From contig NZ_CP045851.1 in NCBI RefSeq assembly GCF_009650215.1, forward strand, positions 186,001 to 250,000: 64,000 nucleotides of DNA, written 5' to 3'. Position numbers and translations under genes: made by a program. Each line of letters starts with the position of its first letter. Within the stretch, counting starts at the first letter, position 1. Shown here one piece after another: positions 1-64,000 of this stretch. The notes beneath the pieces were generated by a model, which made no database searches, was not told the DNA's origin, and saw only the letters and a list, made by a program, of their open reading frames with translations. This DNA comes from Actinomarinicola tropica. GTDB taxonomy: Bacteria; Actinomycetota; Acidimicrobiia; Acidimicrobiales; SKKL01.

Positions 1-34
1 GCGAGGCGTCGGTCGACTCGCTCCTGCACTAGCC

Positions 35-442
35 GTGCCGGAGATCGTGGAGCAGCGCTGGCGGGACGTCGGGGACTTCATACGCGACCAGCGCAGGTCG
101 ACGCAGATGTCGCTGCGCAAGCTCGCCGACCGCGCCGGGGTGTCGAACCCCTACCTGAGCCAGATCGAGCGGGGCCTGCGCCGACCCTCGGCCGAGATCC
201 TCCAGCAGATCGCCCACGCGCTCGAGATCTCGGCCGAGACCCTGTACGTGCGCGCCGGCATCCTCGACGAGCGGGCCCCGGCCACCGACACCGTCCAGGC
301 GATCAGCGTCGACCGCACGATCACCGACGAGCAGCGCACGACGCTGCTCCACATCTACCGCTCCTTCCAGGAGGCCAACGGCGTGGCGGCCGGGGCCCCG
401 GGGCAGGAGATCCCGACGGCGGAAGATCCGGACCTCGACTGA
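35..442 (+). CDS. XRE-family helix-turn-helix transcriptional regulator
   Basis: This 135-residue cytoplasmic protein has an N-terminal Cro/C1-type helix-turn-helix at about residues 12-72, with the typical stretches SLRKLADRAGVSNPYLSQIE and RRPSAEILQQIA. The C-terminal 60 residues are polar, carry no ligand domain I recognise, and may serve dimerisation. The start is a GTG. An in-frame TGA ends the gene 2 nt before the glycosyltransferase start, so the two are probably cotranscribed. Its targets cannot be read from the sequence. The DNA-binding call is secure; the biological role is not. Confidence 0.85.
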   Translation: MPEIVEQRWRDVGDFIRDQRRSTQMSLRKLADRAGVSNPYLSQIERGLRRPSAEILQQIAHALEISAETLYVRAGILDERAPATDTVQAISVDRTITDEQRTTLLHIYRSFQEANGVAAGAPGQEIPTAEDPDLD

Positions 443-444
443 CG

Positions 445-1671
445 TTGGACCCGCTCGTGCAGACCCTCGGCATCCTCTCCCTCCACACGTCCCCGCTCAT
501 CCAGCCGGGGACCGGCGACGCCGGGGGCATGAACGTCTACGTGCGCGAGCTCGTCAGCTCGCTCGCCCAGGCCGGCGTGCGGTCGCAGGTGTACGTGCGC
601 CGGTGGGCGGCCGACCTCCCCGACGTCGTCGACGTCGAGCCCGGCTTCCGGGTGGTCCACGTCGACGCCGGACCGCACGACCTGGCGAAGGAGTCCCTGC
701 CCGAGGTCGTCGAGGAGTTCACCGACGGCGTCACCCGCGACCTGCTCGAGCACGGTCCCGTCGACGCCCTCCACGCCAACTACTGGCTCTCGGGCGTGGC
801 CGGGCACCGCATCAAGCACACCCTCGGGCTGCCGCTCGTCTCGACGTTCCACACGCTGGCCCGGGTGAAGGCCGAGGCCTGCGACCCCGAGCCGCAGCGC
901 CGCATCGACGCCGAGACCGAGGTCATCGGCTGCTCCGACGTGATCCTCGCCAACAGCCCCACCGAGGCCGCCCAGCTGCGGACGCTCTACGGCGCCGACC
1001 CGTCCCGGATCGAGATCGTGCCCCCCGGGGTCGACCACGCCTTCTTCTCGCCCGGGGACCGTCGTGGCGCCCGCGCCGCCCTCGGCCTCGGCGACCACCC
1101 GGTCCTGCTGTTCGTCGGCCGCATCCAGCCGCTGAAGGGGCTCGACGTCGCCATCGGCGCCTTGGCCGAGCTGGGCGATCCCGACGCGGTCCTCGTCGCC
1201 GTCGGCGGGCCGAGCGGCGCCGACGGGCCGGCCGAGCTGGCACGGGTCCAGCGCCTGGCGCTCGAGCGCGGCGTGGCCGATCAGGTCCGCTTCGTGCCCC
1301 CGCAGCCGCACCACCTCCTCAGCACCTACTACCGGGCCGCCGACGTGACCGTGGTGCCCAGTCGCTCCGAGTCGTTCGGGCTGGTGGCCCTGGAGTCGGC
1401 GGCGTGCGGCACCCCGGTGGTCGCCGCTGCCGTCGGCGGGCTGCGCACGCTCGTCGACGACGGTGCCACCGGCTTCCTGGTCGACGGCCGGGACCCTGCC
1501 GACTACGCCGGTCACGTGCGCCGGATCCTCGCCGACGACCGCCTCGCCACCACGCTCGGCGACGCCGCGGTCGCCCTGGCCCGGGGCTACACCTGGTCGA
1601 CCACGGCCGGTCGCCTCCGCCGCCTCTACGCCGACCTCTCGGTCCGCTCGCTCGTCGACTGCGCGGTCTGA
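445..1671 (+). CDS. mshA: GT4 glycosyltransferase, probable D-inositol-3-phosphate glycosyltransferase (mycothiol step 1)
   Basis: This 408-residue GT-B glycosyltransferase would transfer GlcNAc from UDP-GlcNAc to inositol-3-phosphate, opening mycothiol synthesis. The N-terminal motif PGTGDAGGMN (residues 21-30) is the MshA-type acceptor loop. The donor domain has VGRIQPLKG (Arg226, Lys231) and the ESFGLVALE pair of glutamates (309 and 317). The YbjN gene next door matches the actinobacterial mshA-ybjN order known from mycobacteria (family knowledge). The start is taken as TTG at 445; an in-frame GTG at 457 is an alternative. A sucrose-synthase-like GT4 of other specificity is possible. Confidence 0.78.
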   Translation: MDPLVQTLGILSLHTSPLIQPGTGDAGGMNVYVRELVSSLAQAGVRSQVYVRRWAADLPDVVDVEPGFRVVHVDAGPHDLAKESLPEVVEEFTDGVTRDLLEHGPVDALHANYWLSGVAGHRIKHTLGLPLVSTFHTLARVKAEACDPEPQRRIDAETEVIGCSDVILANSPTEAAQLRTLYGADPSRIEIVPPGVDHAFFSPGDRRGARAALGLGDHPVLLFVGRIQPLKGLDVAIGALAELGDPDAVLVAVGGPSGADGPAELARVQRLALERGVADQVRFVPPQPHHLLSTYYRAADVTVVPSRSESFGLVALESAACGTPVVAAAVGGLRTLVDDGATGFLVDGRDPADYAGHVRRILADDRLATTLGDAAVALARGYTWSTTAGRLRRLYADLSVRSLVDCAV

Positions 1672-1680
1672 GCACCCGGG

Positions 1681-1686
1681 TAGCGT
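1681..1686 (+). promoter_or_regulatory. -10 hexamer TAGCGT of a probable leaderless promoter
   Basis: TAGCGT ends 6 nt before the ATG of the YbjN gene, placing the expected transcription start at or next to the A of ATG. No Shine-Dalgarno sequence is visible in between. Confidence 0.5.
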
Positions 1687-1692
1687 CCCGGC

Positions 1693-2202
1693 ATGGCCGA
1701 CGACACCGCCGCAGCCCACGTCCCGGACGATCCCTACGCCGACGACCCACCGACGACGCCCGAGGAGCTCGGCCGGATCGAGGCGCTCGTCGACGCGTGG
1801 GCGGCACGCGAGCTCGCCGACAACCCGGTGGTCGCCGCCGTCGAGCGGGGCGACGAGTCCGGGGTCCGCCGCTGGTTCGTGCGGGTGCACGGCGAGGAGA
1901 AGGACGTCTCGACGATCTGGCTGACGCTCCGCCAGCGCACCCTGCACTACGAGACCTACGTGATGCCGGCGCCGGAGGAGAACCACGCCCGGTTCTACGA
2001 GCACCTGCTGCGGCGCAACATCGCCCTCACCGGCGTGGCCTTCGCCATCGGCATCGAGGACGCCGTCTTCCTGCACGGCGCCATCCCGGCCCGGACGGTC
2101 GACGAGGTGGCCCTCGACCGGATCCTCGGCGTCGTGTACGCCACGGTCGAGCAGTGCTTCCGACCTGCGCTCCGCATCGGCTACGCCAGCCGCTTCGCGT
2201 GA
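1693..2202 (+). CDS. YbjN domain-containing protein
   Basis: This 169-residue cytoplasmic protein has a YbjN/CesT-chaperone-like fold. The first 50 residues are acidic and probably flexible. The core runs from about residue 57 (RRWFVRVHGEEKDVSTIWL) to the C-terminus, with the family feature of a strand-rich half followed by a C-terminal helix (LDRILGVVYATVEQCF). YbjN proteins are linked to stress and to chaperone-like binding, but no enzymatic reaction is known. It follows mshA by 21 nt but appears to have its own leaderless promoter. Confidence 0.75.
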   Translation: MADDTAAAHVPDDPYADDPPTTPEELGRIEALVDAWAARELADNPVVAAVERGDESGVRRWFVRVHGEEKDVSTIWLTLRQRTLHYETYVMPAPEENHARFYEHLLRRNIALTGVAFAIGIEDAVFLHGAIPARTVDEVALDRILGVVYATVEQCFRPALRIGYASRFA

Positions 2203-2248
2203 CATCTCATAACTTCTCATTGCATCTCCTACCCATTCGACCTAGAGT
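2203..2248 (+). promoter_or_regulatory. Promoter with three tandem direct repeats upstream of the MFS gene
   Basis: CATCTCAT (2203-2210), CTTCTCAT (2213-2220) and CATCTCCT (2223-2230) repeat with exactly 10-bp period, one helical turn. They overlap a plausible -35 (TTGCAT, 2220-2225), which is 17 bp from a -10 (TAGAGT, 2243-2248). The stretch is clearly richer in A+T than its surroundings. The layout suits a regulator binding in tandem; which one is unknown. Confidence 0.5.
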
Positions 2249-2293
2249 CGTCGACGAGCCCGGGGGACGGGCACGGTCGGCGGCATCGGGGAA

Positions 2294-3508
2294 GTGCCCG
2301 TGAACCCGGCCCGCTCCCCGGGCTCGGACGCGCCCGACGAGCCCGTCAACGCCGCTCGGCGGCCCACGCTCGCCCTCCTCGGTGCCATCACGATCACCGG
2401 GATCATGGCGAACACCCTCCCGAACGCCGGGATCCCCGACATCCTCGACGACTTCGGTCGTGACGACGCGGCGGCGGGGCTGCTCGTCGCCGGCGCGAGC
2501 ATCCCCGGCATCGTCGTGGCGCCGCTCATCGGGCTCCTCGCCGACCGCTACGGCCGGCGGACCGTCCTCGTCCCGTGCCTCGTGGTCTTCGGCCTCTTCG
2601 GCGCGCTCGGAGGGCTGGCCCCGAGCTACGAGACGCTGGTGCTCGCCCGGTTCGGCCAGGGCATCGGCTCCGCGGGACTGATCAACCTGACGAACATCAT
2701 CATCGGCGACCACTGGGAAGGGGTCGAGCGCAGCCGGATGTTCGGCTACAACTCGGCGATCCTCACCGTGTCGCTCACGGTCTTCCCGTTCGTCGGCGGC
2801 GTCCTCACCGACCTCGGCACGTGGCGGTACTCGTTCGTGCCCTACCCCCTCGCGCTCGTCACCGCGGTCGTCGTGCTGCGGCGGCTCGGTCCCGGCCAGC
2901 CCGACCGCGACGCGGACATCCGCAGCCAGCTGAGCGCCGCGGCGACGGTCGTGCGGAACCCCGGGGTGTGGGGTCCGGTCGGCCTGGCGTTCACGGCGTT
3001 CGTCTTCGTGTTCGGGCTCTTCCTCACGGTCCTGCCCGTCCACCTCGAGGCCGAGTTCGGCATGTCGGCCTCCGAGCGTGGCCTGGTCGTCGCCGTGCCG
3101 GCCGTCGGGGCGACGATCGGTGCGCTGCTGCTCGGCCGGCTCCGCAGCCGCCTGCGGGCCCGCACCGTGGCGGCGGGCTCGTTCGGGCTCTTCGCCCTGG
3201 CCTACCCGGTGGTCGGGCTCGCGGGTGCCCTGCCCCTGCTGCTCGTCGGCGCGATCGTCTACGGCCTCGGAGAGGGGCTCGTCCTGCCGACCCTCACCGA
3301 CATCGTGGCCGGCTCGGCACCGGAGCGCAGCCGCGGCGCGGTGCTCTCGGTGCAGGTGAGCGCGATCCGCGCCGGCCAGACCGCCGGCCCGCTGCTCGCC
3401 GGCGCCGCGATGGGCGTGATGGCGACCGGCACCGTCTTCGTCGTCGCCGGTGGCCTCGCTGCGCTCGTCGCCTGCGCCGCCGCGGCCCTGCGACTGCAGC
3501 CCCGGTAG
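2294..3508 (+). CDS. Major facilitator superfamily transporter
   Basis: This 404-residue integral membrane protein has about 12 hydrophobic segments and the MFS motif A in the loop after TM2 (GLLADRYGRRTVL). The second half repeats a weaker version (GRLRSRLRARTV). These features fit a proton-coupled drug or metabolite exporter of the DHA family; the substrate cannot be predicted. The GTG at 2294 is used, with a second in-frame GTG at 2300. About 45 nt separate the predicted -10 from the start, so this gene has a leader, unlike its neighbours. Confidence 0.88.
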   Translation: MPVNPARSPGSDAPDEPVNAARRPTLALLGAITITGIMANTLPNAGIPDILDDFGRDDAAAGLLVAGASIPGIVVAPLIGLLADRYGRRTVLVPCLVVFGLFGALGGLAPSYETLVLARFGQGIGSAGLINLTNIIIGDHWEGVERSRMFGYNSAILTVSLTVFPFVGGVLTDLGTWRYSFVPYPLALVTAVVVLRRLGPGQPDRDADIRSQLSAAATVVRNPGVWGPVGLAFTAFVFVFGLFLTVLPVHLEAEFGMSASERGLVVAVPAVGATIGALLLGRLRSRLRARTVAAGSFGLFALAYPVVGLAGALPLLLVGAIVYGLGEGLVLPTLTDIVAGSAPERSRGAVLSVQVSAIRAGQTAGPLLAGAAMGVMATGTVFVVAGGLAALVACAAAALRLQPR

Positions 3509-3511
3509 GGT
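3506..3511 (+). promoter_or_regulatory. -10 hexamer TAGGGT of a probable leaderless promoter for proC
   Basis: TAGGGT overlaps the stop codon of the MFS gene and ends 8 nt before the proC ATG. No Shine-Dalgarno sequence is seen. Confidence 0.45.
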
Positions 3512-3519
3512 CCGCTCCC

Positions 3520-4305
3520 ATGCACCGGCTCTCGATCATCGGCGGCGGTCGGATGGGCGACGCCCTCCTCGGCGGATTGCTCCAGGCGGGGTGGGCCAGG
3601 CCCGACGAGCTGGCGGTGGTCGAGGCCTCGGCCGCCCGCCGCGACGAGCTCGTCGCCCTGCGCCCCGGCGTCACGGTCCTCGACGCCCCCGAGGCGTCCG
3701 AGGGCGTCGTCATCGCCGTCAAGCCCGGCGACGTCGCCGCCGCCACCGGCGCCGCGGTGGCCGTCGGCGCGCAGCGCGTCCTGTCGATCGCCGCCGGGGT
3801 CACGCTCGCCACCCTCGAGGGCGCCGCCGGCGACGTGCCGGTGGTGCGGGCGATGCCGAACACGCCGGCCCTCGTCGGCGCCGGGGCGTCGGCGATCGCC
3901 GGCGGCAGCCGGGCCACCGAGGCCGACCTCGACTGGGCGGGCTCGATCCTGGGCTCGGTCGGCACGGTCGTGCGCGTCACCGAGCCGCAGCTCGACGCCG
4001 TCACCGGCGTGTCGGGCAGCGGTCCGGCCTACGTGTTCCTCGTCGCCGAGGCCCTCATCGAGGCCGGCGTGCTCGTCGGCCTGCCGCGTCCCACGGCGGC
4101 CGAGCTCGCGGTGCAGACGATCCTCGGCGCCGGCCGCCTGCTCGCCGAGTCCGACGAGACGGCCGAGCAGCTGCGAGCGGCCGTCACCTCGCCCGGGGGC
4201 ACCACCGCCGCCGGCCTGCGGGCGCTCGAGGCCGCGGGCGTGCGCAGCGCGGTGCTCGACGCCGTCGTCGCCGCCACCGAGCGGGCTCGGGAGCTCGGCG
4301 GCTGA
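3520..4305 (+). CDS. proC: Pyrroline-5-carboxylate reductase
   Basis: This 261-residue cytosolic enzyme reduces 1-pyrroline-5-carboxylate to L-proline with NAD(P)H, the last step of proline synthesis. The N-terminal Rossmann motif IIGGGRMG spans residues 6-13. A conserved mid-protein block is VVRAMPNTPALVGAGA. The C-terminal dimerisation domain carries the ProC signature VTSPGGTTAAGLRALE. The ATG start follows the MFS stop by 11 nt. Length and motifs are typical. Confidence 0.95.
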   Translation: MHRLSIIGGGRMGDALLGGLLQAGWARPDELAVVEASAARRDELVALRPGVTVLDAPEASEGVVIAVKPGDVAAATGAAVAVGAQRVLSIAAGVTLATLEGAAGDVPVVRAMPNTPALVGAGASAIAGGSRATEADLDWAGSILGSVGTVVRVTEPQLDAVTGVSGSGPAYVFLVAEALIEAGVLVGLPRPTAAELAVQTILGAGRLLAESDETAEQLRAAVTSPGGTTAAGLRALEAAGVRSAVLDAVVAATERARELGG

Positions 4306-4310
4306 GCCGG

Positions 4311-4316
4311 TAGCGT
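4311..4316 (+). promoter_or_regulatory. -10 hexamer TAGCGT upstream of the SAM-hydrolase-like gene
   Basis: TAGCGT ends 10 nt before the ATG at 4327. It fits the leaderless pattern of the region, with the largest gap of the set. Confidence 0.4.
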
Positions 4317-4326
4317 CCACCAGCGC

Positions 4327-5193
4327 ATGCCGCTCCGCTACCAGACCGTCTCCTTCCTCTCCGACTACGGCACCGCCGACGAGTTCGTCGGCGTCGTCCA
4401 CTCGGTGATCCGCTCGCTCGCACCGGACGTGCGGGTCATCGACGTCACCCACGAGGTGCCTCCGTTCGACACCCGAGCCGGAGGGCTCACGCTGGCCCGG
4501 GCCGCCCAGTACCTGGCGCCGGGCGTCGTCGTGGCCGTCGTCGACCCGGGCGTCGGCACCGACCGGCGAGCCGTCGCGGTCGAGGTCGGCGACGGCGCCT
4601 CGGTCCTCGTCGGCCCCGACAACGGGCTGCTCGCACCGGCCGTCGCCATGGTCGGTGGCGCCACCCGGGCGGTGGAGCTGACGAACCGGGAGTACCACCT
4701 CGTCGCGCCCGGTCCCACCTTCGACGGCCGCGACGTGTTCGCCCCCGTCGCCGCCCACCTGTGCAACGGGGTCCCGCTCACCGAGCTCGGCACGCCGATC
4801 GACCCGGCCACGCTGCTGCCGTCGATGATCCCCCTCACCCGGGAGGAGGACGGCGGCCTCGAGGCCGAGGCCCTCTGGGTCGACCGCTTCGGCAACGTGC
4901 AGCTCAACGTCGACCCCGACGAGCTCGCCCCCTACGGCGACCCGGTCCGCGTCGTCGCCGGCGGCCGCAGCCGCGTCGCCCGCCGCATCGAGGCCTTCGG
5001 CGAGCTGGGCGTGAACGAGCTCGGCCTGCTCGTCGACTCCTACGGGCTCATCGCCCTCGTCGCCGACCGCAGCTCGGCCGCCGACGCCCTCTCGATCGGT
5101 GAGAGCGACGCCGTCCGCCTCGAGCTCATCGACGACGACGACACCGGTGGCGCCACCGTCCCCGTCCAGCTCCGACCGAGGAACGACCAATGA
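4327..5193 (+). CDS. SAM hydroxide adenosyltransferase / SAM hydrolase family protein (DUF62)
   Basis: This 288-residue protein belongs to the fluorinase/chlorinase/DUF62 superfamily, whose common members hydrolyse S-adenosylmethionine to adenosine and methionine. LSDYGTADEFVG (residues 11-22) and VVDPGVGTDRR (71-81) are the N-terminal SAM-binding blocks and supply Asp73 and Arg80. The third block reads TFDGRDVFAP (131-140). As I recall the family, that block is usually FHGRD, so the triad histidine would be Asp133 here. The C-terminal half holds the nucleobase-binding domain (DRFGNVQLNV). The stop overlaps the next start as ATGA. Confidence 0.82.
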   Translation: MPLRYQTVSFLSDYGTADEFVGVVHSVIRSLAPDVRVIDVTHEVPPFDTRAGGLTLARAAQYLAPGVVVAVVDPGVGTDRRAVAVEVGDGASVLVGPDNGLLAPAVAMVGGATRAVELTNREYHLVAPGPTFDGRDVFAPVAAHLCNGVPLTELGTPIDPATLLPSMIPLTREEDGGLEAEALWVDRFGNVQLNVDPDELAPYGDPVRVVAGGRSRVARRIEAFGELGVNELGLLVDSYGLIALVADRSSAADALSIGESDAVRLELIDDDDTGGATVPVQLRPRNDQ

Positions 5194-5279
5194 GGCCCGG
5201 CACCGTCATCACCCTCGCCATCCTCCTGGCGGCGCTGCTCATCGCCGCCGCGCTCCAGCTCTTCTTCCTCGCCCGCTGA
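5190..5279 (+). CDS. 29-residue single-span membrane peptide
   Basis: This short ORF overlaps the stop of the SAM-hydrolase-like gene by ATGA, so it is likely translationally coupled to it. It encodes MRPGTVIT followed by a 19-residue hydrophobic helix ending in LFFLAR. Third codon positions are almost all G or C, as in real genes here. A positive N-terminus and a single span suggest a small membrane protein. No family is recognised, and conservation in relatives would be the deciding evidence. Confidence 0.5.
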   Translation: MRPGTVITLAILLAALLIAAALQLFFLAR

Positions 5280-5300
5280 CCCCGGCGGGGAGCCGGCGCG

Positions 5301-6137
5301 TCAGATCCGGGTGGCCAGCTCGTCGCGGGTGAAGCGACGGGCGCCGCGCGCCGTCAACCAGATCGCGACGGCCCACACGACGGCGCCGATCGCGAGCGCG
5401 ATCGGGAGGTCGACGAGCAGCAGGCCCGTCGACTGGCCGACGGCCAGGAAGATCAGCGGCAGGACGACCGCGCCGCCGAGCTGGTTGGCCTCCTGGGTGG
5501 AGCGGGCCCGCACCGACACCCGCACCATCACCCCGAGGCCGAGCAGGGCGACGGCGGGGGCGACCCAGAAGATGACGACGATCCACAGCCAGGTCGGGAC
5601 GAAGAGCCGCTCCATCACGGGCCAGGCCACGCCGTTGGACACGATGCAGAACAGGACGAAGCCGCCCCAGGAGACGGCGAGGGCGGGGATGTAGGCGCCG
5701 AGGAGCTTGGCGACGAAGAGATCGCGGTTGGAGATCGGCAGGTGGAGGAGGGTCTCCATCGTGCGCCGCTCCTTCTCGCCGGCGAACGCGTCGGCGGCGA
5801 GGACGGCCGACACCATCAGGGGCACGATGAGGAAGAGCGGCGCGAGCAGGTAGCCGTTGACGAGCACGAGCAGCTGCTCGGGTGCGGGCAGGGCGATGAT
5901 CGGGTCGCGGAGGCTGGCGGGCATGTCGGAGAGGAAGCGCTCGATCCCGCCCGTCTGGGCCCGGGCGGCGATGCCGACCGCGAGGGGCAGGACGACGAGC
6001 AGGAGCGTCGGCACGGCGAGCATGGGGATCACGACGGCCTTCGACCGGCGCACCGCGGTGACGTCCTTTCGCACGATGGCGCGGATCGCGTTCCAGTCGC
6101 GGGGCGACGGCGAGGAGGTCGCGGGCGACGAGGTCAC
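5301..6137 (-). CDS. ABC-2 type transporter permease
   Basis: This 278-residue integral membrane protein has about six hydrophobic segments and is the permease of the ABC exporter whose ATPase lies upstream. The cytosolic block AFAGEKERRTMETLLHLPIS is the ABC-2 (NatB/YhaP-like) signature. The start is a GTG overlapping the ATPase stop as GTGA. The large extracytoplasmic loop after the first span and the final RFTRDELATRI tail are typical. The substrate is unknown; lipid, peptide, antibiotic or sodium export are all possible for NatAB-like systems. Confidence 0.88.
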   Translation of the reverse strand: MTSSPATSSPSPRDWNAIRAIVRKDVTAVRRSKAVVIPMLAVPTLLLVVLPLAVGIAARAQTGGIERFLSDMPASLRDPIIALPAPEQLLVLVNGYLLAPLFLIVPLMVSAVLAADAFAGEKERRTMETLLHLPISNRDLFVAKLLGAYIPALAVSWGGFVLFCIVSNGVAWPVMERLFVPTWLWIVVIFWVAPAVALLGLGVMVRVSVRARSTQEANQLGGAVVLPLIFLAVGQSTGLLLVDLPIALAIGAVVWAVAIWLTARGARRFTRDELATRI

Positions 6138-7123
6138 GACACCACCTCCGCCGGCTCGCGGTCGCCGCCGGACTCCTCTGGCGTCTCGAAGCCGAGGCGC
6201 TCCTCGATCGCGAAGTAGACGTCCTCGAGCGTGTACGGGGTCGGTGTGGCCGCGTACACCTCGATGCCGGCTTCGACGAGCGTGCGGACCACCCGGGCCA
6301 GGACGTCGCGGTGGAGGGTGTCGACGCGGGCACCGTCGGGCGTCGGGTCGGCGAGGAGCACCCCGTCGATGCGGCGGATGAGGCCGAGCACGCGGGCGTC
6401 GGCGGGGGCGGACAGCTCGACCCGGGCCGGCACGCCCTGCCACATCTCCGCCGCCAGGTCGGCCGGTCGCCCCGACGCCCGGAGGCGCCCACGGTGGAGG
6501 ACGGCCATGCGGTCGGCCAACCGGCCCGCCTCGCCGAGGAAGTGGGTGCACAGCACCACGGTGCGGCCGTGCTCGGACGCCAGCGAGCCGATCAGCTCGA
6601 CGACGTCGCGGGTGGCGGCCGGGTCGAGCCCGGACGTCGGTTCGTCGAGGAACAGCAGCTCGGGGTCGTGGAGGAGCGCACGGGCGAGCGCGAGGCGCTT
6701 GCGCTGCCCGGTGGAGGCGCCCTGGACGGCCACGTCGGCCCGGTCGCCCATGCCGAAGCGATCGAGCAGCTCGTCGACGCGTCGACGGGCGGCCGGGGGA
6801 CGCATGCCGCGCACGCGGGCGACGGCCTCGAGGTTCTCCCGGGCGGTCAGCCGGTCGTCGAGGCCGGCGTTCTCGGTGAGGACCCCTGTGCGCTGGCGGA
6901 CGGCGTGCCCGTCCACCGCAGGGTCGAGGCCGAGCACGCTCGCCGTCCCGCCGTCGGGGGAGAGGACGCCGTTCAGGAGGCGGATCGTCGTCGTCTTGCC
7001 CGCCCCGTTCGGCCCGAGCAGGGCGAGGACCTCGCCCGGGTAGACCTCGAGGTCGAGGGCGTCGAGCGCCACGCCGCTCGGGAAGCGACGGGTCAGCTGC
7101 TCGGTCCGGATCGCAGGGGGCAC
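6134..7123 (-). CDS. ABC transporter ATP-binding protein (ABC-2 exporter)
   Basis: This 329-residue ATPase has Walker A GPNGAGKTT (37-45), an ABC signature in the variant form STGQR (137-141), Walker B LLFLDEPT (157-164) and an H-loop histidine in CTHFLGEA. The C-terminal 100 residues form the extra domain of NatA/CcmA-type exporters (YTLEDVYFAIEE). GTG 7123 is chosen because GGAG precedes it at short spacing and homology begins there. An in-frame ATG at 7210 would add 29 low-complexity residues. It is transcribed divergently from the acyl-CoA ligase. Confidence 0.9.
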   Translation of the reverse strand: MPPAIRTEQLTRRFPSGVALDALDLEVYPGEVLALLGPNGAGKTTTIRLLNGVLSPDGGTASVLGLDPAVDGHAVRQRTGVLTENAGLDDRLTARENLEAVARVRGMRPPAARRRVDELLDRFGMGDRADVAVQGASTGQRKRLALARALLHDPELLFLDEPTSGLDPAATRDVVELIGSLASEHGRTVVLCTHFLGEAGRLADRMAVLHRGRLRASGRPADLAAEMWQGVPARVELSAPADARVLGLIRRIDGVLLADPTPDGARVDTLHRDVLARVVRTLVEAGIEVYAATPTPYTLEDVYFAIEERLGFETPEESGGDREPAEVVS

Positions 7124-7243
7124 CCCGCTCCGATCGGCGGCACCGCCCTCCGGATGAGCGCCGCCGCCGGGATCGGTGCCGCTGTGGTGAACTGGCGGGC
7201 GAGCGGCCATACCGTCGCATGCGTACCACGCCGGGGGCTGGGC

Positions 7244-8692
7244 ATGAACCTCGCATCCATCGTCGACGGTCACCCCGACGACGACGTCGCGCTCGTCGCC
7301 GACGCCGAGCAGGTGACCTACGGGGAGCTGCGCCGTCGGGCCGGCGGTGTGCGTGGGGCCCTCGTCGCGGCGGGCCGACGCCCGGGCGACCGGGTGGGCC
7401 TCGTGTCGTCGAACGACGTCGACTTCGTCACGGGGCTCCTCGGCATCATCGGGGCCGGGCTGGTGGCGGTGCCGCTCAACCCCCAGAGCCCCCGACCCGA
7501 GATCGACCCCGAGCTCACCGTCGTCGGCGCCGCGTCGGTGCTGGTCGGCCCGTCCGGGCGTCGGCTCGGCATCACGCGGGCCATCCCGGTCGCCGAGCTG
7601 TGGGACCACGATCCTGCTCCTGTCGTCGACGTCGAGCCCGACGACCTCGCCGTCCTCGTGTTCACGAGCGGCACCGCCGGCGCCCCACGGGCGGCGGGGC
7701 TGACCCACCGCAACCTGCTCGCCAACATCGAGCAGGTCGGCGCGGTCGGGGAGCTCGCCCGCCGACGCGACGACGTCACCCTCGGCGTGCTGCCGATGTT
7801 CCACGTCTTCGGGCTCAACGTGGTGCTCCTTCCGGCGCTGCAAGCGGGTGCGCAGGTCGTGCTCGTCGACCAGCCCGACCCCGCCCAGGTCGCGGGGACC
7901 GTCGCCGACCGGGGCGTCACCACGCTCACCGGACCGCCCACGCTGTGGCGGGCGGTCGCCCAGCTGCCGCCGGGGTCGGTGCCCGCCGACGCCTTCGCCA
8001 CCGTGCGGATCGCCGCCTCCGGCGCCGCCACGCTGCCGGTCGAGGTGGCCGCGGCGGTGCTCGAGCGGTTCGGCCTGCGGGTCCACGAGGGCTACGGCCT
8101 CACCGAGACCTCGCCCGTCGTCGCGACCTCCGCCGGCACCGACGCGCCGATCGGGTCGATCGGACGGCCCCTCCCCGGCGTCGAGGTGCGGCTCGTCGAC
8201 GAGGGCGGCGACGACGTGCTCGTCGGCGACGTCGGCGAGATCCTCGTCCGGGGCGACAACGTCTTCGCCGGCTACTGGGACGACCCGGAGGCCACCGCGT
8301 CGGTGGTCGACGGCGACGGCTGGCTCCACACCGGCGACCTCGCCACCGTCGACGACGACGGCCACCTCTTCGTCGTCGACCGGCGCAAGGACGTCGTCAT
8401 CGTCTCGGGGTTCAACGTGTACCCCGGCGAGGTCGAGTCGGCGCTGCTCCAGCACCCCGACGTGGTCGACGCCGCGGTCGTCGGGGAGCCCGACGACCGC
8501 ACCGGCGAGGCCGTGGTCGCCTACGTCGTCGTGCGCCCCGGTGCCACCGCGGACGCCGAGTCGCTGGGCGACGCGGTCGGGGAGCGGCTGGCCCGGTACA
8601 AGTGCCCTCGCGCGGTGCGACTCGTGCACCGGATCCCACGCGGCCTCGGCGGCAAGGTGCAGCGCCACCGGCTTCCCGATCGGGCGCCCTGA
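7244..8692 (+). CDS. AMP-forming acyl-CoA synthetase/ligase
   Basis: This 482-residue member of the ANL superfamily would activate a carboxylic acid, probably a fatty acid, to acyl-AMP and then acyl-CoA. The adenylate-binding motif YGLTETSP, the GWLHTGDLA block and the A8 hinge DRRKDVVIVSGFNVYPGE are intact. The catalytic A10 lysine is in GGKVQRH near the C-terminus. The P-loop reads TSGTAGAPRAAG instead of TSGTTGxPKG, so the usual P-loop lysine is Arg. Chain length cannot be inferred. It is divergent from the ABC exporter. Confidence 0.85.
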   Translation: MNLASIVDGHPDDDVALVADAEQVTYGELRRRAGGVRGALVAAGRRPGDRVGLVSSNDVDFVTGLLGIIGAGLVAVPLNPQSPRPEIDPELTVVGAASVLVGPSGRRLGITRAIPVAELWDHDPAPVVDVEPDDLAVLVFTSGTAGAPRAAGLTHRNLLANIEQVGAVGELARRRDDVTLGVLPMFHVFGLNVVLLPALQAGAQVVLVDQPDPAQVAGTVADRGVTTLTGPPTLWRAVAQLPPGSVPADAFATVRIAASGAATLPVEVAAAVLERFGLRVHEGYGLTETSPVVATSAGTDAPIGSIGRPLPGVEVRLVDEGGDDVLVGDVGEILVRGDNVFAGYWDDPEATASVVDGDGWLHTGDLATVDDDGHLFVVDRRKDVVIVSGFNVYPGEVESALLQHPDVVDAAVVGEPDDRTGEAVVAYVVVRPGATADAESLGDAVGERLARYKCPRAVRLVHRIPRGLGGKVQRHRLPDRAP

Positions 8693-8709
8693 CCTGGGGT
8701 TCTGTGACT

Positions 8710-8739
8710 TTGTGAACGTGCGCACCCGAGAAGTAGCGT
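8710..8739 (+). promoter_or_regulatory. rex promoter with Rex-like operator
   Basis: TTGTGAACGTGCGCACCC (8710-8727) matches the Rex consensus TTGTGAA-N4-TTCACAA at 10 of 14 defined positions: the left half-site is perfect, the right is weak. Its first hexamer TTGTGA also serves as a -35, placed 18 bp from the -10 TAGCGT (8734-8739), which ends 8 nt before the rex ATG. Bound Rex would cover the -35, implying autoregulation of rex-hem. Confidence 0.7.
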
Positions 8740-8747
8740 CCACGGCC

Positions 8748-9419
8748 ATGACGGACTCGGAGCGGCGGATCCCGGAAGCGACGGTGGCACGGCTCCCCGT
8801 GTACCTCCGCTGCCTGACCGAGCTCGCCGAGGACCGCATCCCGACGATCTCGTCCGAGCGCCTCGCCGACATGGCCGGCGTCAACGCCGCCAAGGTCCGC
8901 AAGGACCTCTCCTACCTCGGGTCCTACGGCACGCGGGGCGTCGGCTACGACGTCGAGTTCCTCCTCTTCCAGATGAGCCGCGAGCTCGGGCTCACCCAGG
9001 ACTGGCCCGTCGTCATCGCCGGCGTCGGCAACCTCGGACAGGCCCTCGCGAACTACGGCGGCTTCACCGACCGGGGCTTCCCCGTCGGGGCCCTCGTCGA
9101 CGTCGACCCGTCGAAGGTCGGCACCTCCATCGCCGGCGTCAACGTGCACCACATCGACGAGCTGCCCGAGCTCGTCGCCGACAAGGGCATCGCCATCGGC
9201 GTGATCGCCACCCCCGCGGGTGCCGCCCAGGCCGCGGCCGAGCGCATGGTGGCGGCCGGCATCACCTCGATCCTCAACTTCTCGCCGAGCGTCCTCTCGC
9301 TCGACGCCGACGTGTCGGTGCGCAAGGTCGACCTCGCCGTCGAGCTGCAGATCCTCAGCTTCTACCGCCGCCGCTCCGACGGCGCCGCGGCGGTCGGCTC
9401 CAGCCCGCTCGACGCCTGA
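8748..9419 (+). CDS. rex: Redox-sensing transcriptional repressor Rex
   Basis: This 223-residue NADH/NAD+-sensing repressor binds DNA when the NADH/NAD+ ratio is low and releases it when NADH is high. The N-terminal winged helix (residues 10-75) contains ISSERLADMAGVNAAKVRKD and the RKDLSYLGSYGTRGVGY wing. The Rossmann domain has GVGNLGQAL. The C-terminal domain-swapped helix (VDLAVELQILSFY) is present. It heads the rex-hemACD-HAD-hemBL region, as in Streptomyces, where Rex controls rex-hemACD (established). Rex-like boxes in this window lie at its own promoter, the cytochrome b operon and nuo operon 2. Confidence 0.95.
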   Translation: MTDSERRIPEATVARLPVYLRCLTELAEDRIPTISSERLADMAGVNAAKVRKDLSYLGSYGTRGVGYDVEFLLFQMSRELGLTQDWPVVIAGVGNLGQALANYGGFTDRGFPVGALVDVDPSKVGTSIAGVNVHHIDELPELVADKGIAIGVIATPAGAAQAAAERMVAAGITSILNFSPSVLSLDADVSVRKVDLAVELQILSFYRRRSDGAAAVGSSPLDA

Positions 9420-9445
9420 GCCGACGGGCGCGCCCGCCGCTCGAC

Positions 9446-9473
9446 AGGGCCCCTGTGCCAGGTGGCACGCCCT
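9446..9473. repeat. Inverted repeat between rex and hemA
   Basis: GTGCCA-GG-TGGCAC (9455-9468) is a perfect palindrome, flanked by a second arm pair AGGGC (9446-9450) and GCCCT (9469-9473). It lies about 35 nt after the rex stop in the 181-nt gap before hemA. It could be an attenuating hairpin or a dimeric regulator site. No T-run follows. The rest of the gap shows only an AAGGAG ribosome-binding site before hemA. Confidence 0.5.
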
Positions 9474-9600
9474 GCGAGGGCATGTGGACTGGCGGGGAGG
9501 GGTTGGTCCTTGGGAAGCTGTCTCTCGTCCCTTCCCGCTCGCCCGTCCGTCGACCACCGGACACGGGAGGGGCAACGCGACCCACAAGGAGCGTCTGCGG

Positions 9601-10860
9601 GTGTCCGTCGTCGCCATCGGCTTGAACCATCGATCGGTCCCGCTCGACCTGCTCGAGCGGACGACCGTCGACGCCGAGCGGCTGCCCAAGGTCCTCGCCG
9701 ACCTCGTGGCCCGACCCCACCTCTCCGAGGCCGTCGTCCTCTCCACGTGCAACCGCACCGAGGTCTACGTCCTCGCCGAGAAGTTCCACGGTGCCTACGG
9801 CGACGTCCGGGACACGCTCGCCGAGGTGGCGTTCCTCGCCCCCGAGGAGTTCATCGACCACCTCTACGTCCACTACGACGCCGACGCCGTCCGCCACCTC
9901 TTCTCCGTGGCCGCCGGGCTCGACTCCGCCGTCCTCGGCGAGAGCGAGATCCTGGGCCAGGTGAAGTCGGCGTGGGACCTCGCCCAGCGCGAGGGCAGCA
10001 CCGGCGCGGTCATGAACCTGCTGTTCCGCCACGCCGTCGAGACCGGCAAGCGGGCCCGCACCGAGACGACGATCAGCCACCACACCACCTCGATCTCGCA
10101 GGCCGCAGTCGCGATGGCGCTCGACGAGCTCGGCACCCTCGAGGGGCGCCGAGTCGTCGTGCTCGGCGCCGGCGAGATGGGCGAGGGGATGGCCACCTCG
10201 CTCCTCGGCGCCGGTGCCGGAGAGGTCGTCGTCGCCAACCGCACCTGGGACCGTGCGGTCGAGGTCGCCGATCGGGTCGGCGGCCGGGCCGTGCGCCTCG
10301 CCGACCTCGGCGCGGTCATCGCCGACAGCGACCTGCTGCTCACCTCCACCGGCGCCTCGTCGCTGATGGTCGAGCACACCGACCTGTCCGCCGCCATGGC
10401 CGGACGCCCCGATCGTCCGCTGCTCATCGTCGACATCGCCGTCCCCCGCGACGTCGATCCCGCCGCCGCCGACCTGCCGGGCGTGACCCTCCTCGACATG
10501 ACCGACCTGCGGCGCTTCGCCGAGGTCGGCATCCGCGGCCGCCAGGGCGAGGTCGCCGCCGTCCGACGCATCGTCGAGGACGAGCTGACCCGCTTCCTCG
10601 AGACCCGCTCCGCTCGGGAGGCGGCGCCGCTGATCAGCGAGCTGCGCACCCGTGGCGAGGAGCTGCGACAGGTCGAGCTCGAGCGCTACCGCGCCCGGCT
10701 CGAGCACCTCGACGAGCGCGACCGCGCCACCGTCGAGGCGCTGACGCGTGGCCTGCTGGCCAAGCTGCTCCACGAACCCACCATCCGACTGAAGGACGCG
10801 GCGGGCACACCGCGGGGCGATCGACTCGCCGATGCGATGCGCGACCTCTTCGACCTCTGA
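9601..10860 (+). CDS. hemA: Glutamyl-tRNA reductase
   Basis: This 419-residue enzyme reduces glutamyl-tRNA(Glu) to glutamate-1-semialdehyde with NADPH, the committed step of C5 heme synthesis. The catalytic motif STCNRTEVY places the nucleophile at Cys50. AAGLDSAVLGESEILGQVK is the conserved block following the catalytic domain. The NADPH domain has VVLGAGEMG. A C-terminal helical dimerisation domain follows. The GTG start has AAGGAG upstream. It sits 181 nt after rex and 14 nt before hemC. Confidence 0.96.
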   Translation: MSVVAIGLNHRSVPLDLLERTTVDAERLPKVLADLVARPHLSEAVVLSTCNRTEVYVLAEKFHGAYGDVRDTLAEVAFLAPEEFIDHLYVHYDADAVRHLFSVAAGLDSAVLGESEILGQVKSAWDLAQREGSTGAVMNLLFRHAVETGKRARTETTISHHTTSISQAAVAMALDELGTLEGRRVVVLGAGEMGEGMATSLLGAGAGEVVVANRTWDRAVEVADRVGGRAVRLADLGAVIADSDLLLTSTGASSLMVEHTDLSAAMAGRPDRPLLIVDIAVPRDVDPAAADLPGVTLLDMTDLRRFAEVGIRGRQGEVAAVRRIVEDELTRFLETRSAREAAPLISELRTRGEELRQVELERYRARLEHLDERDRATVEALTRGLLAKLLHEPTIRLKDAAGTPRGDRLADAMRDLFDL

Positions 10861-10874
10861 GGCCTGCCGAACCC

Positions 10875-11768
10875 TTGTTGATACGCGCCGCCACCCGGGG
10901 CAGCCCCCTGGCACTCTGGCAGACCCACCACGTCGCTGCGCTGCTGCGCGCCGTCGACCCCTCGATCGAGGTCGAGCCGGTCGTCGTCACGACCACCGCC
11001 GACCGTCGCCAGGACGTCCCGATCGCCGAGATGGGCGGCAAGGGCGTCTTCGTGAAGGAGGTCCAGGCCGCCGTGCTCGACGGACGGGCCGACATCGCCG
11101 TCCACTCCGCGAAGGACCTGCCCTCCGCGACGCACCCCGACCTCGTCATCTCGGCCATCCCGGAGCGGGGCGACCCCCGCGACGCGCTCGTGGGGTGCAC
11201 GCTCGCCGACCTGCGCCCGGAGTCCCACGTCGCCACGGGGTCGCAGCGGCGGCAGGCCCAGCTCGCCCACCTGCGGCCGGGCATGCGGTTCTCGCACCTG
11301 CGCGGGTCGATCGCCACCCGGCTCGACAAGGCGGCGGGCTTCGACGCCATCGTCGTCGCCAACGCCGCGCTCGACCGCCTCGGGATCCCCGAGCGGGCCT
11401 CCGAGGTGCTCGACGTCGACGTGATGATCCCCCAGGTCGGCCAGGGCGCCCTCGCCGTCGAGTCCCGGCTCGACGCCGTCGACGTGAGCGACGTGCTCGC
11501 CTCGATCGACCACGGGCCGAGCCGCCGGGTGCTCGAGGCCGAGCGCGCCTTCCTCGCCGAGCTCGGCGGGGACTGCGACCTCCCGGCCGGCGCGCACGCC
11601 ACAGTGAGCGACGACGTCGTCCGGGTGGACGCCATGATCGGCTCGATCGACGGCATGGTCCTGCTGCGGGAGCGGGTCGAGGCGCGCGACGGCGTCGCCG
11701 CCGCCCGCTCGGCGGCCCGACGGCTCCTCGACGACCGAGGCGGCGCCGGCCTCCTCGACGACCGCTGA
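10875..11768 (+). CDS. hemC: Hydroxymethylbilane synthase (porphobilinogen deaminase)
   Basis: This enzyme of about 297 residues condenses four porphobilinogens into hydroxymethylbilane. RAATRGSPLALWQ opens the fold, VHSAKDLP supplies the catalytic Asp (about 81), and LGGDCDLPAGAHA carries the cysteine (about 234) that anchors the dipyrromethane cofactor. The start is one of two adjacent TTG codons (10875 or 10878); no ATG or GTG fits. It lies between hemA and hemD. Confidence 0.94.
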   Translation: MLIRAATRGSPLALWQTHHVAALLRAVDPSIEVEPVVVTTTADRRQDVPIAEMGGKGVFVKEVQAAVLDGRADIAVHSAKDLPSATHPDLVISAIPERGDPRDALVGCTLADLRPESHVATGSQRRQAQLAHLRPGMRFSHLRGSIATRLDKAAGFDAIVVANAALDRLGIPERASEVLDVDVMIPQVGQGALAVESRLDAVDVSDVLASIDHGPSRRVLEAERAFLAELGGDCDLPAGAHATVSDDVVRVDAMIGSIDGMVLLRERVEARDGVAAARSAARRLLDDRGGAGLLDDR

Positions 11769-11775
11769 GATCCCG

Positions 11776-12549
11776 GTGACCGACCCGACCCCGCCGCTCG
11801 CCGGGCGCACGGTCGTCGTCACCCGGGCCACCACCCAGGCGTCCACCCTCGTCGACGCCCTCACCGCGCACGGGGCGCGCATCGTCGCCGTGCCGGTGAT
11901 CGCCATCGCCGACGCGTCCGACGGCGGAACGGCGCTCCATGGGGCGTTGGACGACCTTTCGTCGTACGACTGGCTGGTCGTCACCTCGGCCAACGGCGCC
12001 GACCGCGTCGCCGACCGGCTCGACCCGTCGCGGCTCGAGACCGTGGCGACGCGGGTCGCCGCGATCGGGCCCGGCACCGTCGACGCCCTCGCCCGCCACG
12101 GCATCGCCGTCGACCTCGTGCCCGAGCGCTTCGTGGCCGAGGGGCTCCTCGCGGCGTTCCCGCCCGTGCCGCCCGGCGGCGGGCGGGTGCTGCTGGCCCA
12201 GGCCGCCGCGGCGCGACCGGTGCTGCGGGAGGGGCTCGTCGCCGCCGGTTGGACGGTCGACGCCGTCGAGGCCTACCGGACCGTCCACCCCGTCCTCGAC
12301 CCGGACCTGGTGGCGCGAGCCGCCCGGGCCGACGCCATCACGTTCACATCGGCGTCCACCGTGCGGGGGTACGTCGCGGCCGCCGGCCCCGACGCCGTGC
12401 CGCAGGTGGTAGCCTCGATCGGGCCGATCACGTCCGCCGCCGCTCGCGAGCTCGGCATCCGGGTGGCCGTCGAAGCCGAGGAGCACACGATCGACGGCCT
12501 CGCCGCGGCGCTCGTGCAGCACATCCGGTCGCTACGGTCCGGCGGGTGA
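11776..12549 (+). CDS. hemD: Uroporphyrinogen-III synthase
   Basis: This 257-residue enzyme cyclises hydroxymethylbilane to uroporphyrinogen III. Sequence identity in this family is always low, but the two-lobed pattern is clear: GRTVVVTRATTQASTLVDAL at the N-terminus, YDWLVVTSANGADRV in lobe 1, and ITFTSASTVRGYV plus VASIGPITSAAARELGI in lobe 2. The GTG start follows hemC by 7 nt. The stop overlaps the HAD gene start as GTGA. Confidence 0.93.
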   Translation: MTDPTPPLAGRTVVVTRATTQASTLVDALTAHGARIVAVPVIAIADASDGGTALHGALDDLSSYDWLVVTSANGADRVADRLDPSRLETVATRVAAIGPGTVDALARHGIAVDLVPERFVAEGLLAAFPPVPPGGGRVLLAQAAAARPVLREGLVAAGWTVDAVEAYRTVHPVLDPDLVARAARADAITFTSASTVRGYVAAAGPDAVPQVVASIGPITSAAARELGIRVAVEAEEHTIDGLAAALVQHIRSLRSGG

Positions 12550-13205
12550 CGCTTCGAGCCATCGTCTTCGACTTCGACGGGCTGATCCTCGACACCGAGT
12601 GGCCCGAGTTCCAGTCGCTCAGCGAGACGTTCGACGCCCACGGGCACCGGGTCGACATGGAGTGGTTCCGCGCCCGGATCGGCACGGTGTCGGGCGCCGA
12701 CTGGCTGGAGGAGCTGGAGGCGGCGATCGGCGAGACGATCGACCGCGACGCCGTCCGTGCGGCCCGTCTGCGCCGCCACCACGAGCTGATCGCCGCCGAG
12801 GACGCGCTGCCCGGCATCACCGACCTGATCGACGCCGCCCACGCCGCCGGTCTCGGCTTGGCGGTGGCGTCGAGCTCGGAGGTCCCGTGGCTCGAGGAGC
12901 ACCTCACGCGGCTCGGCCTGCACGACCGCTTCGACGCCCTCGTCGGTCGCGACGTCGTGGGGGGCGTCGGCAAGCCCGCGCCGGACGTCTACCTCGCCGC
13001 GCTCGACCGCCTGGGCGTCGGCGCATCCGAGGCGGTGGCGCTGGAGGACTCGCCCCACGGGCTCGCCGCGGCCTCCGCCGCCGGGCTGGCGTGCGTGGCC
13101 ATCCCCAACCGGCTCACCGCCGGGGGCGACTTCTCGGCTGCGGCGCTCGTGGTCGACAGCGCCCACGCCCTCACCCTCGACACCCTGGCCGCGCTCGTCG
13201 CCTGA
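12546..13205 (+). CDS. HAD-superfamily hydrolase (beta-phosphoglucomutase-like)
   Basis: This 219-residue soluble phosphatase has motif I DFDGLILDTEWP (nucleophile Asp9, acid Asp11), motif II ASSSEVPW, lysine in VGKPAPDVYLAALDRLG, and motif IV LEDSPHG. The helical cap between motifs I and II places it in the subclass IA beta-PGM/phosphoglycolate phosphatase group. The substrate is not predictable. It overlaps hemD by GTGA. A TACGGT hexamer (12533-12538) ends 7 nt before the GTG, so it may also be transcribed alone. Confidence 0.85.
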   Translation: MTLRAIVFDFDGLILDTEWPEFQSLSETFDAHGHRVDMEWFRARIGTVSGADWLEELEAAIGETIDRDAVRAARLRRHHELIAAEDALPGITDLIDAAHAAGLGLAVASSSEVPWLEEHLTRLGLHDRFDALVGRDVVGGVGKPAPDVYLAALDRLGVGASEAVALEDSPHGLAAASAAGLACVAIPNRLTAGGDFSAAALVVDSAHALTLDTLAALVA

Positions 13206-13246
13206 CGCTCCGCCGTCCCGTCGGCACCGCCTCGTCGGCCGTGCCT

Positions 13247-13290
13247 CGCGGGGGCGATCGCGCCAGCGGGTTGGCGACATCGCCCCCGCG
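13247..13290. repeat. REP-like palindrome, copy 1
   Basis: This 44-bp imperfect palindrome has GC-rich outer arms (CGCGGGGGCGAT and ATCGCCCCCGCG) around a CGCCA-GCGGG-TTGGCG core. It is the first of a tandem pair between the HAD gene and hemB. The same element, inverted, recurs about 41 kb away at 54381 and 54432. Confidence 0.8.
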
Positions 13291-13297
13291 GATCGGT

Positions 13298-13341
13298 CGC
13301 GGGGGTGATCGCGCCAGCGGGTTGGCGACATCGCCCCCGCG
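13298..13341. repeat. REP-like palindrome, copy 2
   Basis: This second unit of the tandem pair differs from copy 1 at a single base (C to T in the left arm). Seven bases separate the two units. Together they would fold into two strong hairpins downstream of the HAD gene and could end its transcription. Confidence 0.8.
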
Positions 13342-13396
13342 AGCACTCATCCGCGGCGGGTGGAGGAGCCCGGGGTGGCGCGCCGGGGCGGGCCCG

Positions 13397-13402
13397 TAGG
13401 AT
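13397..13402 (+). promoter_or_regulatory. -10 hexamer TAGGAT of a probable leaderless hemB promoter
   Basis: TAGGAT ends 8 nt before the hemB ATG, with no convincing Shine-Dalgarno between them. hemB is therefore probably transcribed separately from the upstream hem genes. Confidence 0.5.
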
Positions 13403-13410
13403 CGGACGCC

Positions 13411-14406
13411 ATGAGCTTCCCCCAGCGCCGACTCCGCCGGTTGCGCCGCACGCCGGCGATCCGCCGTCTCGTGGCCGAGACCCGCCTGTCGGTCGACGAC
13501 CTCGTCGCCCCGCTCTTCGTGCGGGAGGGCATCTCCGAGCCGCAGCCGATCGGCTCGCTCCCCGGCGTGGTGCAGCACACGGTGGCGTCGCTGCGCACCG
13601 AGGTCCGCGAGCTGAGGGACCTCGGCATCCCCGCCGTCATCCTCTTCGGCGTCCCCGCCGAGAAGGACGCCACCGGCAGCGGCGCCTGCGACCCGCACGG
13701 CATCGTCCAGGTCGCGCTCCAGGAGCTGCGCGACGAGGTGGGCGACGACGTCGTGCTGATGGCCGACCTGTGCATCGACGAGTACACCGACCACGGCCAC
13801 TGCGGCGTGCTCACCGCCGACGGCGAGGTCGACAACGACGCCACGCTCGAGATCTACGCCGAGGCGGCGGTCGCCCAGGCCGACGCCGGCGCCGACGTGG
13901 TGGCCCCGAGCGGGATGATGGACGGCCAGGTGATGGTCATCCGTGACGCCCTCGACGACGCCGAGCACGAGCAGGTCTCGATCCTCGCCTACGCCGCCAA
14001 GTACGCGTCCGGCCTCTACGGCCCGTTCCGCGACGCGGTCGACGTCACGATCGCCGGCGGCGGCGACCGCAAGGGCTACCAGCAGGACCCGCGCAACGCC
14101 CGTGAGGCGATGGAGGAGATCCGCGCCGACATCGGCGAGGGCGCCGACATGGTGATGGTGAAGCCGGCCGTCACCTACCTCGACCTCATCGCCCGGGCGC
14201 GGGCCGAGGTCGACGTGCCGATCGCCGCCTACCACGTGTCGGGGGAGTACTCGATGATCAAGGCCGCAGCCGAGCGGGGGTGGATCGACGGTCCCGCCGT
14301 CGCCCTCGAGCAGATCACCGCGGTGAAGCGGGCCGGCGCCGACATCGTGCTCACCTACTTCGCCCGCGAGCTGGCCGAGGGGTTCCGCGACGGGGTGATC
14401 GGGTGA
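13411..14406 (+). CDS. hemB: Delta-aminolevulinic acid dehydratase (porphobilinogen synthase)
   Basis: This 331-residue enzyme condenses two 5-aminolevulinates to porphobilinogen. Schiff-base lysines are Lys197 (YAAKYASGLYGPFRDA) and Lys251 (MVMVKPAVTYLDLI). The metal loop reads DLCIDEYTDHGHCG: Cys121 and Cys131 remain, but the middle zinc cysteine of the classic CxCEYTSHGHC motif is Asp123, suggesting altered metal use. The first residues are arginine-rich. hemL follows with a GTGA overlap. Confidence 0.95.
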   Translation: MSFPQRRLRRLRRTPAIRRLVAETRLSVDDLVAPLFVREGISEPQPIGSLPGVVQHTVASLRTEVRELRDLGIPAVILFGVPAEKDATGSGACDPHGIVQVALQELRDEVGDDVVLMADLCIDEYTDHGHCGVLTADGEVDNDATLEIYAEAAVAQADAGADVVAPSGMMDGQVMVIRDALDDAEHEQVSILAYAAKYASGLYGPFRDAVDVTIAGGGDRKGYQQDPRNAREAMEEIRADIGEGADMVMVKPAVTYLDLIARARAEVDVPIAAYHVSGEYSMIKAAAERGWIDGPAVALEQITAVKRAGADIVLTYFARELAEGFRDGVIG

Positions 14407-15668
14407 CGACCAACGACGAGCTCTTCGCTCGAGGCCAGGCGGTCATCCCCGGCGGCGTGAACTCGCCGGTGCGCGCGTTCGGATCCGTCGGCGGCACGCC
14501 GTACTTCGTCGCCCGGGGCGAGGGCGCCCACGTCGTCGACGTCGAGGGCCGCCGCTACGTGGACTACGTGCAGAGCTACGGCGCCTCGATCCTCGGACAC
14601 GCCCACCCGGCGGTCGTCGCCGCGGTCCAGGCCGCGGCGGCCGAGGGCTCCACCTTCGGGGCCCCGACCGAGCGCGAGGTCCTGCTCGCCGAGGAGCTCG
14701 TCGCCCGGGTGCCGGGCATGGAGATGGTGCGCCTGGTGTCGAGCGGCACCGAGGCGACGATGTCCGCCATCCGCCTGGCCCGTGGCGCCACCGGTCGCAG
14801 GACGATCGTGAAGTTCGCCGGCAACTACCACGGCCACGCCGACGCCCTCCTCGTCGCCGGCGGCAGCAGCGTCGCCGAGCAGGCGACGTCCGACTCGGCC
14901 GGGGTCACCTCCGGCGCCGTCGCCGACACCGTCGTCGCCCCCTACAACGAGGTGCCGCCCCTCGACGAGGACGTCGCGGTCGTCATCGTCGAGCCGGTCG
15001 CCGCCAACATGGGCCTCGTCCCGCCGGCCGACGGGTTCCTCCAGGGCCTGCGCGACGCGTGCGACGCCGTCGGCGCCCTCCTGATGTTCGACGAGGTCAT
15101 CACCGGCTTCCGCCTCGGCGTCGGGGGCGCCACCGAGCGGTTCGGCGTGGCGCCCGACCTCTGGGCCTTCGGCAAGGTGATCGGCGGCGGGCTGCCCGTC
15201 GGCGCGTTCGGCGGCCGGCGCGACGTGATGGAGCGTCTGGCTCCCCTCGGGCCCGTGTACCAGGCCGGCACCCTCTCGGGGAACCCGCTCGCCACCGCGG
15301 CCGGTCTCACGGTGCTGCGCGAGCTGGACGCCGACGCCTACGAGCGCCTCGACGGCATCGCCGGCCGGTTGGCGGACGGGCTCACGAGCGCGATCGGCGG
15401 GGCGGGCCTCGACGTGCAGGTCCCTCGTGTGGGGCCGCTCGTCGGCCTCTTCTTCGGCGCCGACCCGGTCACCGACTTCGTCACCGCCAAGGTCAGCGCC
15501 GAGACGGGCACCTACCGGCGGTTCTTCCGGGCGATGCTCGATCGGGGGGTCGCCCTGGCGCCCGGGCCGTACGAGGCGCTGTTCCCGAGCCTCGCCCACA
15601 CCGACGAGGACGTCGACCGCACCGTCACCGCCGCGGCCGAAGCCGCCACCGAGATCGCCCGCGCCTGA
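14403..15668 (+). CDS. hemL: Glutamate-1-semialdehyde 2,1-aminomutase
   Basis: This 421-residue PLP enzyme converts glutamate-1-semialdehyde to 5-aminolevulinate. The N-terminal IPGGVNSPVRAFGSVGG block is diagnostic for HemL. YHGHADALLVAGGS is the substrate gating region, LMFDEVITGFR binds PLP, and Lys258 in WAFGKVIGGGLP forms the internal aldimine. The GTG start overlaps the hemB stop. With hemA, hemC, hemD and hemB it completes the C5 pathway to uroporphyrinogen III within 6 kb. Confidence 0.96.
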   Translation: MTTNDELFARGQAVIPGGVNSPVRAFGSVGGTPYFVARGEGAHVVDVEGRRYVDYVQSYGASILGHAHPAVVAAVQAAAAEGSTFGAPTEREVLLAEELVARVPGMEMVRLVSSGTEATMSAIRLARGATGRRTIVKFAGNYHGHADALLVAGGSSVAEQATSDSAGVTSGAVADTVVAPYNEVPPLDEDVAVVIVEPVAANMGLVPPADGFLQGLRDACDAVGALLMFDEVITGFRLGVGGATERFGVAPDLWAFGKVIGGGLPVGAFGGRRDVMERLAPLGPVYQAGTLSGNPLATAAGLTVLRELDADAYERLDGIAGRLADGLTSAIGGAGLDVQVPRVGPLVGLFFGADPVTDFVTAKVSAETGTYRRFFRAMLDRGVALAPGPYEALFPSLAHTDEDVDRTVTAAAEAATEIARA

Positions 15669-15698
15669 CCGAGCCACCCGGCGAGGCCAGGACGCGGA

Positions 15699-15730
15699 AC
15701 GGCCCCCGCCTCGGAGGAGGCAGGGGCCGT
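15699..15730. terminator. Bidirectional intrinsic terminator between hemL and the cytochrome c gene
   Basis: ACGGCCCCCGCCTC and GAGGCAGGGGCCGT pair over 13 of 14 positions around a GGAG loop, between two convergent genes. There is no T-tract, as is usual in very GC-rich actinobacteria. Confidence 0.75.
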
Positions 15731-15756
15731 CGCGACGATCGGTGGGGCGGGTGCGG

Positions 15757-16530
15757 CTACTCGCCGGCCGCGACGCCCTCGAGCTCGAGCTCGGGGAGCG
15801 GGCCCTCCTCGGGCAGCTCCTCGCCGCTGGCCTCGAGCGCCTCGATGTACGCGAGCAGCTCGGACTCCTCGGGCAGCTCGCCGCCGAACTCGACGCGGGT
15901 GTAGAGCACGACCTCGAGCAGCTCGAGCCGGCTGAGCGCCCCGCCGTAGGCCTGCCCCTGCGGGGGCATGTTGCCGAAGCTGCCGCCGACGTGGGCGCCG
16001 CCCGGGCGGTCGGGGTCGCCGTACACCTCGCCCTGGAAGCCGGCGGTGCCCTGGGCGACGAACTCCACCTGATCGCGCCAGTCCGGGAAGGTGAGGAGGA
16101 CCTCGCCGCCGCTCAGCTGGCGGCCGGTGGCGCCACCGCCGGTGGGACCGTGGCAGCCGGCGCAGCTGGCGTAGAGCTCCTCGCCCGCCGTGAGGGGCCC
16201 GCCCTCGACCGGCGGTTGCTCGAGCGTGCCGACGTAGACGGGGATCCAGAAGATGAGGCCGGCGAGCACGGGCACGGCCCACACGGGGATGCGCTTCCGG
16301 CGCTGGGCGGCCTCGATGTAGTGGGGGACCGGCTCGGGTGCCGCCGGTTCGGGCTCGACGGCGGCGGCCGCGGCGGGTGCCGGGGTGGCGGCGGCCGCGG
16401 GCTCGACGGCCGAGCTCTCGGCGGCCGCGGGGGCGGCGGACTCACCCGCGCCCTCATCGCCGCCACCGAGCCCGAGGGCGGCGCGGCGGTCGCGTGAGCG
16501 CTTCAGCAGGTGCTCGGGAATCTCGGTCAA
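15757..16530 (-). CDS. Membrane-anchored monoheme cytochrome c
   Basis: This 257-residue protein has a cytoplasmic, Ala/Pro/Glu-rich N-terminus of about 80 residues, one transmembrane helix (81-101) and a periplasmic cytochrome c domain. Heme attaches at CAGCH (123-127), with Met188 in GNMPPQG as likely axial ligand. The N-terminus IPEHLLKRSR (4-13) recurs in the subunit IV-like protein of the divergent operon. The TTG start at 16530 is chosen because GGAGG lies 5 nt upstream and the shared motif begins there; longer versions lack support. It is a candidate electron acceptor of the b6f-like complex. Confidence 0.85.
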   Translation of the reverse strand: MTEIPEHLLKRSRDRRAALGLGGGDEGAGESAAPAAAESSAVEPAAAATPAPAAAAAVEPEPAAPEPVPHYIEAAQRRKRIPVWAVPVLAGLIFWIPVYVGTLEQPPVEGGPLTAGEELYASCAGCHGPTGGGATGRQLSGGEVLLTFPDWRDQVEFVAQGTAGFQGEVYGDPDRPGGAHVGGSFGNMPPQGQAYGGALSRLELLEVVLYTRVEFGGELPEESELLAYIEALEASGEELPEEGPLPELELEGVAAGE

Positions 16531-16748
16531 CAGGTCCTCCGCAGGCGATCGTTCCCGGCGGCGCGCCCACGGCGACGCGACCGGTCGGCGCCACTCTACG
16601 CGGATGCGCGACCCGCCAGCCAAGCCGGCGAGACCCCCGTCCCCGGCGCCTCCGAGGCGGTGCACAGGGGCGATGCGCCGATGTGCTTCCCGCGAACCCC
16701 CCGTGCTAGACCGTCCGGTGCCCTACAGGTTGACCCTGCCCGCACGGC

Positions 16749-16771
16749 TAGGGTTGTGAGTGGTTTCACGA
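16749..16771 (+). promoter_or_regulatory. Promoter element and Rex-like operator of the cytochrome b/complex I operon
   Basis: TTGTGAGTGGTTTCACGA (16754-16771) matches TTGTGAA-N4-TTCACAA at 12 of 14 defined positions, the best Rex-like box in the window. It directly follows a -10-like TAGGGT (16749-16754), so it would sit on the transcription start. AGGAGG (16771-16776) is the ribosome-binding site for the GTG at 16787. The rest of the 256-nt gap between the divergent genes shows nothing else clear. Confidence 0.72.
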
Positions 16772-16786
16772 GGAGGTGTCCGCCCG

Positions 16787-17212
16787 GTGGTTGCGTTCGT
16801 GGTCTCGATCCTGATCGCGGTGGTGTTGACGGCGGCGATCTTCCCCTACATGAAGCGCCGGCCGGTCGGCACGCCGCTCACCTGGGGCGAGGCGATGTTC
16901 GCCGCGGTCTACGTCTTCTTCATCCTGTTCTGGATCTACGGCGTCGTCCCCCACCAGTGGCTGATGCTCGCCGACAACGAGTGGGGCTGGCGCCCCGACG
17001 CCCTCGTGCTCGGCCCGGGCAGCGAGACCGCCACCTGGCTGCCCCTCACCTTCACCAAGGAGACCTTCCGCGACCTCATCGCGGTGGTCATCTACGGCAT
17101 CGCCCTCGTCGCCAACGTCGTCGTATGGATGATGTGGCAGAACCGGGGCAAGACCACGGCGCCCGAGGTCGAGACCTCCCGCTACGGCCGTCCTCTCGTG
17201 AAGGGAGCCTGA
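16787..17212 (+). CDS. Small integral membrane protein, first gene of the cytochrome b operon
   Basis: This 141-residue protein has three hydrophobic segments: residues 2-21, one around VYVFFILFWIYGVV, and one around IAVVIYGIALVANVVVWMMW. Conserved-looking polar features include PHQW and WGWRPDA between spans 2 and 3. I do not recognise a family. The start is a GTG 10 nt after AGGAGG. It leads an operon of redox subunits, so it is probably an accessory subunit or assembly factor of the b6f-like complex. This is inference from position only. Confidence 0.8.
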   Translation: MVAFVVSILIAVVLTAAIFPYMKRRPVGTPLTWGEAMFAAVYVFFILFWIYGVVPHQWLMLADNEWGWRPDALVLGPGSETATWLPLTFTKETFRDLIAVVIYGIALVANVVVWMMWQNRGKTTAPEVETSRYGRPLVKGA

Positions 17213-17213
17213 C

Positions 17214-17630
17214 GTGGCCAAGACCGACGCCAACCCGCCGATGCCGGTCTTCCGGGACGACTACGTCCTCCAGGAGGTCGACGCCGCCTGGCTCTCGAAG
17301 GCCGTCAAGCCGAAGCAGTTCATCCACATCGACCAGTCCGAGTGCATCATGTGCGAGGGCTGCGTCGACATCTGCCCGTGGAAGTGCATCCACATGGTGC
17401 AGACCTCGGCGATCGACGAGGCCGTCGGCACCGAGCTGCCCGGCACCGACCCGAGCGACCACGTGATCTTCACCATCGACGACGACGTGTGCACCCGCTG
17501 CGCGCTGTGCGTCGACCGGTGCCCGACCGGGGTCATCATCCTCGGTCGCATCGGTGACCCCGACCCCAACGGCGATCCCCACCAGCGCACCAACACCCAT
17601 GGCTACGGCTACGGGATGCGGCTGGGCTGA
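17214..17630 (+). CDS. 2[4Fe-4S] ferredoxin encoded in the cytochrome b operon
   Basis: This 138-residue cytosolic protein has two 4Fe-4S motifs: CIMCEGCVDICP (Cys44, 47, 50, 54) and CTRCALCVDRCP (Cys93, 96, 99, 103). A 40-residue spacer separates them, and extensions flank both ends. It lacks a signal peptide, so it acts on the cytoplasmic side. The gene begins 1 nt after the preceding stop and precedes cytochrome b. A dedicated ferredoxin inside a quinol:cytochrome c operon is unusual; it could be a peripheral subunit or an electron donor to the EFG-less complex I. Confidence 0.88.
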   Translation: MAKTDANPPMPVFRDDYVLQEVDAAWLSKAVKPKQFIHIDQSECIMCEGCVDICPWKCIHMVQTSAIDEAVGTELPGTDPSDHVIFTIDDDVCTRCALCVDRCPTGVIILGRIGDPDPNGDPHQRTNTHGYGYGMRLG

Positions 17631-17663
17631 GCGACACGGAACGAGTGAGGGAGTAACCGCCCA

Positions 17664-18425
17664 GTGGCGACCTCGATGCAGGACAAGGTGACCGAGCTGA
17701 CCGACCGGGTCCAGGGTTCCCAGGCGTGGAACTCGATCTTCCGGCCCGGGTCGATCTTCCGGAAGGGCTACTCGGACAGCCCCAGGAACCGGTCCTACGT
17801 GATCATGAACAGCGTGCTGTACCACCTCCACCCGGTGAAGGTGAAGCGGCACGCGGTCAAGGTGAGCTACACGCTCTGCCTCGGCGGCCTCAGCTTCTTC
17901 CTCTTCATCCTGCTGACGGTCACCGGCATCTTCCTGATGTTCTTCTACCGCCCCGAGGCGGCCCAGGCCTGGGACGACATGTACGCCCTCCAGACCTCGG
18001 TCACCTTCGGCCTGCTCGTGCGGAACATGCACCGGTGGGGCGCCCACCTGATGGTGCTCTCGGTGTTCCTCCACATGGCGCGGGTCTTCTACCACGGGGC
18101 CTACAAGCCGCCGCGGGAGTTCAACTGGGTGATCGGCGTGATCCTCCTCACGCTCACCCTGCTGCTGTCCTTCACCGGCTACCTGCTCCCGTGGGACCAG
18201 CTCGCCCTCTGGGCGGTCACCGTGGGCACGAACATGATGGGCTACACGCCGGTGTTCGGTGACCAGGTCCGCTTCGTGCTCCTCGGCGGCGCCGAGATCG
18301 GATCGGACACCCTCGTGCGGTGGTACGTGCTGCACGTGCTGATGCTGCCGTTCGTGATCGTCATCTTCATGGCGATCCACTTCTGGCGGGTGCGCAAGGA
18401 CGGAGGCATCTCGGGCCCGCTCTAG
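17664..18425 (+). CDS. Cytochrome b6-like subunit (N-terminal half of cytochrome b)
   Basis: This 253-residue protein has four transmembrane helices and binds hemes bL and bH. Ligand histidines are His123 and His137 (helix B) and His224 and His239 (helix D). The 14-residue interval in helix D is the b6f type, and the C-terminus [10 protein letters not shown] closely resembles plant/cyanobacterial b6. Cys72 in TLCLGG aligns with the cysteine that binds heme ci/cn in b6f complexes. The split b gene differs from the fused QcrB usual in Actinobacteria. GTG start. Confidence 0.9.
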
Positions 18426-18446
18426 GCCGTCCGGGAGAGAGAGTCG

Positions 18447-19259
18447 ATGACAGAGATCCCCGAGCACCTTCGCAAGCGGGCCGAGGAGGCCCGCAAGAAG
18501 GCCGAAGCCAAGAAGGCCGGTGGTGGCGACGCTGCGCCGGCCGCCGAGGGCGCGCCCGCCGACGCCGGCGCGGCCCCCGCGGCGTCGGCCGGTGACAGCC
18601 GCATCCCCGCCCACCTGCTCGAGCGCAGCCGGGCCGCCAAGGAGCGCGCCGCCGGTGGTGGCGCTGCAGGCGGCGGCGCGGTCGCGACGGCCGAGGCCCC
18701 GGCCGCCGGCGCAGGCGGCGGTGGCGTGGCCACGGCGCCGGCTCCGGTCGCCACCGGTCCCGGCGGGCACACCCAGCGCCTCCTCACCGTCGTCAAGTCC
18801 GGCTCCATCCAGGACGTCAAGGCCACCCCGCAGGACAAGGTCCACACCTGGCCCCACCTGCTGGCGGTCGAGTTCGTCGCCGCCCTGGCCCTCACGGCCT
18901 TCCTCTTCGTCTTCTCGGTGTTCGTCAACGCCCCGCTGCTCACGCTGGCGAACCCGAACCAGACGCCGAACCCCTCCAAGGCCCCGTGGTACTTCCTCGG
19001 CCTCCAGGAGCTCCTCGCCATGTTCCACCCGATGGTGGCCGGCGTGACCATCCCCGGTGTCGGCATCTTCTTGCTGATCCTCGCCCCCTACATCGACCAG
19101 AACCCGAGCAACAAGCCGGAGGACCGCAAGTTCGCGGTCTCCATCTTCACCATGTTCCTCATGTTCTGGGCGGTTCTCACCATGATCGGCTCATTCTTCC
19201 GAGGCCCGGGCTTCAACTTCGTGTTCCCGTGGTCCGAAGGCCTCTTCTTCGAGCTGTGA
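18447..19259 (+). CDS. Subunit IV-like protein (C-terminal half of cytochrome b) with disordered N-terminus
   Basis: This 270-residue protein carries the C-terminal half of cytochrome b, with about three transmembrane helices from residue 133. The quinol-oxidation motif PEWY is replaced by APWY (179-182), so the catalytic Glu is absent. The first 130 residues are low complexity and contain two copies of a short motif: EIPEHLRKRA (3-12) and IPAHLLERSR (53-62). The cytochrome c at 16530 shares the motif. It works with the b6-like subunit, from which it is 21 nt away. Confidence 0.88.
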   Translation: MTEIPEHLRKRAEEARKKAEAKKAGGGDAAPAAEGAPADAGAAPAASAGDSRIPAHLLERSRAAKERAAGGGAAGGGAVATAEAPAAGAGGGGVATAPAPVATGPGGHTQRLLTVVKSGSIQDVKATPQDKVHTWPHLLAVEFVAALALTAFLFVFSVFVNAPLLTLANPNQTPNPSKAPWYFLGLQELLAMFHPMVAGVTIPGVGIFLLILAPYIDQNPSNKPEDRKFAVSIFTMFLMFWAVLTMIGSFFRGPGFNFVFPWSEGLFFEL

Positions 19260-19272
19260 TCGGAGGCTCCCG

Positions 19273-20136
19273 ATGAACCCAGCCATCGTCATCGCCATCG
19301 TTGCCCTCGTCGTCCTCGCCGGCGTCGGTGTCATCGCCGCCGCCCGGCGTCGCGACACCGACCTCGCGGTCGGCGAGCTGTCCCGGGAGACGCTCAGGCG
19401 CGACCGCGACCGCCAGCGGCGCACCCGCGACGCCGAGACCTCGGCCGAGGTGGCGCGCGGCCGCAGCTACGAGACCGCCGCCACCGCCCCCTCGACCGAG
19501 ATCGAGAAGGTCGAGTCCGCCCCGCCGGTGGCATGGACGCCGCCGGACGACGAGATGGTCGGCGTCAGCCGCCGGCAGTTCTTCAACCGCAGCATCGTCG
19601 GCTTCATGATCCTCGGCATCTCCGGCTTCGGCACCGCCGCCATCTCCTTCCTGTGGCCGTCGGGCAGCGGCGGCTTCGGCTCCCGCATCAACTTCGGCAA
19701 CGTCGACGAGCTCAAGTCCGAGATCCAGGCGAACAACGGCTTCCTCTACCGGCCCGAGGGTCGCCTGTGGATCACCGAGTACCCGGCGTCGGCCCTCCCC
19801 AAGGCCGAGTCCGTCTACTCGCCGCCCGAGCTCGCCGGCATGGAGGCCGGGCTGATCGCCCTCTGGCAGACCTGCCCGCACCTCGGTTGCCGCGTCCCCG
19901 AGTGCGCCACCTCGCAGTGGTTCGAGTGCGGCTGCCACGGCTCGCAGTACAACCAGGTCGGCGAGTACAAGGGCGGCCCCGCCCCTCGCGGCATGGACCG
20001 GTTCGCCATGGCCGTCGAGGGCGGCAACTTCGTCGTCGACACCGGCACGATCATCCAGGGCCCGCCGCTCGGCACGAACACCACCGGCCAGGAGGCCGAG
20101 GGCCCGAACTGCGTCGGCGCCGCGGGCGGCCACTGA
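19273..20136 (+). CDS. Rieske 2Fe-2S protein of the cytochrome b complex
   Basis: This 287-residue protein has a first hydrophobic segment (3-23), a charged cytoplasmic stretch, then a twin-arginine signal SRRQFF (99-104) before a membrane anchor. The periplasmic Rieske domain has CPHLGC (201-206) and CGCHGS (219-224). Ligands would be Cys201, His203, Cys219 and His222, with Cys206 and Cys221 as the disulfide. An additional Cys211 lies between the boxes. It carries electrons from quinol to cytochrome c. Two N-terminal spans resemble actinobacterial QcrA, which has three. Confidence 0.92.
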   Translation: MNPAIVIAIVALVVLAGVGVIAAARRRDTDLAVGELSRETLRRDRDRQRRTRDAETSAEVARGRSYETAATAPSTEIEKVESAPPVAWTPPDDEMVGVSRRQFFNRSIVGFMILGISGFGTAAISFLWPSGSGGFGSRINFGNVDELKSEIQANNGFLYRPEGRLWITEYPASALPKAESVYSPPELAGMEAGLIALWQTCPHLGCRVPECATSQWFECGCHGSQYNQVGEYKGGPAPRGMDRFAMAVEGGNFVVDTGTIIQGPPLGTNTTGQEAEGPNCVGAAGGH

Positions 20137-20139
20137 TCA

Positions 20140-21204
20140 ATGGAGAAGCTGAACGTGCTCGAACCTGTCGCGGGAGCGGTGCTGGCCAACACCCAGCGCA
20201 CCGTGGGCATGGTCATCGTCGTGCTGCTCGCCGTCGGCGGCGTGGTGCTGCTGTGGTTCAACAGCCGCGCCGCCCGGCCCGAGCTCGGTAGCGAGATCGA
20301 GCTCGCACCGAACCGCAAGGCGTATTACCCCGACGAGGAGCTCGAGGGGCGGGTCCTCGACCGCGTCCTGCTCATGGCCCTCGCCCTCATCGCGCTGATC
20401 GCCGTCGGCCTCCCGCTCTACGCCCTGGCCGAGCCGGGCCGCCAGGAGAACGCCATCCGCTACTTCGAGAGCGACACCGGCGTGTTCGCCAACCGCGGCG
20501 CCGGCCTGTACGCCCCGTCGGAGGCCGGTGGCCTCGGCTGCGCCGACTGCCACGGCGCCAACGGCGGCGGCGGCGTCCGGAGCCACATCCTGCTCGACTC
20601 CGACGGCGAGTTCGTGGCCCAGGTCCAGTGGCAGGCGCCGGCGCTCAACTCGGTCACCCTGCGCTACGACGACGACGAGATCCGCGACATCCTCAACTAC
20701 GGCCGGCCCGGCACGCCGATGGCCGCGTGGGGCACGCCGGGTGGCGGTCCGCTGACCACCCAGCAGGTCGACAACCTCGTCGACTACCTCCACGTCATCG
20801 CCGTCGAGCCCGAGGAGCTCCAGGCCCAGGTCACCGCGGAGATCGACCGGTCCCTCGAGGAGGGCGAGTTCGCCAGCCTCGGCGAGGCGGTCTTCAACTA
20901 CGGGCAGTTCAGCGGCGCCGACTCCGGCACCTACTCCTGCGCCCGTTGCCACACGATGGGCTGGTCCTACGGCGATCCGCAGGCGTCCGGCGGTGGCGGC
21001 ACCATCGGCTTCTCGCTGCGGGACGGCGCGACGTTGCGTCGCTTCCCCTCGGCAGAGGAGCACGCGCAGTTCATCGCCGACGGTTCCGAGTTCGGCATCG
21101 GCTACGGCGTGAACGGACAGGGGAGCGGTCGCATGCCCGGCTTCGGCCAGACGCTGACCCCGCAGCAGATCGAGGCAGTCGTCGAGTACGAGCGGGGGTT
21201 GTAG
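20140..21204 (+). CDS. Membrane-anchored diheme cytochrome c
   Basis: This 354-residue protein has two N-terminal membrane segments (about 20-41 and 75-96) and two class I cytochrome c domains. Hemes attach at CADCH (134-138) and CARCH (267-271). Likely Met ligands are in GTPMAAWG and GRMPGFG. It probably replaces cytochrome c1/QcrC as acceptor from the Rieske centre. The ATG follows the Rieske stop by 3 nt. Unlike typical QcrC, the soluble domains follow the membrane anchors. Confidence 0.9.
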   Translation: MEKLNVLEPVAGAVLANTQRTVGMVIVVLLAVGGVVLLWFNSRAARPELGSEIELAPNRKAYYPDEELEGRVLDRVLLMALALIALIAVGLPLYALAEPGRQENAIRYFESDTGVFANRGAGLYAPSEAGGLGCADCHGANGGGGVRSHILLDSDGEFVAQVQWQAPALNSVTLRYDDDEIRDILNYGRPGTPMAAWGTPGGGPLTTQQVDNLVDYLHVIAVEPEELQAQVTAEIDRSLEEGEFASLGEAVFNYGQFSGADSGTYSCARCHTMGWSYGDPQASGGGGTIGFSLRDGATLRRFPSAEEHAQFIADGSEFGIGYGVNGQGSGRMPGFGQTLTPQQIEAVVEYERGL

Positions 21205-22005
21205 GTGTCCGATCTGTTCGAGCTCACCATCGCGGCGATCTCGTGGGAGCCGCAGATCCGCGGCATGCTCGCGGTCCTCATCGGCTTCGTCGTCCTCTGC
21301 GGCTCGGTCTACCTGCTGCTCGCCACCAACAGCGGCGTGCGCACCGGCCTGCTCCTCGCCATCGCCGGCCTCTTCGGCTGGATGTCCATCATGGGCATCA
21401 TCTGGTGGATGTACGGCATCGGCTGGGTGGGCGACGCCCCGTCGTGGCAGGCGTCCGAGATCAACTGGGGCGAACCCGAGCGGGCCGTCACCGAGGTGCT
21501 CCAGGAGGATCCCTCGCTCGAGGACTGGGAGCTGATCGCCCAGGACGACCCGGCCTTCGGCGAGCTCCAGGCCGCGGCCACCGACACCCTCACCGAGGCC
21601 GGCTCCTTCGAGTCGCCCGCCGACTTCATCATCCTCGACGCCCACGAGACGGGCGGGAAGCCCGATCGCGAGAGCGACAGCGTCGTCGATCGGGTCACGA
21701 ACCGCGTCACCAACACCCTGCGCATCACCCACCCCACCCACTACGCGGTGGTGCGGGTCCAGCAGGTCATCGACCAGGGCGAGCCCGGTCCCGGCGAGGC
21801 GCCGCCCACGCCCGAGGCCGACACCACCCAGCCCGTGGTCCACCTCGTCCTCATCCGCGACATCGGCAACCTCCGCCTCCTCCCCGCGGTGTTCACGTTC
21901 TTCTCCATGGTGGTGTTCGGCATCACCGCCAACGCGCTGCACCGCCGGGACAAGATGGAGGCCGAGAACCGGGCGCGGACCGAACCCGTGACCGCGGGGG
22001 TCTGA
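21205..22005 (+). CDS. Uncharacterised membrane protein between the cytochrome b module and nuoA
   Basis: This 266-residue protein has two or three N-terminal hydrophobic segments (about 20-39, 45-72), a hydrophilic middle of about 150 residues rich in Asp/Glu, and a C-terminal span near LRLLPAVFTFFSMVVFGI. No cofactor motif is visible and I recognise no family. The GTG starts directly after the cytochrome c stop, and nuoA begins 4 nt after its end, so it bridges both complexes in one transcript. A role in supercomplex formation or assembly is a guess. Confidence 0.8.
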   Translation: MSDLFELTIAAISWEPQIRGMLAVLIGFVVLCGSVYLLLATNSGVRTGLLLAIAGLFGWMSIMGIIWWMYGIGWVGDAPSWQASEINWGEPERAVTEVLQEDPSLEDWELIAQDDPAFGELQAAATDTLTEAGSFESPADFIILDAHETGGKPDRESDSVVDRVTNRVTNTLRITHPTHYAVVRVQQVIDQGEPGPGEAPPTPEADTTQPVVHLVLIRDIGNLRLLPAVFTFFSMVVFGITANALHRRDKMEAENRARTEPVTAGV

Positions 22006-22009
22006 CGCG

Positions 22010-22465
22010 GTGGGTCAGTACCTGCCGCTCGTCGCCATCGGGGTCCTGGCGGCCCTGTTCGGGTTCGTCAACGTGTTCATGTCGCGGATGCTCAACCCGC
22101 CGCGTCCCTACCCGGCGCAGGAGTCCCCCTACGAGAGCGGCATCGTCCCCCAGCGGGACACGCCCGAGCGCTTCCCGGTCCGCTTCTACCTGATCGCCAT
22201 GATCTTCGTGGTGTTCGACATCGAGGTCGTGTTCCTGTACCCGTTCGCCACGGTCTTCCGGGAGCTCTCGCTGTTCGGCATCGTCGCCATCGTGATCTTC
22301 GCCGCCGCGGTGTTCGAGTCGTTCGTGTACCTGCTCAGCAAGGGCGCCCTCGACTGGGGCCCGCTGCGGGTCGAGAAGGCGTCGGAGGTCGTCGACCCGG
22401 GCAGGACCTCCACCAGCACGATCCGCAAGGTCGGCCTCGACGGTCGGACCACGGAGGTGGCGTGA
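22010..22465 (+). CDS. nuoA: NADH-quinone oxidoreductase subunit A (complex I, copy 1)
   Basis: This 151-residue membrane subunit has three helices. The TM1-TM2 loop has the family block [10 protein letters not shown], and [20 protein letters not shown] carries the conserved acidic pair of helix 2. A 30-residue C-terminal tail is longer than usual. GTG start. First subunit of the complete 14-gene set; its stop overlaps nuoB. Confidence 0.94.
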
Positions 22466-23049
22466 TGGCCACGGCCGGAAGGTTCCGCGAGCAAGGGCTC
22501 GCCGGGCTCCAGCACAACTTCATCACCGGCAAGCTCGAGGACCTCATCCAGTGGTCCCGGGCCCGCAGCTCCTGGCCGGCCCAGTTCGGCCTGGCGTGCT
22601 GCGCCATCGAGATGATGGCCGCCGGCGGTCCGCACTACGACCTCGCCCGCTACGGCATGGAGGTCTTCCGGGCCTCCCCCCGCCAGGCCGACGTGATGAT
22701 CGTCGCCGGGCGGGTGTCGCAGAAGATGGCGCCGGTCCTTCGTCAGATCTACGACCAGATGCTCGAGCCCAAGTGGGTCATCTCGATGGGCGTGTGCGCC
22801 TCGAGCGGCGGCATGTTCAACAACTACGCCATCGTGCAGGGCGTCGACCAGGTCGTGCCGGTCGACGTCTACGCCCCGGGCTGCCCACCCGGGCCCGAGA
22901 CCTTGATGCACGCCATCCTCACGATGCACGGCCAGATCCAGAGCGGCGAGATCTTCCGCCGCCGCGAGGAGTCCGGCGCCGGCGCGGGGATCCACGTCGA
23001 CCAGCGCGACGGCCAGGCCGACGCCGCCGTCAGCCTCGGGAGGCGCTGA
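22465..23049 (+). CDS. nuoB: NADH-quinone oxidoreductase subunit B (copy 1)
   Basis: This 194-residue peripheral-arm subunit holds cluster N2, the last iron-sulfur centre before quinone. Ligands are the tandem Cys45-Cys46 (GLACCAIEM), Cys111 (SMGVCASSG) and Cys140 (YAPGCPPGP). ATG 22465 overlaps the nuoA stop as TGATG; an in-frame GTG lies one codon upstream. The C-terminus is about 30 residues longer than in copy 2. Confidence 0.95.
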
Positions 23050-23050
23050 C

Positions 23051-23605
23051 GTGACCGACGAGAACCTCACCACCGACGACACCGATCCCGACGAGCCCAC
23101 CGACACCGCGGAGGACGACCCGGGCCCCGAGCTGCTCCACGGCGTCCCGGTCACCCGGCCGCGAGGCGAGACCGTCCTGCACCCGAGCCGCGAGGAGTAC
23201 CACGACCTCGTGGCCGCGCTGCTCGACGAGGGCTACCTCATGTGCATCGACGTCACCGCCGCCGACTACCTCCGGCACCCCGGACGCACCGACCTCCCCG
23301 CCGGCGTCGAGCCGCAGCGCTTCGAGCTGGTGGTGGGGCTCATCAACAACGTCGAGCAGGCCCGGATCCGCCTGCGGGTCCAGGTGCCCGAGGATGACCC
23401 GACCGTCCCCACCCTCTTCGACCTCCACCCGGGCACCGAGGCCCTCGAGCGCGAGGTCTTCGACATGTTCGGGATCACCTTCGAGGGCCACCCCGACCTC
23501 ACCCGCATCCTCATGCCCGAGGACTGGGAGGGCCACCCGCTGCGCCGCGACTACGCCGTCGGGCGCATCCCCGTGCAGTTCAAGGGCGCACCGGCGCCCC
23601 GCTGA
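23051..23605 (+). CDS. nuoC: NADH-quinone oxidoreductase subunit C (copy 1)
   Basis: This 184-residue 30-kDa subunit links NuoB and NuoD. The acidic N-terminus is followed by the family core with [20 protein letters not shown] and the signature EDWEGHPLRRDY near the C-terminus. GTG start 1 nt after nuoB. It is a separate gene, not a nuoCD fusion. Confidence 0.94.
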   Translation: MTDENLTTDDTDPDEPTDTAEDDPGPELLHGVPVTRPRGETVLHPSREEYHDLVAALLDEGYLMCIDVTAADYLRHPGRTDLPAGVEPQRFELVVGLINNVEQARIRLRVQVPEDDPTVPTLFDLHPGTEALEREVFDMFGITFEGHPDLTRILMPEDWEGHPLRRDYAVGRIPVQFKGAPAPR

Positions 23606-23648
23606 GCGTCACCGCGCTCCGTCCCGACCCCTGACCCCACCGGACCTC

Positions 23649-24971
23649 ATGAGCACCACCGACATCCCACGCGGACTCGACCAGGGCGCCCAGGAGCTGC
23701 TCGCGCGCGGCCGGACCAGCGCCATCGAGGAGCTGCGCGAGCGCGGCGCGGTCCTGCGCATGTCGGAGGCCGAGTCCCGTCGCTACCAGGACGAGGGCGG
23801 CGGCGACGACGACACCATGATCCTCAACATGGGCCCGCAGCACCCGTCGACCCACGGCGTGCTGCGCCTCATGGTCGAGCTCAAGGGCGAGCAGGTCCTG
23901 CGCACCAAGCCGGTGATCGGCTACCTCCACACCGGCATGGAGAAGACGGGCGAGGACCTCACCTACCTCCAGGGCCCCACCAACACCACGCGGATGGACT
24001 ACGCGTCGCCGCTGTTCAACGAGCTGGTGTTCAGCCTCGCCACCGAGACGCTCCTCGGCGTCGAGATCCCGCCCCGGGCCACCTGGATCCGCATGCTCAT
24101 GTGCGAGCTCAATCGGATCTCGTCGCACCTGCTGTTCATGGCCACCAACGGCATGGACCTCGGCGCTGTCTCGATGATGATCTACGGCTGGCGCGAGCGC
24201 GAGGAGGTCCTCCGCTTCTTCGAGAAGGTCACCGGCCTGCGGATGAACCACAACTACATCCGCCCCGGCGGTGTGGCTGCCGACCTGCCCGACGGCTGGC
24301 GTGACGACGTCCTCCGGCTGCTCGACATGCTCCCGGACCGGCTGGACGAGTACGACACCCTCCTCACCGGACAGCCGATCTGGCGCAACCGCCTCCAGGG
24401 CGTCGGCGTGCTCACCACCGAGGAGGCGCTGGCCCTCGGCACGACGGGTCCTCTGCTCCGCTCCACCGGCTACGCCTGGGACCTCCGCCACGACATGCCG
24501 TACCTCGCCTACGACGAGGTCGACTTCGACGTCATCGTCGGCACCTACGGCGACTGCTTCGACCGCTACGCGATCCGCCTCCAGGAGATCCGCGAGTCGC
24601 TGAAGATCGTCCGCCAGATCCTCGACAAGATGCCCGAGGGCGACTACCGGGTGCAGGACAAGAAGGTCACGCCGCCGCCCCGCGCCCGCATCGACCAGTC
24701 GATGGAGGCGCTCATCCACCACTTCAAGATCTTCACCGAGGGCTTCAAGGTGCCCGAGGGGGAGGCCTACGCCGCCGTCGAATCGCCCCGGGGCGAGCTC
24801 GGCTGCTACATCGTGTCGGATGGGTCCTCGAAGCCGATGCGCATGCACATCCGGGGGCCGTCGTTCGTGAACCTCCAGACCCTCCCGCACCTCATGCACG
24901 ACCGCTTCATCGCCGACGCCGTCGCCATCATCTCCTCGGTCGACCCGATCCTCGGGGAGGTCGACCGCTAG
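23649..24971 (+). CDS. nuoD: NADH-quinone oxidoreductase subunit D (copy 1)
   Basis: This 440-residue 49-kDa subunit forms the quinone pocket with NuoB. NMGPQHPSTHG (60-70) contains the quinone-site histidine loop. The next block is GYLHTGMEK (91-99): Thr95 stands where copy 2 and mitochondrial NDUFS2 have Arg. A 55-residue N-terminal extension precedes the fold. ATG start after a 43-nt gap, the largest inside the nuo set; its stop overlaps nuoE. Confidence 0.94.
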   Translation: MSTTDIPRGLDQGAQELLARGRTSAIEELRERGAVLRMSEAESRRYQDEGGGDDDTMILNMGPQHPSTHGVLRLMVELKGEQVLRTKPVIGYLHTGMEKTGEDLTYLQGPTNTTRMDYASPLFNELVFSLATETLLGVEIPPRATWIRMLMCELNRISSHLLFMATNGMDLGAVSMMIYGWREREEVLRFFEKVTGLRMNHNYIRPGGVAADLPDGWRDDVLRLLDMLPDRLDEYDTLLTGQPIWRNRLQGVGVLTTEEALALGTTGPLLRSTGYAWDLRHDMPYLAYDEVDFDVIVGTYGDCFDRYAIRLQEIRESLKIVRQILDKMPEGDYRVQDKKVTPPPRARIDQSMEALIHHFKIFTEGFKVPEGEAYAAVESPRGELGCYIVSDGSSKPMRMHIRGPSFVNLQTLPHLMHDRFIADAVAIISSVDPILGEVDR

Positions 24972-25603
24972 TGGCCCGCCTGAACGAGGCGAACCTCGCG
25001 CTCGCCCGCGAGATCATCGCCCGCTACCCGCGCAAGAAGTCGGCGCTCATCCCGCTGCTCCACCTGGCCCAGGAGCAGGACGGCTACGTCACCGAGGACG
25101 CCATGGAGCACCTCGCCGAGCTGGTCGGCGTCACGCCGGCCCAGGTCCTCGGCACGGCCAGCTTCTACGAGATGTTCAAGTTCCACCCCGTCGGCCGCTA
25201 CGTCGTGAACATCTGCGGCACGATGTCGTGCGCCCTGCTCGGCGCCGACGAGCTGATCGAGCGGGCCGAGGAGCGCCTCGGCGTGCGCGTCGGCGGCACC
25301 ACCGAGGACGGTGCGATCACCCTCGAGCGGGCCGAGTGCCAGGCGGCGTGCACCGAGGCCCCGTGCCTCCAGGTGAACTACCGCCACCAGTACCGCGTCA
25401 CCCCGGACGAGCTCGACACGTTGCTCGACGACCTGCGCTCCGGGTCGCTGACCGACGACATCCCCGACCACGGCACGCTCGGCCGGGTCCGCCAGAGGAT
25501 CCCGGCCGACCGCTGGGTGCAGCCCGTCGCCCCCGAAGCGGTCACCGGCGCGCCGGCGTGGATGCCCGCCCCCGACACCGAGACCGACGAGGCGAGCCGA
25601 TGA
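24971..25603 (+). CDS. nuoE: NADH-quinone oxidoreductase subunit E (copy 1)
   Basis: This 210-residue 24-kDa subunit binds 2Fe-2S cluster N1a through Cys82, Cys87, Cys123 and Cys127 (CGTMSC and ECQAACTEAP). It forms the NADH-dehydrogenase module with NuoF and NuoG. The start GTG shares one base with the nuoD stop. The last 40 residues, Pro-rich, extend past the thioredoxin-like fold. No counterpart exists in the second nuo operon. Confidence 0.94.
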   Translation: MARLNEANLALAREIIARYPRKKSALIPLLHLAQEQDGYVTEDAMEHLAELVGVTPAQVLGTASFYEMFKFHPVGRYVVNICGTMSCALLGADELIERAEERLGVRVGGTTEDGAITLERAECQAACTEAPCLQVNYRHQYRVTPDELDTLLDDLRSGSLTDDIPDHGTLGRVRQRIPADRWVQPVAPEAVTGAPAWMPAPDTETDEASR

Positions 25604-27036
25604 CCGCCGGCGGCACCTACCCCTACGCGCCCGGCTACTACGACGACGGCGACCGCCCCCGCATCGTCACCGCGCGCTTCCCCCACGAGGACTCCTACAC
25701 CCTCGAGCGCTACCACGCGACCGAGGGCTATGAGGGCCTGCGCAAGGCGCTCGACATGACCCCGGCCCAGGTCCACGACGAGGTCCGCGGCGCCACCGTG
25801 CTCGGCCGCGGCGGCGCCGGCTTCCCCGCCGGTGTCAAGTGGGGCCTCATGCCCGACGGCGTGTACCCGCGCTACCTCGTCGTCAACGGCGACGAGTCCG
25901 AGCCGGGCACCTACAAGGACCGCCTCCTGATGGAGCGCGACCCCCACCAGCTCATCGAGGGCTGCCTCATCGCGGCCTACGCGGTCGGGCTCTCGCAGGT
26001 GTTCCTCTACATCCGCGGCGAGATGCCGCTCGCCCACGAGCGGGTCGCCACCGCGCTCAACGAGGCCTACGCCGCCGGCTACATCGGCAAGAACATCCTC
26101 GGCACCGACTTCTCGGTCGACATCGTCCTGCACTGGGGTGCGGGCGCCTACGTCGTCGGCGAGGAGACCGCCCTCATCGAGAGCCTCGAGGGCAACCGCG
26201 GCGAGCCGCGGCTGAAGCCCCCGTACTTCCCGGCCGCCATCGGCCTCTACGGCAAGCCCACGATCGTCAACAACGTCGAGACGATCTCCAACCTGTCGTG
26301 GATCATGCGCAACGGCGCCGCCGAGTACGTGAAGATCGGCACCGAGACGTCGCCCGGCACCCGCATGGTCGCGGTGTCCGGCCACGTGAAGCGCCCCGGC
26401 GTGTTCGAGATCGTCAACGGCACGACCACCTTCCGGGACATCATCTACGGCGAGGAGTTCTGCGGCGGGATCCGCGGCGACCGCGAGCTGAAGGCGTTCG
26501 TCCCCGGCGGCGGCTCCGCTCCGTGGTTCCTGCCCGAGCAGCTCGACCTGCCGTTCGAATCCCGCCCGGTGGGCGCCGCCGGCTCGATGCTCGGTTCCGG
26601 CGCGGTGATGGTCATGGACGAGACCACCGACGTCCCCGCCGCCTCGCTCACCCTCGTCCGCTTCTACGCCCACGAGTCCTGCGGGCAGTGCACGCCCTGC
26701 CGTGAGGGCGCCACGTGGCTCGAGCGCATCCTCGACCGGGTCGTGAAGGGACACGGCACCCGCCGAGACCTCGACATGCTGTTCGAGGCCGGTCGCACGA
26801 TCTGCCCCGACCCGTTCCCCCACGCGGCCTCGGAGCGCCTCGGGCTGGAGGCCCAGCCCTTCCCGTTCAAGATGACCACGATCTGCTTCGTCGGACCGTC
26901 GGCCTACACGGCCATCCACTCGGCGCTCACGCTCTTCCCCGACGAGTTCGAGGCCAAGGTCGCCGCCAACGGCGACGGGCCCGCGCCGATCCCGGTCACC
27001 GTCGGCACCGCCACCAGTGCCGGAGGTGGCGCATGA
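25600..27036 (+). CDS. nuoF: NADH-quinone oxidoreductase subunit F (copy 1)
   Basis: This 478-residue 51-kDa subunit oxidises NADH with FMN and passes electrons to cluster N3. GRGGAGFPAG (69-78) and NGDESEPGT (96-104) are the nucleotide-binding segments. SCGQCTPCREG supplies three cluster cysteines (361, 364, 367), with a fourth at about 402 (TIC). The segment after it is longer than in most NuoF. ATGA overlap with nuoE. Confidence 0.95.
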   Translation: MTAGGTYPYAPGYYDDGDRPRIVTARFPHEDSYTLERYHATEGYEGLRKALDMTPAQVHDEVRGATVLGRGGAGFPAGVKWGLMPDGVYPRYLVVNGDESEPGTYKDRLLMERDPHQLIEGCLIAAYAVGLSQVFLYIRGEMPLAHERVATALNEAYAAGYIGKNILGTDFSVDIVLHWGAGAYVVGEETALIESLEGNRGEPRLKPPYFPAAIGLYGKPTIVNNVETISNLSWIMRNGAAEYVKIGTETSPGTRMVAVSGHVKRPGVFEIVNGTTTFRDIIYGEEFCGGIRGDRELKAFVPGGGSAPWFLPEQLDLPFESRPVGAAGSMLGSGAVMVMDETTDVPAASLTLVRFYAHESCGQCTPCREGATWLERILDRVVKGHGTRRDLDMLFEAGRTICPDPFPHAASERLGLEAQPFPFKMTTICFVGPSAYTAIHSALTLFPDEFEAKVAANGDGPAPIPVTVGTATSAGGGA

Positions 27037-29849
27037 GCGACGTCCGCCCCGCCACCGACACCGTGCGCATCACGCTCAACGGCAAGGAGGTCGACGTCCG
27101 CAAGGACGAGCAGCTGATCGACGCCGCCGAGCGCCACGGGGTCTACATCCCCCGGTTCTGCTACCACCCGCGGATGACCGCGGTCGGCAAGTGCCGCCAG
27201 TGCATCGTCGAGGTCGACACCGGCCGCGGCATGGCGCTCCAGCCCTCGTGCATGCTCAAGGTCTCCGACGGCATGGTCGTCGACACCGACTCCGAGCTCT
27301 CGAAGCAGGTGCAGGAGGGCGTCCTCGAGCACCTGCTCATCAACCACCCGCTCGACTGCCCGGTCTGCGACAAGGGCGGCGAGTGCCCCCTCCAGGACCA
27401 GGCCTACTCGCACGGGCCCGGCGAGAGCCGGTTCGTCGAGGAGAAGCGCCACTTCGAGAAGCCGATCCCGATCAGCCCGATCGTCACCCTCGACCGCGAG
27501 CGCTGCATCCTCTGCGACCGCTGCACCCGCTTCGCCGACGAGGTCGCCGGCGACCCGCTCATCCACTTCATCGACCGGGGCAACGCGACCCAGGTCAACA
27601 CCTTCCCCGACGACCCCTTCGCCTCGTACTTCTCGGGCAACACGGTCCAGATCTGCCCGGTCGGCGCGCTCACCGCGACGCCGTACCGCTTCAAGGCCCG
27701 TCCGTGGGACCTGGAGAAGGAGGAGTCGACCTGCCAGTCGTGCTCGGTCGGCTGCCGCATCACCGTGCAGACCTCGCGCAACCGCGTCCTGCGGTACGAG
27801 GGCGTCGACTCCGACCCGGTCAACTGGAGCTGGCTCTGCGACAAGGGCCGCTTCGGCTTCGAGAGCATCCACAGCGAGGACCGCATCGCCGCCCCGCTCC
27901 GCCGCGCCGCCGACGGCGAGCTCGCACCGGTCCGCTGGGCCGAGGCGCTCGACGCCGCGGCCGACGCCATCTCCTCCGCGATCGCCGGGTCCGGCCCCGA
28001 GAGCGTCGCCGTCCTCGGCGGCAGCCGCCTCACCAACGAGAGCGCCTACGCCTGGGCCAAGCTGGCCAAGGGCGTCATCGGCACCGACAACGTCGATGCG
28101 CAGCTCGGCGACGGCCTGCCCGCCGACCTCGTGCTCGGCCTGCCCCGCGCCACCATCGACCAGGCCTGCACGCCGGGCGGCACCATCGTGCTCCTCGGCC
28201 CGGACCCGAAGGAGACCCTGCCGGTCCTCTTCCTCCGGTTGCGCCACGCCGTCGTCCACGACGGGGCGCGGCTCGTCGAGATCACCCCGACCGCCACCGG
28301 GCTCTCGTCGCTCGCCGCGGCGTCGGTCCACCCCACGCCCGGCCACACCGCCGAGGTCGTGCGGGCCCTCCTCGACGGCGACACCGCGAAGGCCGTCGGC
28401 GGCGTCGAGCCCGACGCGCTCGTGTCGGCCGCCGAGCTGCTGCGCACCGACGGCCCGCTCACGATCGTCGTCGGCCGCGGCTCGCTCGCCGAGTCGGCCG
28501 ACGTCACCGTCGAGGCCGCCGCCGTCCTCCACGACGCCTGCCCCGACGCCCGCTTCCTCCCCGGCCTGCGCCGCTCCAACGTCATGGGCGCGCTCGACAT
28601 GGGGCTCGCCCCGGGCCTGCTGCCCGGACGCGTCCTGCTCGAGGACGGTCGCGACTGGATCCTCGACACCTGGGAGTCCGCGCCGTCGAGCGCCGGACTC
28701 GACGCCGCCGGCATCCTCACCGCCGCCGCCGAGGGTCGCATCGACACGCTCGTGCTGCTCGGGGCCGACCCCCTCGCCGACTTCCCCGACGCCGACCTCG
28801 CCGCCCGGGCCCTCGCCGGTGCCCGCACGGTCGTCGCGCTCGACCGCTTCGTCACCGACTCGGTCGCCAAGGCCGACGTCGTGCTGCCCGTCGCCGGCTT
28901 CGCCGAGACCGACGGCACCACCACCAACATCGAGGGCCGCGTCTCGGTCCTCGCCCAGCGGGTCACCCCGCCGGGATCCGCGCAGCCCGACTGGTCGATC
29001 GCGGTGAGCATCGCCCGCCGCCTCGGCGCCGACCTCGGCTTCGAGTCGCCCGAGGACATCTGGAACGAGGTCCTCCAGGTCTCGGGCGTGCACGCCGGGG
29101 TCAGCCTCGACGTCCTGCGGCGCCGGGCCAACGCCGACGGCGTGGTCGTGCCGCCCGCCCCCACCGAGGTCAGCATCGGCGGCGTGCGCACCTCCGAGGT
29201 CGACGAGGTCGAGGCCGCCAGCCCCGACGCCGACGCCTCCGCCCCGCCTGCGGACGGCAACATGCCGCCGTCGGACCCCGACGCCCCGGGCGACATCGCA
29301 CCCGGCACCGACGAGGCGGCCGAGCCCATCGACACGACCACCGACGCGGCCGAGGGCGCCGAGCTGGGCGAGCAGGTCGCCGAGCAGGTCGAGGAGGCCG
29401 TCGCCGAGGGCGACGCCGGCGACCGCCCGGAGGCCGACGACCCGTCGTCGCCGGTCAGCCCCGGCCCCGCCCGGCCCGAGGCGCTGCGGTTCGTCGCCCC
29501 CGCGGCCACCGCCGTCCCCGGTCCCGTCGACGCCTACAGTCTCCGCCTCGTGACCGTCCGCACCCTCTACGACCGGGGCACCCAGCTCACGCACTCGCCG
29601 TCGCTCAACCACCTCGCCGCCGGACCCGCCGTGCGGCTCCACCCCGCCGACTTCGACAAGGTCGGCGTCGCAGCGGGCACCGAGGTGCGGGTGACGTCGC
29701 CCTCGGGCTCGGTCGTGCTGCCGGTGCACCCCGACGTGCGGGTGCCGCGCGGACGGGCGGCGGTCAACGCCAACCAGTCCAACGCCCGGGTCCACGAGCT
29801 GCTCGACGCCACTGCGGTGGCCACCGACGTCCGGGTCGAGGTGCTGTAG
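27033..29849 (+). CDS. nuoG: NADH-quinone oxidoreductase subunit G (copy 1)
   Basis: This 938-residue 75-kDa subunit has an N-terminal 2Fe-2S ferredoxin domain, an H-box (HPLDCPVCDKGGECPLQDQ), the 4Fe-4S motif CILCDRCTRF with CPVG, and an extra CQSCSVGC motif with a distal Cys for cluster N7. A molybdopterin-oxidoreductase-like domain follows. Residues about 722-816 are a Glu/Asp/Pro/Ala-rich low-complexity insert before the C-terminal beta domain. ATGA overlap with nuoF. Confidence 0.94.
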   Translation: MSDVRPATDTVRITLNGKEVDVRKDEQLIDAAERHGVYIPRFCYHPRMTAVGKCRQCIVEVDTGRGMALQPSCMLKVSDGMVVDTDSELSKQVQEGVLEHLLINHPLDCPVCDKGGECPLQDQAYSHGPGESRFVEEKRHFEKPIPISPIVTLDRERCILCDRCTRFADEVAGDPLIHFIDRGNATQVNTFPDDPFASYFSGNTVQICPVGALTATPYRFKARPWDLEKEESTCQSCSVGCRITVQTSRNRVLRYEGVDSDPVNWSWLCDKGRFGFESIHSEDRIAAPLRRAADGELAPVRWAEALDAAADAISSAIAGSGPESVAVLGGSRLTNESAYAWAKLAKGVIGTDNVDAQLGDGLPADLVLGLPRATIDQACTPGGTIVLLGPDPKETLPVLFLRLRHAVVHDGARLVEITPTATGLSSLAAASVHPTPGHTAEVVRALLDGDTAKAVGGVEPDALVSAAELLRTDGPLTIVVGRGSLAESADVTVEAAAVLHDACPDARFLPGLRRSNVMGALDMGLAPGLLPGRVLLEDGRDWILDTWESAPSSAGLDAAGILTAAAEGRIDTLVLLGADPLADFPDADLAARALAGARTVVALDRFVTDSVAKADVVLPVAGFAETDGTTTNIEGRVSVLAQRVTPPGSAQPDWSIAVSIARRLGADLGFESPEDIWNEVLQVSGVHAGVSLDVLRRRANADGVVVPPAPTEVSIGGVRTSEVDEVEAASPDADASAPPADGNMPPSDPDAPGDIAPGTDEAAEPIDTTTDAAEGAELGEQVAEQVEEAVAEGDAGDRPEADDPSSPVSPGPARPEALRFVAPAATAVPGPVDAYSLRLVTVRTLYDRGTQLTHSPSLNHLAAGPAVRLHPADFDKVGVAAGTEVRVTSPSGSVVLPVHPDVRVPRGRAAVNANQSNARVHELLDATAVATDVRVEVL

Positions 29850-31058
29850 ATGTTCGGCGACCCGCTCCTCGTCGGCGGCATCGGTCTCGAAGAGGTCCTC
29901 ATCGTCCTCTTCAAGACCGTCGTCACCTTCGGCGTCATGCTCGGCGCCGTCATCTTGATGATCTGGTTCGAGCGCAAGCTCATCGCCGACCTCCAGAACC
30001 GCGTGGGCCCGAACCTCGCCGGCCCGTTCGGCATCCTCCAGACCCTCGCCGACGGCATCAAGCTCATCTTCAAGCAGGACCTCATCCCGTCGAAGGCCGA
30101 CCGCATCATCTTCGCGGTGGCGCCGTTCCTCGCGATGGTGCCGGCGTTCCTGTCGTTCTCGATCGTGCCCCTCGGCGGTGACTTCCAGGACAAGGGCGGC
30201 GTCGTGTCGTGGTTCGGGCGCGACACCTACTTCCAGCTGGCCGACCCCCAGGTCGGCTTCCTGCTGCTGCTCGCCATGTCCTCGATCGGGGTCTACGGCA
30301 TGATGCTCGCCGGCTGGTCGTCGGGGTCGAAGTACCCGCTGATCTCCGGCGTGCGGGCCACCGCCCAGGCGATCTCCTACGAGGCGGCCCTCGGCCTCTC
30401 GCTCGTCTCGGTGCTCATCGTCTCGGGCAGCCTGTCGACCCACGACATCGTCGCCTCGCAGGCGGGGGAGGGGTGGCTCGGCATCGTCCCGAGCTGGAAC
30501 CTCGTCGTCACCGGCGTCGTCCCGTTCGTGATCTTCCTCATCGCCGCCACCGCTGAGCTCGCCCGCACGCCCTTCGACCTCGTCGAGGCCGAGCAGGAGC
30601 TCACCGGTGGCTACAACACCGAGTACAGCTCGATCCGCTTCGGGCACTTCTACCTGGCCGAGTACATGAACCTCATCACCATGTCCTCGATCATGGTGAC
30701 CCTCTTCCTCGGCGGCCCGGCGGGCCCGATCTTCGGCCCGTCGTTCCTGCACCCGGTGCTGCCCACCGTGTGGTTCGTGCTGAAGGTGCTCGTGTTCCTG
30801 TTCGCCGCGGTGTGGACCCGCGCCACGCTGCCCCGGTTCCGCTACGACCAGCTGATGGACCTCGGGTGGAAGGTCCTCATCCCGCTCTCGCTCGGCTGGC
30901 TGCTGCTGCTCGCCACCATCCAGGTCGGCCGCGACCAGGACTGGAACCTGGCGATCGTCATCCTGATCTCCCTCGGTGTGCTGTTCCTCGGCACCGCGCT
31001 GCTCACCACGGCGATCAGCACCGCCCGCCGAGCCCGCGTCAGCGAGGAGGTGAGCTGA
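29850..31058 (+). CDS. nuoH: NADH-quinone oxidoreductase subunit H (copy 1)
   Basis: This 402-residue membrane subunit has about eight helices and couples the quinone chamber to the proton-pumping arm. Conserved blocks are [30 protein letters not shown] and the acidic loop [20 protein letters not shown]. It begins immediately after the nuoG stop and overlaps nuoI by one base. It is about 55 residues longer than copy 2. Confidence 0.95.
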
Positions 31059-31747
31059 TGGGAGTCCTCGACGGGTTCGCCGTCACCTTCGGGAAGCTCT
31101 TCAAGCGCACGTCGACCGGTGAGACGGTCACCGTCAACTACCCCGACGCCAAGCGCGAGAAGGCGCAGCGCCTCCACGGCCGCCACGTCCTCAACAAGTA
31201 CGAGGACGGCATGGAGAAGTGCATCGGCTGCGAGCTGTGCGCCGGCGTGTGCCCGGCCCGCTGCATCTACGTGCGCGGCGCCGACAACCCCGTCGACGAC
31301 CCGGTCTCGCCCGGAGAGCGCTACGGCTACGTCTACGAGATCAACTACCTCCGGTGCATCCACTGCGACCTGTGCGTCGAGGCCTGCCCCACCGAGGCGA
31401 TCACCGAGACGAAGCTCTTCGAGTTCTCGTTCACCAACCGGGCCGACGCCATCTACACCAAGGACGAGCTCCTGGTCGACGACCAGGGCATGCCCCGCCA
31501 CCTCCCCTGGGAGGACTGGCGCCCGGGCGAGGAGGAGCACTCCTCGGCGTGGGTGCGCGCCACGTCCCCCAACGGCGACGCCGACTACGTCGGTGAGGTC
31601 AGCTGGTCGGGCGAGCTCGGCTTCGGCGTCCGCCGACCCGAGCGGGGCCAGCGGGGCGAGGCCGAGGACCGCGCCGCCGCCGAGGCCGCGGCCCAGGCCG
31701 CTGCCGCCGACCACCACGACGACCACGGCCACGGGGGCCACCACTGA
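31058..31747 (+). CDS. nuoI: NADH-quinone oxidoreductase subunit I (copy 1) with His-rich tail
   Basis: This 229-residue subunit carries clusters N6a and N6b through Cys55/58/61/65 and Cys100/103/106/110 ([24 protein letters not shown]). After the conserved part it has an Ala/Glu-rich stretch and ends in [12 protein letters not shown], a natural histidine cluster that could bind metal. ATG shares a base with the nuoH stop. The tail is absent from copy 2. Confidence 0.94.
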
Positions 31748-32304
31748 TGGTCGAGCTCATCGTCTTCGCCATCGCCGGCGTCGTCGTCCTCGGCGGCGCC
31801 CTCGGGGTGATCCTCACGCCCAACACCACCCGCGCCGCGCTCAGCCTCGTCGCCACGCTGTTCGGCATCGCGGTCCTGTTCATCGCCCAGGACGCGCACT
31901 TCCTGGCGGCGGTGCAGGTGATCGTCTACGCCGGCGCCATCGTCGTGCTCTTCCTGTTCGTGATGATGCTGCTCGGCGTCGACCGCGACGAGGACCTGCG
32001 GATCGAGCCCCTCCGTGGGCAGCGCTGGGCGGCCATCGCCGGCGGCGCGGCCTTCCTCGCCGTCGTGCTCGTCGCCCTCCTCGCCGGGGAGCGGACGCTC
32101 ACCGGCCAGCGGGGGTCGCTCCTGTTCGACCAGGGCCTCGATCCCAACATCGTGCTCATCGGGCGCGACCTGTTCACCAACCACGTCCTCGCCTTCGAGG
32201 CCACCGCACTGCTGCTCACCATCGCGGTGGTCGGCGCCGTGGTCCTCGTGCGCAAGGTGAGCAACGAGAGCACCCGTCCGACCGACGAGGAGGTGTCGTC
32301 CTGA
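31747..32304 (+). CDS. nuoJ: NADH-quinone oxidoreductase subunit J (copy 1)
   Basis: This 185-residue membrane subunit has five helices. The conserved helix 3 region is [20 protein letters not shown], the site of the pi-bulge involved in coupling. The start overlaps the nuoI stop by one base and the stop overlaps nuoK. Confidence 0.93.
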
Positions 32305-32609
32305 TGGAGGTGACCGGCACCTGGTACCTCGTCCTGTCCGCGCTGCTCTTCACGATCGGCGGCGTCGGGCTGCTCGTCCGCCGCAACCCGCTCGTGATGT
32401 TCATGTGCGTCGAGCTCATGCTCAACGCCGTGAACCTCACGTTCGTGACCTTCTCCCGGATGCTCGGCGACATCGGCGGTCAGACCGTCGTGTTCTTCGT
32501 GCTCGTCGTCGCCGCCGTCGAGGTGGTGGTCGGGCTCGCCATCATCGTGGCCATCATGCGCCGCCGGCCGGGGGCCACCGCCGACGACATCGCGCTCCTC
32601 AAAGGCTGA
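32304..32609 (+). CDS. nuoK: NADH-quinone oxidoreductase subunit K (copy 1)
   Basis: This 101-residue antiporter-like subunit has three helices. Buried glutamates lie in [14 protein letters not shown] (helix 2) and [11 protein letters not shown] (helix 3). ATG overlaps the nuoJ stop. A 9-nt gap precedes nuoL. Confidence 0.94.
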
Positions 32610-32618
32610 CCCCCGACC

Positions 32619-34622
<2,004 letters not shown>

Positions 34623-36281
34623 ATGACCTCCACCGTGACCTCTCTCGCCACCTTCGCGGCAGCGCAGCCCTTCCCGCTGCTCACCGCGCTCGTGGTCCTC
34701 CCGGCGTTCGGCGCGCTGCTCGTGGCCGTGCTGCCCCGCCGGCGTCCGGAGTCGATCCGGATGACGGCGCTGCTCACCACGATGGCCACCGGTGCGGTCG
34801 CCGTCTACGTGCTGGCCGCCTTCGACACCGCCGACGCGGGCTTCCAGTTCGTCTCCCGCCAGAGCTGGATCTCCGACTTCGGCATCTCGTGGGCGCTCGG
34901 CGTGGACGGCATCTCGCTGTTCCTCGTCGTGCTCACCGCGGTGATCTTCCCGATCGCCCTGCTGGCGTCGTCACCGGGCCACGACCCGAAGCCGTACTAC
35001 GCCTGGATCCTGCTGCTCGAGGCCGGGTCGATGGGTGTGTTCCTCGCCCTCGACCTGTTCATGTTCTTCGTCTTCTTCGAGATCGTGCTCGTCCCGATGT
35101 ACTTCCTCATCGGGAGCTGGGGTCACGGAAACCGCGTCTACGCGGCGATGAAGTTCTTCCTCTACACGATGTTCGGCTCGGCGTTCATGCTCGTGGCCAT
35201 CCTCGCCACCGTGCTGCTGAACGCCCAGGGCAACGGCAGCGCCGTCACCTTCGACATCGTCGAGATCGCCACCAACCCGGCCATCGCCCAGAACACGGCG
35301 CGCTGGCTGTTCCTCGCCTTCGCCATCGCGTTCGCGGTGAAGGTCCCGATCTTCCCGGTGCACACGTGGCTCCCCGACGCCCACACCGAGGCGCCCACCG
35401 CGGGCTCGGTGATCCTCGCCGCGGTGATGCTGAAGCTCGGCACCTACGGCTTCATCCGCTTCGGCCTCTTCCTCTTCCCCGAGGCCGCGGTGTTCTTCGC
35501 CCCGCTCTTCCTCACCCTCGGCGTGGCCGGCATCATCTACGGCGCCGCCGTCGCCGCGATGCAGAAGGACCTCAAGCGGCTCGTCGCCTACTCCTCGGTC
35601 GCCCACATGGGCTTCATCGTGCTCGGCATCTTCGCCCTGAACGCCGAGGGCCTCGAGGGCGGCATCCTCCAGATGGTCAACCACGGCATCTCCACCGGCG
35701 CGCTGTTCATCCTCGTCGGCTGGATCTACGAGCGTCGCCACACCCGCCAGATCGCCGAGCTCCGCGGCCTCCAGAAGGCGGCCCCGGTGTTCGCGGCCGT
35801 GTTCACCGTCGTGATGCTGTCCTCGATCGGCGTGCCCGGCCTGAACGGCTTCGTCGGCGAGTTCCTCACGCTCATCGGCGCCTTCGCCTCCGCCCGGTGG
35901 TGGGCGGTCGTGGCCGCCGCCGGCGTCATCCTCGCCGCCATCTACCTGCTCTGGGCCTACCAGCGGGTGTTCCACGGCACCCCCGACGAGGCCAACGCGG
36001 ACTTCCGCGAGCTGCGGTGGACCGAGGGCCTCGTGATGGTCCCGCTGCTCGGCCTCATCGTGTTCATGGGCGTCTACCCGAAGCCCGTGCTCGAGCGCAT
36101 GGAGCCGGCCGTCGACGCCCTCGTCGCCCACATCGAGCGCGAGGTCCCCGACTTCACGTCCACCAGCGGACCCGAGGCCACCGAGGACGTCGAGCTGTCC
36201 GACGTCCACGGTGAGGACCACGCGGAGGAGGCCGACCACGCCGAGGACGGCTCGGCCGACGACGAGGAGGTGCACGAGTGA
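34623..36281 (+). CDS. nuoM: NADH-quinone oxidoreductase subunit M (copy 1)
   Basis: This 552-residue proton-pumping antiporter-like subunit has ALGVDGISLFLVVLTAVIFP, the key-glutamate helix FFVFFEIVLVPMYFLIG and VHTWLPDAHTEAPTAGSVIL. The last 35 residues form an acidic His/Glu/Asp-rich cytoplasmic tail not usual in NuoM. ATG start abuts nuoL; the stop overlaps nuoN. Confidence 0.95.
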   Translation: MTSTVTSLATFAAAQPFPLLTALVVLPAFGALLVAVLPRRRPESIRMTALLTTMATGAVAVYVLAAFDTADAGFQFVSRQSWISDFGISWALGVDGISLFLVVLTAVIFPIALLASSPGHDPKPYYAWILLLEAGSMGVFLALDLFMFFVFFEIVLVPMYFLIGSWGHGNRVYAAMKFFLYTMFGSAFMLVAILATVLLNAQGNGSAVTFDIVEIATNPAIAQNTARWLFLAFAIAFAVKVPIFPVHTWLPDAHTEAPTAGSVILAAVMLKLGTYGFIRFGLFLFPEAAVFFAPLFLTLGVAGIIYGAAVAAMQKDLKRLVAYSSVAHMGFIVLGIFALNAEGLEGGILQMVNHGISTGALFILVGWIYERRHTRQIAELRGLQKAAPVFAAVFTVVMLSSIGVPGLNGFVGEFLTLIGAFASARWWAVVAAAGVILAAIYLLWAYQRVFHGTPDEANADFRELRWTEGLVMVPLLGLIVFMGVYPKPVLERMEPAVDALVAHIEREVPDFTSTSGPEATEDVELSDVHGEDHAEEADHAEDGSADDEEVHE

Positions 36282-37825
36282 TCGCCATGCTCCTCGCCCA
36301 GGTCGGTGACGTCACGCCACTCGCCACTCCCGAGGTGCAGTGGTCGGCCCTCGTGCCGCTGCTCATCCTCGGCGCCGGCGGCGTGCTGCTGCTCACCATC
36401 AGCTCGCTCGTGAAGGGCATGTCGGCCCCCGGCGTCAACGCCGCGGCCACCGTGCTCGTCGGCCTCGCCACCATCGTCGCCTGCGTGCCGGTGTGGCAGC
36501 GGGTCCAGGACCCCGAACGGGGTCCGCTCACCGCGGTGGGCGGCGCCATCGGGATCGACGGGTTCTCGGTGCTCGCCACCGGGCTCATCGCCGTGTCCGT
36601 GATCCTCGCCGCGCTGCTCCTCGACGACTACATGCGCCGCGAGGAGATGGACGGGGTCGAGATGTACGCCCTGCTGCTGCTCTCCGCCGCCGGCGGGGCG
36701 CTGATGGCGTCGGCCAACGACCTCATCGTCATGTTCATCGGGCTCGAGGCCCTCTCGATCGCCATCTACGTCATGGCCGCGATGCACCGCCGCCGCGTCG
36801 ATTCCCAGGAGGCGGGCTTCAAGTACTTCATCGTCGGCGCCTTCTCCTCGGCGTTCTTCCTGTACGGCATCGCGATGGTCTACGGCGCCACCGGCACCAC
36901 CAACCTGGTCGAGATGGCGTCGTTCCTCGCCGGTTCGGTGCTGCTCCAGAACGCCGTCCTCCTCCTCGGCATGGCGCTGCTGCTCGTCGGCTTCGCCTTC
37001 AAGATCTCCGCCGTGCCGTTCCAGGGCTGGACGCCGGACGTCTACCAGGGCGCGCCGACGCCGGTCACCGCGTTCATGGCCTCGGCGGTGAAGGTGGCGG
37101 CCTTCGGCGGGCTGATCCGGGTCTTCCACCTGGCCCTGTCGACCGAGGCCGTCGACTGGCAGCCGATCGTCTACGCCATCGCCATCCTCACGATGGTCGT
37201 CGGCGCCGCGCTCGCCGTCGTCCAGACCGACATCAAGCGGATGCTCGCCTACTCGTCGATCAACCACGCCGGCTTCGTGCTCGTCGCGGTGCAGGCCGAC
37301 ACGCCCCAGGGCATCCAGGCGGCGCTGTTCTACCTGGCCTCCTACGTGTTCCTCGTGGCCGGCAGCTTCGGCGTCGTGAGCCTGGTCAGCGGCAACGGCG
37401 ACGCCCGCACGTCGCTCGACGACATCCGCGGCCTCGCCCGCAGCCGCCCCGGGCTGGCGCTCGCGCTCACGGTGTTCCTGCTCGCCCAGGCCGGGGTGCC
37501 GCTGACGTCGGGCTTCTTCGCCAAGTTCTACGTGATCGCCGCGGCGGTCGACGCCCGCTCCTACTGGCTGGCGCTCGCCGCCATGGTCGCCTCGGTGATC
37601 GCCGCGGTGCTGTACCTCCGCATCGTCGTCGCCATGTACCTGTCGGGCGGCGACCACGACGGCGAGGAGCCGGTCGAGGGCCCGCGGGTCTCGATCCCGC
37701 TGCCGGCGGGCACCGCCATCGGCATCGCCATCGTCGCCACCATCGCCATCGGCATCCTGCCCGGCTACCTCATCGAGGTCGCCCGCGACGCCGTGCCCGT
37801 CCTCGTGGCCGTGCCCCTGCCGTAG
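36278..37825 (+). CDS. nuoN: NADH-quinone oxidoreductase subunit N (copy 1)
   Basis: This 515-residue antiporter-like subunit is the last of the 14 nuo genes and ends the 21-gene transcript that starts at 16787. Typical blocks are MFIGLEALSIAIYVMAA, VPFQGWTPDVYQGAPTPVTA and IKRMLAYSSINHAGFVL. GTG start with GTGA overlap to nuoM. Confidence 0.95.
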   Translation: MIAMLLAQVGDVTPLATPEVQWSALVPLLILGAGGVLLLTISSLVKGMSAPGVNAAATVLVGLATIVACVPVWQRVQDPERGPLTAVGGAIGIDGFSVLATGLIAVSVILAALLLDDYMRREEMDGVEMYALLLLSAAGGALMASANDLIVMFIGLEALSIAIYVMAAMHRRRVDSQEAGFKYFIVGAFSSAFFLYGIAMVYGATGTTNLVEMASFLAGSVLLQNAVLLLGMALLLVGFAFKISAVPFQGWTPDVYQGAPTPVTAFMASAVKVAAFGGLIRVFHLALSTEAVDWQPIVYAIAILTMVVGAALAVVQTDIKRMLAYSSINHAGFVLVAVQADTPQGIQAALFYLASYVFLVAGSFGVVSLVSGNGDARTSLDDIRGLARSRPGLALALTVFLLAQAGVPLTSGFFAKFYVIAAAVDARSYWLALAAMVASVIAAVLYLRIVVAMYLSGGDHDGEEPVEGPRVSIPLPAGTAIGIAIVATIAIGILPGYLIEVARDAVPVLVAVPLP

Positions 37826-37904
37826 CGCCGGCGAGAGCATCTGCCGACGGCCACCGGATCGGTCCGAGGTTCGTCGAACCCGGCCGCGCGAGGACCGGCT
37901 CCCT

Positions 37905-37921
37905 CGGCGTCAGGGACGCCG
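37905..37921. terminator. Hairpin between convergent nuoN and the neocarzinostatin-like gene
   Basis: CGGCGTC-AGG-GACGCCG is a perfect 7-bp stem in the 101-nt convergent gap. A weaker hairpin GGTTCG-T-CGAACC lies at 37868-37880. No T-run. Confidence 0.55.
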
Positions 37922-37926
37922 GCGGA

Positions 37927-39123
37927 TCAGTCGCCGGGGACCGTGGTGGTCGGCATCACCGTCGTCTCCGTCGTCACGCCCTCGTCCGGGCCGATGGTCG
38001 TGGTCTCGGTGCTCATGGTCGTGTCGGTGACGTGGGGTGGGACGGCGGTCGACGGCGGGGACGACGCGTCGGCGACCTCGTGCAGCAGCACCGGGAACGA
38101 GCGGCCGTTCGTGTCGCCGTCGCGGACGACGACCTCGCAGAAGCTGGTGAGCGACCGGCAGTCGACGACGCCGTCGGCCCCCGCGATGCTGGCCGGCGCG
38201 GGGAGGGAGAACGTCGCCGTGCCGTCGGGCCCGGCGACCACCTCGGTGCCGCCCGGTGACGCACACGCCGGCTCTCCGCCCACGGCGCAGAACGTGTAGG
38301 CCTCGGCACCGGAGGCGCACGCCGACACGTAGGTGGGATGCCCCCACTGGTCGACCTCGCCGCCCTCGCCCTGGCCGCAGACGTCGACCCACCAGGACGA
38401 GCCCGGCGCGGCGTTCTCGACGGTGACGGTGAGCGTGTCGCCGACCGACACCGGGCCCTGCGGGTCCATGTGGATCGACAGCGGCGGCGTGCCCGGGACG
38501 TCGGGGTCGAAGTGGACGCCGATGGTGCCCGACTGGTCGTAGTCGTCGATCGCGCCGACCGCGACGACGCAGGTGTGGGTGGAGCCCTCGGGCGGCGCCT
38601 GGGCGCAGTCGTGCACGCCGTTGGCGAGGGTGACGTAGCGGCGCACCGGGTGCTCGGCGCTGAAGTTGCCCTGGGCGTCCGACGTCACGGCGGTGTACGG
38701 CGAGATCTGGCAGTTGTCGACCCCACCGATCGACGACGGCCCGAGCGGCGTGCACATCACGATGCCGAGGTTGCGGCTCGGAGGGAAGCCCGAGCCGCTG
38801 ACCGTCACCGTCTGGCCGTCGACGAGCCCCTGGGCGGGTGTCGCCTGGACCGGCAGGCGCAGGGAGTCGAGGCCGTCGCGGGGCCCGCCGACGGCCGTGG
38901 CCCCGTCGAGCTCGAACGCCAGGTCCTCGGTCAGGTCGTCATCGGTGCCCGGGTCGTCGGCGCCGGGGTCCTGTGCGGCGACGACGACGCCGATGAGCAG
39001 CACGAGCGCGGCGAAGATCGCCGTCGGCGCCCAGCGGGGGAGCCCTCGCCCCGGTTCCGCCGGCTGGAGCTCCACCACCGCCTCGGGGGCACCTCCACGC
39101 CCGTCGTCCGCCGCTCCGCCCAT
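37927..39123 (-). CDS. Membrane-anchored exported protein with neocarzinostatin-like domains
   Basis: This 398-residue protein has a short cytoplasmic N-terminus, one membrane helix (33-50), an acidic linker, then extracytoplasmic Ig-like domains. Residues about 92-207 ([20 protein letters not shown] onward, with paired cysteines) resemble the neocarzinostatin/macromomycin apoprotein family. A second, similar unit starts near residue 213. The last 50 residues are Thr/Pro/Ser-rich, as in wall-spanning tails. ATG start preceded by GGGAGAG. It lies between two complex I operons on the opposite strand. The fold call is by motif memory; the ligand is unknown. Confidence 0.7.
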
Positions 39124-39241
39124 CGCCGCTCTCCCTCTTCGGGTGTGTCGCCTGCCACGGTACCGCGGGAGCCCGTTCCTGCCCAGGGTGCGGCGCCGCG
39201 GCCCCCGATCGAGTGGTACGAATGGCCTCCGACCGGCGTGT

Positions 39242-39271
39242 TTGGCCCATCGTGAGCGCCTTCACTAGGCT
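39242..39271 (+). promoter_or_regulatory. Promoter and Rex-like operator of the second nuo operon
   Basis: TCGTGAGCGCCTTCACTA (39250-39267) matches TTGTGAA-N4-TTCACAA at 11 of 14 defined positions. It fills the spacer between a -35 TTGGCC (39242-39247) and a -10 TAGGCT (39266-39271), 18 bp apart. The -10 ends 8 nt before the nuoA2 GTG, so the mRNA is probably leaderless. Bound Rex would exclude RNA polymerase. Confidence 0.7.
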
Positions 39272-39279
39272 CCCTCGCC

Positions 39280-39645
39280 GTGTCGGAATTCCTCCGGAAC
39301 TACCTCACCGTCGCCATCTTCGGCGGTGTCGCCGTCCTCCTGGTCGGCGGCATCCTCTCGATCGGTCGCATCCTGCGTCCCTCCCGGCCGCAGCCGCAGA
39401 AGTACACGACCTACGAGAGCGGTGTGGACCCGGTCGAGGGCGGCTGGTCCCAGAGCCAGGTCCGCTACTACATCTTCGCCCTGCTGTTCGTGATGTTCGA
39501 CGTCGAGGCCGTCTTCATCTTCCCGTGGGCGACCCGCCTCGAGGTCTACGACATGTTCGGCCTGGTCGAGATGGCGATCTTCATCTTCATCCTCGCCCTC
39601 GGCCTCCTCTACGCCTGGCGCAAGAAGGTGCTCCGATGGGTCTAG
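39280..39645 (+). CDS. nuoA: Complex I subunit A (copy 2)
   Basis: This 121-residue three-helix subunit opens the EFG-less operon. Conserved blocks are [20 protein letters not shown] and [18 protein letters not shown]. It is shorter than copy 1 because it lacks the C-terminal tail. The GTG start follows a leaderless-type promoter; its 3' end overlaps nuoB2 by 10 nt. Confidence 0.94.
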
Positions 39646-40136
39646 TCGAGAGCGGCAAGCTGCCGAAGCCGCTCACGTCGCTGCTTAACCTCAGCCGCAA
39701 GTACTCCATCTGGGCCTACCAGTGGGGTCTCGCGTGCTGCGCCATCGAGATGGGTGCGGCGCTCGCCTCGCCGCGGTACGACGTGATGCGCCTCGGCGTC
39801 ATCCCGTTCCCCGCCAGCCCCCGCCAGGCCGACCTCGTCATCATCTCGGGCACGGTCACCGACAAGATGGCGCCGGCCGTGCTGCGCCTCTACGAGCAGA
39901 TGCCCGACCCGAAGTACGTCATCTCCATGGGCTCCTGCGCCAACTGCGGCGGCCCCTACTGGGACTCGTACTCGGTCACCAAGGGCGTCGACCAGATCAT
40001 CCCCGTGGACGTCTACGTCCCGGGCTGCCCGCCGCGGCCCGAGGCGCTGCTCGAGGGCATCGTGCTGCTCCAGGAGCGCATCCAGAACGAGGACATGGCG
40101 GCACGTTGGAAGGGTGAGCCCATTGTCGTCGCCTGA
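39636..40136 (+). CDS. nuoB: Complex I subunit B (copy 2)
   Basis: This 166-residue N2-cluster subunit has Cys34-Cys35 ([10 protein letters not shown]), Cys101 ([10 protein letters not shown]) and Cys131 (VPGCPPRPE). Cys104 is an additional cysteine absent from copy 1. Start ATG lies inside the nuoA2 end; its own end overlaps nuoC2 by up to 23 nt. Confidence 0.95.
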
Positions 40137-40827
40137 CGCCCCCGTCGACGAGGCGGAGGCCACCGAGGAGGAGACCGTCGAGACCGACGAGCGGCGCGAG
40201 TCGCTGCTCGCCGAGGTCACCGAGGCCCTCGGGGCCGACCACGTCGTCGCCAGCCACATCGCCCCGGGCCAGGACCTCTGGATCCGCGTCGCCACCCCCG
40301 CGTGGGCCGACCTCGCCCGCATCCTCCGCGACCTCGGCTTCAGCTACTTCACGTTCCTCTCGGCCATCGACTGGATGCCCTCGCCCTTCGGCCGGGGCAT
40401 GGACGCCGAGGTCGACAAGGTGCTCGAGGGCGCGCTGCCGAAGGAGCCGGGCGAGATCGAGCACGGCGTCACCGGCGGCACCGGCCGCTTCGAGGTGTTC
40501 GCCCGCGTCTACTCGATCGACCGCACGATCGGCCTCACGCTCAAGACCGACGTCCCCGAGGACACGATGACCGTCGAGACCTGGACGGGCACCTACGCCG
40601 GGGCCGACTGGCACGAGCGCGAGGCGTGGGAGATGTTCGGCATCACCTTCGAGGGCCACCCGCGCCTGCGCCACATCTACCTCCCGAGCGACTTCGAGGG
40701 GAACCCGCTGCGCAAGGACTTCCCGCTGCTCGCCCGCCACGTCAAGCCGTGGCCGGGCATCGTCGACGTCGAGCCCATGCCGGGCGAGGACGACGAGGCG
40801 GCGGCCGACGGCGGGGAAGGGGAGTGA
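40114..40827 (+). CDS. nuoC: Complex I subunit C (copy 2)
   Basis: This subunit of about 237 residues has acidic tails at both ends and the 30-kDa core with [20 protein letters not shown] and [14 protein letters not shown]. Start GTG 40114 or in-frame TTG 40123; GGAAGGG precedes the TTG at good distance. An insert of about 25 residues lies in the middle relative to copy 1 ([14 protein letters not shown] region). Confidence 0.92.
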
Positions 40828-40831
40828 TCCG

Positions 40832-42004
40832 ATGACCGCGATCTCCGAACGGCGCCAGCTGGCCTACATGGCCGCCCAGGCCGCCGACGCCCGGGTCAAC
40901 GTCGAGCTCGAGACCGAGGGCATGACCCTCAACATGGGCCCGCAGCACCCGGCCACCCACGGCACGCTCCGCATCGTCGCCAAGCTCGACGGCGAGCAGG
41001 TCGTCTCCGCCGATCCGATCATGGGCTACATGCACCGGGGCTACGAGAAGCTCACCGAGGTGCGCACGTACCCGCAGGTCACGACGCTGGTGAACCGCAT
41101 CGACTGGCTCGGCAGCTTCGCCAACGAGGTCCCGTTCATCCTCGCCGCCGAGCGGCTGATGGAGGTCGAGGCCCCGCCCCGCGCCCAGTGGATCCGCACG
41201 ATCTTCTTCGAGCTGTCCCGCATCGCCAACATCACCCTGTTCATGGGCGACATGGCGCTCCAGCTCGGCGCCCAGACGCCGGCGTTCTACGCCTTCCGCG
41301 ACCGCGAGTTCGTCCTCAACCAGATCGAGGCGGCCACCGGTGGGCGGTTCCACCCCAACTTCGACCGCATCGGCGGCCTGAAGGACGATCTGCCGAAGGG
41401 CTGGATCGAGGAGACCCGCGGCGCCATGGTCAAGGTGCGCGAGTTCTGCGACATCATGGAGGACCTCGTCACCGGGAACGAGATCTTCGAGGCCCGCACC
41501 CGCGGCGTCGGGGTCATCCCCGCCGACGTCGCCCAGTCCTACGGCCTCTCCGGCGCCAACCTGCGCGCCTCGGGCATCGACTGGGACCTCCGCCGGGACG
41601 AGCCGGTCGGCCTGGCCTGGAACGAGGTCGACTGGAAGGTCTGGACCCACCCCGACGGCGACTCGTTCGCCCGGTTCTGGGTCCGCCTCCAGGAGACCCG
41701 CGAGGCCACCCGCATCATCGACCAGCTGCTCGACGGCCTGCCGTCGGGGCCGATCATGGCCAAGGTCCCCCGCATCATCAAGGTGCCGGCGGGCGAGGCG
41801 TGGATCTCGACGGAGAACCCGCTCGGCGAGATGGGGTACTACATCGTCTCGAAGGGCGACCTCACGCCGTACCGCGTGAAGATCCGCTCGGCGTCGTTCA
41901 ACAACGTGTCGATCGTCCCGTGGGTGCTGCGGGGCGTCTACGTGCCCGACATCATCACGATCCTCGCCAGCCTCTACTTCATCCTCGGAGACATCGACCG
42001 GTGA
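40832..42004 (+). CDS. nuoD: Complex I subunit D (copy 2)
   Basis: This 390-residue quinone-site subunit has LNMGPQHPATHG (33-44) and GYMHRGYEKL (65-74). Arg69 corresponds to the NDUFS2 arginine dimethylated by NDUFAF7 in mitochondria; copy 1 has Thr there. It lacks the long N-terminal extension of copy 1. ATG start 4 nt after nuoC2; GTGA overlap with nuoH2. Confidence 0.95.
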   Translation: MTAISERRQLAYMAAQAADARVNVELETEGMTLNMGPQHPATHGTLRIVAKLDGEQVVSADPIMGYMHRGYEKLTEVRTYPQVTTLVNRIDWLGSFANEVPFILAAERLMEVEAPPRAQWIRTIFFELSRIANITLFMGDMALQLGAQTPAFYAFRDREFVLNQIEAATGGRFHPNFDRIGGLKDDLPKGWIEETRGAMVKVREFCDIMEDLVTGNEIFEARTRGVGVIPADVAQSYGLSGANLRASGIDWDLRRDEPVGLAWNEVDWKVWTHPDGDSFARFWVRLQETREATRIIDQLLDGLPSGPIMAKVPRIIKVPAGEAWISTENPLGEMGYYIVSKGDLTPYRVKIRSASFNNVSIVPWVLRGVYVPDIITILASLYFILGDIDR

Positions 42005-43038
42005 CCGACCTCGTGCTCGGCATCGAGCTCGCCTACTGGCAAGAGACCCTCATCAAGGTCGGCGTCGTCGCCGCGCTCGTGCCCACCTCGGCGCTGATCC
42101 TCGGCTACGTCTTCCTCCTGAAGATGATGAGCTTCATGCAGAGCCGCCTGGGCCCGATGGAGTCCGGCCCCTACGGCCTGCTCCAGCTCGTCGGTGACGG
42201 CGTGAAGTTCCTCCAGAAGGAGGACATCTTCCCGGCCAAGGCCGACAAGTGGGTGTTCGCCTTCGCCCCGTTCGTCGTCGTCATCTCGACGCTGCTCATC
42301 TTCGTGTTCGTGCCCGTCGGGCCCGACCTCGTCGGCTCGCCCGTCGACACCGGCGTGTTCGCCGCCCTGGCGGTGTCGTCGATCTCGGTCATCGGCATCC
42401 TGATGGCCGGCTGGTCCTCGGCCAACAAGTACTCGCTGATGGGTGGCCTCCGTGCCGCCGGCCAGCTCATCGCCTACGAGCTGCCCCTGGTCCTCGCCGT
42501 CGTCGGCGTGGTCATCCAGGCCGAGACCCTCAGCCTCCAGGGCATCATCGGCGCCCAGGCCGAGGGCGAGATCTTCGGCATCGGCGCCATCGGCAACCCG
42601 TTCATCATCACCCAGTTCGTCGGGTTCGTGATCTTCATGATCGCCATCCAGGCCGAGCTCACCCAGACCCCGTTCGACATGCCGGTCGCCGAGTCCGAGA
42701 TCGTGGGCGGCTACCAGGTGGAGTACACCGGCTTCCGGTTCCTCACCTTCTTCATCGGCGAGTTCGGCACCGCCTTCGTCTTCGCCGGCCTCGCCTCGGT
42801 GCTCTTCCTCGGCGGCTGGTGGGTGCCCGGCTTCGACCTCGACTCGAACGCCCTCAACGTCGTCGGGCCGCTGGTGATGTTCGCCAAGATCATGTTCGTC
42901 TCGTTCCTGATCTTCTGGTTCCGCTTCACCTACCCCCGCATGCGTGAGGACCAGCTGCAGTCGTTCGCCTGGAAGGTGCTCATCCCCGTGTCCCTCGTGA
43001 ACATCGTCGCCACAGGCGTGCTGAAGGTGGTGTTCTGA
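42001..43038 (+). CDS. nuoH: Complex I subunit H (copy 2)
   Basis: This 345-residue eight-helix subunit has [36 protein letters not shown] and the acidic loop [20 protein letters not shown]. The C-terminus is shorter than copy 1. Gene order D-H reveals that E, F and G are missing. Confidence 0.95.
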
Positions 43039-43526
43039 TGCCCCAGCTCCCCGGCCTGGTGAAGGGCCTCGGCGTCACGTTCAAGACGATGCTGCAGCCC
43101 AACGTCACCGTGCAGTACCCCCGCGAGAAGGAGGCGCCGCCCACCAGGGCCCGCGGCGTCATCGCGCTCAAGGAGGAGAACTGCACCGTCTGCATGCTCT
43201 GCGCACGCGAGTGCCCGGACTGGTGCATCTACATCGAGGGCCACAAGTACCTCGCCCCTCCCCGGCGTGAGGGTGGCAAGCCCCGCCAGAAGAACGCCCT
43301 CGACCGATTCGACATCGACTACGCGCTCTGCATGTACTGCGGGATCTGCGTCGAGGTCTGCCCATTCGAGGCGCTCTTCTGGAGCCCCGAGTTCGAGTAC
43401 TCCGAGCCCCGGATCGCCGATCTGCTCCACGACAAGACGATGCTCGGCCACTGGATGACCACCGTCCCCGACTTCGAGCCCTACGAGTCCGGCTCGGAGG
43501 CCAAGGTGAAGAAGGTGCCGCGCTAG
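43038..43526 (+). CDS. nuoI: Complex I subunit I (copy 2)
   Basis: This 162-residue subunit has two 4Fe-4S motifs, Cys49/52/55/59 ([12 protein letters not shown]) and Cys98/101/104/108 ([12 protein letters not shown]). Without NuoEFG, these and N2 are the only iron-sulfur clusters of complex I copy 2, so an outside donor must reduce NuoI directly or through a partner. One-base overlaps on both sides. Confidence 0.94.
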
Positions 43527-44044
43527 TGGACACCGTGTGGGGCGACAACGTCGCCCAGAACATCGCCTTCTACGTCATCGCCGCGATCATGGTGGTCGGC
43601 GCCCTCAAGGTCGTCACCACCAAGAACGTGGTGCATGCCGCGCTCTACCTCGTCGCCGTGCTCACCGGCATGGCCGGGCAGTTCATCCTGCTCGGCGCGG
43701 AGTTCATCGCCATCACCCAGATGCTGGTGTACGTCGGGGCGATCGTCGTCCTCTTCCTCTTCGGCATCATGCTGACCCGGGCCCAGCTCGGGAAGGACCC
43801 CGACGTCGACGGCACCACGGTGCAGAAGACGAGCGGCGTCCTCGTCGCCCTCGTCCTCCTCGTCGTGATGGGCTACGCCATCTACGACCGCTTCGAGGGC
43901 GTCGAGCTCGCCGAGGAGCGGGTCCAGCCCACGGCGATGGTCGCCGACTCCATCTTCTCCACCTACATCGTCCCGTTCGAGGCCATCTCGGTGCTGCTCC
44001 TCGCAGCGCTGATCGGCGCGATCGTGCTGGCGAGGAGGGACTGA
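43526..44044 (+). CDS. nuoJ: Complex I subunit J (copy 2)
   Basis: This 172-residue five-helix subunit has [20 protein letters not shown] in helix 3. GTG start overlapping the nuoI2 stop by one base; nuoK2 follows after 4 nt. Confidence 0.93.
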   Translation: MDTVWGDNVAQNIAFYVIAAIMVVGALKVVTTKNVVHAALYLVAVLTGMAGQFILLGAEFIAITQMLVYVGAIVVLFLFGIMLTRAQLGKDPDVDGTTVQKTSGVLVALVLLVVMGYAIYDRFEGVELAEERVQPTAMVADSIFSTYIVPFEAISVLLLAALIGAIVLARRD

Positions 44045-44048
44045 CGCC

Positions 44049-44348
44049 GTGCTGCTGACGAACTTCCTGATGCTGTCGTCGATCCTGTTCTGCATCGGCG
44101 TCTACGGCGTCCTCGCCCGCAAGAACGCGGTCATGGTCCTCATGTCGATCGAGCTGATCCTCAACGCCGTCAACATCAACCTGGTGGCGTTCGGCGTGAT
44201 CAACGGCTCGATCTCCGGCCACGTGTTCGCGCTGTTCATCGTGGCCGTCGCCGCGGCCGAGGTCGGCGTCGGCCTGGCCCTGGTGCTGCTCATCTACCGC
44301 AACCGATCGAGCATCGACCTCGACGAGCTCGATCTGATGAAGGGCTGA
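44049..44348 (+). CDS. nuoK: Complex I subunit K (copy 2)
   Basis: This 99-residue three-helix antiporter-like subunit has VLMSIELILNAVNINLVAFG and AAAEVGVGLALVLLIYRNR, with the two buried glutamates present. GTG start. Confidence 0.94.
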   Translation: MLLTNFLMLSSILFCIGVYGVLARKNAVMVLMSIELILNAVNINLVAFGVINGSISGHVFALFIVAVAAAEVGVGLALVLLIYRNRSSIDLDELDLMKG

Positions 44349-44356
44349 CGCGACTC

Positions 44357-46498
44357 ATGTGGTTCCTCGAGAACGCCTGGATCATCCCTGCCATCCCGGC
44401 CGCGTCGTTCCTGCTCATCCTCTTCTTCGGCAAGCGGATGCCCCGGGGCGGCTCGGAGATCGGCATCGCCGCGGTCGGCCTGTCGTTCCTCCTGTCGGTC
44501 GGCGCGGGCGTGTCCTGGATCGACCGGGTCGAGAACCCGCCACCCGCGGACGACCACGGCACCGAGGAGGTCGAGCACGAGGAGGACGCGGAGGAGCACG
44601 CCGCGGGCGACCTCGTCGTCGTCGGCCCCACCGAGTCCGCCGCCGAGGCGGGCGAGGAGGAGCGCCACGCCGTCGAGCCCGTCACCCGGTCCTGGACCTG
44701 GTGGCAGTCCGGCGGCACCGAGTTCCAGGTCGGGACCTTCGTCGACGGGCTCAGCGTGATGATGCTGTTCGTCGTCGGGCTGATCTCGCTGCTCGTGCAC
44801 GTCTACTCGACCGAGTACGTGAAGGGCGACCGGCGGTTCACGCACTTCTTCGCCTTCCTCAGCCTCTTCACCGCCTCGATGATGACCCTCGTCATCTCCG
44901 AGAACACGCTCCAGATCATCACCGCCTGGGAGGCGGTGGGCGTCTGCTCGTTCGCCCTCATCGGGCACTGGTGGGAGGACAAGGCCAACGGCGACGCCGC
45001 GCTCAAGGCCTTCCTCACCAACCGCGTCGGCGACGTCGGCCTGATCATCGGCATGATCACGCTCTACTTCGCCGCCGACAGCTTCAACATCGTCGAGATC
45101 AACAGCCTGGCCAGCGCCGGCGAGCTGTCCCACACGGCCCTGCTCGTCGCCTCGCTCTGCCTCATCGCCGCGGTCATGTCCAAGTCCGGCCAGTTCTTCC
45201 TCCACACCTGGCTCCCCGACGCCATGGCCGGCCCCACCCCCGTCTCCGCGCTGCTGCACTCCGCGACCATGGTCGTCGCCGGCATCTTCATGGTCGGCCG
45301 GATGTACGGCGTGTTCTGGGAGGGCCTGTCGATCGGCACCTCCACGATCAACGCCCTCGCCGTCGTCGGCGGCATCACGACCCTCGTCGGCGCATCGCTC
45401 GCCTTCGTGCAGCGCGACATCAAGAAGGTCCTCGCCTACTCGACGATCAGCCAGCTCGGCTACATGGCCATGGCCCTCGGCGTCGGCGCCTGGACCGCGG
45501 CGCTGTTCCACCTCTTCACCCACGCCTTCTTCAAGGCCTGCTTGTTCCTCGGGGCCGGGTCGGTCAGCCACGCCTGCCATCACAGCTTCGACATGGTCAA
45601 GGACATGGGCGGCCTGCGGAAGTACATGCCGCACACCTTCCGGACCTTCATGATCGGCTCGATCGCGCTCGCCGGGATCCCGCCGCTCGCCGGCTTCTGG
45701 TCGAAGGACGAGATCCTGGCCGGCGCCCAGCAGCTCGGCGACGGCGGCTACACGCTCATGCTCGTGATGGGCCTCGTGACCGCCGGCCTGACCGGCGCCT
45801 ACGTCACGCGCATGGTGTACCTCACCTTCTTCGGCGAGTACCGCGGCCACGGCACCCCCCACGAGTCCCCCAAGGCGATCACCACGCCGCTGTGGATCCT
45901 GGCCGGCTTCGCCGCCCTGGCCGGCGGGCTCAACCTGCCCGACGCCATCGTCCCCGAGAGCGTGGCGCTGCAGTTCGAGCACTACGTCGAGCCGACCGCC
46001 GCCTACTTCCCCGACATCAGCCACCCGTCGTTCAGCTGGGGCCTGGCCATCGGCTCCACCCTCATCGCCGCGGCCGGCATCGCGCTGTCCTACAGCTACT
46101 GGTTCCTCGGGAAGTTCCACGGGCTCACCGAGCGCAACGCCCTCGCCATGCGCGGCTACCGCCTGCTCGAGAACAAGTACTACCTCGACGTCCTCTACAC
46201 CGACGTCATCGTCGGCTCGGTGAAGGGGCCCATCGCCCGGGCGTCGAACTGGGTCAACCAGAACCTCATCGACGCCGTGCCGAACACCGTCGGCCGCACC
46301 ACCGTCCAGGTCGGGCGCGGTGCCTACCGCTACGTCGACCAGGCCGTCGTCGACGGCGCGGTCAACCTCTCCGGCCGCTCGGCCGAGGCCTCCGGGTCGG
46401 GTCTGCGCCTGGCGCAGACCGGCCGGGTGCGCCAGTACGGAAGCCTCATGTTCGGGGGCGCAGCCATCCTGGCCGCCGTCCTCGTCGTCATCGTCTGA
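44357..46498 (+). CDS. nuoL: Complex I subunit L (copy 2)
   Basis: This 713-residue pumping subunit has TAWEAVGVCSFALIGHWWED, LHTWLPDAMAGPTPVSALLH and VQRDIKKVLAYSTISQLGYM. Residues about 63-113 are an acidic Glu/His-rich loop between early helices, at a different place from the acidic loop of copy 1. The C-terminal lateral helix is present. A 36-nt gap precedes nuoM2. Confidence 0.95.
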   Translation: MWFLENAWIIPAIPAASFLLILFFGKRMPRGGSEIGIAAVGLSFLLSVGAGVSWIDRVENPPPADDHGTEEVEHEEDAEEHAAGDLVVVGPTESAAEAGEEERHAVEPVTRSWTWWQSGGTEFQVGTFVDGLSVMMLFVVGLISLLVHVYSTEYVKGDRRFTHFFAFLSLFTASMMTLVISENTLQIITAWEAVGVCSFALIGHWWEDKANGDAALKAFLTNRVGDVGLIIGMITLYFAADSFNIVEINSLASAGELSHTALLVASLCLIAAVMSKSGQFFLHTWLPDAMAGPTPVSALLHSATMVVAGIFMVGRMYGVFWEGLSIGTSTINALAVVGGITTLVGASLAFVQRDIKKVLAYSTISQLGYMAMALGVGAWTAALFHLFTHAFFKACLFLGAGSVSHACHHSFDMVKDMGGLRKYMPHTFRTFMIGSIALAGIPPLAGFWSKDEILAGAQQLGDGGYTLMLVMGLVTAGLTGAYVTRMVYLTFFGEYRGHGTPHESPKAITTPLWILAGFAALAGGLNLPDAIVPESVALQFEHYVEPTAAYFPDISHPSFSWGLAIGSTLIAAAGIALSYSYWFLGKFHGLTERNALAMRGYRLLENKYYLDVLYTDVIVGSVKGPIARASNWVNQNLIDAVPNTVGRTTVQVGRGAYRYVDQAVVDGAVNLSGRSAEASGSGLRLAQTGRVRQYGSLMFGGAAILAAVLVVIV

Positions 46499-46534
46499 CT
46501 CTGATCGCAGCACCAGGGAGCCGAAGGGACCACC

Positions 46535-48094
46535 ATGGAAGATTTCCTCAACGACTGGGGACTGAGCGCTGCAGTGTTCCTGCCGCTCGTCGGCGCCGCG
46601 GTGATGGCGCTGATCCCCCGTGCGGAGGAGCAGCTCCACAAGACGATCGCCCTGCTCACCACCCTGGTGGTCGCCGGCGTCGGGGTGGCGCTCGTCGCCA
46701 ACTTCGACTTCGACCGGGGTGACGAGCTCCAGTTCGTCGTCGACGCGAGCTGGATCGACGTCATCAACAGCCGGTTCATCGTCGGGCTCGACGGCATCTC
46801 GCTGCCGCTGTTGCTGCTGACGATGCTCGTGGTGCCCTTGTGCGTCGTCTACTCGTGGAACCACTTCCCCGAGCCGCACAACCCGAAGGCGTTCCTCATC
46901 CTCATCCTGATCCTCCAGACCGGCATGATCGGGACGTTCGTCGCCCAGGACCTCATCCTCTTCTTCGTCTTCTTCGAGGTCGTGCTCCTGCCGATGTACT
47001 TCATGATCGGCGTCTGGGGCGGCGAGCAGCGGCAGTACGCGTCGATCAAGTTCTTCCTCTACACGCTGTTCGGCTCGGCGCTGATGCTCGTCAGCTTCCT
47101 GGCCCTCTACTTCCTCGCCGACGGCACCGACACCATCGCCGGCGTGGCGAACACCTTCGACATGCGGGCCCTGCCCGAGGCGGCCTCCGGCATCGCGAAG
47201 ACGAGCCAGCTGTGGATCTTCGGCGGCATGTTCCTCGGCTTCGGCATCAAGGTGCCGATCTTCCCGTTCCACACCTGGCTGCCCGACGCCCACACCCAGG
47301 CGCCCACGGTCGGCTCGGTCATCCTGGCCGCGGTGCTCCTGAAGCTCGGCACCTACGGCTTCATCCGCATCGCCATCCCGACCCTCCCCGAGGCCGCGAT
47401 CGAGTGGGCACCGTTCATCGGCGCCCTCGCGGTCATCGGCATCATCTACGGCGCACTGTGCTGCCTGGCCCAGACCGACATGAAGCGGCTCATCGCCTTC
47501 TCGTCGGTGGCGCACATGGGCTTCACGATGCTCGGCATCGCCACCCTCACCGACTTCGGGATGAACGCCGCCATCTTCGGCATGGTCGCCCACGGCCTCA
47601 TCACCGGCATGCTCTTCTTCGTCGCCGGATCGATGAAGGAGCGCTACCACACGCTCGAGATCCAGCGCCTCGGCGGCCTCCTCGTGTCGGCGCCGAAGAT
47701 GGGCTGGATCCTCGGCCTCTCCACGATGGCGTCGCTCGGCCTGCCCGGCCTCGCCGGCTTCTGGGGTGAGGTCCCGGCGATCCTCGCCTCCTACAACCCG
47801 GCCGAGGGCCTGTCGGTGCCGCTGTTCCGCACCTACATGGTCATCGCCGCCATCGGCACGGTGTTCGCCGCCGGCTACCTGCTGTGGCTCTACCAGCGCA
47901 CCGCCTTCGGCACCCCGAAGGAGGAGTTCGCCGAGGATCCGCACATCACCGACGTCACCGGCCCCGAGTGGATCGCCTGGCTGCCGATGATCGCCCTGAT
48001 CCTCGTCCTCGGCGTGTACCCGAACCTCCTGTTCGACATCACCGACCCCGCCGTCGGCGTCGTCAGCGAGCTCGTCGCCGGGGTCGGGTCCTGA
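46535..48094 (+). CDS. nuoM: Complex I subunit M (copy 2)
   Basis: This 519-residue pumping subunit has VGLDGISLPLLLLTMLVVPL, FFVFFEVVLLPMYFMIGVWG, FHTWLPDAHTQAPTVGSVIL and TDMKRLIAFSSVAHMGFTML. It lacks the acidic C-terminal tail of copy 1. ATG start. Confidence 0.95.
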   Translation: MEDFLNDWGLSAAVFLPLVGAAVMALIPRAEEQLHKTIALLTTLVVAGVGVALVANFDFDRGDELQFVVDASWIDVINSRFIVGLDGISLPLLLLTMLVVPLCVVYSWNHFPEPHNPKAFLILILILQTGMIGTFVAQDLILFFVFFEVVLLPMYFMIGVWGGEQRQYASIKFFLYTLFGSALMLVSFLALYFLADGTDTIAGVANTFDMRALPEAASGIAKTSQLWIFGGMFLGFGIKVPIFPFHTWLPDAHTQAPTVGSVILAAVLLKLGTYGFIRIAIPTLPEAAIEWAPFIGALAVIGIIYGALCCLAQTDMKRLIAFSSVAHMGFTMLGIATLTDFGMNAAIFGMVAHGLITGMLFFVAGSMKERYHTLEIQRLGGLLVSAPKMGWILGLSTMASLGLPGLAGFWGEVPAILASYNPAEGLSVPLFRTYMVIAAIGTVFAAGYLLWLYQRTAFGTPKEEFAEDPHITDVTGPEWIAWLPMIALILVLGVYPNLLFDITDPAVGVVSELVAGVGS

Positions 48095-48098
48095 GCTG

Positions 48099-49598
48099 AT
48101 GGATCCCACCGCCCTCCTCACCGTCGCCTTCGAGCGGCCCCCCATCGACTGGCACGCGGTCGCGCCCGAGCTCACCCTGCTCGGCGTCGGTGCGCTGCTC
48201 ACGTTGCTCGACGTGGTCCTGCTCGAGCGGGGGCGCAAGTACATGCCGGCCCTGGCCGGGATCGGCGTGCTCGTCACGCTCGTCCCGATCCTCACCCTGG
48301 CGGTCGACGGCACCAACCGCACGATGTTCGGTGGGGCGTTCGTCGTCGACGAGTTCGCGCTGCTGTTCAAGGCGCTGATCCTCGTCTCGGGCTACGTCGT
48401 GATCCTGCTCTCCACCAACTACGTCGCCGAGGGCGACTACTGGGAGTCGGAGTACTACGGCCTGCTGCTGTCGTCGATGATGGGCATGGTCCTCATCGCG
48501 TCGGCCCGCGACCTCATCACGCTGTTCGTCGCGCTGGAGCTGCTCTCGATCCCCGCCTACCTGCTCGCCGGCTGGCGCAAGCGGGCCCTCGAGGGCAACG
48601 AGGCGGGCATGAAGTACTTCCTGATGGGCGTGTTCGCCTCGGCGATCATGCTCTACGGCATGTCGCTGCTCTACGGCGTCGCCGGCGACACCCGCCTCTC
48701 GGCGATCGGTGAGGCCGTGCACGGCAGCGAGTCCGTCCCGCTCATCACGCTCGGCGTCGTGTTCACCCTGATCGGCTTCGCCTTCAAGGTCTCGGCCGTG
48801 CCGTTCCACACGTGGGCCCCGGACGTCTACCAGGGCGCTCCCACGCCGATCACCGGCTTCCTGGCCGTGGCCTCGAAGACCTCGGGCTTCATCGCCCTGC
48901 TCCAGCTCGTGTTCGTGGCGTTCCCCGACCGCGACGACGTGTACCAGCCGCTGTTCTGGGTGCTCGCCCTCCTGACCATGACGGTCGGCAACCTGGTCGC
49001 CCTGCGGCAGACCAACGTCGTGCGGCTGTTCGCCTACTCGGGCGTGGCCCAGGCCGGCTACATCCTCTGCGGGCTCGCCGTCGCTGGCGACGTCGGGGAC
49101 CAGGCGCTCCAGGCCATCGCCACCTACCTCGTCATCTACGCGGCGATGAACCTCGGCGTGTTCGCCATCATCATCGCCGTGGCCCGCAAGACCCGCTCCG
49201 GCGACATCGCGAGCTACGGCGGGCTGTTCGAGTACGCCCCGGGCCTCGCGGTCTCGATGGTGGTGTTCCTCTTCGCCCTGGCCGGCATCCCGCCGCTCGC
49301 CGGCTGGTACGCCAAGTTCGCGATCTTCAAGGTCACGGTCGAGGCGAACAGCTGGATCGGCTACAGCCTGGCCGTCGCCGTCGCCATCAACTCGGTGATC
49401 GCGCTCTTCTACTACGCCAACATCGCCCGCCAGATGTTCATGAACCCCGTCCCCGACGGCGACACCACCCGCATCCGGGTGCCGTTCTCGCTCGTCGCGG
49501 CCCTCGTCATCACCGTCGCGGCGACGGTCGCCCTCGGCGTCTACCCCCGGGCGGTCACCCACCTCACCGAGGTGTCGCTGCTCGCCGGCGCGGGCTAG
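48099..49598 (+). CDS. nuoN: Complex I subunit N (copy 2)
   Basis: This 499-residue antiporter-like subunit has LFVALELLSIPAYLLAGW, VPFHTWAPDVYQGAPTPITG and NVVRLFAYSGVAQAGYILCG. The methyltransferase gene begins 3 nt after its stop, so both are cotranscribed. Confidence 0.95.
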   Translation: MDPTALLTVAFERPPIDWHAVAPELTLLGVGALLTLLDVVLLERGRKYMPALAGIGVLVTLVPILTLAVDGTNRTMFGGAFVVDEFALLFKALILVSGYVVILLSTNYVAEGDYWESEYYGLLLSSMMGMVLIASARDLITLFVALELLSIPAYLLAGWRKRALEGNEAGMKYFLMGVFASAIMLYGMSLLYGVAGDTRLSAIGEAVHGSESVPLITLGVVFTLIGFAFKVSAVPFHTWAPDVYQGAPTPITGFLAVASKTSGFIALLQLVFVAFPDRDDVYQPLFWVLALLTMTVGNLVALRQTNVVRLFAYSGVAQAGYILCGLAVAGDVGDQALQAIATYLVIYAAMNLGVFAIIIAVARKTRSGDIASYGGLFEYAPGLAVSMVVFLFALAGIPPLAGWYAKFAIFKVTVEANSWIGYSLAVAVAINSVIALFYYANIARQMFMNPVPDGDTTRIRVPFSLVAALVITVAATVALGVYPRAVTHLTEVSLLAGAG

Positions 49599-49601
49599 TC
49601 G

Positions 49602-50756
49602 GTGCCGCCGGTGTCCTCGACCGGCGACCAGAGCCCGCTCCTCGCGGGCATCGCCCACCTGGTGGAGCGACACGGGCCGGTGCCGTTCTCGGCGGTGGTC
49701 GACGCCGCCCTCTACGACGAGGCGCACGGGTTCTACGGCAGCGGTCGTGGCCACGCCGGGCGGCGCGGCGACTTCATCACCTCGCCGGAGGTCGGCCCGC
49801 TCTTCGGCACGGTCGTCGCCCGGGCCCTCGACCGGTGGTGGGCCGAGTTGGGGCGCCCCGACCCCTTCGTCGTCGTCGAGGGCGGGGCCGGTGTCGGCAC
49901 GCTGGCCATCGCGGTGCTCGCCGCCCGTCCCGCGTGCCGCGGGGCGCTGCGCTACGTGCTGGTGGAGCGGTCACCGGTGCTTCGGCAGCGGCAGTCCGAG
50001 CACCTCGCCCTGGCCGAGCCGGCCACGGCCCTCGGCGTCCCCGGCGGGCACGACGGTCCGGTCGTGGCGTCCCTCGGTGAGCTGCCGGTCACGCCGTTCA
50101 CCGGGGTCGTGATCGCCAACGAGCTGCTCGACAACCTGGCGTTCGACCTGCTCGTGCGCACGGCGGACGGGTGGGGCGAGGTGCGGATCGGCGTCGACGA
50201 GGCCGACGGCGAGCAGCCCCGGCTCGTCCGCCACGTCGTGCCGGCGGGCGAGACGGCCTCGGCGGCCGCGGAGCGGTTCGCGCCCGACGCGGGGGAGGGC
50301 GCCGTGATCCCGTGGCAGCGGGCGGCCTCCGAGTGGGTCGCCGACGCTCTCGGCGTGCTCGAGCGGGGCCGGGTCGTGGTGGTCGACTACGCCGTGCGCA
50401 CCACCGCCGAGCTGGCGGCTCGTCCGCCGGAGGAGTGGCTGCGCACCTATCGGGAGCACGGCCGGGGTGGCGACCCCCTCACCGACCTCGGCACGGCCGA
50501 CATCACCGTCGAGGTCGCACTCGACCAGCTGGAGCACGCCGCAGGTGCCCCAGCGGCGGTGGTGCCCCAGGCGACGTGGCTCCGGGAGCACGGCCTCGAC
50601 GGCCTCGTCGAGGCCGGTCGGCGGACGTGGGAGGAGCGGGCCGGCATCGGCGACCTGGCCGCGATCCGGGCCCGCAGCCGCATCCGGGAGGCGGAGGCCC
50701 TCGTCGATCCTGCCGGGCTCGGGGCGTTCCTCGTCGCCGAGTGGCGGGTGTCCTGA
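49602..50756 (+). CDS. MidA/NDUFAF7-family SAM-dependent methyltransferase
   Basis: This protein of 384 residues has the family block RRGDFITSPEVGPLFG (54-69), SAM motif I VVEGGAGVGTL (91-101) and VIANELLDNLAFD. In mitochondria NDUFAF7 dimethylates one arginine of NDUFS2 (NuoD) and is needed for complex I assembly (established). Here the gene is the last of the nuo2 operon, 3 nt after nuoN2, and NuoD2 keeps that arginine (Arg69). I infer it modifies NuoD2. GTG 49602 or in-frame GTG 49611. Confidence 0.85.
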   Translation: MPPVSSTGDQSPLLAGIAHLVERHGPVPFSAVVDAALYDEAHGFYGSGRGHAGRRGDFITSPEVGPLFGTVVARALDRWWAELGRPDPFVVVEGGAGVGTLAIAVLAARPACRGALRYVLVERSPVLRQRQSEHLALAEPATALGVPGGHDGPVVASLGELPVTPFTGVVIANELLDNLAFDLLVRTADGWGEVRIGVDEADGEQPRLVRHVVPAGETASAAAERFAPDAGEGAVIPWQRAASEWVADALGVLERGRVVVVDYAVRTTAELAARPPEEWLRTYREHGRGGDPLTDLGTADITVEVALDQLEHAAGAPAAVVPQATWLREHGLDGLVEAGRRTWEERAGIGDLAAIRARSRIREAEALVDPAGLGAFLVAEWRVS

Positions 50757-50764
50757 CGCGACAG

Positions 50765-50799
50765 GCCGCCCGGGGCTCGTCATCGTCGCCCCGGGCGGC
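50765..50799 (+). terminator. Intrinsic terminator of the nuo2-methyltransferase operon
   Basis: GCCGCCCGGGGC and GCCCCGGGCGGC form a perfect 12-bp stem with an 11-nt loop, 8 nt after the stop codon. Confidence 0.8.
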
Positions 50800-50833
50800 G
50801 GCCGTGTGGTACCCGTCACCCCCACGGGGTATG

Positions 50834-50881
50834 TCACCCGATGGGGTGAAGTTGCCCCGGTTGGGGGTCGCCCCACCGGGG
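50834..50881 (+). promoter_or_regulatory. Palindrome and leader hairpin upstream of the DUF1360 gene
   Basis: TCACCC-GATG-GGGTGA (50834-50849) is a perfect operator-like palindrome. Just after it, 50855-50881 can fold into a stem of 11 bp (CCCCGGT with ACCGGGG, then GGGG with CCCC, one bulged T). The hairpin ends 12 nt before the ATG at 50894, where it could affect translation. Confidence 0.45.
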
Positions 50882-50893
50882 AACGAGGGTGGG

Positions 50894-51391
50894 ATGGACG
50901 CACCCACGGACACCGATCCGGAGCCCCCGACGAGCGGCCACCGCCACCTCGGGGCCTACTCGGCCACGCTGCTGACCTACGGAGCGAGCGTGGCGGCGCT
51001 CGTGCTCGTCGGCGTGCGCCGCGGACGCCGCCCACCCGAGGTGCGGCCCTTCGACCTCCTGCTGCACGGCCTGGCCACGTTCAAGGTCGCACGGGCGCTC
51101 ACCAAGGATGCCGTCACCTCGCCGCTGCGAGCGCCGGTCACCCACTTCGAGGGTCAGGCCGACACGCCGGGCGAGCTGGTCGAGACCCCCCGGTACCGCT
51201 CGGGGGTGCGACGCGCCGCCGGCGAGCTCGCGACGTGCCCGTTCTGCGCCGCGCAGTGGGTCGGCACCGGTTTCGCCGCCGGCATGGTCCTCGCGCCCCA
51301 GGCGACGCGCCTGGCGATGAACACCATGGCCGCAGTGGCCGTGTCGGACTTCGTGCAGTTCGCCTACGTCGCCGCCGACAAGCGGGTGTGA
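50894..51391 (+). CDS. DUF1360 family protein
   Basis: This 165-residue protein has one clear N-terminal membrane segment (LLTYGASVAALVLVGV) and a possible C-terminal one. The DUF1360 pattern is present: HGLATFKVARALTKDAVTSP, a Gly/Glu-rich middle, then GELATCPFCAAQWVGTG and LAPQATRLAM. Family function is unknown; Bacillus relatives are associated with sporulation. ATG start. Confidence 0.78.
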   Translation: MDAPTDTDPEPPTSGHRHLGAYSATLLTYGASVAALVLVGVRRGRRPPEVRPFDLLLHGLATFKVARALTKDAVTSPLRAPVTHFEGQADTPGELVETPRYRSGVRRAAGELATCPFCAAQWVGTGFAAGMVLAPQATRLAMNTMAAVAVSDFVQFAYVAADKRV

Positions 51392-51398
51392 GCAGGCG

Positions 51399-51776
51399 TC
51401 AGCTCCCCTCGACGTAGCCGTCGCCGTCGCCCATCGGCGGGGGAGCGGTCTCGTTGACGGCGGCCTCCTCGGCCGAGAGGTCGGCTGCTGGTCGCGCGCC
51501 CCCGACGGCATCGGCCTCCTCGTCCGGGCCGGCGCCCTGCTCGGGCGAGACCAGGCGCATCCCGGGCTCCTCCTCGGGGATCGTCTCGGGCTCCTCCCGG
51601 GCGACCCGCTCCTCGAGGGGCTCGTCGTAGCGCTCCTCGGCCGCGGTCGTGCCGTAGGCGTCGACACCCAGCGGCTCCTCCGGCGGGTAGTCGAGGTCCT
51701 GGACGGGGGTGTCGCTCGGGGAGAGCTTGTCCTCGTCGAGCTGCTCGGCGCGGTCCTGGGACGACGGGTCAGACAT
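51399..51776 (-). CDS. Acidic disordered protein, DUF5709-like
   Basis: This 125-residue protein is rich in Glu, Asp and Pro and almost certainly disordered. The core EDKLSPSDTPVQDLDYPPEE, EPLGVDAYGTTAAEE and EPLEERVAREEPE resembles a family common in Actinobacteria (DUF5709, from memory). ATG 51776 is chosen because similarity starts at MSDPSSQDRAEQLDEDKL; an upstream start at 51815 lacks support. It is divergent from acs and convergent with the DUF1360 gene. Confidence 0.7.
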   Translation of the reverse strand: MSDPSSQDRAEQLDEDKLSPSDTPVQDLDYPPEEPLGVDAYGTTAAEERYDEPLEERVAREEPETIPEEEPGMRLVSPEQGAGPDEEADAVGGARPAADLSAEEAAVNETAPPPMGDGDGYVEGS

Positions 51777-51899
51777 GCCGCGCCCGTACCCCGGTGAGCA
51801 GGTCGCCACACCCACGCCCGAGCCGCCGGGCTCGTGTCGCGGGTCACGTCGCTAGGCTCGCCGTCGGACCGAACCGACGAGCCTGAAGGGGGCGCTCGC

Positions 51900-53858
51900 A
51901 TGGCCGAGCCGGCGATCGAGGACCACTACTCCGAGGACCGCACCTTCCCGCCGCCCGACGGGTTCGTCGCCGACGCCCTCGTCCGCGACCGGTCCCTCTA
52001 CGAGGAGGCCGACGCCGATCCGGAGGCCTTCTGGGCCCGCCAGGCCCGCGAGCTGCTCACCTGGCGATCCGACTTCGACACCACGCTCGAGTGGGACCTG
52101 CCGTTCGCGAAGTGGTTCGTCGGCGGCACGCTCAACGTGGCCGAGAACTGCGTCGACCGCCACGTCGAGGCCGGACGAGGCGACAAGGTGGCCATCCACT
52201 GGGAGGGCGAGCCGGGCGACACCCGCACGATCACCTACGCCGACCTGCTCGACGAGGTCTGCCGCTTCGCCAACGTGCTGAAGGGGCTCGGCGTCGAGAA
52301 GGGTGACCGGGTGGCCATCTACATGCCCATGATCCCCGAGCTGCCCGTGGCGATGCTCGCCTGCGCCCGCCTGGGCGCGGCGCACTCGGTGATCTTCGGC
52401 GGCTTCTCACCGGACTCGATCACCGATCGGGTGAACGACGCCGAGGCGAAGGTCGTCGTCACCGCCGACGCCGGCTACCGGCGCGGCGTGGCGTCGATGC
52501 TCAAGCCCAACGTCGACCTCGCGCTCGCCTCCACCCCGTCGGTCGAGCACGTGGTCGTCGTGAACCGGTGCGACACCGAGGTCCACATGGAGGAGGGGCG
52601 CGACCACTGGTGGCACCGCCTCATGGCCGACGCCAGCCCCGACTGCCCGGCCGAGCCGATGGACAGCGAGCAGCTGCTCTACCTGCTCTACACGTCGGGC
52701 ACCACCGCCAAGCCCAAGGGCATCATGCACACCACGGGCGGCTACCTCACCCAGGTCGCGTTCACCCACAAGTACGTGTTCGACCTCCACCCCGACACCG
52801 ACGTCTACTGGTGCGCCGCCGACGTCGGCTGGGTCACCGGGCACAGCTACATCGTCTACGGGCCGCTCGCCAACGGGGCCACCCAGGTCATGTACGAGGG
52901 CACCCCCGACACGCCAGGACGGGACCGGCTGTGGTCGATCGTCGAGAAGTACGGCGTCACGCAGCTCTACACTGCCCCCACCGCCATCCGGACGTTCATG
53001 AAGTGGGGCGTCGAGGAGCCCGAGAAGCACGACCTGTCGTCCCTGCGCCTCCTCGGCACCGTCGGGGAGCCCATCAACCCCGAGGCGTGGATGTGGTACC
53101 ACCGCCACATCGGCGGCGAGCGATGCCCCATCGTCGACACGTGGTGGCAGACCGAGACGGGGGCGATGATGATCACGTCGCTGCCCGGCGTCGTCACCAC
53201 CAAGCCCGGCTCGGCCACCTTCCCGCTGCCCGGCATCGGCGTCGAGGTCGTCGACGACGCCGGCAACCCCGTCGAGCGCGGCGGCGGCTACCTCACCCTC
53301 ACCCGTCCGTGGCCGTCGATGCTGCGGGGCATCTGGGGCGACCCCGAGCGCTACCGCGACACGTACTGGTCCCGCTTCGACGGCCGGTACTTCGCCGGCG
53401 ACGGCGCCAAGATCGACGACGACGGCTACTTCTGGCTGCTCGGTCGGGTCGACGACGTCATGAACATCTCTGGCCACCGCATCTCCACCACCGAGGTCGA
53501 GTCGGCCCTCGTCGCCCACGAGTCGGTGGCCGAGGCCGCCGTCGTCGGCGCCACCGACCCCACCACCGGCCAGGCGATCATCGCCTACGTCATCCTCCGA
53601 GGGAACGTCGAGCCGACGCCGGAGCACGGCGAGCTCCTGCGCCAGCACGTCGCCCAGCAGATCGGTCCCATCGCAAGGCCGAAGACGGTCATCCTCGTGC
53701 CCGACCTCCCGAAGACCCGCAGCGGCAAGATCATGCGCCGCCTCCTGCGCGACGTCGCCGAGGGCCGCGACCTCGGCGACACCACCACGCTCGCCGACCC
53801 CCACGTGTTCGACGAGATCAACGCCCGCGCCGCCGACGCGCCGAGCGGGGAGGACTGA
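51900..53858 (+). CDS. acs: Acetyl-CoA synthetase
   Basis: This 652-residue cytosolic enzyme activates acetate to acetyl-CoA via acetyl-AMP. The Acs pattern is complete: [18 protein letters not shown]-loop [12 protein letters not shown] (Ala replaces one Gly), [32 protein letters not shown], and [15 protein letters not shown]. The catalytic, acetylation-controlled Lys610 lies in [12 protein letters not shown] 51900 has AAGGGGG 7 nt upstream; a TAGGCT at 51853 gives a leader of about 40 nt. Confidence 0.95.
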
Positions 53859-53871
53859 CGCGCCGGCTCGG

Positions 53872-53877
53872 TAGGGT
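53872..53877 (+). promoter_or_regulatory. -10 hexamer TAGGGT of a probable leaderless promoter
   Basis: TAGGGT ends 9 nt before the ATG of the PNKP-like phosphatase gene; no Shine-Dalgarno is seen. Confidence 0.45.
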
Positions 53878-53886
53878 GCGGCCGAC

Positions 53887-54378
53887 ATGAGCGACGTACC
53901 CCACCACAACTGGCACTGGCGCGACGGCCCGGTCGAGCCCGGCTCAGCCGTCGTGTTCGACATGGACGGCGTCCTGTCCGACGCCGCCACCCGCCAGCAC
54001 TTCCTCGAGCGGCCCCGCCGCGACTGGGACGCCTTCTTCGCCGCGTGCGGTGACGACGAGCTGATCGACGAGGTGGCGCGGCTCCTCGAGGTGCTCGACG
54101 ACGACCTGCGCATCATCCTGCTCACGGCGCGGCCCTTGTCGGTGCAGCCCCAGACGCTCGGCTGGCTCGAGCGCTACGACCTCCGCTGGGACCTGCTGCT
54201 GATGCGCCCGGGCGGCGACTACACCGCGTCCCGTTCGTTCAAGAAGACGAGCGTCGCCCAGCTGCGCGACCACGGGTTCGACCTGCGCCTCGCGTTCGAG
54301 GACGACCGCCGCAACGTGGAGATGTTCCACGCCGAGGGCGTCCCCTGCATCTACATCCACTCCGGCTACTACGAGTAG
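53887..54378 (+). CDS. HAD-superfamily phosphatase, polynucleotide kinase 3'-phosphatase-like
   Basis: This 163-residue capless HAD protein has motif I VFDMDGVLSD (Asp25 nucleophile, Asp27), motif II IILLTARPL, a lysine in SRSFKKTSVAQL and motif IV FEDDRRNVEMF. The layout resembles the phosphatase half of polynucleotide kinases and T4 PseT. The substrate is unproven; a DNA/RNA 3'-phosphate or small phosphate ester is possible. Confidence 0.75.
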   Translation: MSDVPHHNWHWRDGPVEPGSAVVFDMDGVLSDAATRQHFLERPRRDWDAFFAACGDDELIDEVARLLEVLDDDLRIILLTARPLSVQPQTLGWLERYDLRWDLLLMRPGGDYTASRSFKKTSVAQLRDHGFDLRLAFEDDRRNVEMFHAEGVPCIYIHSGYYE

Positions 54379-54380
54379 CC

Positions 54381-54426
54381 CGCGGGGGCGATGTCACCAG
54401 CCCGTTGGCGCGATCGCCCCCACGCG
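54381..54426. repeat. REP-like palindrome, copy 3
   Basis: This 46-bp unit begins 2 nt after a stop codon. It equals the reverse complement of the 13247 element apart from a few changes and an extra base pair (ACGCG end). It forms a strong hairpin. Confidence 0.8.
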
Positions 54427-54431
54427 GCGGT

Positions 54432-54477
54432 CGCGGGGGCGATGTGGCCAGCGGGTTGGCGCGATCGCCCCCACGCG
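54432..54477. repeat. REP-like palindrome, copy 4
   Basis: This is the second unit of the downstream pair, 5 nt after copy 3. Outer arms match copy 3, but the core loop reads GCGGG, as in copies 1 and 2, rather than CCCGT. Confidence 0.8.
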
Positions 54478-54490
54478 ACGGGTGCCCGGG

Positions 54491-54834
54491 TCAGGGCATG
54501 ACCGCGCAGCCCAAGGTGCGGAACGTCTCGCGACCGTGACGTCGCAGCGTGACCGACCCGTCGACGAGCTCCGAGGTGAACGTGGTCTCGTCCGTGGTGT
54601 CGCGCCGCAGGGTCCCCGCCTCGGGTCCGCGCCCGTAGGCCCGCACCACGTCCATCGGGGGTGAGCCCAGCGCCCGACGTCGACGCTGACATCACCGCAC
54701 TCGTCGACCTCGACCGTCACCGCCCGCTCGCCGTCGACGGGGAGGTCGTCGGAGCTGCGTACGTACCGGAGCGCGACACCGCTGACGGCCACCGCCACGG
54801 CGACGCTGCCAGCAGCGCGCGACTCCACGCGCAC
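54491..54834 (-). pseudogene. Frameshifted small exported protein
   Basis: On the minus strand a GTG at 54834 opens a frame with a short hydrophobic segment (GSVAVAVAVSGVALRYV) and DDLPVDGERAVTVEVDECGD. This frame runs on into unlikely sequence. From about 54660 another frame takes over with strong C/G third positions: MDVVRAYGRGPEAGTLRRD to the TGA at 54491 (ATG at 54655). Together they read as one protein of about 110 residues broken by a frameshift. A sequencing error or two overlapping small genes are alternatives. Confidence 0.5.
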
Positions 54835-54900
54835 CCCTCGCCGGAGCCCTGCCCGCCGATCCCGTCCACCCTCCCCACATCGGCAGAGCGGGAGCGAACG

Positions 54901-55389
54901 TCAGTCGCGGAAGTTGTTGAACTGCAGGGGGATCCCGAAGTCGCCCTCGCGCAGGGCGGCCATGACCGTCTGGAGGTCGTCGCGCTTCTTCGAGGTCACC
55001 CGCAGCTGGTCGCCCTGGGTCTGGGACTGCACGCCCTTCACGCCGAGGCCCTTGATGAACTTGTTGAGCTCCTTGGCCTTCTCCGACGAGATGCCGGCGA
55101 CCAGGCCGATCTCCTGGCGCACGGTCGCCCCCGCGGCCTCCTCGACCTTGCCGTGGTCGAGGACCTTCAGCGAGACCTTGCGCTTGACGAGCTTCTCCTC
55201 GAGCACCTGTCGCAGGGCGTTGAGGCGGTCCTCGGTGGAGGTGCGCAGCGTGATCGACGTGTCGTCGAGCTCGAGCGACGAGTTGGTGTTCTTGAAGTCG
55301 AAGCGGTTGGCGACCTCGCGGCTGGCCTGATCCACGGCGTTGCGGATCTCCTGCTGATCGACCTCGGACACGACATCGAAGGACGGCAT
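54901..55389 (-). CDS. yajQ: YajQ-family nucleotide-binding protein
   Basis: This 162-residue cytosolic protein has the YajQ two-domain ferredoxin-like fold: MPSFDVVSEVDQQEIRNAVD, ANRFDFKNTNSS, GKVEEAAGATVRQEIGLVAG and the C-terminal DFGIPLQFNNFRD. Relatives bind ATP/GTP, RNA or cyclic di-GMP (family knowledge). ATG start; it is divergent from tRNA-Tyr. Confidence 0.92.
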   Translation of the reverse strand: MPSFDVVSEVDQQEIRNAVDQASREVANRFDFKNTNSSLELDDTSITLRTSTEDRLNALRQVLEEKLVKRKVSLKVLDHGKVEEAAGATVRQEIGLVAGISSEKAKELNKFIKGLGVKGVQSQTQGDQLRVTSKKRDDLQTVMAALREGDFGIPLQFNNFRD

Positions 55390-55469
55390 GGGCCCGAGGC
55401 TAGCGGCCGGACCCCACCCGCCTCCCGTGTGGGCCGTCCCCCGCGGAGGCGCTACGATCAACGCCTCCT

Positions 55470-55554
55470 GGGTCGGTGCCCGAGTGGCCAAAGGGAGCGG
55501 GCTGTAAACCCGTCGGCTCAGCCTACGGAGGTTCGAATCCTCCCCGGCCCACCA
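55470..55554 (+). tRNA. tRNA-Tyr (GTA)
   Basis: The acceptor GGGTCGG pairs with CCGGCCC (one G-U). The anticodon stem CGGG/CCCG encloses CTGTAAA with anticodon GTA. A long variable arm and a T-arm GGAGGTTCGAATCCTCC are present. The CCA end is encoded. A TACGAT -10 lies at 55453-55458. Confidence 0.95.
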
Positions 55555-55558
55555 GGTG

Positions 55559-55584
55559 GACGAGGCGCCTTCGGGCGCCTCGTC
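55559..55584 (+). terminator. Intrinsic terminator after tRNA-Tyr
   Basis: GACGAGGCGCC and GGCGCCTCGTC form a perfect 11-bp stem closed by a TTCG tetraloop, 4 nt after the tRNA. Confidence 0.85.
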
Positions 55585-55599
55585 CCGCGTCCGGGCTCC

Positions 55600-55605
55600 T
55601 ACAGT
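55600..55605 (+). promoter_or_regulatory. -10 hexamer TACAGT of a probable leaderless promoter
   Basis: TACAGT ends 7 nt before the GTG of the methyltransferase gene. This supports that start over the upstream in-frame codon at 55556, which lies within the terminator region. Confidence 0.5.
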
Positions 55606-55612
55606 TCCGGGC

Positions 55613-56455
55613 GTGAGCGGCGACGAGTGGTCGGGTGAACGGGTCCGCCGCTGGCTGGCCGCGAGCGAGCGGCTCGAGGGCCAGCTCGCCCCGGTCGCCG
55701 ACCTGCTCCTCGACGCCGCGGCGATCCAGCCGGGGGAGCACGTGCTCGACGTCGGGTGCGGCCACGGTCCGACGACCCGCCGCGCCGCGCTCGACGCCGC
55801 CCCCGGCGGCCGGGTCGTGGGGCTCGACGTGTCCGCCGAGATGATCGGCGCCGCCGCGGCCATCGAGCCTCCTGCGGGCGCCGCCCCGATCGAGTGGGTC
55901 GCCGCCGACGCGACGACCTGGCGGGCCGACCCCGTCGACGTCGTGATCTCGAGGTTCGGCGTCATGTTCTTCGAGCACCCGGTGGCGGCGTTCGCCAACC
56001 TCGCCGCCTCGACCCGGCCCGACGGCCGCCTCTGCGTCGCCGTGTGGGGCCATCGCCACGGGTGCCCCCTCTTCGAGGTGCCCCTGGCCGCCGCGATGGA
56101 GGTCCTCGCCGACCTCGGCCACGACACGCCGCCCGTCCCGGCGCCGGACGAGGGGCCCTTCTCGCTCCACGACCGCGACCGCGTCGTCGGCCTCCTCTCG
56201 GCTGCCGGGTGGACCGACGTGACGTGGACCCCGCACGTCCTGGCGCTCCCGCTCGGTGGCGGCGGTCCGGCTCCGCAGGCCGCCGAGTCGACCCTCGACG
56301 TCGGGCCCGTGCGCGTCATCAGCGAAGGGATCGACGACGCCGACCGGGCCCGCCTCGTGGAGGCGATCGCCGCGGCCGTCGCACCCCACGAGATCGAGGG
56401 GCGCGTGCTGCTCGACGCCGAGGTCGCCCTCGTCGCCGCGCGCCGGCCCGGCTAG
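55613..56455 (+). CDS. Class I SAM-dependent methyltransferase
   Basis: This 280-residue soluble protein has motif I HVLDVGCGHGPTT (43-55), acidic motif II VVGLDVSAEM, and a post-motif WRADPVDVVISRFGVMFFEH as in the UbiE/Methyltransf_11 group. The substrate is unknown. GTG start by the leaderless promoter. The 3' end overlaps the convergent GNAT gene by 4 nt. Confidence 0.85.
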   Translation: MSGDEWSGERVRRWLAASERLEGQLAPVADLLLDAAAIQPGEHVLDVGCGHGPTTRRAALDAAPGGRVVGLDVSAEMIGAAAAIEPPAGAAPIEWVAADATTWRADPVDVVISRFGVMFFEHPVAAFANLAASTRPDGRLCVAVWGHRHGCPLFEVPLAAAMEVLADLGHDTPPVPAPDEGPFSLHDRDRVVGLLSAAGWTDVTWTPHVLALPLGGGGPAPQAAESTLDVGPVRVISEGIDDADRARLVEAIAAAVAPHEIEGRVLLDAEVALVAARRPG

Positions 56456-56940
56456 AGCAGCTTCTGCATCACGACCACGTCGAGCCAGCGGCCGAACTTG
56501 CGGCCGATCTCGCGCTCGGTGCCGACGGTCTCGAACCCGAGCGCCCGGTGCAGCCCGATCGAGGCCTCGTGCCCGCCGACGATGCGTCCGACCACGGAGT
56601 GGAAGCCGTGCTGGGCGGCGCGCTCGATGAGCTCGTGGAGGAGGAGCCGCCCGACGCCTCGGCCCTGGTGCTCGCGGTGGACGTAGACCGAGTCCTCGAC
56701 CGAGGTGCTGTAGGCCGGTCGGTCGCGGTACGGGGACAAGGACGCGAAGCCGGTGAGCTGGCCGTCCTCGTCCTCGGCGACGACCACCACGTGCGCCCCG
56801 GAGCGCGCCCGCAGCCACTCGCGCTGCTCGTCGAGGCTGCGGGGCACGAGGTCGAACGTGACGGTGGAGGTGAGGACCTCGAGGTTGTAGATGGCGCGGA
56901 TCGCCTCCGCGTCGTCGAGGGTCGCGAGTCGCACGTGCAC
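56452..56940 (-). CDS. GNAT-family N-acetyltransferase
   Basis: This 162-residue acetyltransferase resembles the phosphinothricin/methionine-sulfoximine group. YNLEVLTSTVTFD near the N-terminus, acetyl-CoA motif A HQGRGVGRLLL (91-101) and GFHSVVGRIVGGHEASIGLH are typical. The GTG at 56940 is supported by a TAGGGT hexamer (56947-56952) 6 nt upstream. Overlaps the convergent methyltransferase. Confidence 0.87.
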   Translation of the reverse strand: MHVRLATLDDAEAIRAIYNLEVLTSTVTFDLVPRSLDEQREWLRARSGAHVVVVAEDEDGQLTGFASLSPYRDRPAYSTSVEDSVYVHREHQGRGVGRLLLHELIERAAQHGFHSVVGRIVGGHEASIGLHRALGFETVGTEREIGRKFGRWLDVVVMQKLL

Positions 56941-56946
56941 GGCGAG

Positions 56947-56952
56947 ACCCTA
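56947..56952 (-). promoter_or_regulatory. -10 hexamer TAGGGT (minus strand) of the GNAT gene
   Basis: On the minus strand TAGGGT ends 6 nt before the GTG at 56940, giving a leaderless transcript. Confidence 0.5.
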
Positions 56953-56986
56953 TGCGGCGCCGCGGCAGGCCCCGGACCTCGCCGGG

Positions 56987-57796
56987 TCAGCCGGCGAGGG
57001 TCCGGAGGTGGCGCCGGGTGGCGTCGTCGGCGGGGAAGAACGACTCGATCGACAGCTCGGCCACCGTGGCGTCGAGCGCGGTGCCGAACGTGGCGAGGGT
57101 GCTGAAGAACGTCAGCTCGACGCCGTCGACCGTGGTGAGCTCCATCGGCAGGAAGAGCATCTGGGCCGGGTCGTGGTCGGCGACGCTCGGATGGGTCAGG
57201 TCCGGGAACCCGCGGACCTCCTCGAGCAGCGCCGCGAGCGCCGGGTCGCCGCTCAGCGCCGCCTCCCGCCGGAGGCGGGTCAGGAGGTGGTGCGAGTAGA
57301 CGGCGACGTTGCGGACCCGCGACGCGAGGCCGTCGGGGTGGAGCCCCAGGCGGTAGGCGTTCACCGGGGCCTCGAGGAGGTGGTCCGCCACGCCCTCGGT
57401 GAAGAGCCGGAGCGCGGCACCGTTCGCGAGCACGAGATCGCCGCGCCGGTCGAGGATGACCGCCGGGTAGGGCTCGTGGCCGGCGAGGATGTGCTCGAGG
57501 GCGGTGCGCACCGGGTCCATCTCCTCGTCGTCGAGGTCCCGCTCCCCGTACACGGGGGCGTAGCCGGCGGCGAGCAGCAACGTGTTGCGCTCCCGGATCG
57601 GTACGTCGAGGTGCTCCGCCAGGTGCAGCAGCAGCTCGCGGCTCGGTGCGGAGCGGCCCGTCTCGACGAAGCTCAGGTGCCGGGGCGAGACCTCGGCGCT
57701 GCTCGCCAGGTCGAGCTGGCTCATCCGGCGCCGTTGCCGCCACTCGCGCAGCAGCGGTCCGGCCCCGTGCCGCCGGGGTGTCGCGGTGAGGGTCAT
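56987..57796 (-). CDS. XRE-family regulator with MmyB-like ligand-binding domain
   Basis: This 269-residue protein has an N-terminal helix-turn-helix (13-68, with SQLDLASSAEVSPRHLSFVE) and a C-terminal PAS-like MmyB domain of about 180 residues (PAVILDRRGDLVLANGAA, FFSTLATFGTALDATVAEL). Members often bind fatty acids and control nearby oxidoreductases; none is adjacent here. ATG 57796 is preceded on its strand by TACCGT (57803-57808) with a 6-nt gap. Confidence 0.88.
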   Translation of the reverse strand: MTLTATPRRHGAGPLLREWRQRRRMSQLDLASSAEVSPRHLSFVETGRSAPSRELLLHLAEHLDVPIRERNTLLLAAGYAPVYGERDLDDEEMDPVRTALEHILAGHEPYPAVILDRRGDLVLANGAALRLFTEGVADHLLEAPVNAYRLGLHPDGLASRVRNVAVYSHHLLTRLRREAALSGDPALAALLEEVRGFPDLTHPSVADHDPAQMLFLPMELTTVDGVELTFFSTLATFGTALDATVAELSIESFFPADDATRRHLRTLAG

Positions 57797-57802
57797 GCCC
57801 GG

Positions 57803-57808
57803 ACGGTA
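57803..57808 (-). promoter_or_regulatory. -10 hexamer TACCGT (minus strand) of the XRE/MmyB gene
   Basis: TACCGT ends 6 nt before the ATG at 57796 on the minus strand; no Shine-Dalgarno is visible. Confidence 0.45.
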
Positions 57809-57859
57809 CCGAGGTGCGGGGGGCGTGTCGCCTACCTCCGAGGTCATGGTCCGGACGCG

Positions 57860-57887
57860 CAACGACCGGGCCGGAGCCCGGTCGTTG
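57860..57887 (-). terminator. Intrinsic terminator downstream of the membrane ATPase-like gene
   Basis: CAACGACCGGGC and GCCCGGTCGTTG form a perfect 12-bp stem with a CGGA loop, about 35 nt past the stop of the minus-strand gene at 57922. Confidence 0.8.
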
Positions 57888-57921
57888 CCTGCTCTCTCGC
57901 GACGCTGACGGCTGGGGGACG

Positions 57922-59253
57922 TCAGATCACGAGGCGACTGGGGTTCGTGGCGGCGTCGGTGGCGTCGATCGTCCGGGACTCGGACTTCGCCCCCGTCGGC
58001 TCCACGACGCTGAGCGCACCGGTGAGCGACTCGAGCCGCGCCCAGGCGGCGACGTCGGGGTCCTCGGTGAGCAGCAGGATCTGCTGGCGGTTGGAGGCCT
58101 CGCCGAGGAGCTCGAGGAGGGCCGGCTTGACCGCGGACTGGAAGTCGACGAACGGATCGTCGAGGACGAGCGGGAAGCTCTCGCCCGAGGCGCCGAGGCG
58201 ACGGGCCTCGGACAGGCGCACGACGAGCTCCTGGCCGAGCACCGTGGCGAGGTCGGTGGCGGGGCTCGGGGTGGCCCGATCGGCACGGCCTCGGACCTTG
58301 GCCGCCGACCCGATGTCCTCGCGGTGCTCGAGCGCCCATGCCACGGGCACGTCGCCGGCCATGTCCTGCCAGGCGAAGGTGGCGTCGCGGTGGGCATCGG
58401 CCGCGCTCATCAGCTGGCGACGGATCTGGTCGCTCGAGAGCAGCGTGTTGACCCGCTGGAGGTGGAACCCGAGGTAGGAGGAGGCGCCGGCCTTCTCGAG
58501 GGCGACCTGCTCGGCCTCCCGAGCCTTCTCGAGCCGCCGCCACATCAGGAACGAGTAGGCGGTGATGAGGGTGGCGGGGACGAGGGCGCCGAAGGCGAGG
58601 ATCGGGCTGACGAACCAGGCGATGAGGAAGGCGCCGATCGTGCACGCGGCAGCGGCGAGGAAGGTGAGGCGCCGCACGCGCTCGTGGCTGGCCTGGGCCC
58701 GCTCGAACTCGGCGTGGTGGCGCTCGATGCTCTCGACGATCTCGACGTCCTCCGGCGCGGTGCCGGCGGCCTCGGCCATGCGGTTGAGCTCGGCCTCGGT
58801 GCTCTGCACGCGGGCCGCCGTGGTCCAGAGGGTGTTCTGGTCGCAGTCGGCGAGCCGGGCGATCAGCTCGGCGCTCTGGGTGCGGGTGGTGAGGTCCTGG
58901 GAGGTGACGCGCATGCGGCGCTTGGCGCTCATCTGGTCGAGGCCCTCGGCCGCGAGCAGGTCGATGTCGCCGCGCTCGTTGCGGTAGCTCGCGCTCAGGT
59001 CGGTGCCGGCGTCGATGTCGACGACCATGTGGCGCTTCCCCTGCGGTCGGAAGATCGCCAGGTGGCGACCGCTGTCGTCGGTCACCTCCAGCGCCCCGCC
59101 GGCGCGGTTGGACGACAGCGCGCCCACCAGCTCCGACATCAGGCCCTCCCGCTCGAGCCGCCCCACGCCGGTGACAACCGTCAGGCGGGGGTGGAACTCG
59201 AGGGCGAAGGTCTTGTCGTCCCCTGCATCGATGACCAGCCGCTCGTACCTCAC
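57922..59253 (-). CDS. Membrane protein resembling SbcC/YhaN-type ATPases with degenerate Walker A
   Basis: This 443-residue protein has an N-terminal beta-rich nucleotide-binding-like half whose P-loop position reads VVTGVGRLERE (27-36), lacking GKS. A coiled-coil-like stretch (about 145-195), two membrane helices (about 196-238), another helical arm, then a Walker B/D-loop LVLDDPFVDFQS (362-373) and QQILLLTEDPD follow. The end-to-middle layout is that of AAA_23/YhaN proteins with membrane spans in the arm. Whether it binds ATP is doubtful. GTG start. Confidence 0.7.
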   Translation of the reverse strand: MRYERLVIDAGDDKTFALEFHPRLTVVTGVGRLEREGLMSELVGALSSNRAGGALEVTDDSGRHLAIFRPQGKRHMVVDIDAGTDLSASYRNERGDIDLLAAEGLDQMSAKRRMRVTSQDLTTRTQSAELIARLADCDQNTLWTTAARVQSTEAELNRMAEAAGTAPEDVEIVESIERHHAEFERAQASHERVRRLTFLAAAACTIGAFLIAWFVSPILAFGALVPATLITAYSFLMWRRLEKAREAEQVALEKAGASSYLGFHLQRVNTLLSSDQIRRQLMSAADAHRDATFAWQDMAGDVPVAWALEHREDIGSAAKVRGRADRATPSPATDLATVLGQELVVRLSEARRLGASGESFPLVLDDPFVDFQSAVKPALLELLGEASNRQQILLLTEDPDVAAWARLESLTGALSVVEPTGAKSESRTIDATDAATNPSRLVI

Positions 59254-59440
59254 CGCACCAGTATCGTCGCGGATGGGCCGTCACTTGAGGCGTTCGGCCC
59301 GGATCGTCCGGCCCAGGCCGATCGGCCCAGTTCGCGACGACGCCGTCGGACGTGTCGCACGACGCTCCCGCGCCGGGTTGGGCGCGGCGCCGTCGCCGTG
59401 GCACAATGGCGGGCCGACCAGCGGCCCGTCCGCCGGTCAC

Positions 59441-59513
59441 GCCCCCTTAGCTCAGTCGGCAGAGCGTTTCCATGGTAAGGAAAAGGTCGACAGTTCGATT
59501 CTGTCAGGGGGCT
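59441..59513 (+). tRNA. tRNA-Thr (GGT)
   Basis: The acceptor GCCCCCT pairs with AGGGGGC. The anticodon stem TTTCC/GGAAA encloses ATGGTAA with anticodon GGT. T-arm GACAGTTCGATTCTGTC. CCA is not encoded. The D-arm reads AGCTCAGTCGGCAGAGC. Confidence 0.94.
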
Positions 59514-59557
59514 CCCAGCCAGATCTCCGGAGGTGCCCGCCAGGGCCCGCCGGTCAG

Positions 59558-59634
59558 GGCGGCGTAGCTCAGTCGGTAAGAGCACTCGGCTCATAATCGA
59601 GGGGTCGTCGGTTCGAGTCCGACCGCCGCTACCA
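59558..59634 (+). tRNA. tRNA-Met (CAT), elongator type
   Basis: The acceptor GGCGGCG pairs with CGCCGCT (one G-U). The anticodon loop CTCATAA gives CAT. T-arm GTCGGTTCGAGTCCGAC. CCA is encoded. Paired acceptor position 1 argues against an initiator tRNA. Confidence 0.93.
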
Positions 59635-59654
59635 GCACAACCAGGTGGCACGAC

Positions 59655-59675
59655 GGGCGCCGGTCTCCGGCGCCC
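59655..59675 (+). terminator. Intrinsic terminator between tRNA-Met and tuf
   Basis: GGGCGCCGG-TCT-CCGGCGCCC is a perfect 9-bp stem with a 3-nt loop, 20 nt after the tRNA. It may attenuate read-through into tuf. Confidence 0.7.
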
Positions 59676-59730
59676 ACAGCGCGCCTGGAGCAGACCCGCA
59701 CCACACACCCACCCCAGAAGGCGTCAACTC

Positions 59731-60921
59731 ATGTCGAAGGAAAAGTTCGAGCGCAACAAGCCGCATGTGAACGTTGGGACCATGGGTCACATCGACCATG
59801 GGAAGACGACGTTGACGGCGGCGATCTCGAAGGTGTTGGCGGATGCGGATCCGGAGCACAACACGGCGACGGATTTCGCGAACATCGACAAGGCTCCGGA
59901 GGAGCGGGAGCGTGGGATCACGATCAACGTGTCCCATGTGGAGTACGAGACGTCGAATCGGCACTACGCGCACGTGGACATGCCGGGTCACGCTGACTAC
60001 ATCAAGAACATGATCACCGGTGCGGCTCAGGTGGATGGGGCGATCCTGGTGGTGTCGGCGGCGGATGGTCCGATGCCTCAGACCCGTGAGCACGTGTTGT
60101 TGGCGCGTCAGGTGGGTGTGCCGGCGATCGTGGTGGCTCTGAACAAGGTCGACATGGTCGATGACGAGGAGCTGTTGGATCTGGTGGAGCTCGAGGTGCG
60201 TGAGCTTCTCTCGGAGTACGAGTTCCCGGGTGATGACATCCCGGTGGTGAAGGTGTCGGCTCTCAAGGCGCTGGAGGGTGACGCGGATGCGGTCGCTCAG
60301 GTGTTGGAGCTGATGTCGGCGGTGGATGAGCACGTGCCGGAGCCGGATCGGGCGACGGACAAGCCGTTCTTGATGCCGATCGAGGACGTGTTCACGATCA
60401 CGGGTCGTGGCACGGTGGTGACGGGTCGTGTCGAGGCGGGTGTGATCAACACCGGCGATGAGATCGAGATCGTCGGGATCAAGCCGACGCAGAAGACGAC
60501 GTGCACGGGTGTGGAGATGTTCCGCAAGATCCTCGATGAGGGTCGTGCGGGGGACAACATCGGTGCCCTGTTGCGTGGCACGAAGCGTGAAGAGGTGGAG
60601 CGTGGTCAGGTGCTGGCGGCGCCGGGTTCGATCACGCCGCACACCGATTTCGAGGCGCAGGTGTACGTGTTGACCAAGGAGGAGGGTGGCCGTCACAAGC
60701 CGTTCTTCTCGAACTACCGGCCGCAGTTCTACTTCCGGACCACCGATGTGACCGGTCACATCGAGCTGCCGGCGGGGACCGAGATGTGCATGCCGGGTGA
60801 CAACGCGACGATGAAGGTGGAGCTGATCCACCCGATCGCGATGGACGAGGGTCTGCGTTTCGCGATCCGCGAGGGTGGCCGCACCGTCGGTGCCGGCCGC
60901 GTCACCAAGATCCTCAAGTAA
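59731..60921 (+). CDS. tuf: Translation elongation factor Tu
   Basis: This 396-residue GTPase delivers aminoacyl-tRNA to the ribosome. GHIDHGKT (19-26), [18 protein letters not shown] and the C-terminal [13 protein letters not shown] are all present. AGAAGG precedes the ATG. Base use differs sharply from neighbours: about the first 1,050 nt favour GGT, GTG, TTG, CGT and GAT, whereas flanking genes and the last 60 nt favour C-ending codons. Its place between tRNAs and rpmG, away from rpsL-fusA, suggests a separate tuf locus. Confidence 0.97.
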
Positions 60922-60945
60922 CGGAAAGAGCCGAGGAAGCCCCCA

Positions 60946-61110
60946 ATGGCCGCGAGCGACAAGCGGGTGCACGTCACGCTGGAGTGCCAGACGTGCAAGC
61001 GCCGCAACTACATCACCACCAAGAACAAGACCAACCAGCGCGAGCGCATCGAGCTCAAGAAGTACTGCCGCTGGGACCGTGCGCACACGCTCCACAAGGA
61101 GACGCGCTAG
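60946..61110 (+). CDS. rpmG: 50S ribosomal protein L33
   Basis: This 54-residue ribosomal protein reads [20 protein letters not shown] and continues with the L33 core NYITTKNK and LKKYC, ending HKETR. The first zinc knuckle CQTC is intact, but the second (usually CPRC) reads CRWD, leaving three cysteines. ATG start 24 nt after tuf, likely in the same transcript. Confidence 0.93.
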
Positions 61111-61125
61111 TCCGGACGTCGTGAG

Positions 61126-61155
61126 GCCCGGCCCGCCCCTCGGGGAGGGCCGGGC
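61126..61155 (+). terminator. Intrinsic terminator after rpmG
   Basis: GCCCGGCCC pairs with GGGCCGGGC around a 12-nt loop that itself holds CCCC/GGGG, 15 nt after the rpmG stop. Confidence 0.8.
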
Positions 61156-61252
61156 ACTTGCGCGTCCGGGGTCCGATCACCCACCTCCGGGTGCTTGCCC
61201 GTACGCCGTCCGGTGGGGGAAGGTGAGCGCGACCACGTCGATTCGGAGTCGG

Positions 61253-61903
61253 ATGTCTCGCAACCGTCATGTAACTGCCCTCGCCGCCGTGGGGTCCGAA
61301 CCGGTCGAACCGGACGCCACCGAGGCCCTGGTCGAACGGGCCCGCTCGGGTGACCGCACGGCCTTCGAGGCGCTGGTTCGAGCGACGTACGCCGACACGT
61401 ACACGCTCGCCATCCGCTTGACCGGCGACGAGGAGGACGCACGCGACGTGGTCCAGGAGACCTACCTCCGGGCCTACCGTGGCCTGAAGCGGTTCCGCGG
61501 CGACGCCCAGTTCAGCACCTGGCTGTACCGCATCACCGCGAACTGCGCGAACACCCACCTCGGCCGCCGGGCACGGCACCGCCACGACGAGCTCACCGAC
61601 GAGACGCCGCTCGTCGACGAGCGTCCGGGCATCGACCCGCAGCACCGCGCCGAGAACGAGGCCCTCCGGAACCGCCTGCGGGTGGCGATCGACGAGCTGC
61701 CGCCCAAGCTGCGCGCCGTCGTGGTCCTGCGCGACGTGTACGACCTGCCGCACGAGGCGATCGCCGAGGAGCTCGGCATCTCCGAGACCGCCGCCAAGGT
61801 CCGGCTGCACCGCGCCCGCCGGCGCCTCCGCGAGGTCCTCTACCCGGACCACGTCTCGCCGGTCGACGGAGCCGGCGAGGGAGGGGTGGTCAGTGCGATG
61901 TGA
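61253..61903 (+). CDS. ECF-type RNA polymerase sigma factor
   Basis: This 216-residue sigma-70 family factor has region 2 (ARDVVQETYLRAYRGLKRF, GDAQFSTWLYRITANCA) and region 4 (LPPKLRAVVVLRDVYDLPHE, ISETAAKVRLHRARRRLRE), without region 3. Start ATG 61253 (GGAG upstream) or GTG 61223. The 3' end overlaps a zinc-finger anti-sigma gene by 11 nt, so it is probably held inactive by that partner. The stress signal is unknown. Confidence 0.9.
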   Translation: MSRNRHVTALAAVGSEPVEPDATEALVERARSGDRTAFEALVRATYADTYTLAIRLTGDEEDARDVVQETYLRAYRGLKRFRGDAQFSTWLYRITANCANTHLGRRARHRHDELTDETPLVDERPGIDPQHRAENEALRNRLRVAIDELPPKLRAVVVLRDVYDLPHEAIAEELGISETAAKVRLHRARRRLREVLYPDHVSPVDGAGEGGVVSAM

Positions 61904-62243
61904 GGCCGTCGCCGACGACCTGGCGGGCGTGGCCGACGGCAGTGCGATCCTCGACCAGCGGGAGCGTCGCCACGTCGAGCAGTGCCTGCGCTGCCAGGCC
62001 GACCTGGTGCACCACCGCCGCATCCTCCGCGCCATGCGCGCCATGCGCACCGAGGTGCTCGAGCCGTCGCCGGGGCTCCTCCCCGAAGTCCTCGCGCTGA
62101 TCGAGCACGCCGGGGAGCGCCAGGCGATCCGCGTGCTGCTCTCCGGGCGCCGGGTGGCCTACATCGGCGGGCTCGCCGCTGCGGCGACCGCGGCCGGGGC
62201 CGGTGCGCTCGTCCTCGCCTCCCGGCACCGCCGCGCCTCCTGA
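61893..62243 (+). CDS. Zinc-finger membrane anti-sigma factor
   Basis: This 116-residue protein has an HC2-type zinc site (HVEQCLRC, residues 37-44, with Cys3 near the N-terminus as possible fourth ligand), a helical sigma-binding part and one C-terminal membrane helix (VAYIGGLAAAATAAGAGALVLA). The GTG lies inside the sigma gene, so the two are translationally coupled. No extracytoplasmic sensor domain follows the helix, so signalling may be direct or via zinc or thiol chemistry. Confidence 0.83.
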   Translation: MRCEAVADDLAGVADGSAILDQRERRHVEQCLRCQADLVHHRRILRAMRAMRTEVLEPSPGLLPEVLALIEHAGERQAIRVLLSGRRVAYIGGLAAAATAAGAGALVLASRHRRAS

Positions 62244-62312
62244 CCCATCGCGACCCCGACCCGGCTGGATGGCTCCGGGGGAGCCGGTGCTAGCCTGTCC
62301 GGGTTCAGCCCT

Positions 62313-62385
62313 AGGGCAGTAGCTCAACTGGTAGAGCACCGGTCTCCAAAACCGGCGGTTGGGGGTTCGAGTCCCTCCTGCCCTG
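62313..62385 (+). tRNA. tRNA-Trp (CCA)
   Basis: The acceptor AGGGCAG pairs with CTGCCCT. The anticodon loop CTCCAAA gives CCA. T-arm GGGGGTTCGAGTCCCTC. CCA end not encoded. TAGCCT (62291-62296) is a likely -10; a GGCTCC-GGG-GGAGCC hairpin (62271-62285) may end the anti-sigma transcript. Confidence 0.95.
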
Positions 62386-62455
62386 CTTCGCAGCGTGCGC
62401 GTCGACGCCCCGGCGGCGACGTGGTGCGCCCCCCGTCACGCAAAGGTTGCCCTCG

Positions 62456-62764
62456 ATGGCGATGAACCGAGAACAGAAGCGCATGATGCAGCGCCAGGGC
62501 CAGGTGGACGCCGAGGGCGCACCCGTCGCCCAGCGTCGCCAGCCGCAGCGGCCGCCGCAGAAGCAGCAGAAGGAGGAGCGCACCAAGCCGGCGCAGTTCC
62601 TCCGCGAGGTGCGCGCCGAGCTCCGCAAGGTCGCCTGGCCGACCCGCTCCGAGGTCATCAACTACTCGATCATCACCCTCGTGGCGATCGTCGTGATGAC
62701 CGCCTTCGTCGCCCTGCTCGACTGGGGCTTCGGCGAAGGCATCCTCTGGATCATCGACCGATGA
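62456..62764 (+). CDS. secE: Preprotein translocase subunit SecE
   Basis: This 102-residue SecYEG subunit has a Gln/Arg-rich cytoplasmic N-terminus, the SecE core [20 protein letters not shown] and one membrane helix ([19 protein letters not shown]). ATG 62456 or ATG 62462. Position between tRNA-Trp and nusG is the standard bacterial arrangement; it overlaps nusG by ATGA. Confidence 0.95.
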
Positions 62765-63567
62765 GCCACCCCGACACGAACGACACCATGAGCGAGATCG
62801 AGAACACCACCGCCGTCGGCGACACCACCGAGACCCTCGACGCCGAGGTCGAGCCCGAGGTCGCCGAGGGCGCCGCCCCCGCCGAGGGCACCGACGTCAC
62901 CGAGCCGGAGGACGCCGCGGCCGAGGCCGACGCCGTCGACACCGCGTCCGACGAGGACGCGGAGGCCACCGACGCCGACGAGCTGCTCGAGGAGGCCGCC
63001 CCGCGGCCCCAGAGCCCCTTCGACCGGCCCGGCCGCTGGTACGTCGTCCACACGCAGTCGGGCTACGAGAAGAAGGTCAAGCAGAACCTCGAGGCCCGCA
63101 CCACCTCCATGAACATGGAGGACCGCATCCACGAGGTCGTCATCCCGATGGAGGACGTCGTCGAGGTCAAGGCGGGCAAGAAGGTCGTCAGCCAGAAGAA
63201 GATGTTCCCCGGCTACCTGCTCGTGCGCTGCGAGCTGGACGACGACTCGTGGTACGTCATCCGCAACACGCCGGGCGTCACCGGGTTCGTCGGCCAGGGC
63301 GCGAAGCCCTCGCCCCTGCCCCGCCGCGACGTCGAGAACTTCCTCCAGGTGAAGGTCGAGGGCGAGGAGGTCCCGGCGAAGCGGGGCAAGCCGCGCCTCG
63401 AGTACGAGCTCGGCGAGACCGTCCGGGTCAAGGAGGGTCCGTTCGCCGACTTCTCCGGCGAGGTGGTCGAGCTCAACGAGGACCAGCTGAAGGTCAAGGT
63501 CCTCGTCAACATCTTCGGCCGCGAGACGCCGGTCGAGCTGGAGTTCTCCCAGATCGCCAAGCTCTAG
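62761..63567 (+). CDS. nusG: Transcription termination/antitermination factor NusG
   Basis: This 268-residue protein has an acidic disordered N-terminus of about 85 residues (typical of Actinobacteria), an NGN domain from [15 protein letters not shown] (92 onward) with [14 protein letters not shown] and [10 protein letters not shown], and a C-terminal KOW domain ([28 protein letters not shown]). ATG 62761 overlaps secE; ATG 62788 is an alternative. Confidence 0.96.
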
Positions 63568-63695
63568 CGGTCGGGCGCGCTGCGGCGAGTTGGCAGCGCC
63601 CCACCTGCTACGGCAGACTTGTCCGTCGCCCCGAGCCCGGGGCCCGTTGTCGTGCCGCGCCGCCCGCGGCTCTCCGAGGTAGAGGAACACCCCCC

Positions 63696-64000
63696 ATGGC
63701 CAAGAAGAAGGTCCTCGCGGTCGTCAAGATCCAGATCCCGGCCGGCAGCGCCACCCCGGCGCCGCCCGTCGGTACCGCACTGGGCCCGCACGGCGTGGCG
63801 ATCATGGACTTCTGCAAGGAGTACAACGCCCGCACCGAGGCGCAGCGGGGCACGATCATCCCGGTCGAGATCACGGTGTTCGAGGACCGCTCGTTCACCT
63901 TCATCACCAAGACGCCCCCGACGCCGGTGCTCATCCGTGAGGCCGCCGGCATCGACAAGGGGTCCCAGACCCCCGGCAAGGACGGCGCCGGCTCGATCTC
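63696..64000 (+). CDS. rplK: 50S ribosomal protein L11 (5' part, cut by window end)
   Basis: The first 101 codons of L11 are present: [40 protein letters not shown], and [20 protein letters not shown]. The window ends inside the gene. The 128-nt gap after nusG holds an imperfect hairpin (GGGCGCGCTGC with GCAGCGCCC) and an AGAGGAA ribosome-binding site. Confidence 0.95.

Follow-up and report, generated by a model that had tools for sequence, protein, structure and literature searches.

Does a methyltransferase gene at the end of a second complex I operon serve the NuoD subunit of that same complex? The question is raised by midA in the 64,000-nucleotide stretch analysed here (the window), which covers positions 186001–250000 of a single-contig 3.7-Mb actinobacterial genome. 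The original prediction was that the gene product methylates an arginine present in one of two NuoD paralogues. The sequences, the genomic distribution of the gene, and a structural model together indicate that this is likely.

The locus and the midA gene product

The window contains a 14-gene nuo1 cluster directly followed by an 11-gene nuo2 operon in the order A-B-C-D-H-I-J-K-L-M-N (Table 1). The nuoEFG genes are absent from nuo2, and nuoE, nuoF, and nuoG are found in nuo1 only (24971–29849). Complex I-2 has the composition of an 11-subunit complex I with an intact Fe–S path to cluster N2, as the N2 cysteines of NuoB2 and the 4Fe-4S motifs of NuoI2 are all present. An ORF of 398 residues lies between the two clusters on the minus strand (37927–39123) and matches the neocarzinostatin family (PF00960, E 1.2e-8), which is an odd location for such a gene. 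Downstream of midA is an acetyl-CoA synthetase gene (51834–53858) with strong matches among 80 related loci, L157–L236 (75 matches). A DUF1360 gene between the two is seen only in the window and in L157. Elsewhere in the same genome, at two more loci (3014557–3015980 and 581408–582834), a NuoD/hydrogenase-like large subunit is joined by a NuoH-like protein; these loci possibly encode group 4 hydrogenase-like membrane complexes.

Table 1. Features of the two nuo clusters and midA, in window coordinates
Feature	Position	Strand	Characteristics
nuoD1 of 14-subunit complex I-1	23649..24971 (start approximate)	+	Thr95 at target position; retains the quinone Tyr and Asp
nuoA2	39280..39645	+	NCBIfam NuoA models
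nuoB2	39642..40136 (start approximate)	+	four cluster N2 Cys
nuoC2	40114..40827	+	
nuoD2, proposed MidA substrate	40832..42004	+	Arg69 in HRGYEK; Trp92 at quinone Tyr position; Gln144 at quinone-site Asp position
NuoD2 Arg69 codon, predicted methylation site	41036..41038	+	
nuoH2	42001..43038 (start approximate)	+	
nuoI2	43038..43526	+	two 4Fe-4S motifs
nuoJ2	43526..44044	+	
nuoK2	44049..44348	+	
nuoL2	44357..46498	+	
nuoM2	46535..48094	+	
nuoN2	48099..49598	+	directly upstream of midA
midA, proposed NuoD2 Arg69 methyltransferase	49602..50756	+	MidA/NDUFAF7/COG1565 family, SAM-dependent; PF02636, AlphaFold model, conserved motifs

The midA ORF has a GTG start and encodes 384 residues. It begins 3 nt after nuoN2, as originally noted. 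The protein matches Pfam family PF02636 (Methyltransf_28) with an E value of 2.9e-38 and 132.2 bits, against a curated cut-off of 23.3, and is the sole member of this family in the 3.7-Mb genome. An NCBIfam search of the protein returned no equivalog match. Its closest named relatives come from Acidimicrobiia/Acidimicrobiales assemblies. Among solved structures, sequence comparison points to 4f3n, 1zkd, and 5ztz, the last being the NDUFAF7 homologue of Dictyostelium. The protein is only about 21% identical to characterised MidA.

The AlphaFold model of MidA (pLDDT 93, pTM 0.92) aligns with Dictyostelium MidA (5zu0/5ztz) across 352 residues, with a deviation of 2.8 Å and a Z-score of 35.8. The next unrelated methyltransferase fold scores 14.3. 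Z-scores of 14 or below to other methyltransferases reflect the common SAM-binding fold only. The SAM-site glycines G97 and G99, T60 and S61 of the TSPE motif, N173, E174, and D177 of the NExxD motif, and D262 and Y263 of the DY motif are kept in nearly all aligned actinobacterial relatives. The family match and the fold bear out the original assignment of the product as a MidA/NDUFAF7-type methyltransferase.

The proposed target residue and the quinone site in NuoD1 and NuoD2

NuoD2 contains the sequence IMGYMHRGYEK, in which the arginine is residue 69. The corresponding sequence of NuoD1 is IGYLHTGMEK, with a threonine at residue 95 (numbering from MSTTDIPRG). Both columns align without gaps with Thr64 of Thermus thermophilus Nqo4, the position orthologous to human Arg85 (PMC3829151), so that Arg69 of NuoD2 coincides with the mitochondrial arginine. 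Cow, human, Pichia, and Paracoccus denitrificans carry a symmetric dimethylation on the homologous arginine, but in E. coli it is unmodified (PMC3750175). The pairing of HRG in NuoD2 with HTG in NuoD1 and the residue logic built on it in the original prediction are therefore correct.

A quick phylogenetic tree of NuoD, which includes some long branches, places the NuoD2 proteins of nuo2 operons and of solo genes in one arginine-bearing clade (99% SH-aLRT) apart from the rest. All Thr-type NuoD1 proteins fall on one side of a single branch (support 95). A single origin of the threonine, in the NuoD1 line, is thus the simplest account and would fit the loss of a methylation site in complex I-1.

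The quinone site of complex I-2 is unusual in its aligned residues. Compared with the T. thermophilus subunit, NuoD2 keeps His43 but carries Trp92 in place of Tyr87 and Gln144 in place of Asp139, and the canonical set of quinone ligands is incomplete. In NuoD1, the quinone tyrosine is kept. All NuoD proteins of the nuo2/solo clade examined, across actinobacterial families, possess a tryptophan at the Tyr87 position; members of the clade without midA carry it too, and the tryptophan is thus not tied to MidA itself. The Asp139 position is occupied by Gln or Glu, and once by Asp, while the equivalents of T. thermophilus His38 and Arg84 are kept.

Distribution of midA and Arg-type NuoD

In public genomes, 76 of 80 Acidimicrobiia-type MidA loci have nuoN2 directly upstream of midA on the same strand. 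The spacing is at most 350 nt in 72 of the 76, typically about 26 nt and mostly within about 50 nt, and it is larger (1–4 kb) in four. No upstream nuo match was found at the remaining four loci, two of which lie at a contig edge. Wherever NuoD falls in range, it contains HRGYEK (44/44). Within the order and class of the window, midA and an HRG-type NuoD occur together in 26 genomes; none has midA only, one has HRG only, and 11 have neither. The contig of the single HRG-only genome (G145) stops before the expected place of midA. Genomes of the same order that lack nuo2 also lack midA. Six loci labelled Rubrobacter, Acidobacteria, Bifidobacterium breve, or Rhodospirillaceae (L190, L192, L196, L198, L200, and L212) display a nuoN2–midA arrangement of the Acidimicrobiia type, and their labels or binning are probably wrong.

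The co-occurrence was also counted over 396 genomes, all Actinobacteria. Both midA and the exact HRG motif occur in 74, midA only in 27, HRG only in 75, and neither in 220. The association exceeds chance (Fisher p 3e-17, a value that overstates independence as the genomes are related). Inspection of the 27 midA-only genomes identified 19 with an Arg-type NuoD in which a neighbouring residue is altered (HRAAEK, HRSVEK, HRAFDK, GNLHRGVEK, or similar), three with Thr-type NuoD only, and five drafts without a usable NuoD. In families f22, f56, and f59, alanine replaces the glycine after the arginine, a point that weighs against the proposed target. An Arg-type NuoD is present in 93 of the 96 evaluable midA-positive genomes (101 midA-positive genomes in total). 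The three with Thr-type NuoD only are G092, G208, and G279, and the midA match of G279 is partial and weak. G092 (L141) and G208 (L142) contain a midA homologue, although the only NuoD found in them is of the Thr type; contigs may be missing, or the enzyme may have another substrate there. In family f26, G141 is the only genome with midA and an HRG-type NuoD; both lie on one small contig (C498), and the pair may stem from horizontal transfer or assembly contamination.

The correlation expected from the original prediction is thus present in one direction, midA being nearly always accompanied by the arginine, and the lack of correlation that would have spoken against the prediction was not observed. 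The reverse fails, because the arginine often occurs without midA (families f24, f39, f46, and f53; E. coli, PMC3750175). A profile search built on 18 diverse MidA sequences found no midA in genomes of families f24, f39, f46, f53, and f72 with Arg-type NuoD2, and a strict two-way co-occurrence was rejected. The genomes of these families, including G009 (L156), contain complete nuo2 operons or a NuoD2 with HRGFEK, whose arginine may be unmethylated or may be the substrate of another enzyme. In G307, which was negative by Pfam, the profile search revealed a divergent midA 2 kb from nuoD2. As Arg-type NuoD2 without midA is common, the arginine is not kept for MidA alone.

In nine genomes read (families f21, f22, f33, f45, f56, and f62), the nuo2 cluster has the order A-B-(C)-H-I-J-K-L-M-N and contains no nuoD. 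The separated nuoD2 is close to the sole midA in those families and lies about 200 kb from nuo2 in G023. Measured at 19 separated loci, the distance from nuoD2 to midA has a median of 99 nt; it is below 3 kb in 17 and about 6.7 kb in two. Relative to nuoD2, midA is convergent, upstream on the same strand, or divergent, depending on the family, which argues that proximity has been kept through rearrangement. The f33 genomes are Streptomyces-sized, and a nuoD2 separate from the nuo2 operon has been independently reported for Streptomyces (PMC8388888). In family f16, midA and nuo2 are unlinked, lying on different contigs in G081 for example; nevertheless, the two occur together in 12 genomes and are both missing from G058 and G231. 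The persistence of midA beside nuoD2 outside the operon, together with the co-occurrence in f16 despite the lack of linkage, suggests that MidA has NuoD2 as its partner: the gene follows nuoD2 and not the operon.

Proposed reaction, alternatives, and known systems

We consider it likely that MidA methylates Arg69 of NuoD2. NDUFAF7 (PMC3829151, PMC9006661) is the model from which we infer the reaction, its symmetric character, and a part in assembly. The midA product would be a seven-β-strand, SAM-dependent protein arginine methyltransferase that binds SAM and NuoD2 and symmetrically dimethylates Arg69, which lies next to cluster N2, while the 11-subunit complex I-2 is being assembled. As proposed for NDUFAF7, it would reach NuoD2 in a free or early-assembled state, either ahead of its docking to NuoB2 or in the course of it, and before the interface closes around N2. 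The modification may tune N2 or the packing around it, or aid assembly of complex I-2. Complex I-1 would require no methylation, and NuoD1, with its threonine, cannot be a substrate at that site.

The main alternative is that MidA acts on NuoD2 or an assembly intermediate at another residue, or serves mainly as an assembly chaperone, and that Arg69 is kept for the stability of N2. The coupling to nuoD2 does not specify a residue, and the arginine is kept in NuoD2 clades without midA and in the unmethylated NuoCD of E. coli (PMC3750175). In Yarrowia, N2 stability needs the arginine itself (PMC8042128). However, characterised members of the family act on exactly this residue, the arginine is present in almost every midA-positive genome even where the following glycine is altered (HRA, HRS), and the catalytic-type residues of MidA are conserved; we regard this alternative as improbable.

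Were midA a housekeeping methyltransferase of another target, located by chance at the 3′ end of nuo2, linkage alone would yield the perfect HRGYEK co-occurrence in the Acidimicrobiia. Such hitchhiking, already disfavoured and rejected here, is very unlikely, as midA leaves with nuoD2 in several families and in several orientations, which is the strongest argument against it; in addition, the co-occurrence persists unlinked in f16, and members of the same order that have no nuo2 also have no midA. A different subunit of complex I-2, such as NuoB2 or NuoC2, would be compatible with the position of midA inside the nuo2 operon in Acidimicrobiia and with nuoC2 accompanying the split nuoD2–midA pair in G021. 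At the other split loci, however, nuoD2 alone lies beside midA, and A2, B2, C2, and H2–N2 are together elsewhere, which leaves this choice of target very little credit. Methylation of DNA by Wolbachia MidA has been reported upon expression in E. coli, so that other MidA substrates are possible (PMC12455994).

A wider reading built on Arg69 methylation is possible but rather doubtful: Actinobacteria may run two complexes I that differ by a post-translational switch. One would be a Thr-type NADH complex that needs no methylation. The other would be an Arg-type complex without the NADH module. Its quinone site, non-canonical in having Trp for Tyr and Gln or Glu for Asp, would be assembled and tuned through methylation of NuoD2 by MidA, possibly to suit another electron donor and another quinone or acceptor.

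The reason for a methylated arginine near N2 in complex I is hard to establish, in part because mammals cannot do without the enzyme. The two NuoD paralogues offer a control within one cell, one complex having the target residue and a paired midA and the other being unmethylatable at that site. In such bacteria, the effect of methylation is separable from that of the arginine, and the function of methylation becomes testable. Streptomyces, which is genetically tractable, appears to carry the separated nuoD2–midA pair.

MidA is reportedly of proteobacterial origin, according to a publication of 2018. The function of prokaryotic MidA has so far been inferred only in silico (PMC12455994). A search confined to the open literature yielded no report of midA next to actinobacterial nuo genes. 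The COG1565/DUF185 proteins 4f3n/4g67 of Burkholderia thailandensis and 1zkd of Rhodopseudomonas palustris share the fold and motifs of the window MidA (Z 33–35); they were solved as uncharacterised proteins, and their entries assign no substrate. The gene content of nuo2 is that of the 11-subunit, NADH-module-less complex I (nuoABCDHIJKLMN without nuoEFG), but nuo2 here adds midA, and its NuoD has a tryptophan in place of the quinone tyrosine. The Streptomyces system (PMC8388888) likewise comprises a second nuo operon without nuoD and a separate nuoD2; the passages of that report consulted here do not mention a methyltransferase gene beside nuoD2.

Human and Dictyostelium NDUFAF7/MidA, which act on Arg85 of NDUFS2, resemble the window MidA in Pfam family, in fold, and in the target position within the 49-kDa/NuoD subunit. 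The window protein, in contrast, is bacterial, is distant in sequence from them, is known here from sequence and a model, and has its gene coupled to one NuoD paralogue out of two. Symmetric dimethylation of Nqo4 Arg65 in P. denitrificans (PMC3750175) concerns a bacterial complex I and the homologous arginine, but that complex is a conventional NADH-dependent one, whereas here an 11-subunit second complex I exists beside a separate Thr-type paralogue. The proposal of a paralogue-specific bacterial system stands as regards the enzyme family and fold, the substrate residue, the Arg/Thr difference between the paralogues, and the non-random coupling to Arg-type NuoD, but arginine methylation of a bacterial complex I is not itself new. 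The enzyme family and the modification are already known, including the Paracoccus example; judged by the open literature searched, the paralogue-restricted pairing with an NADH-module-less complex I, the actinobacterial spread, and the nuoD2–midA pair outside the operon appear to be new.
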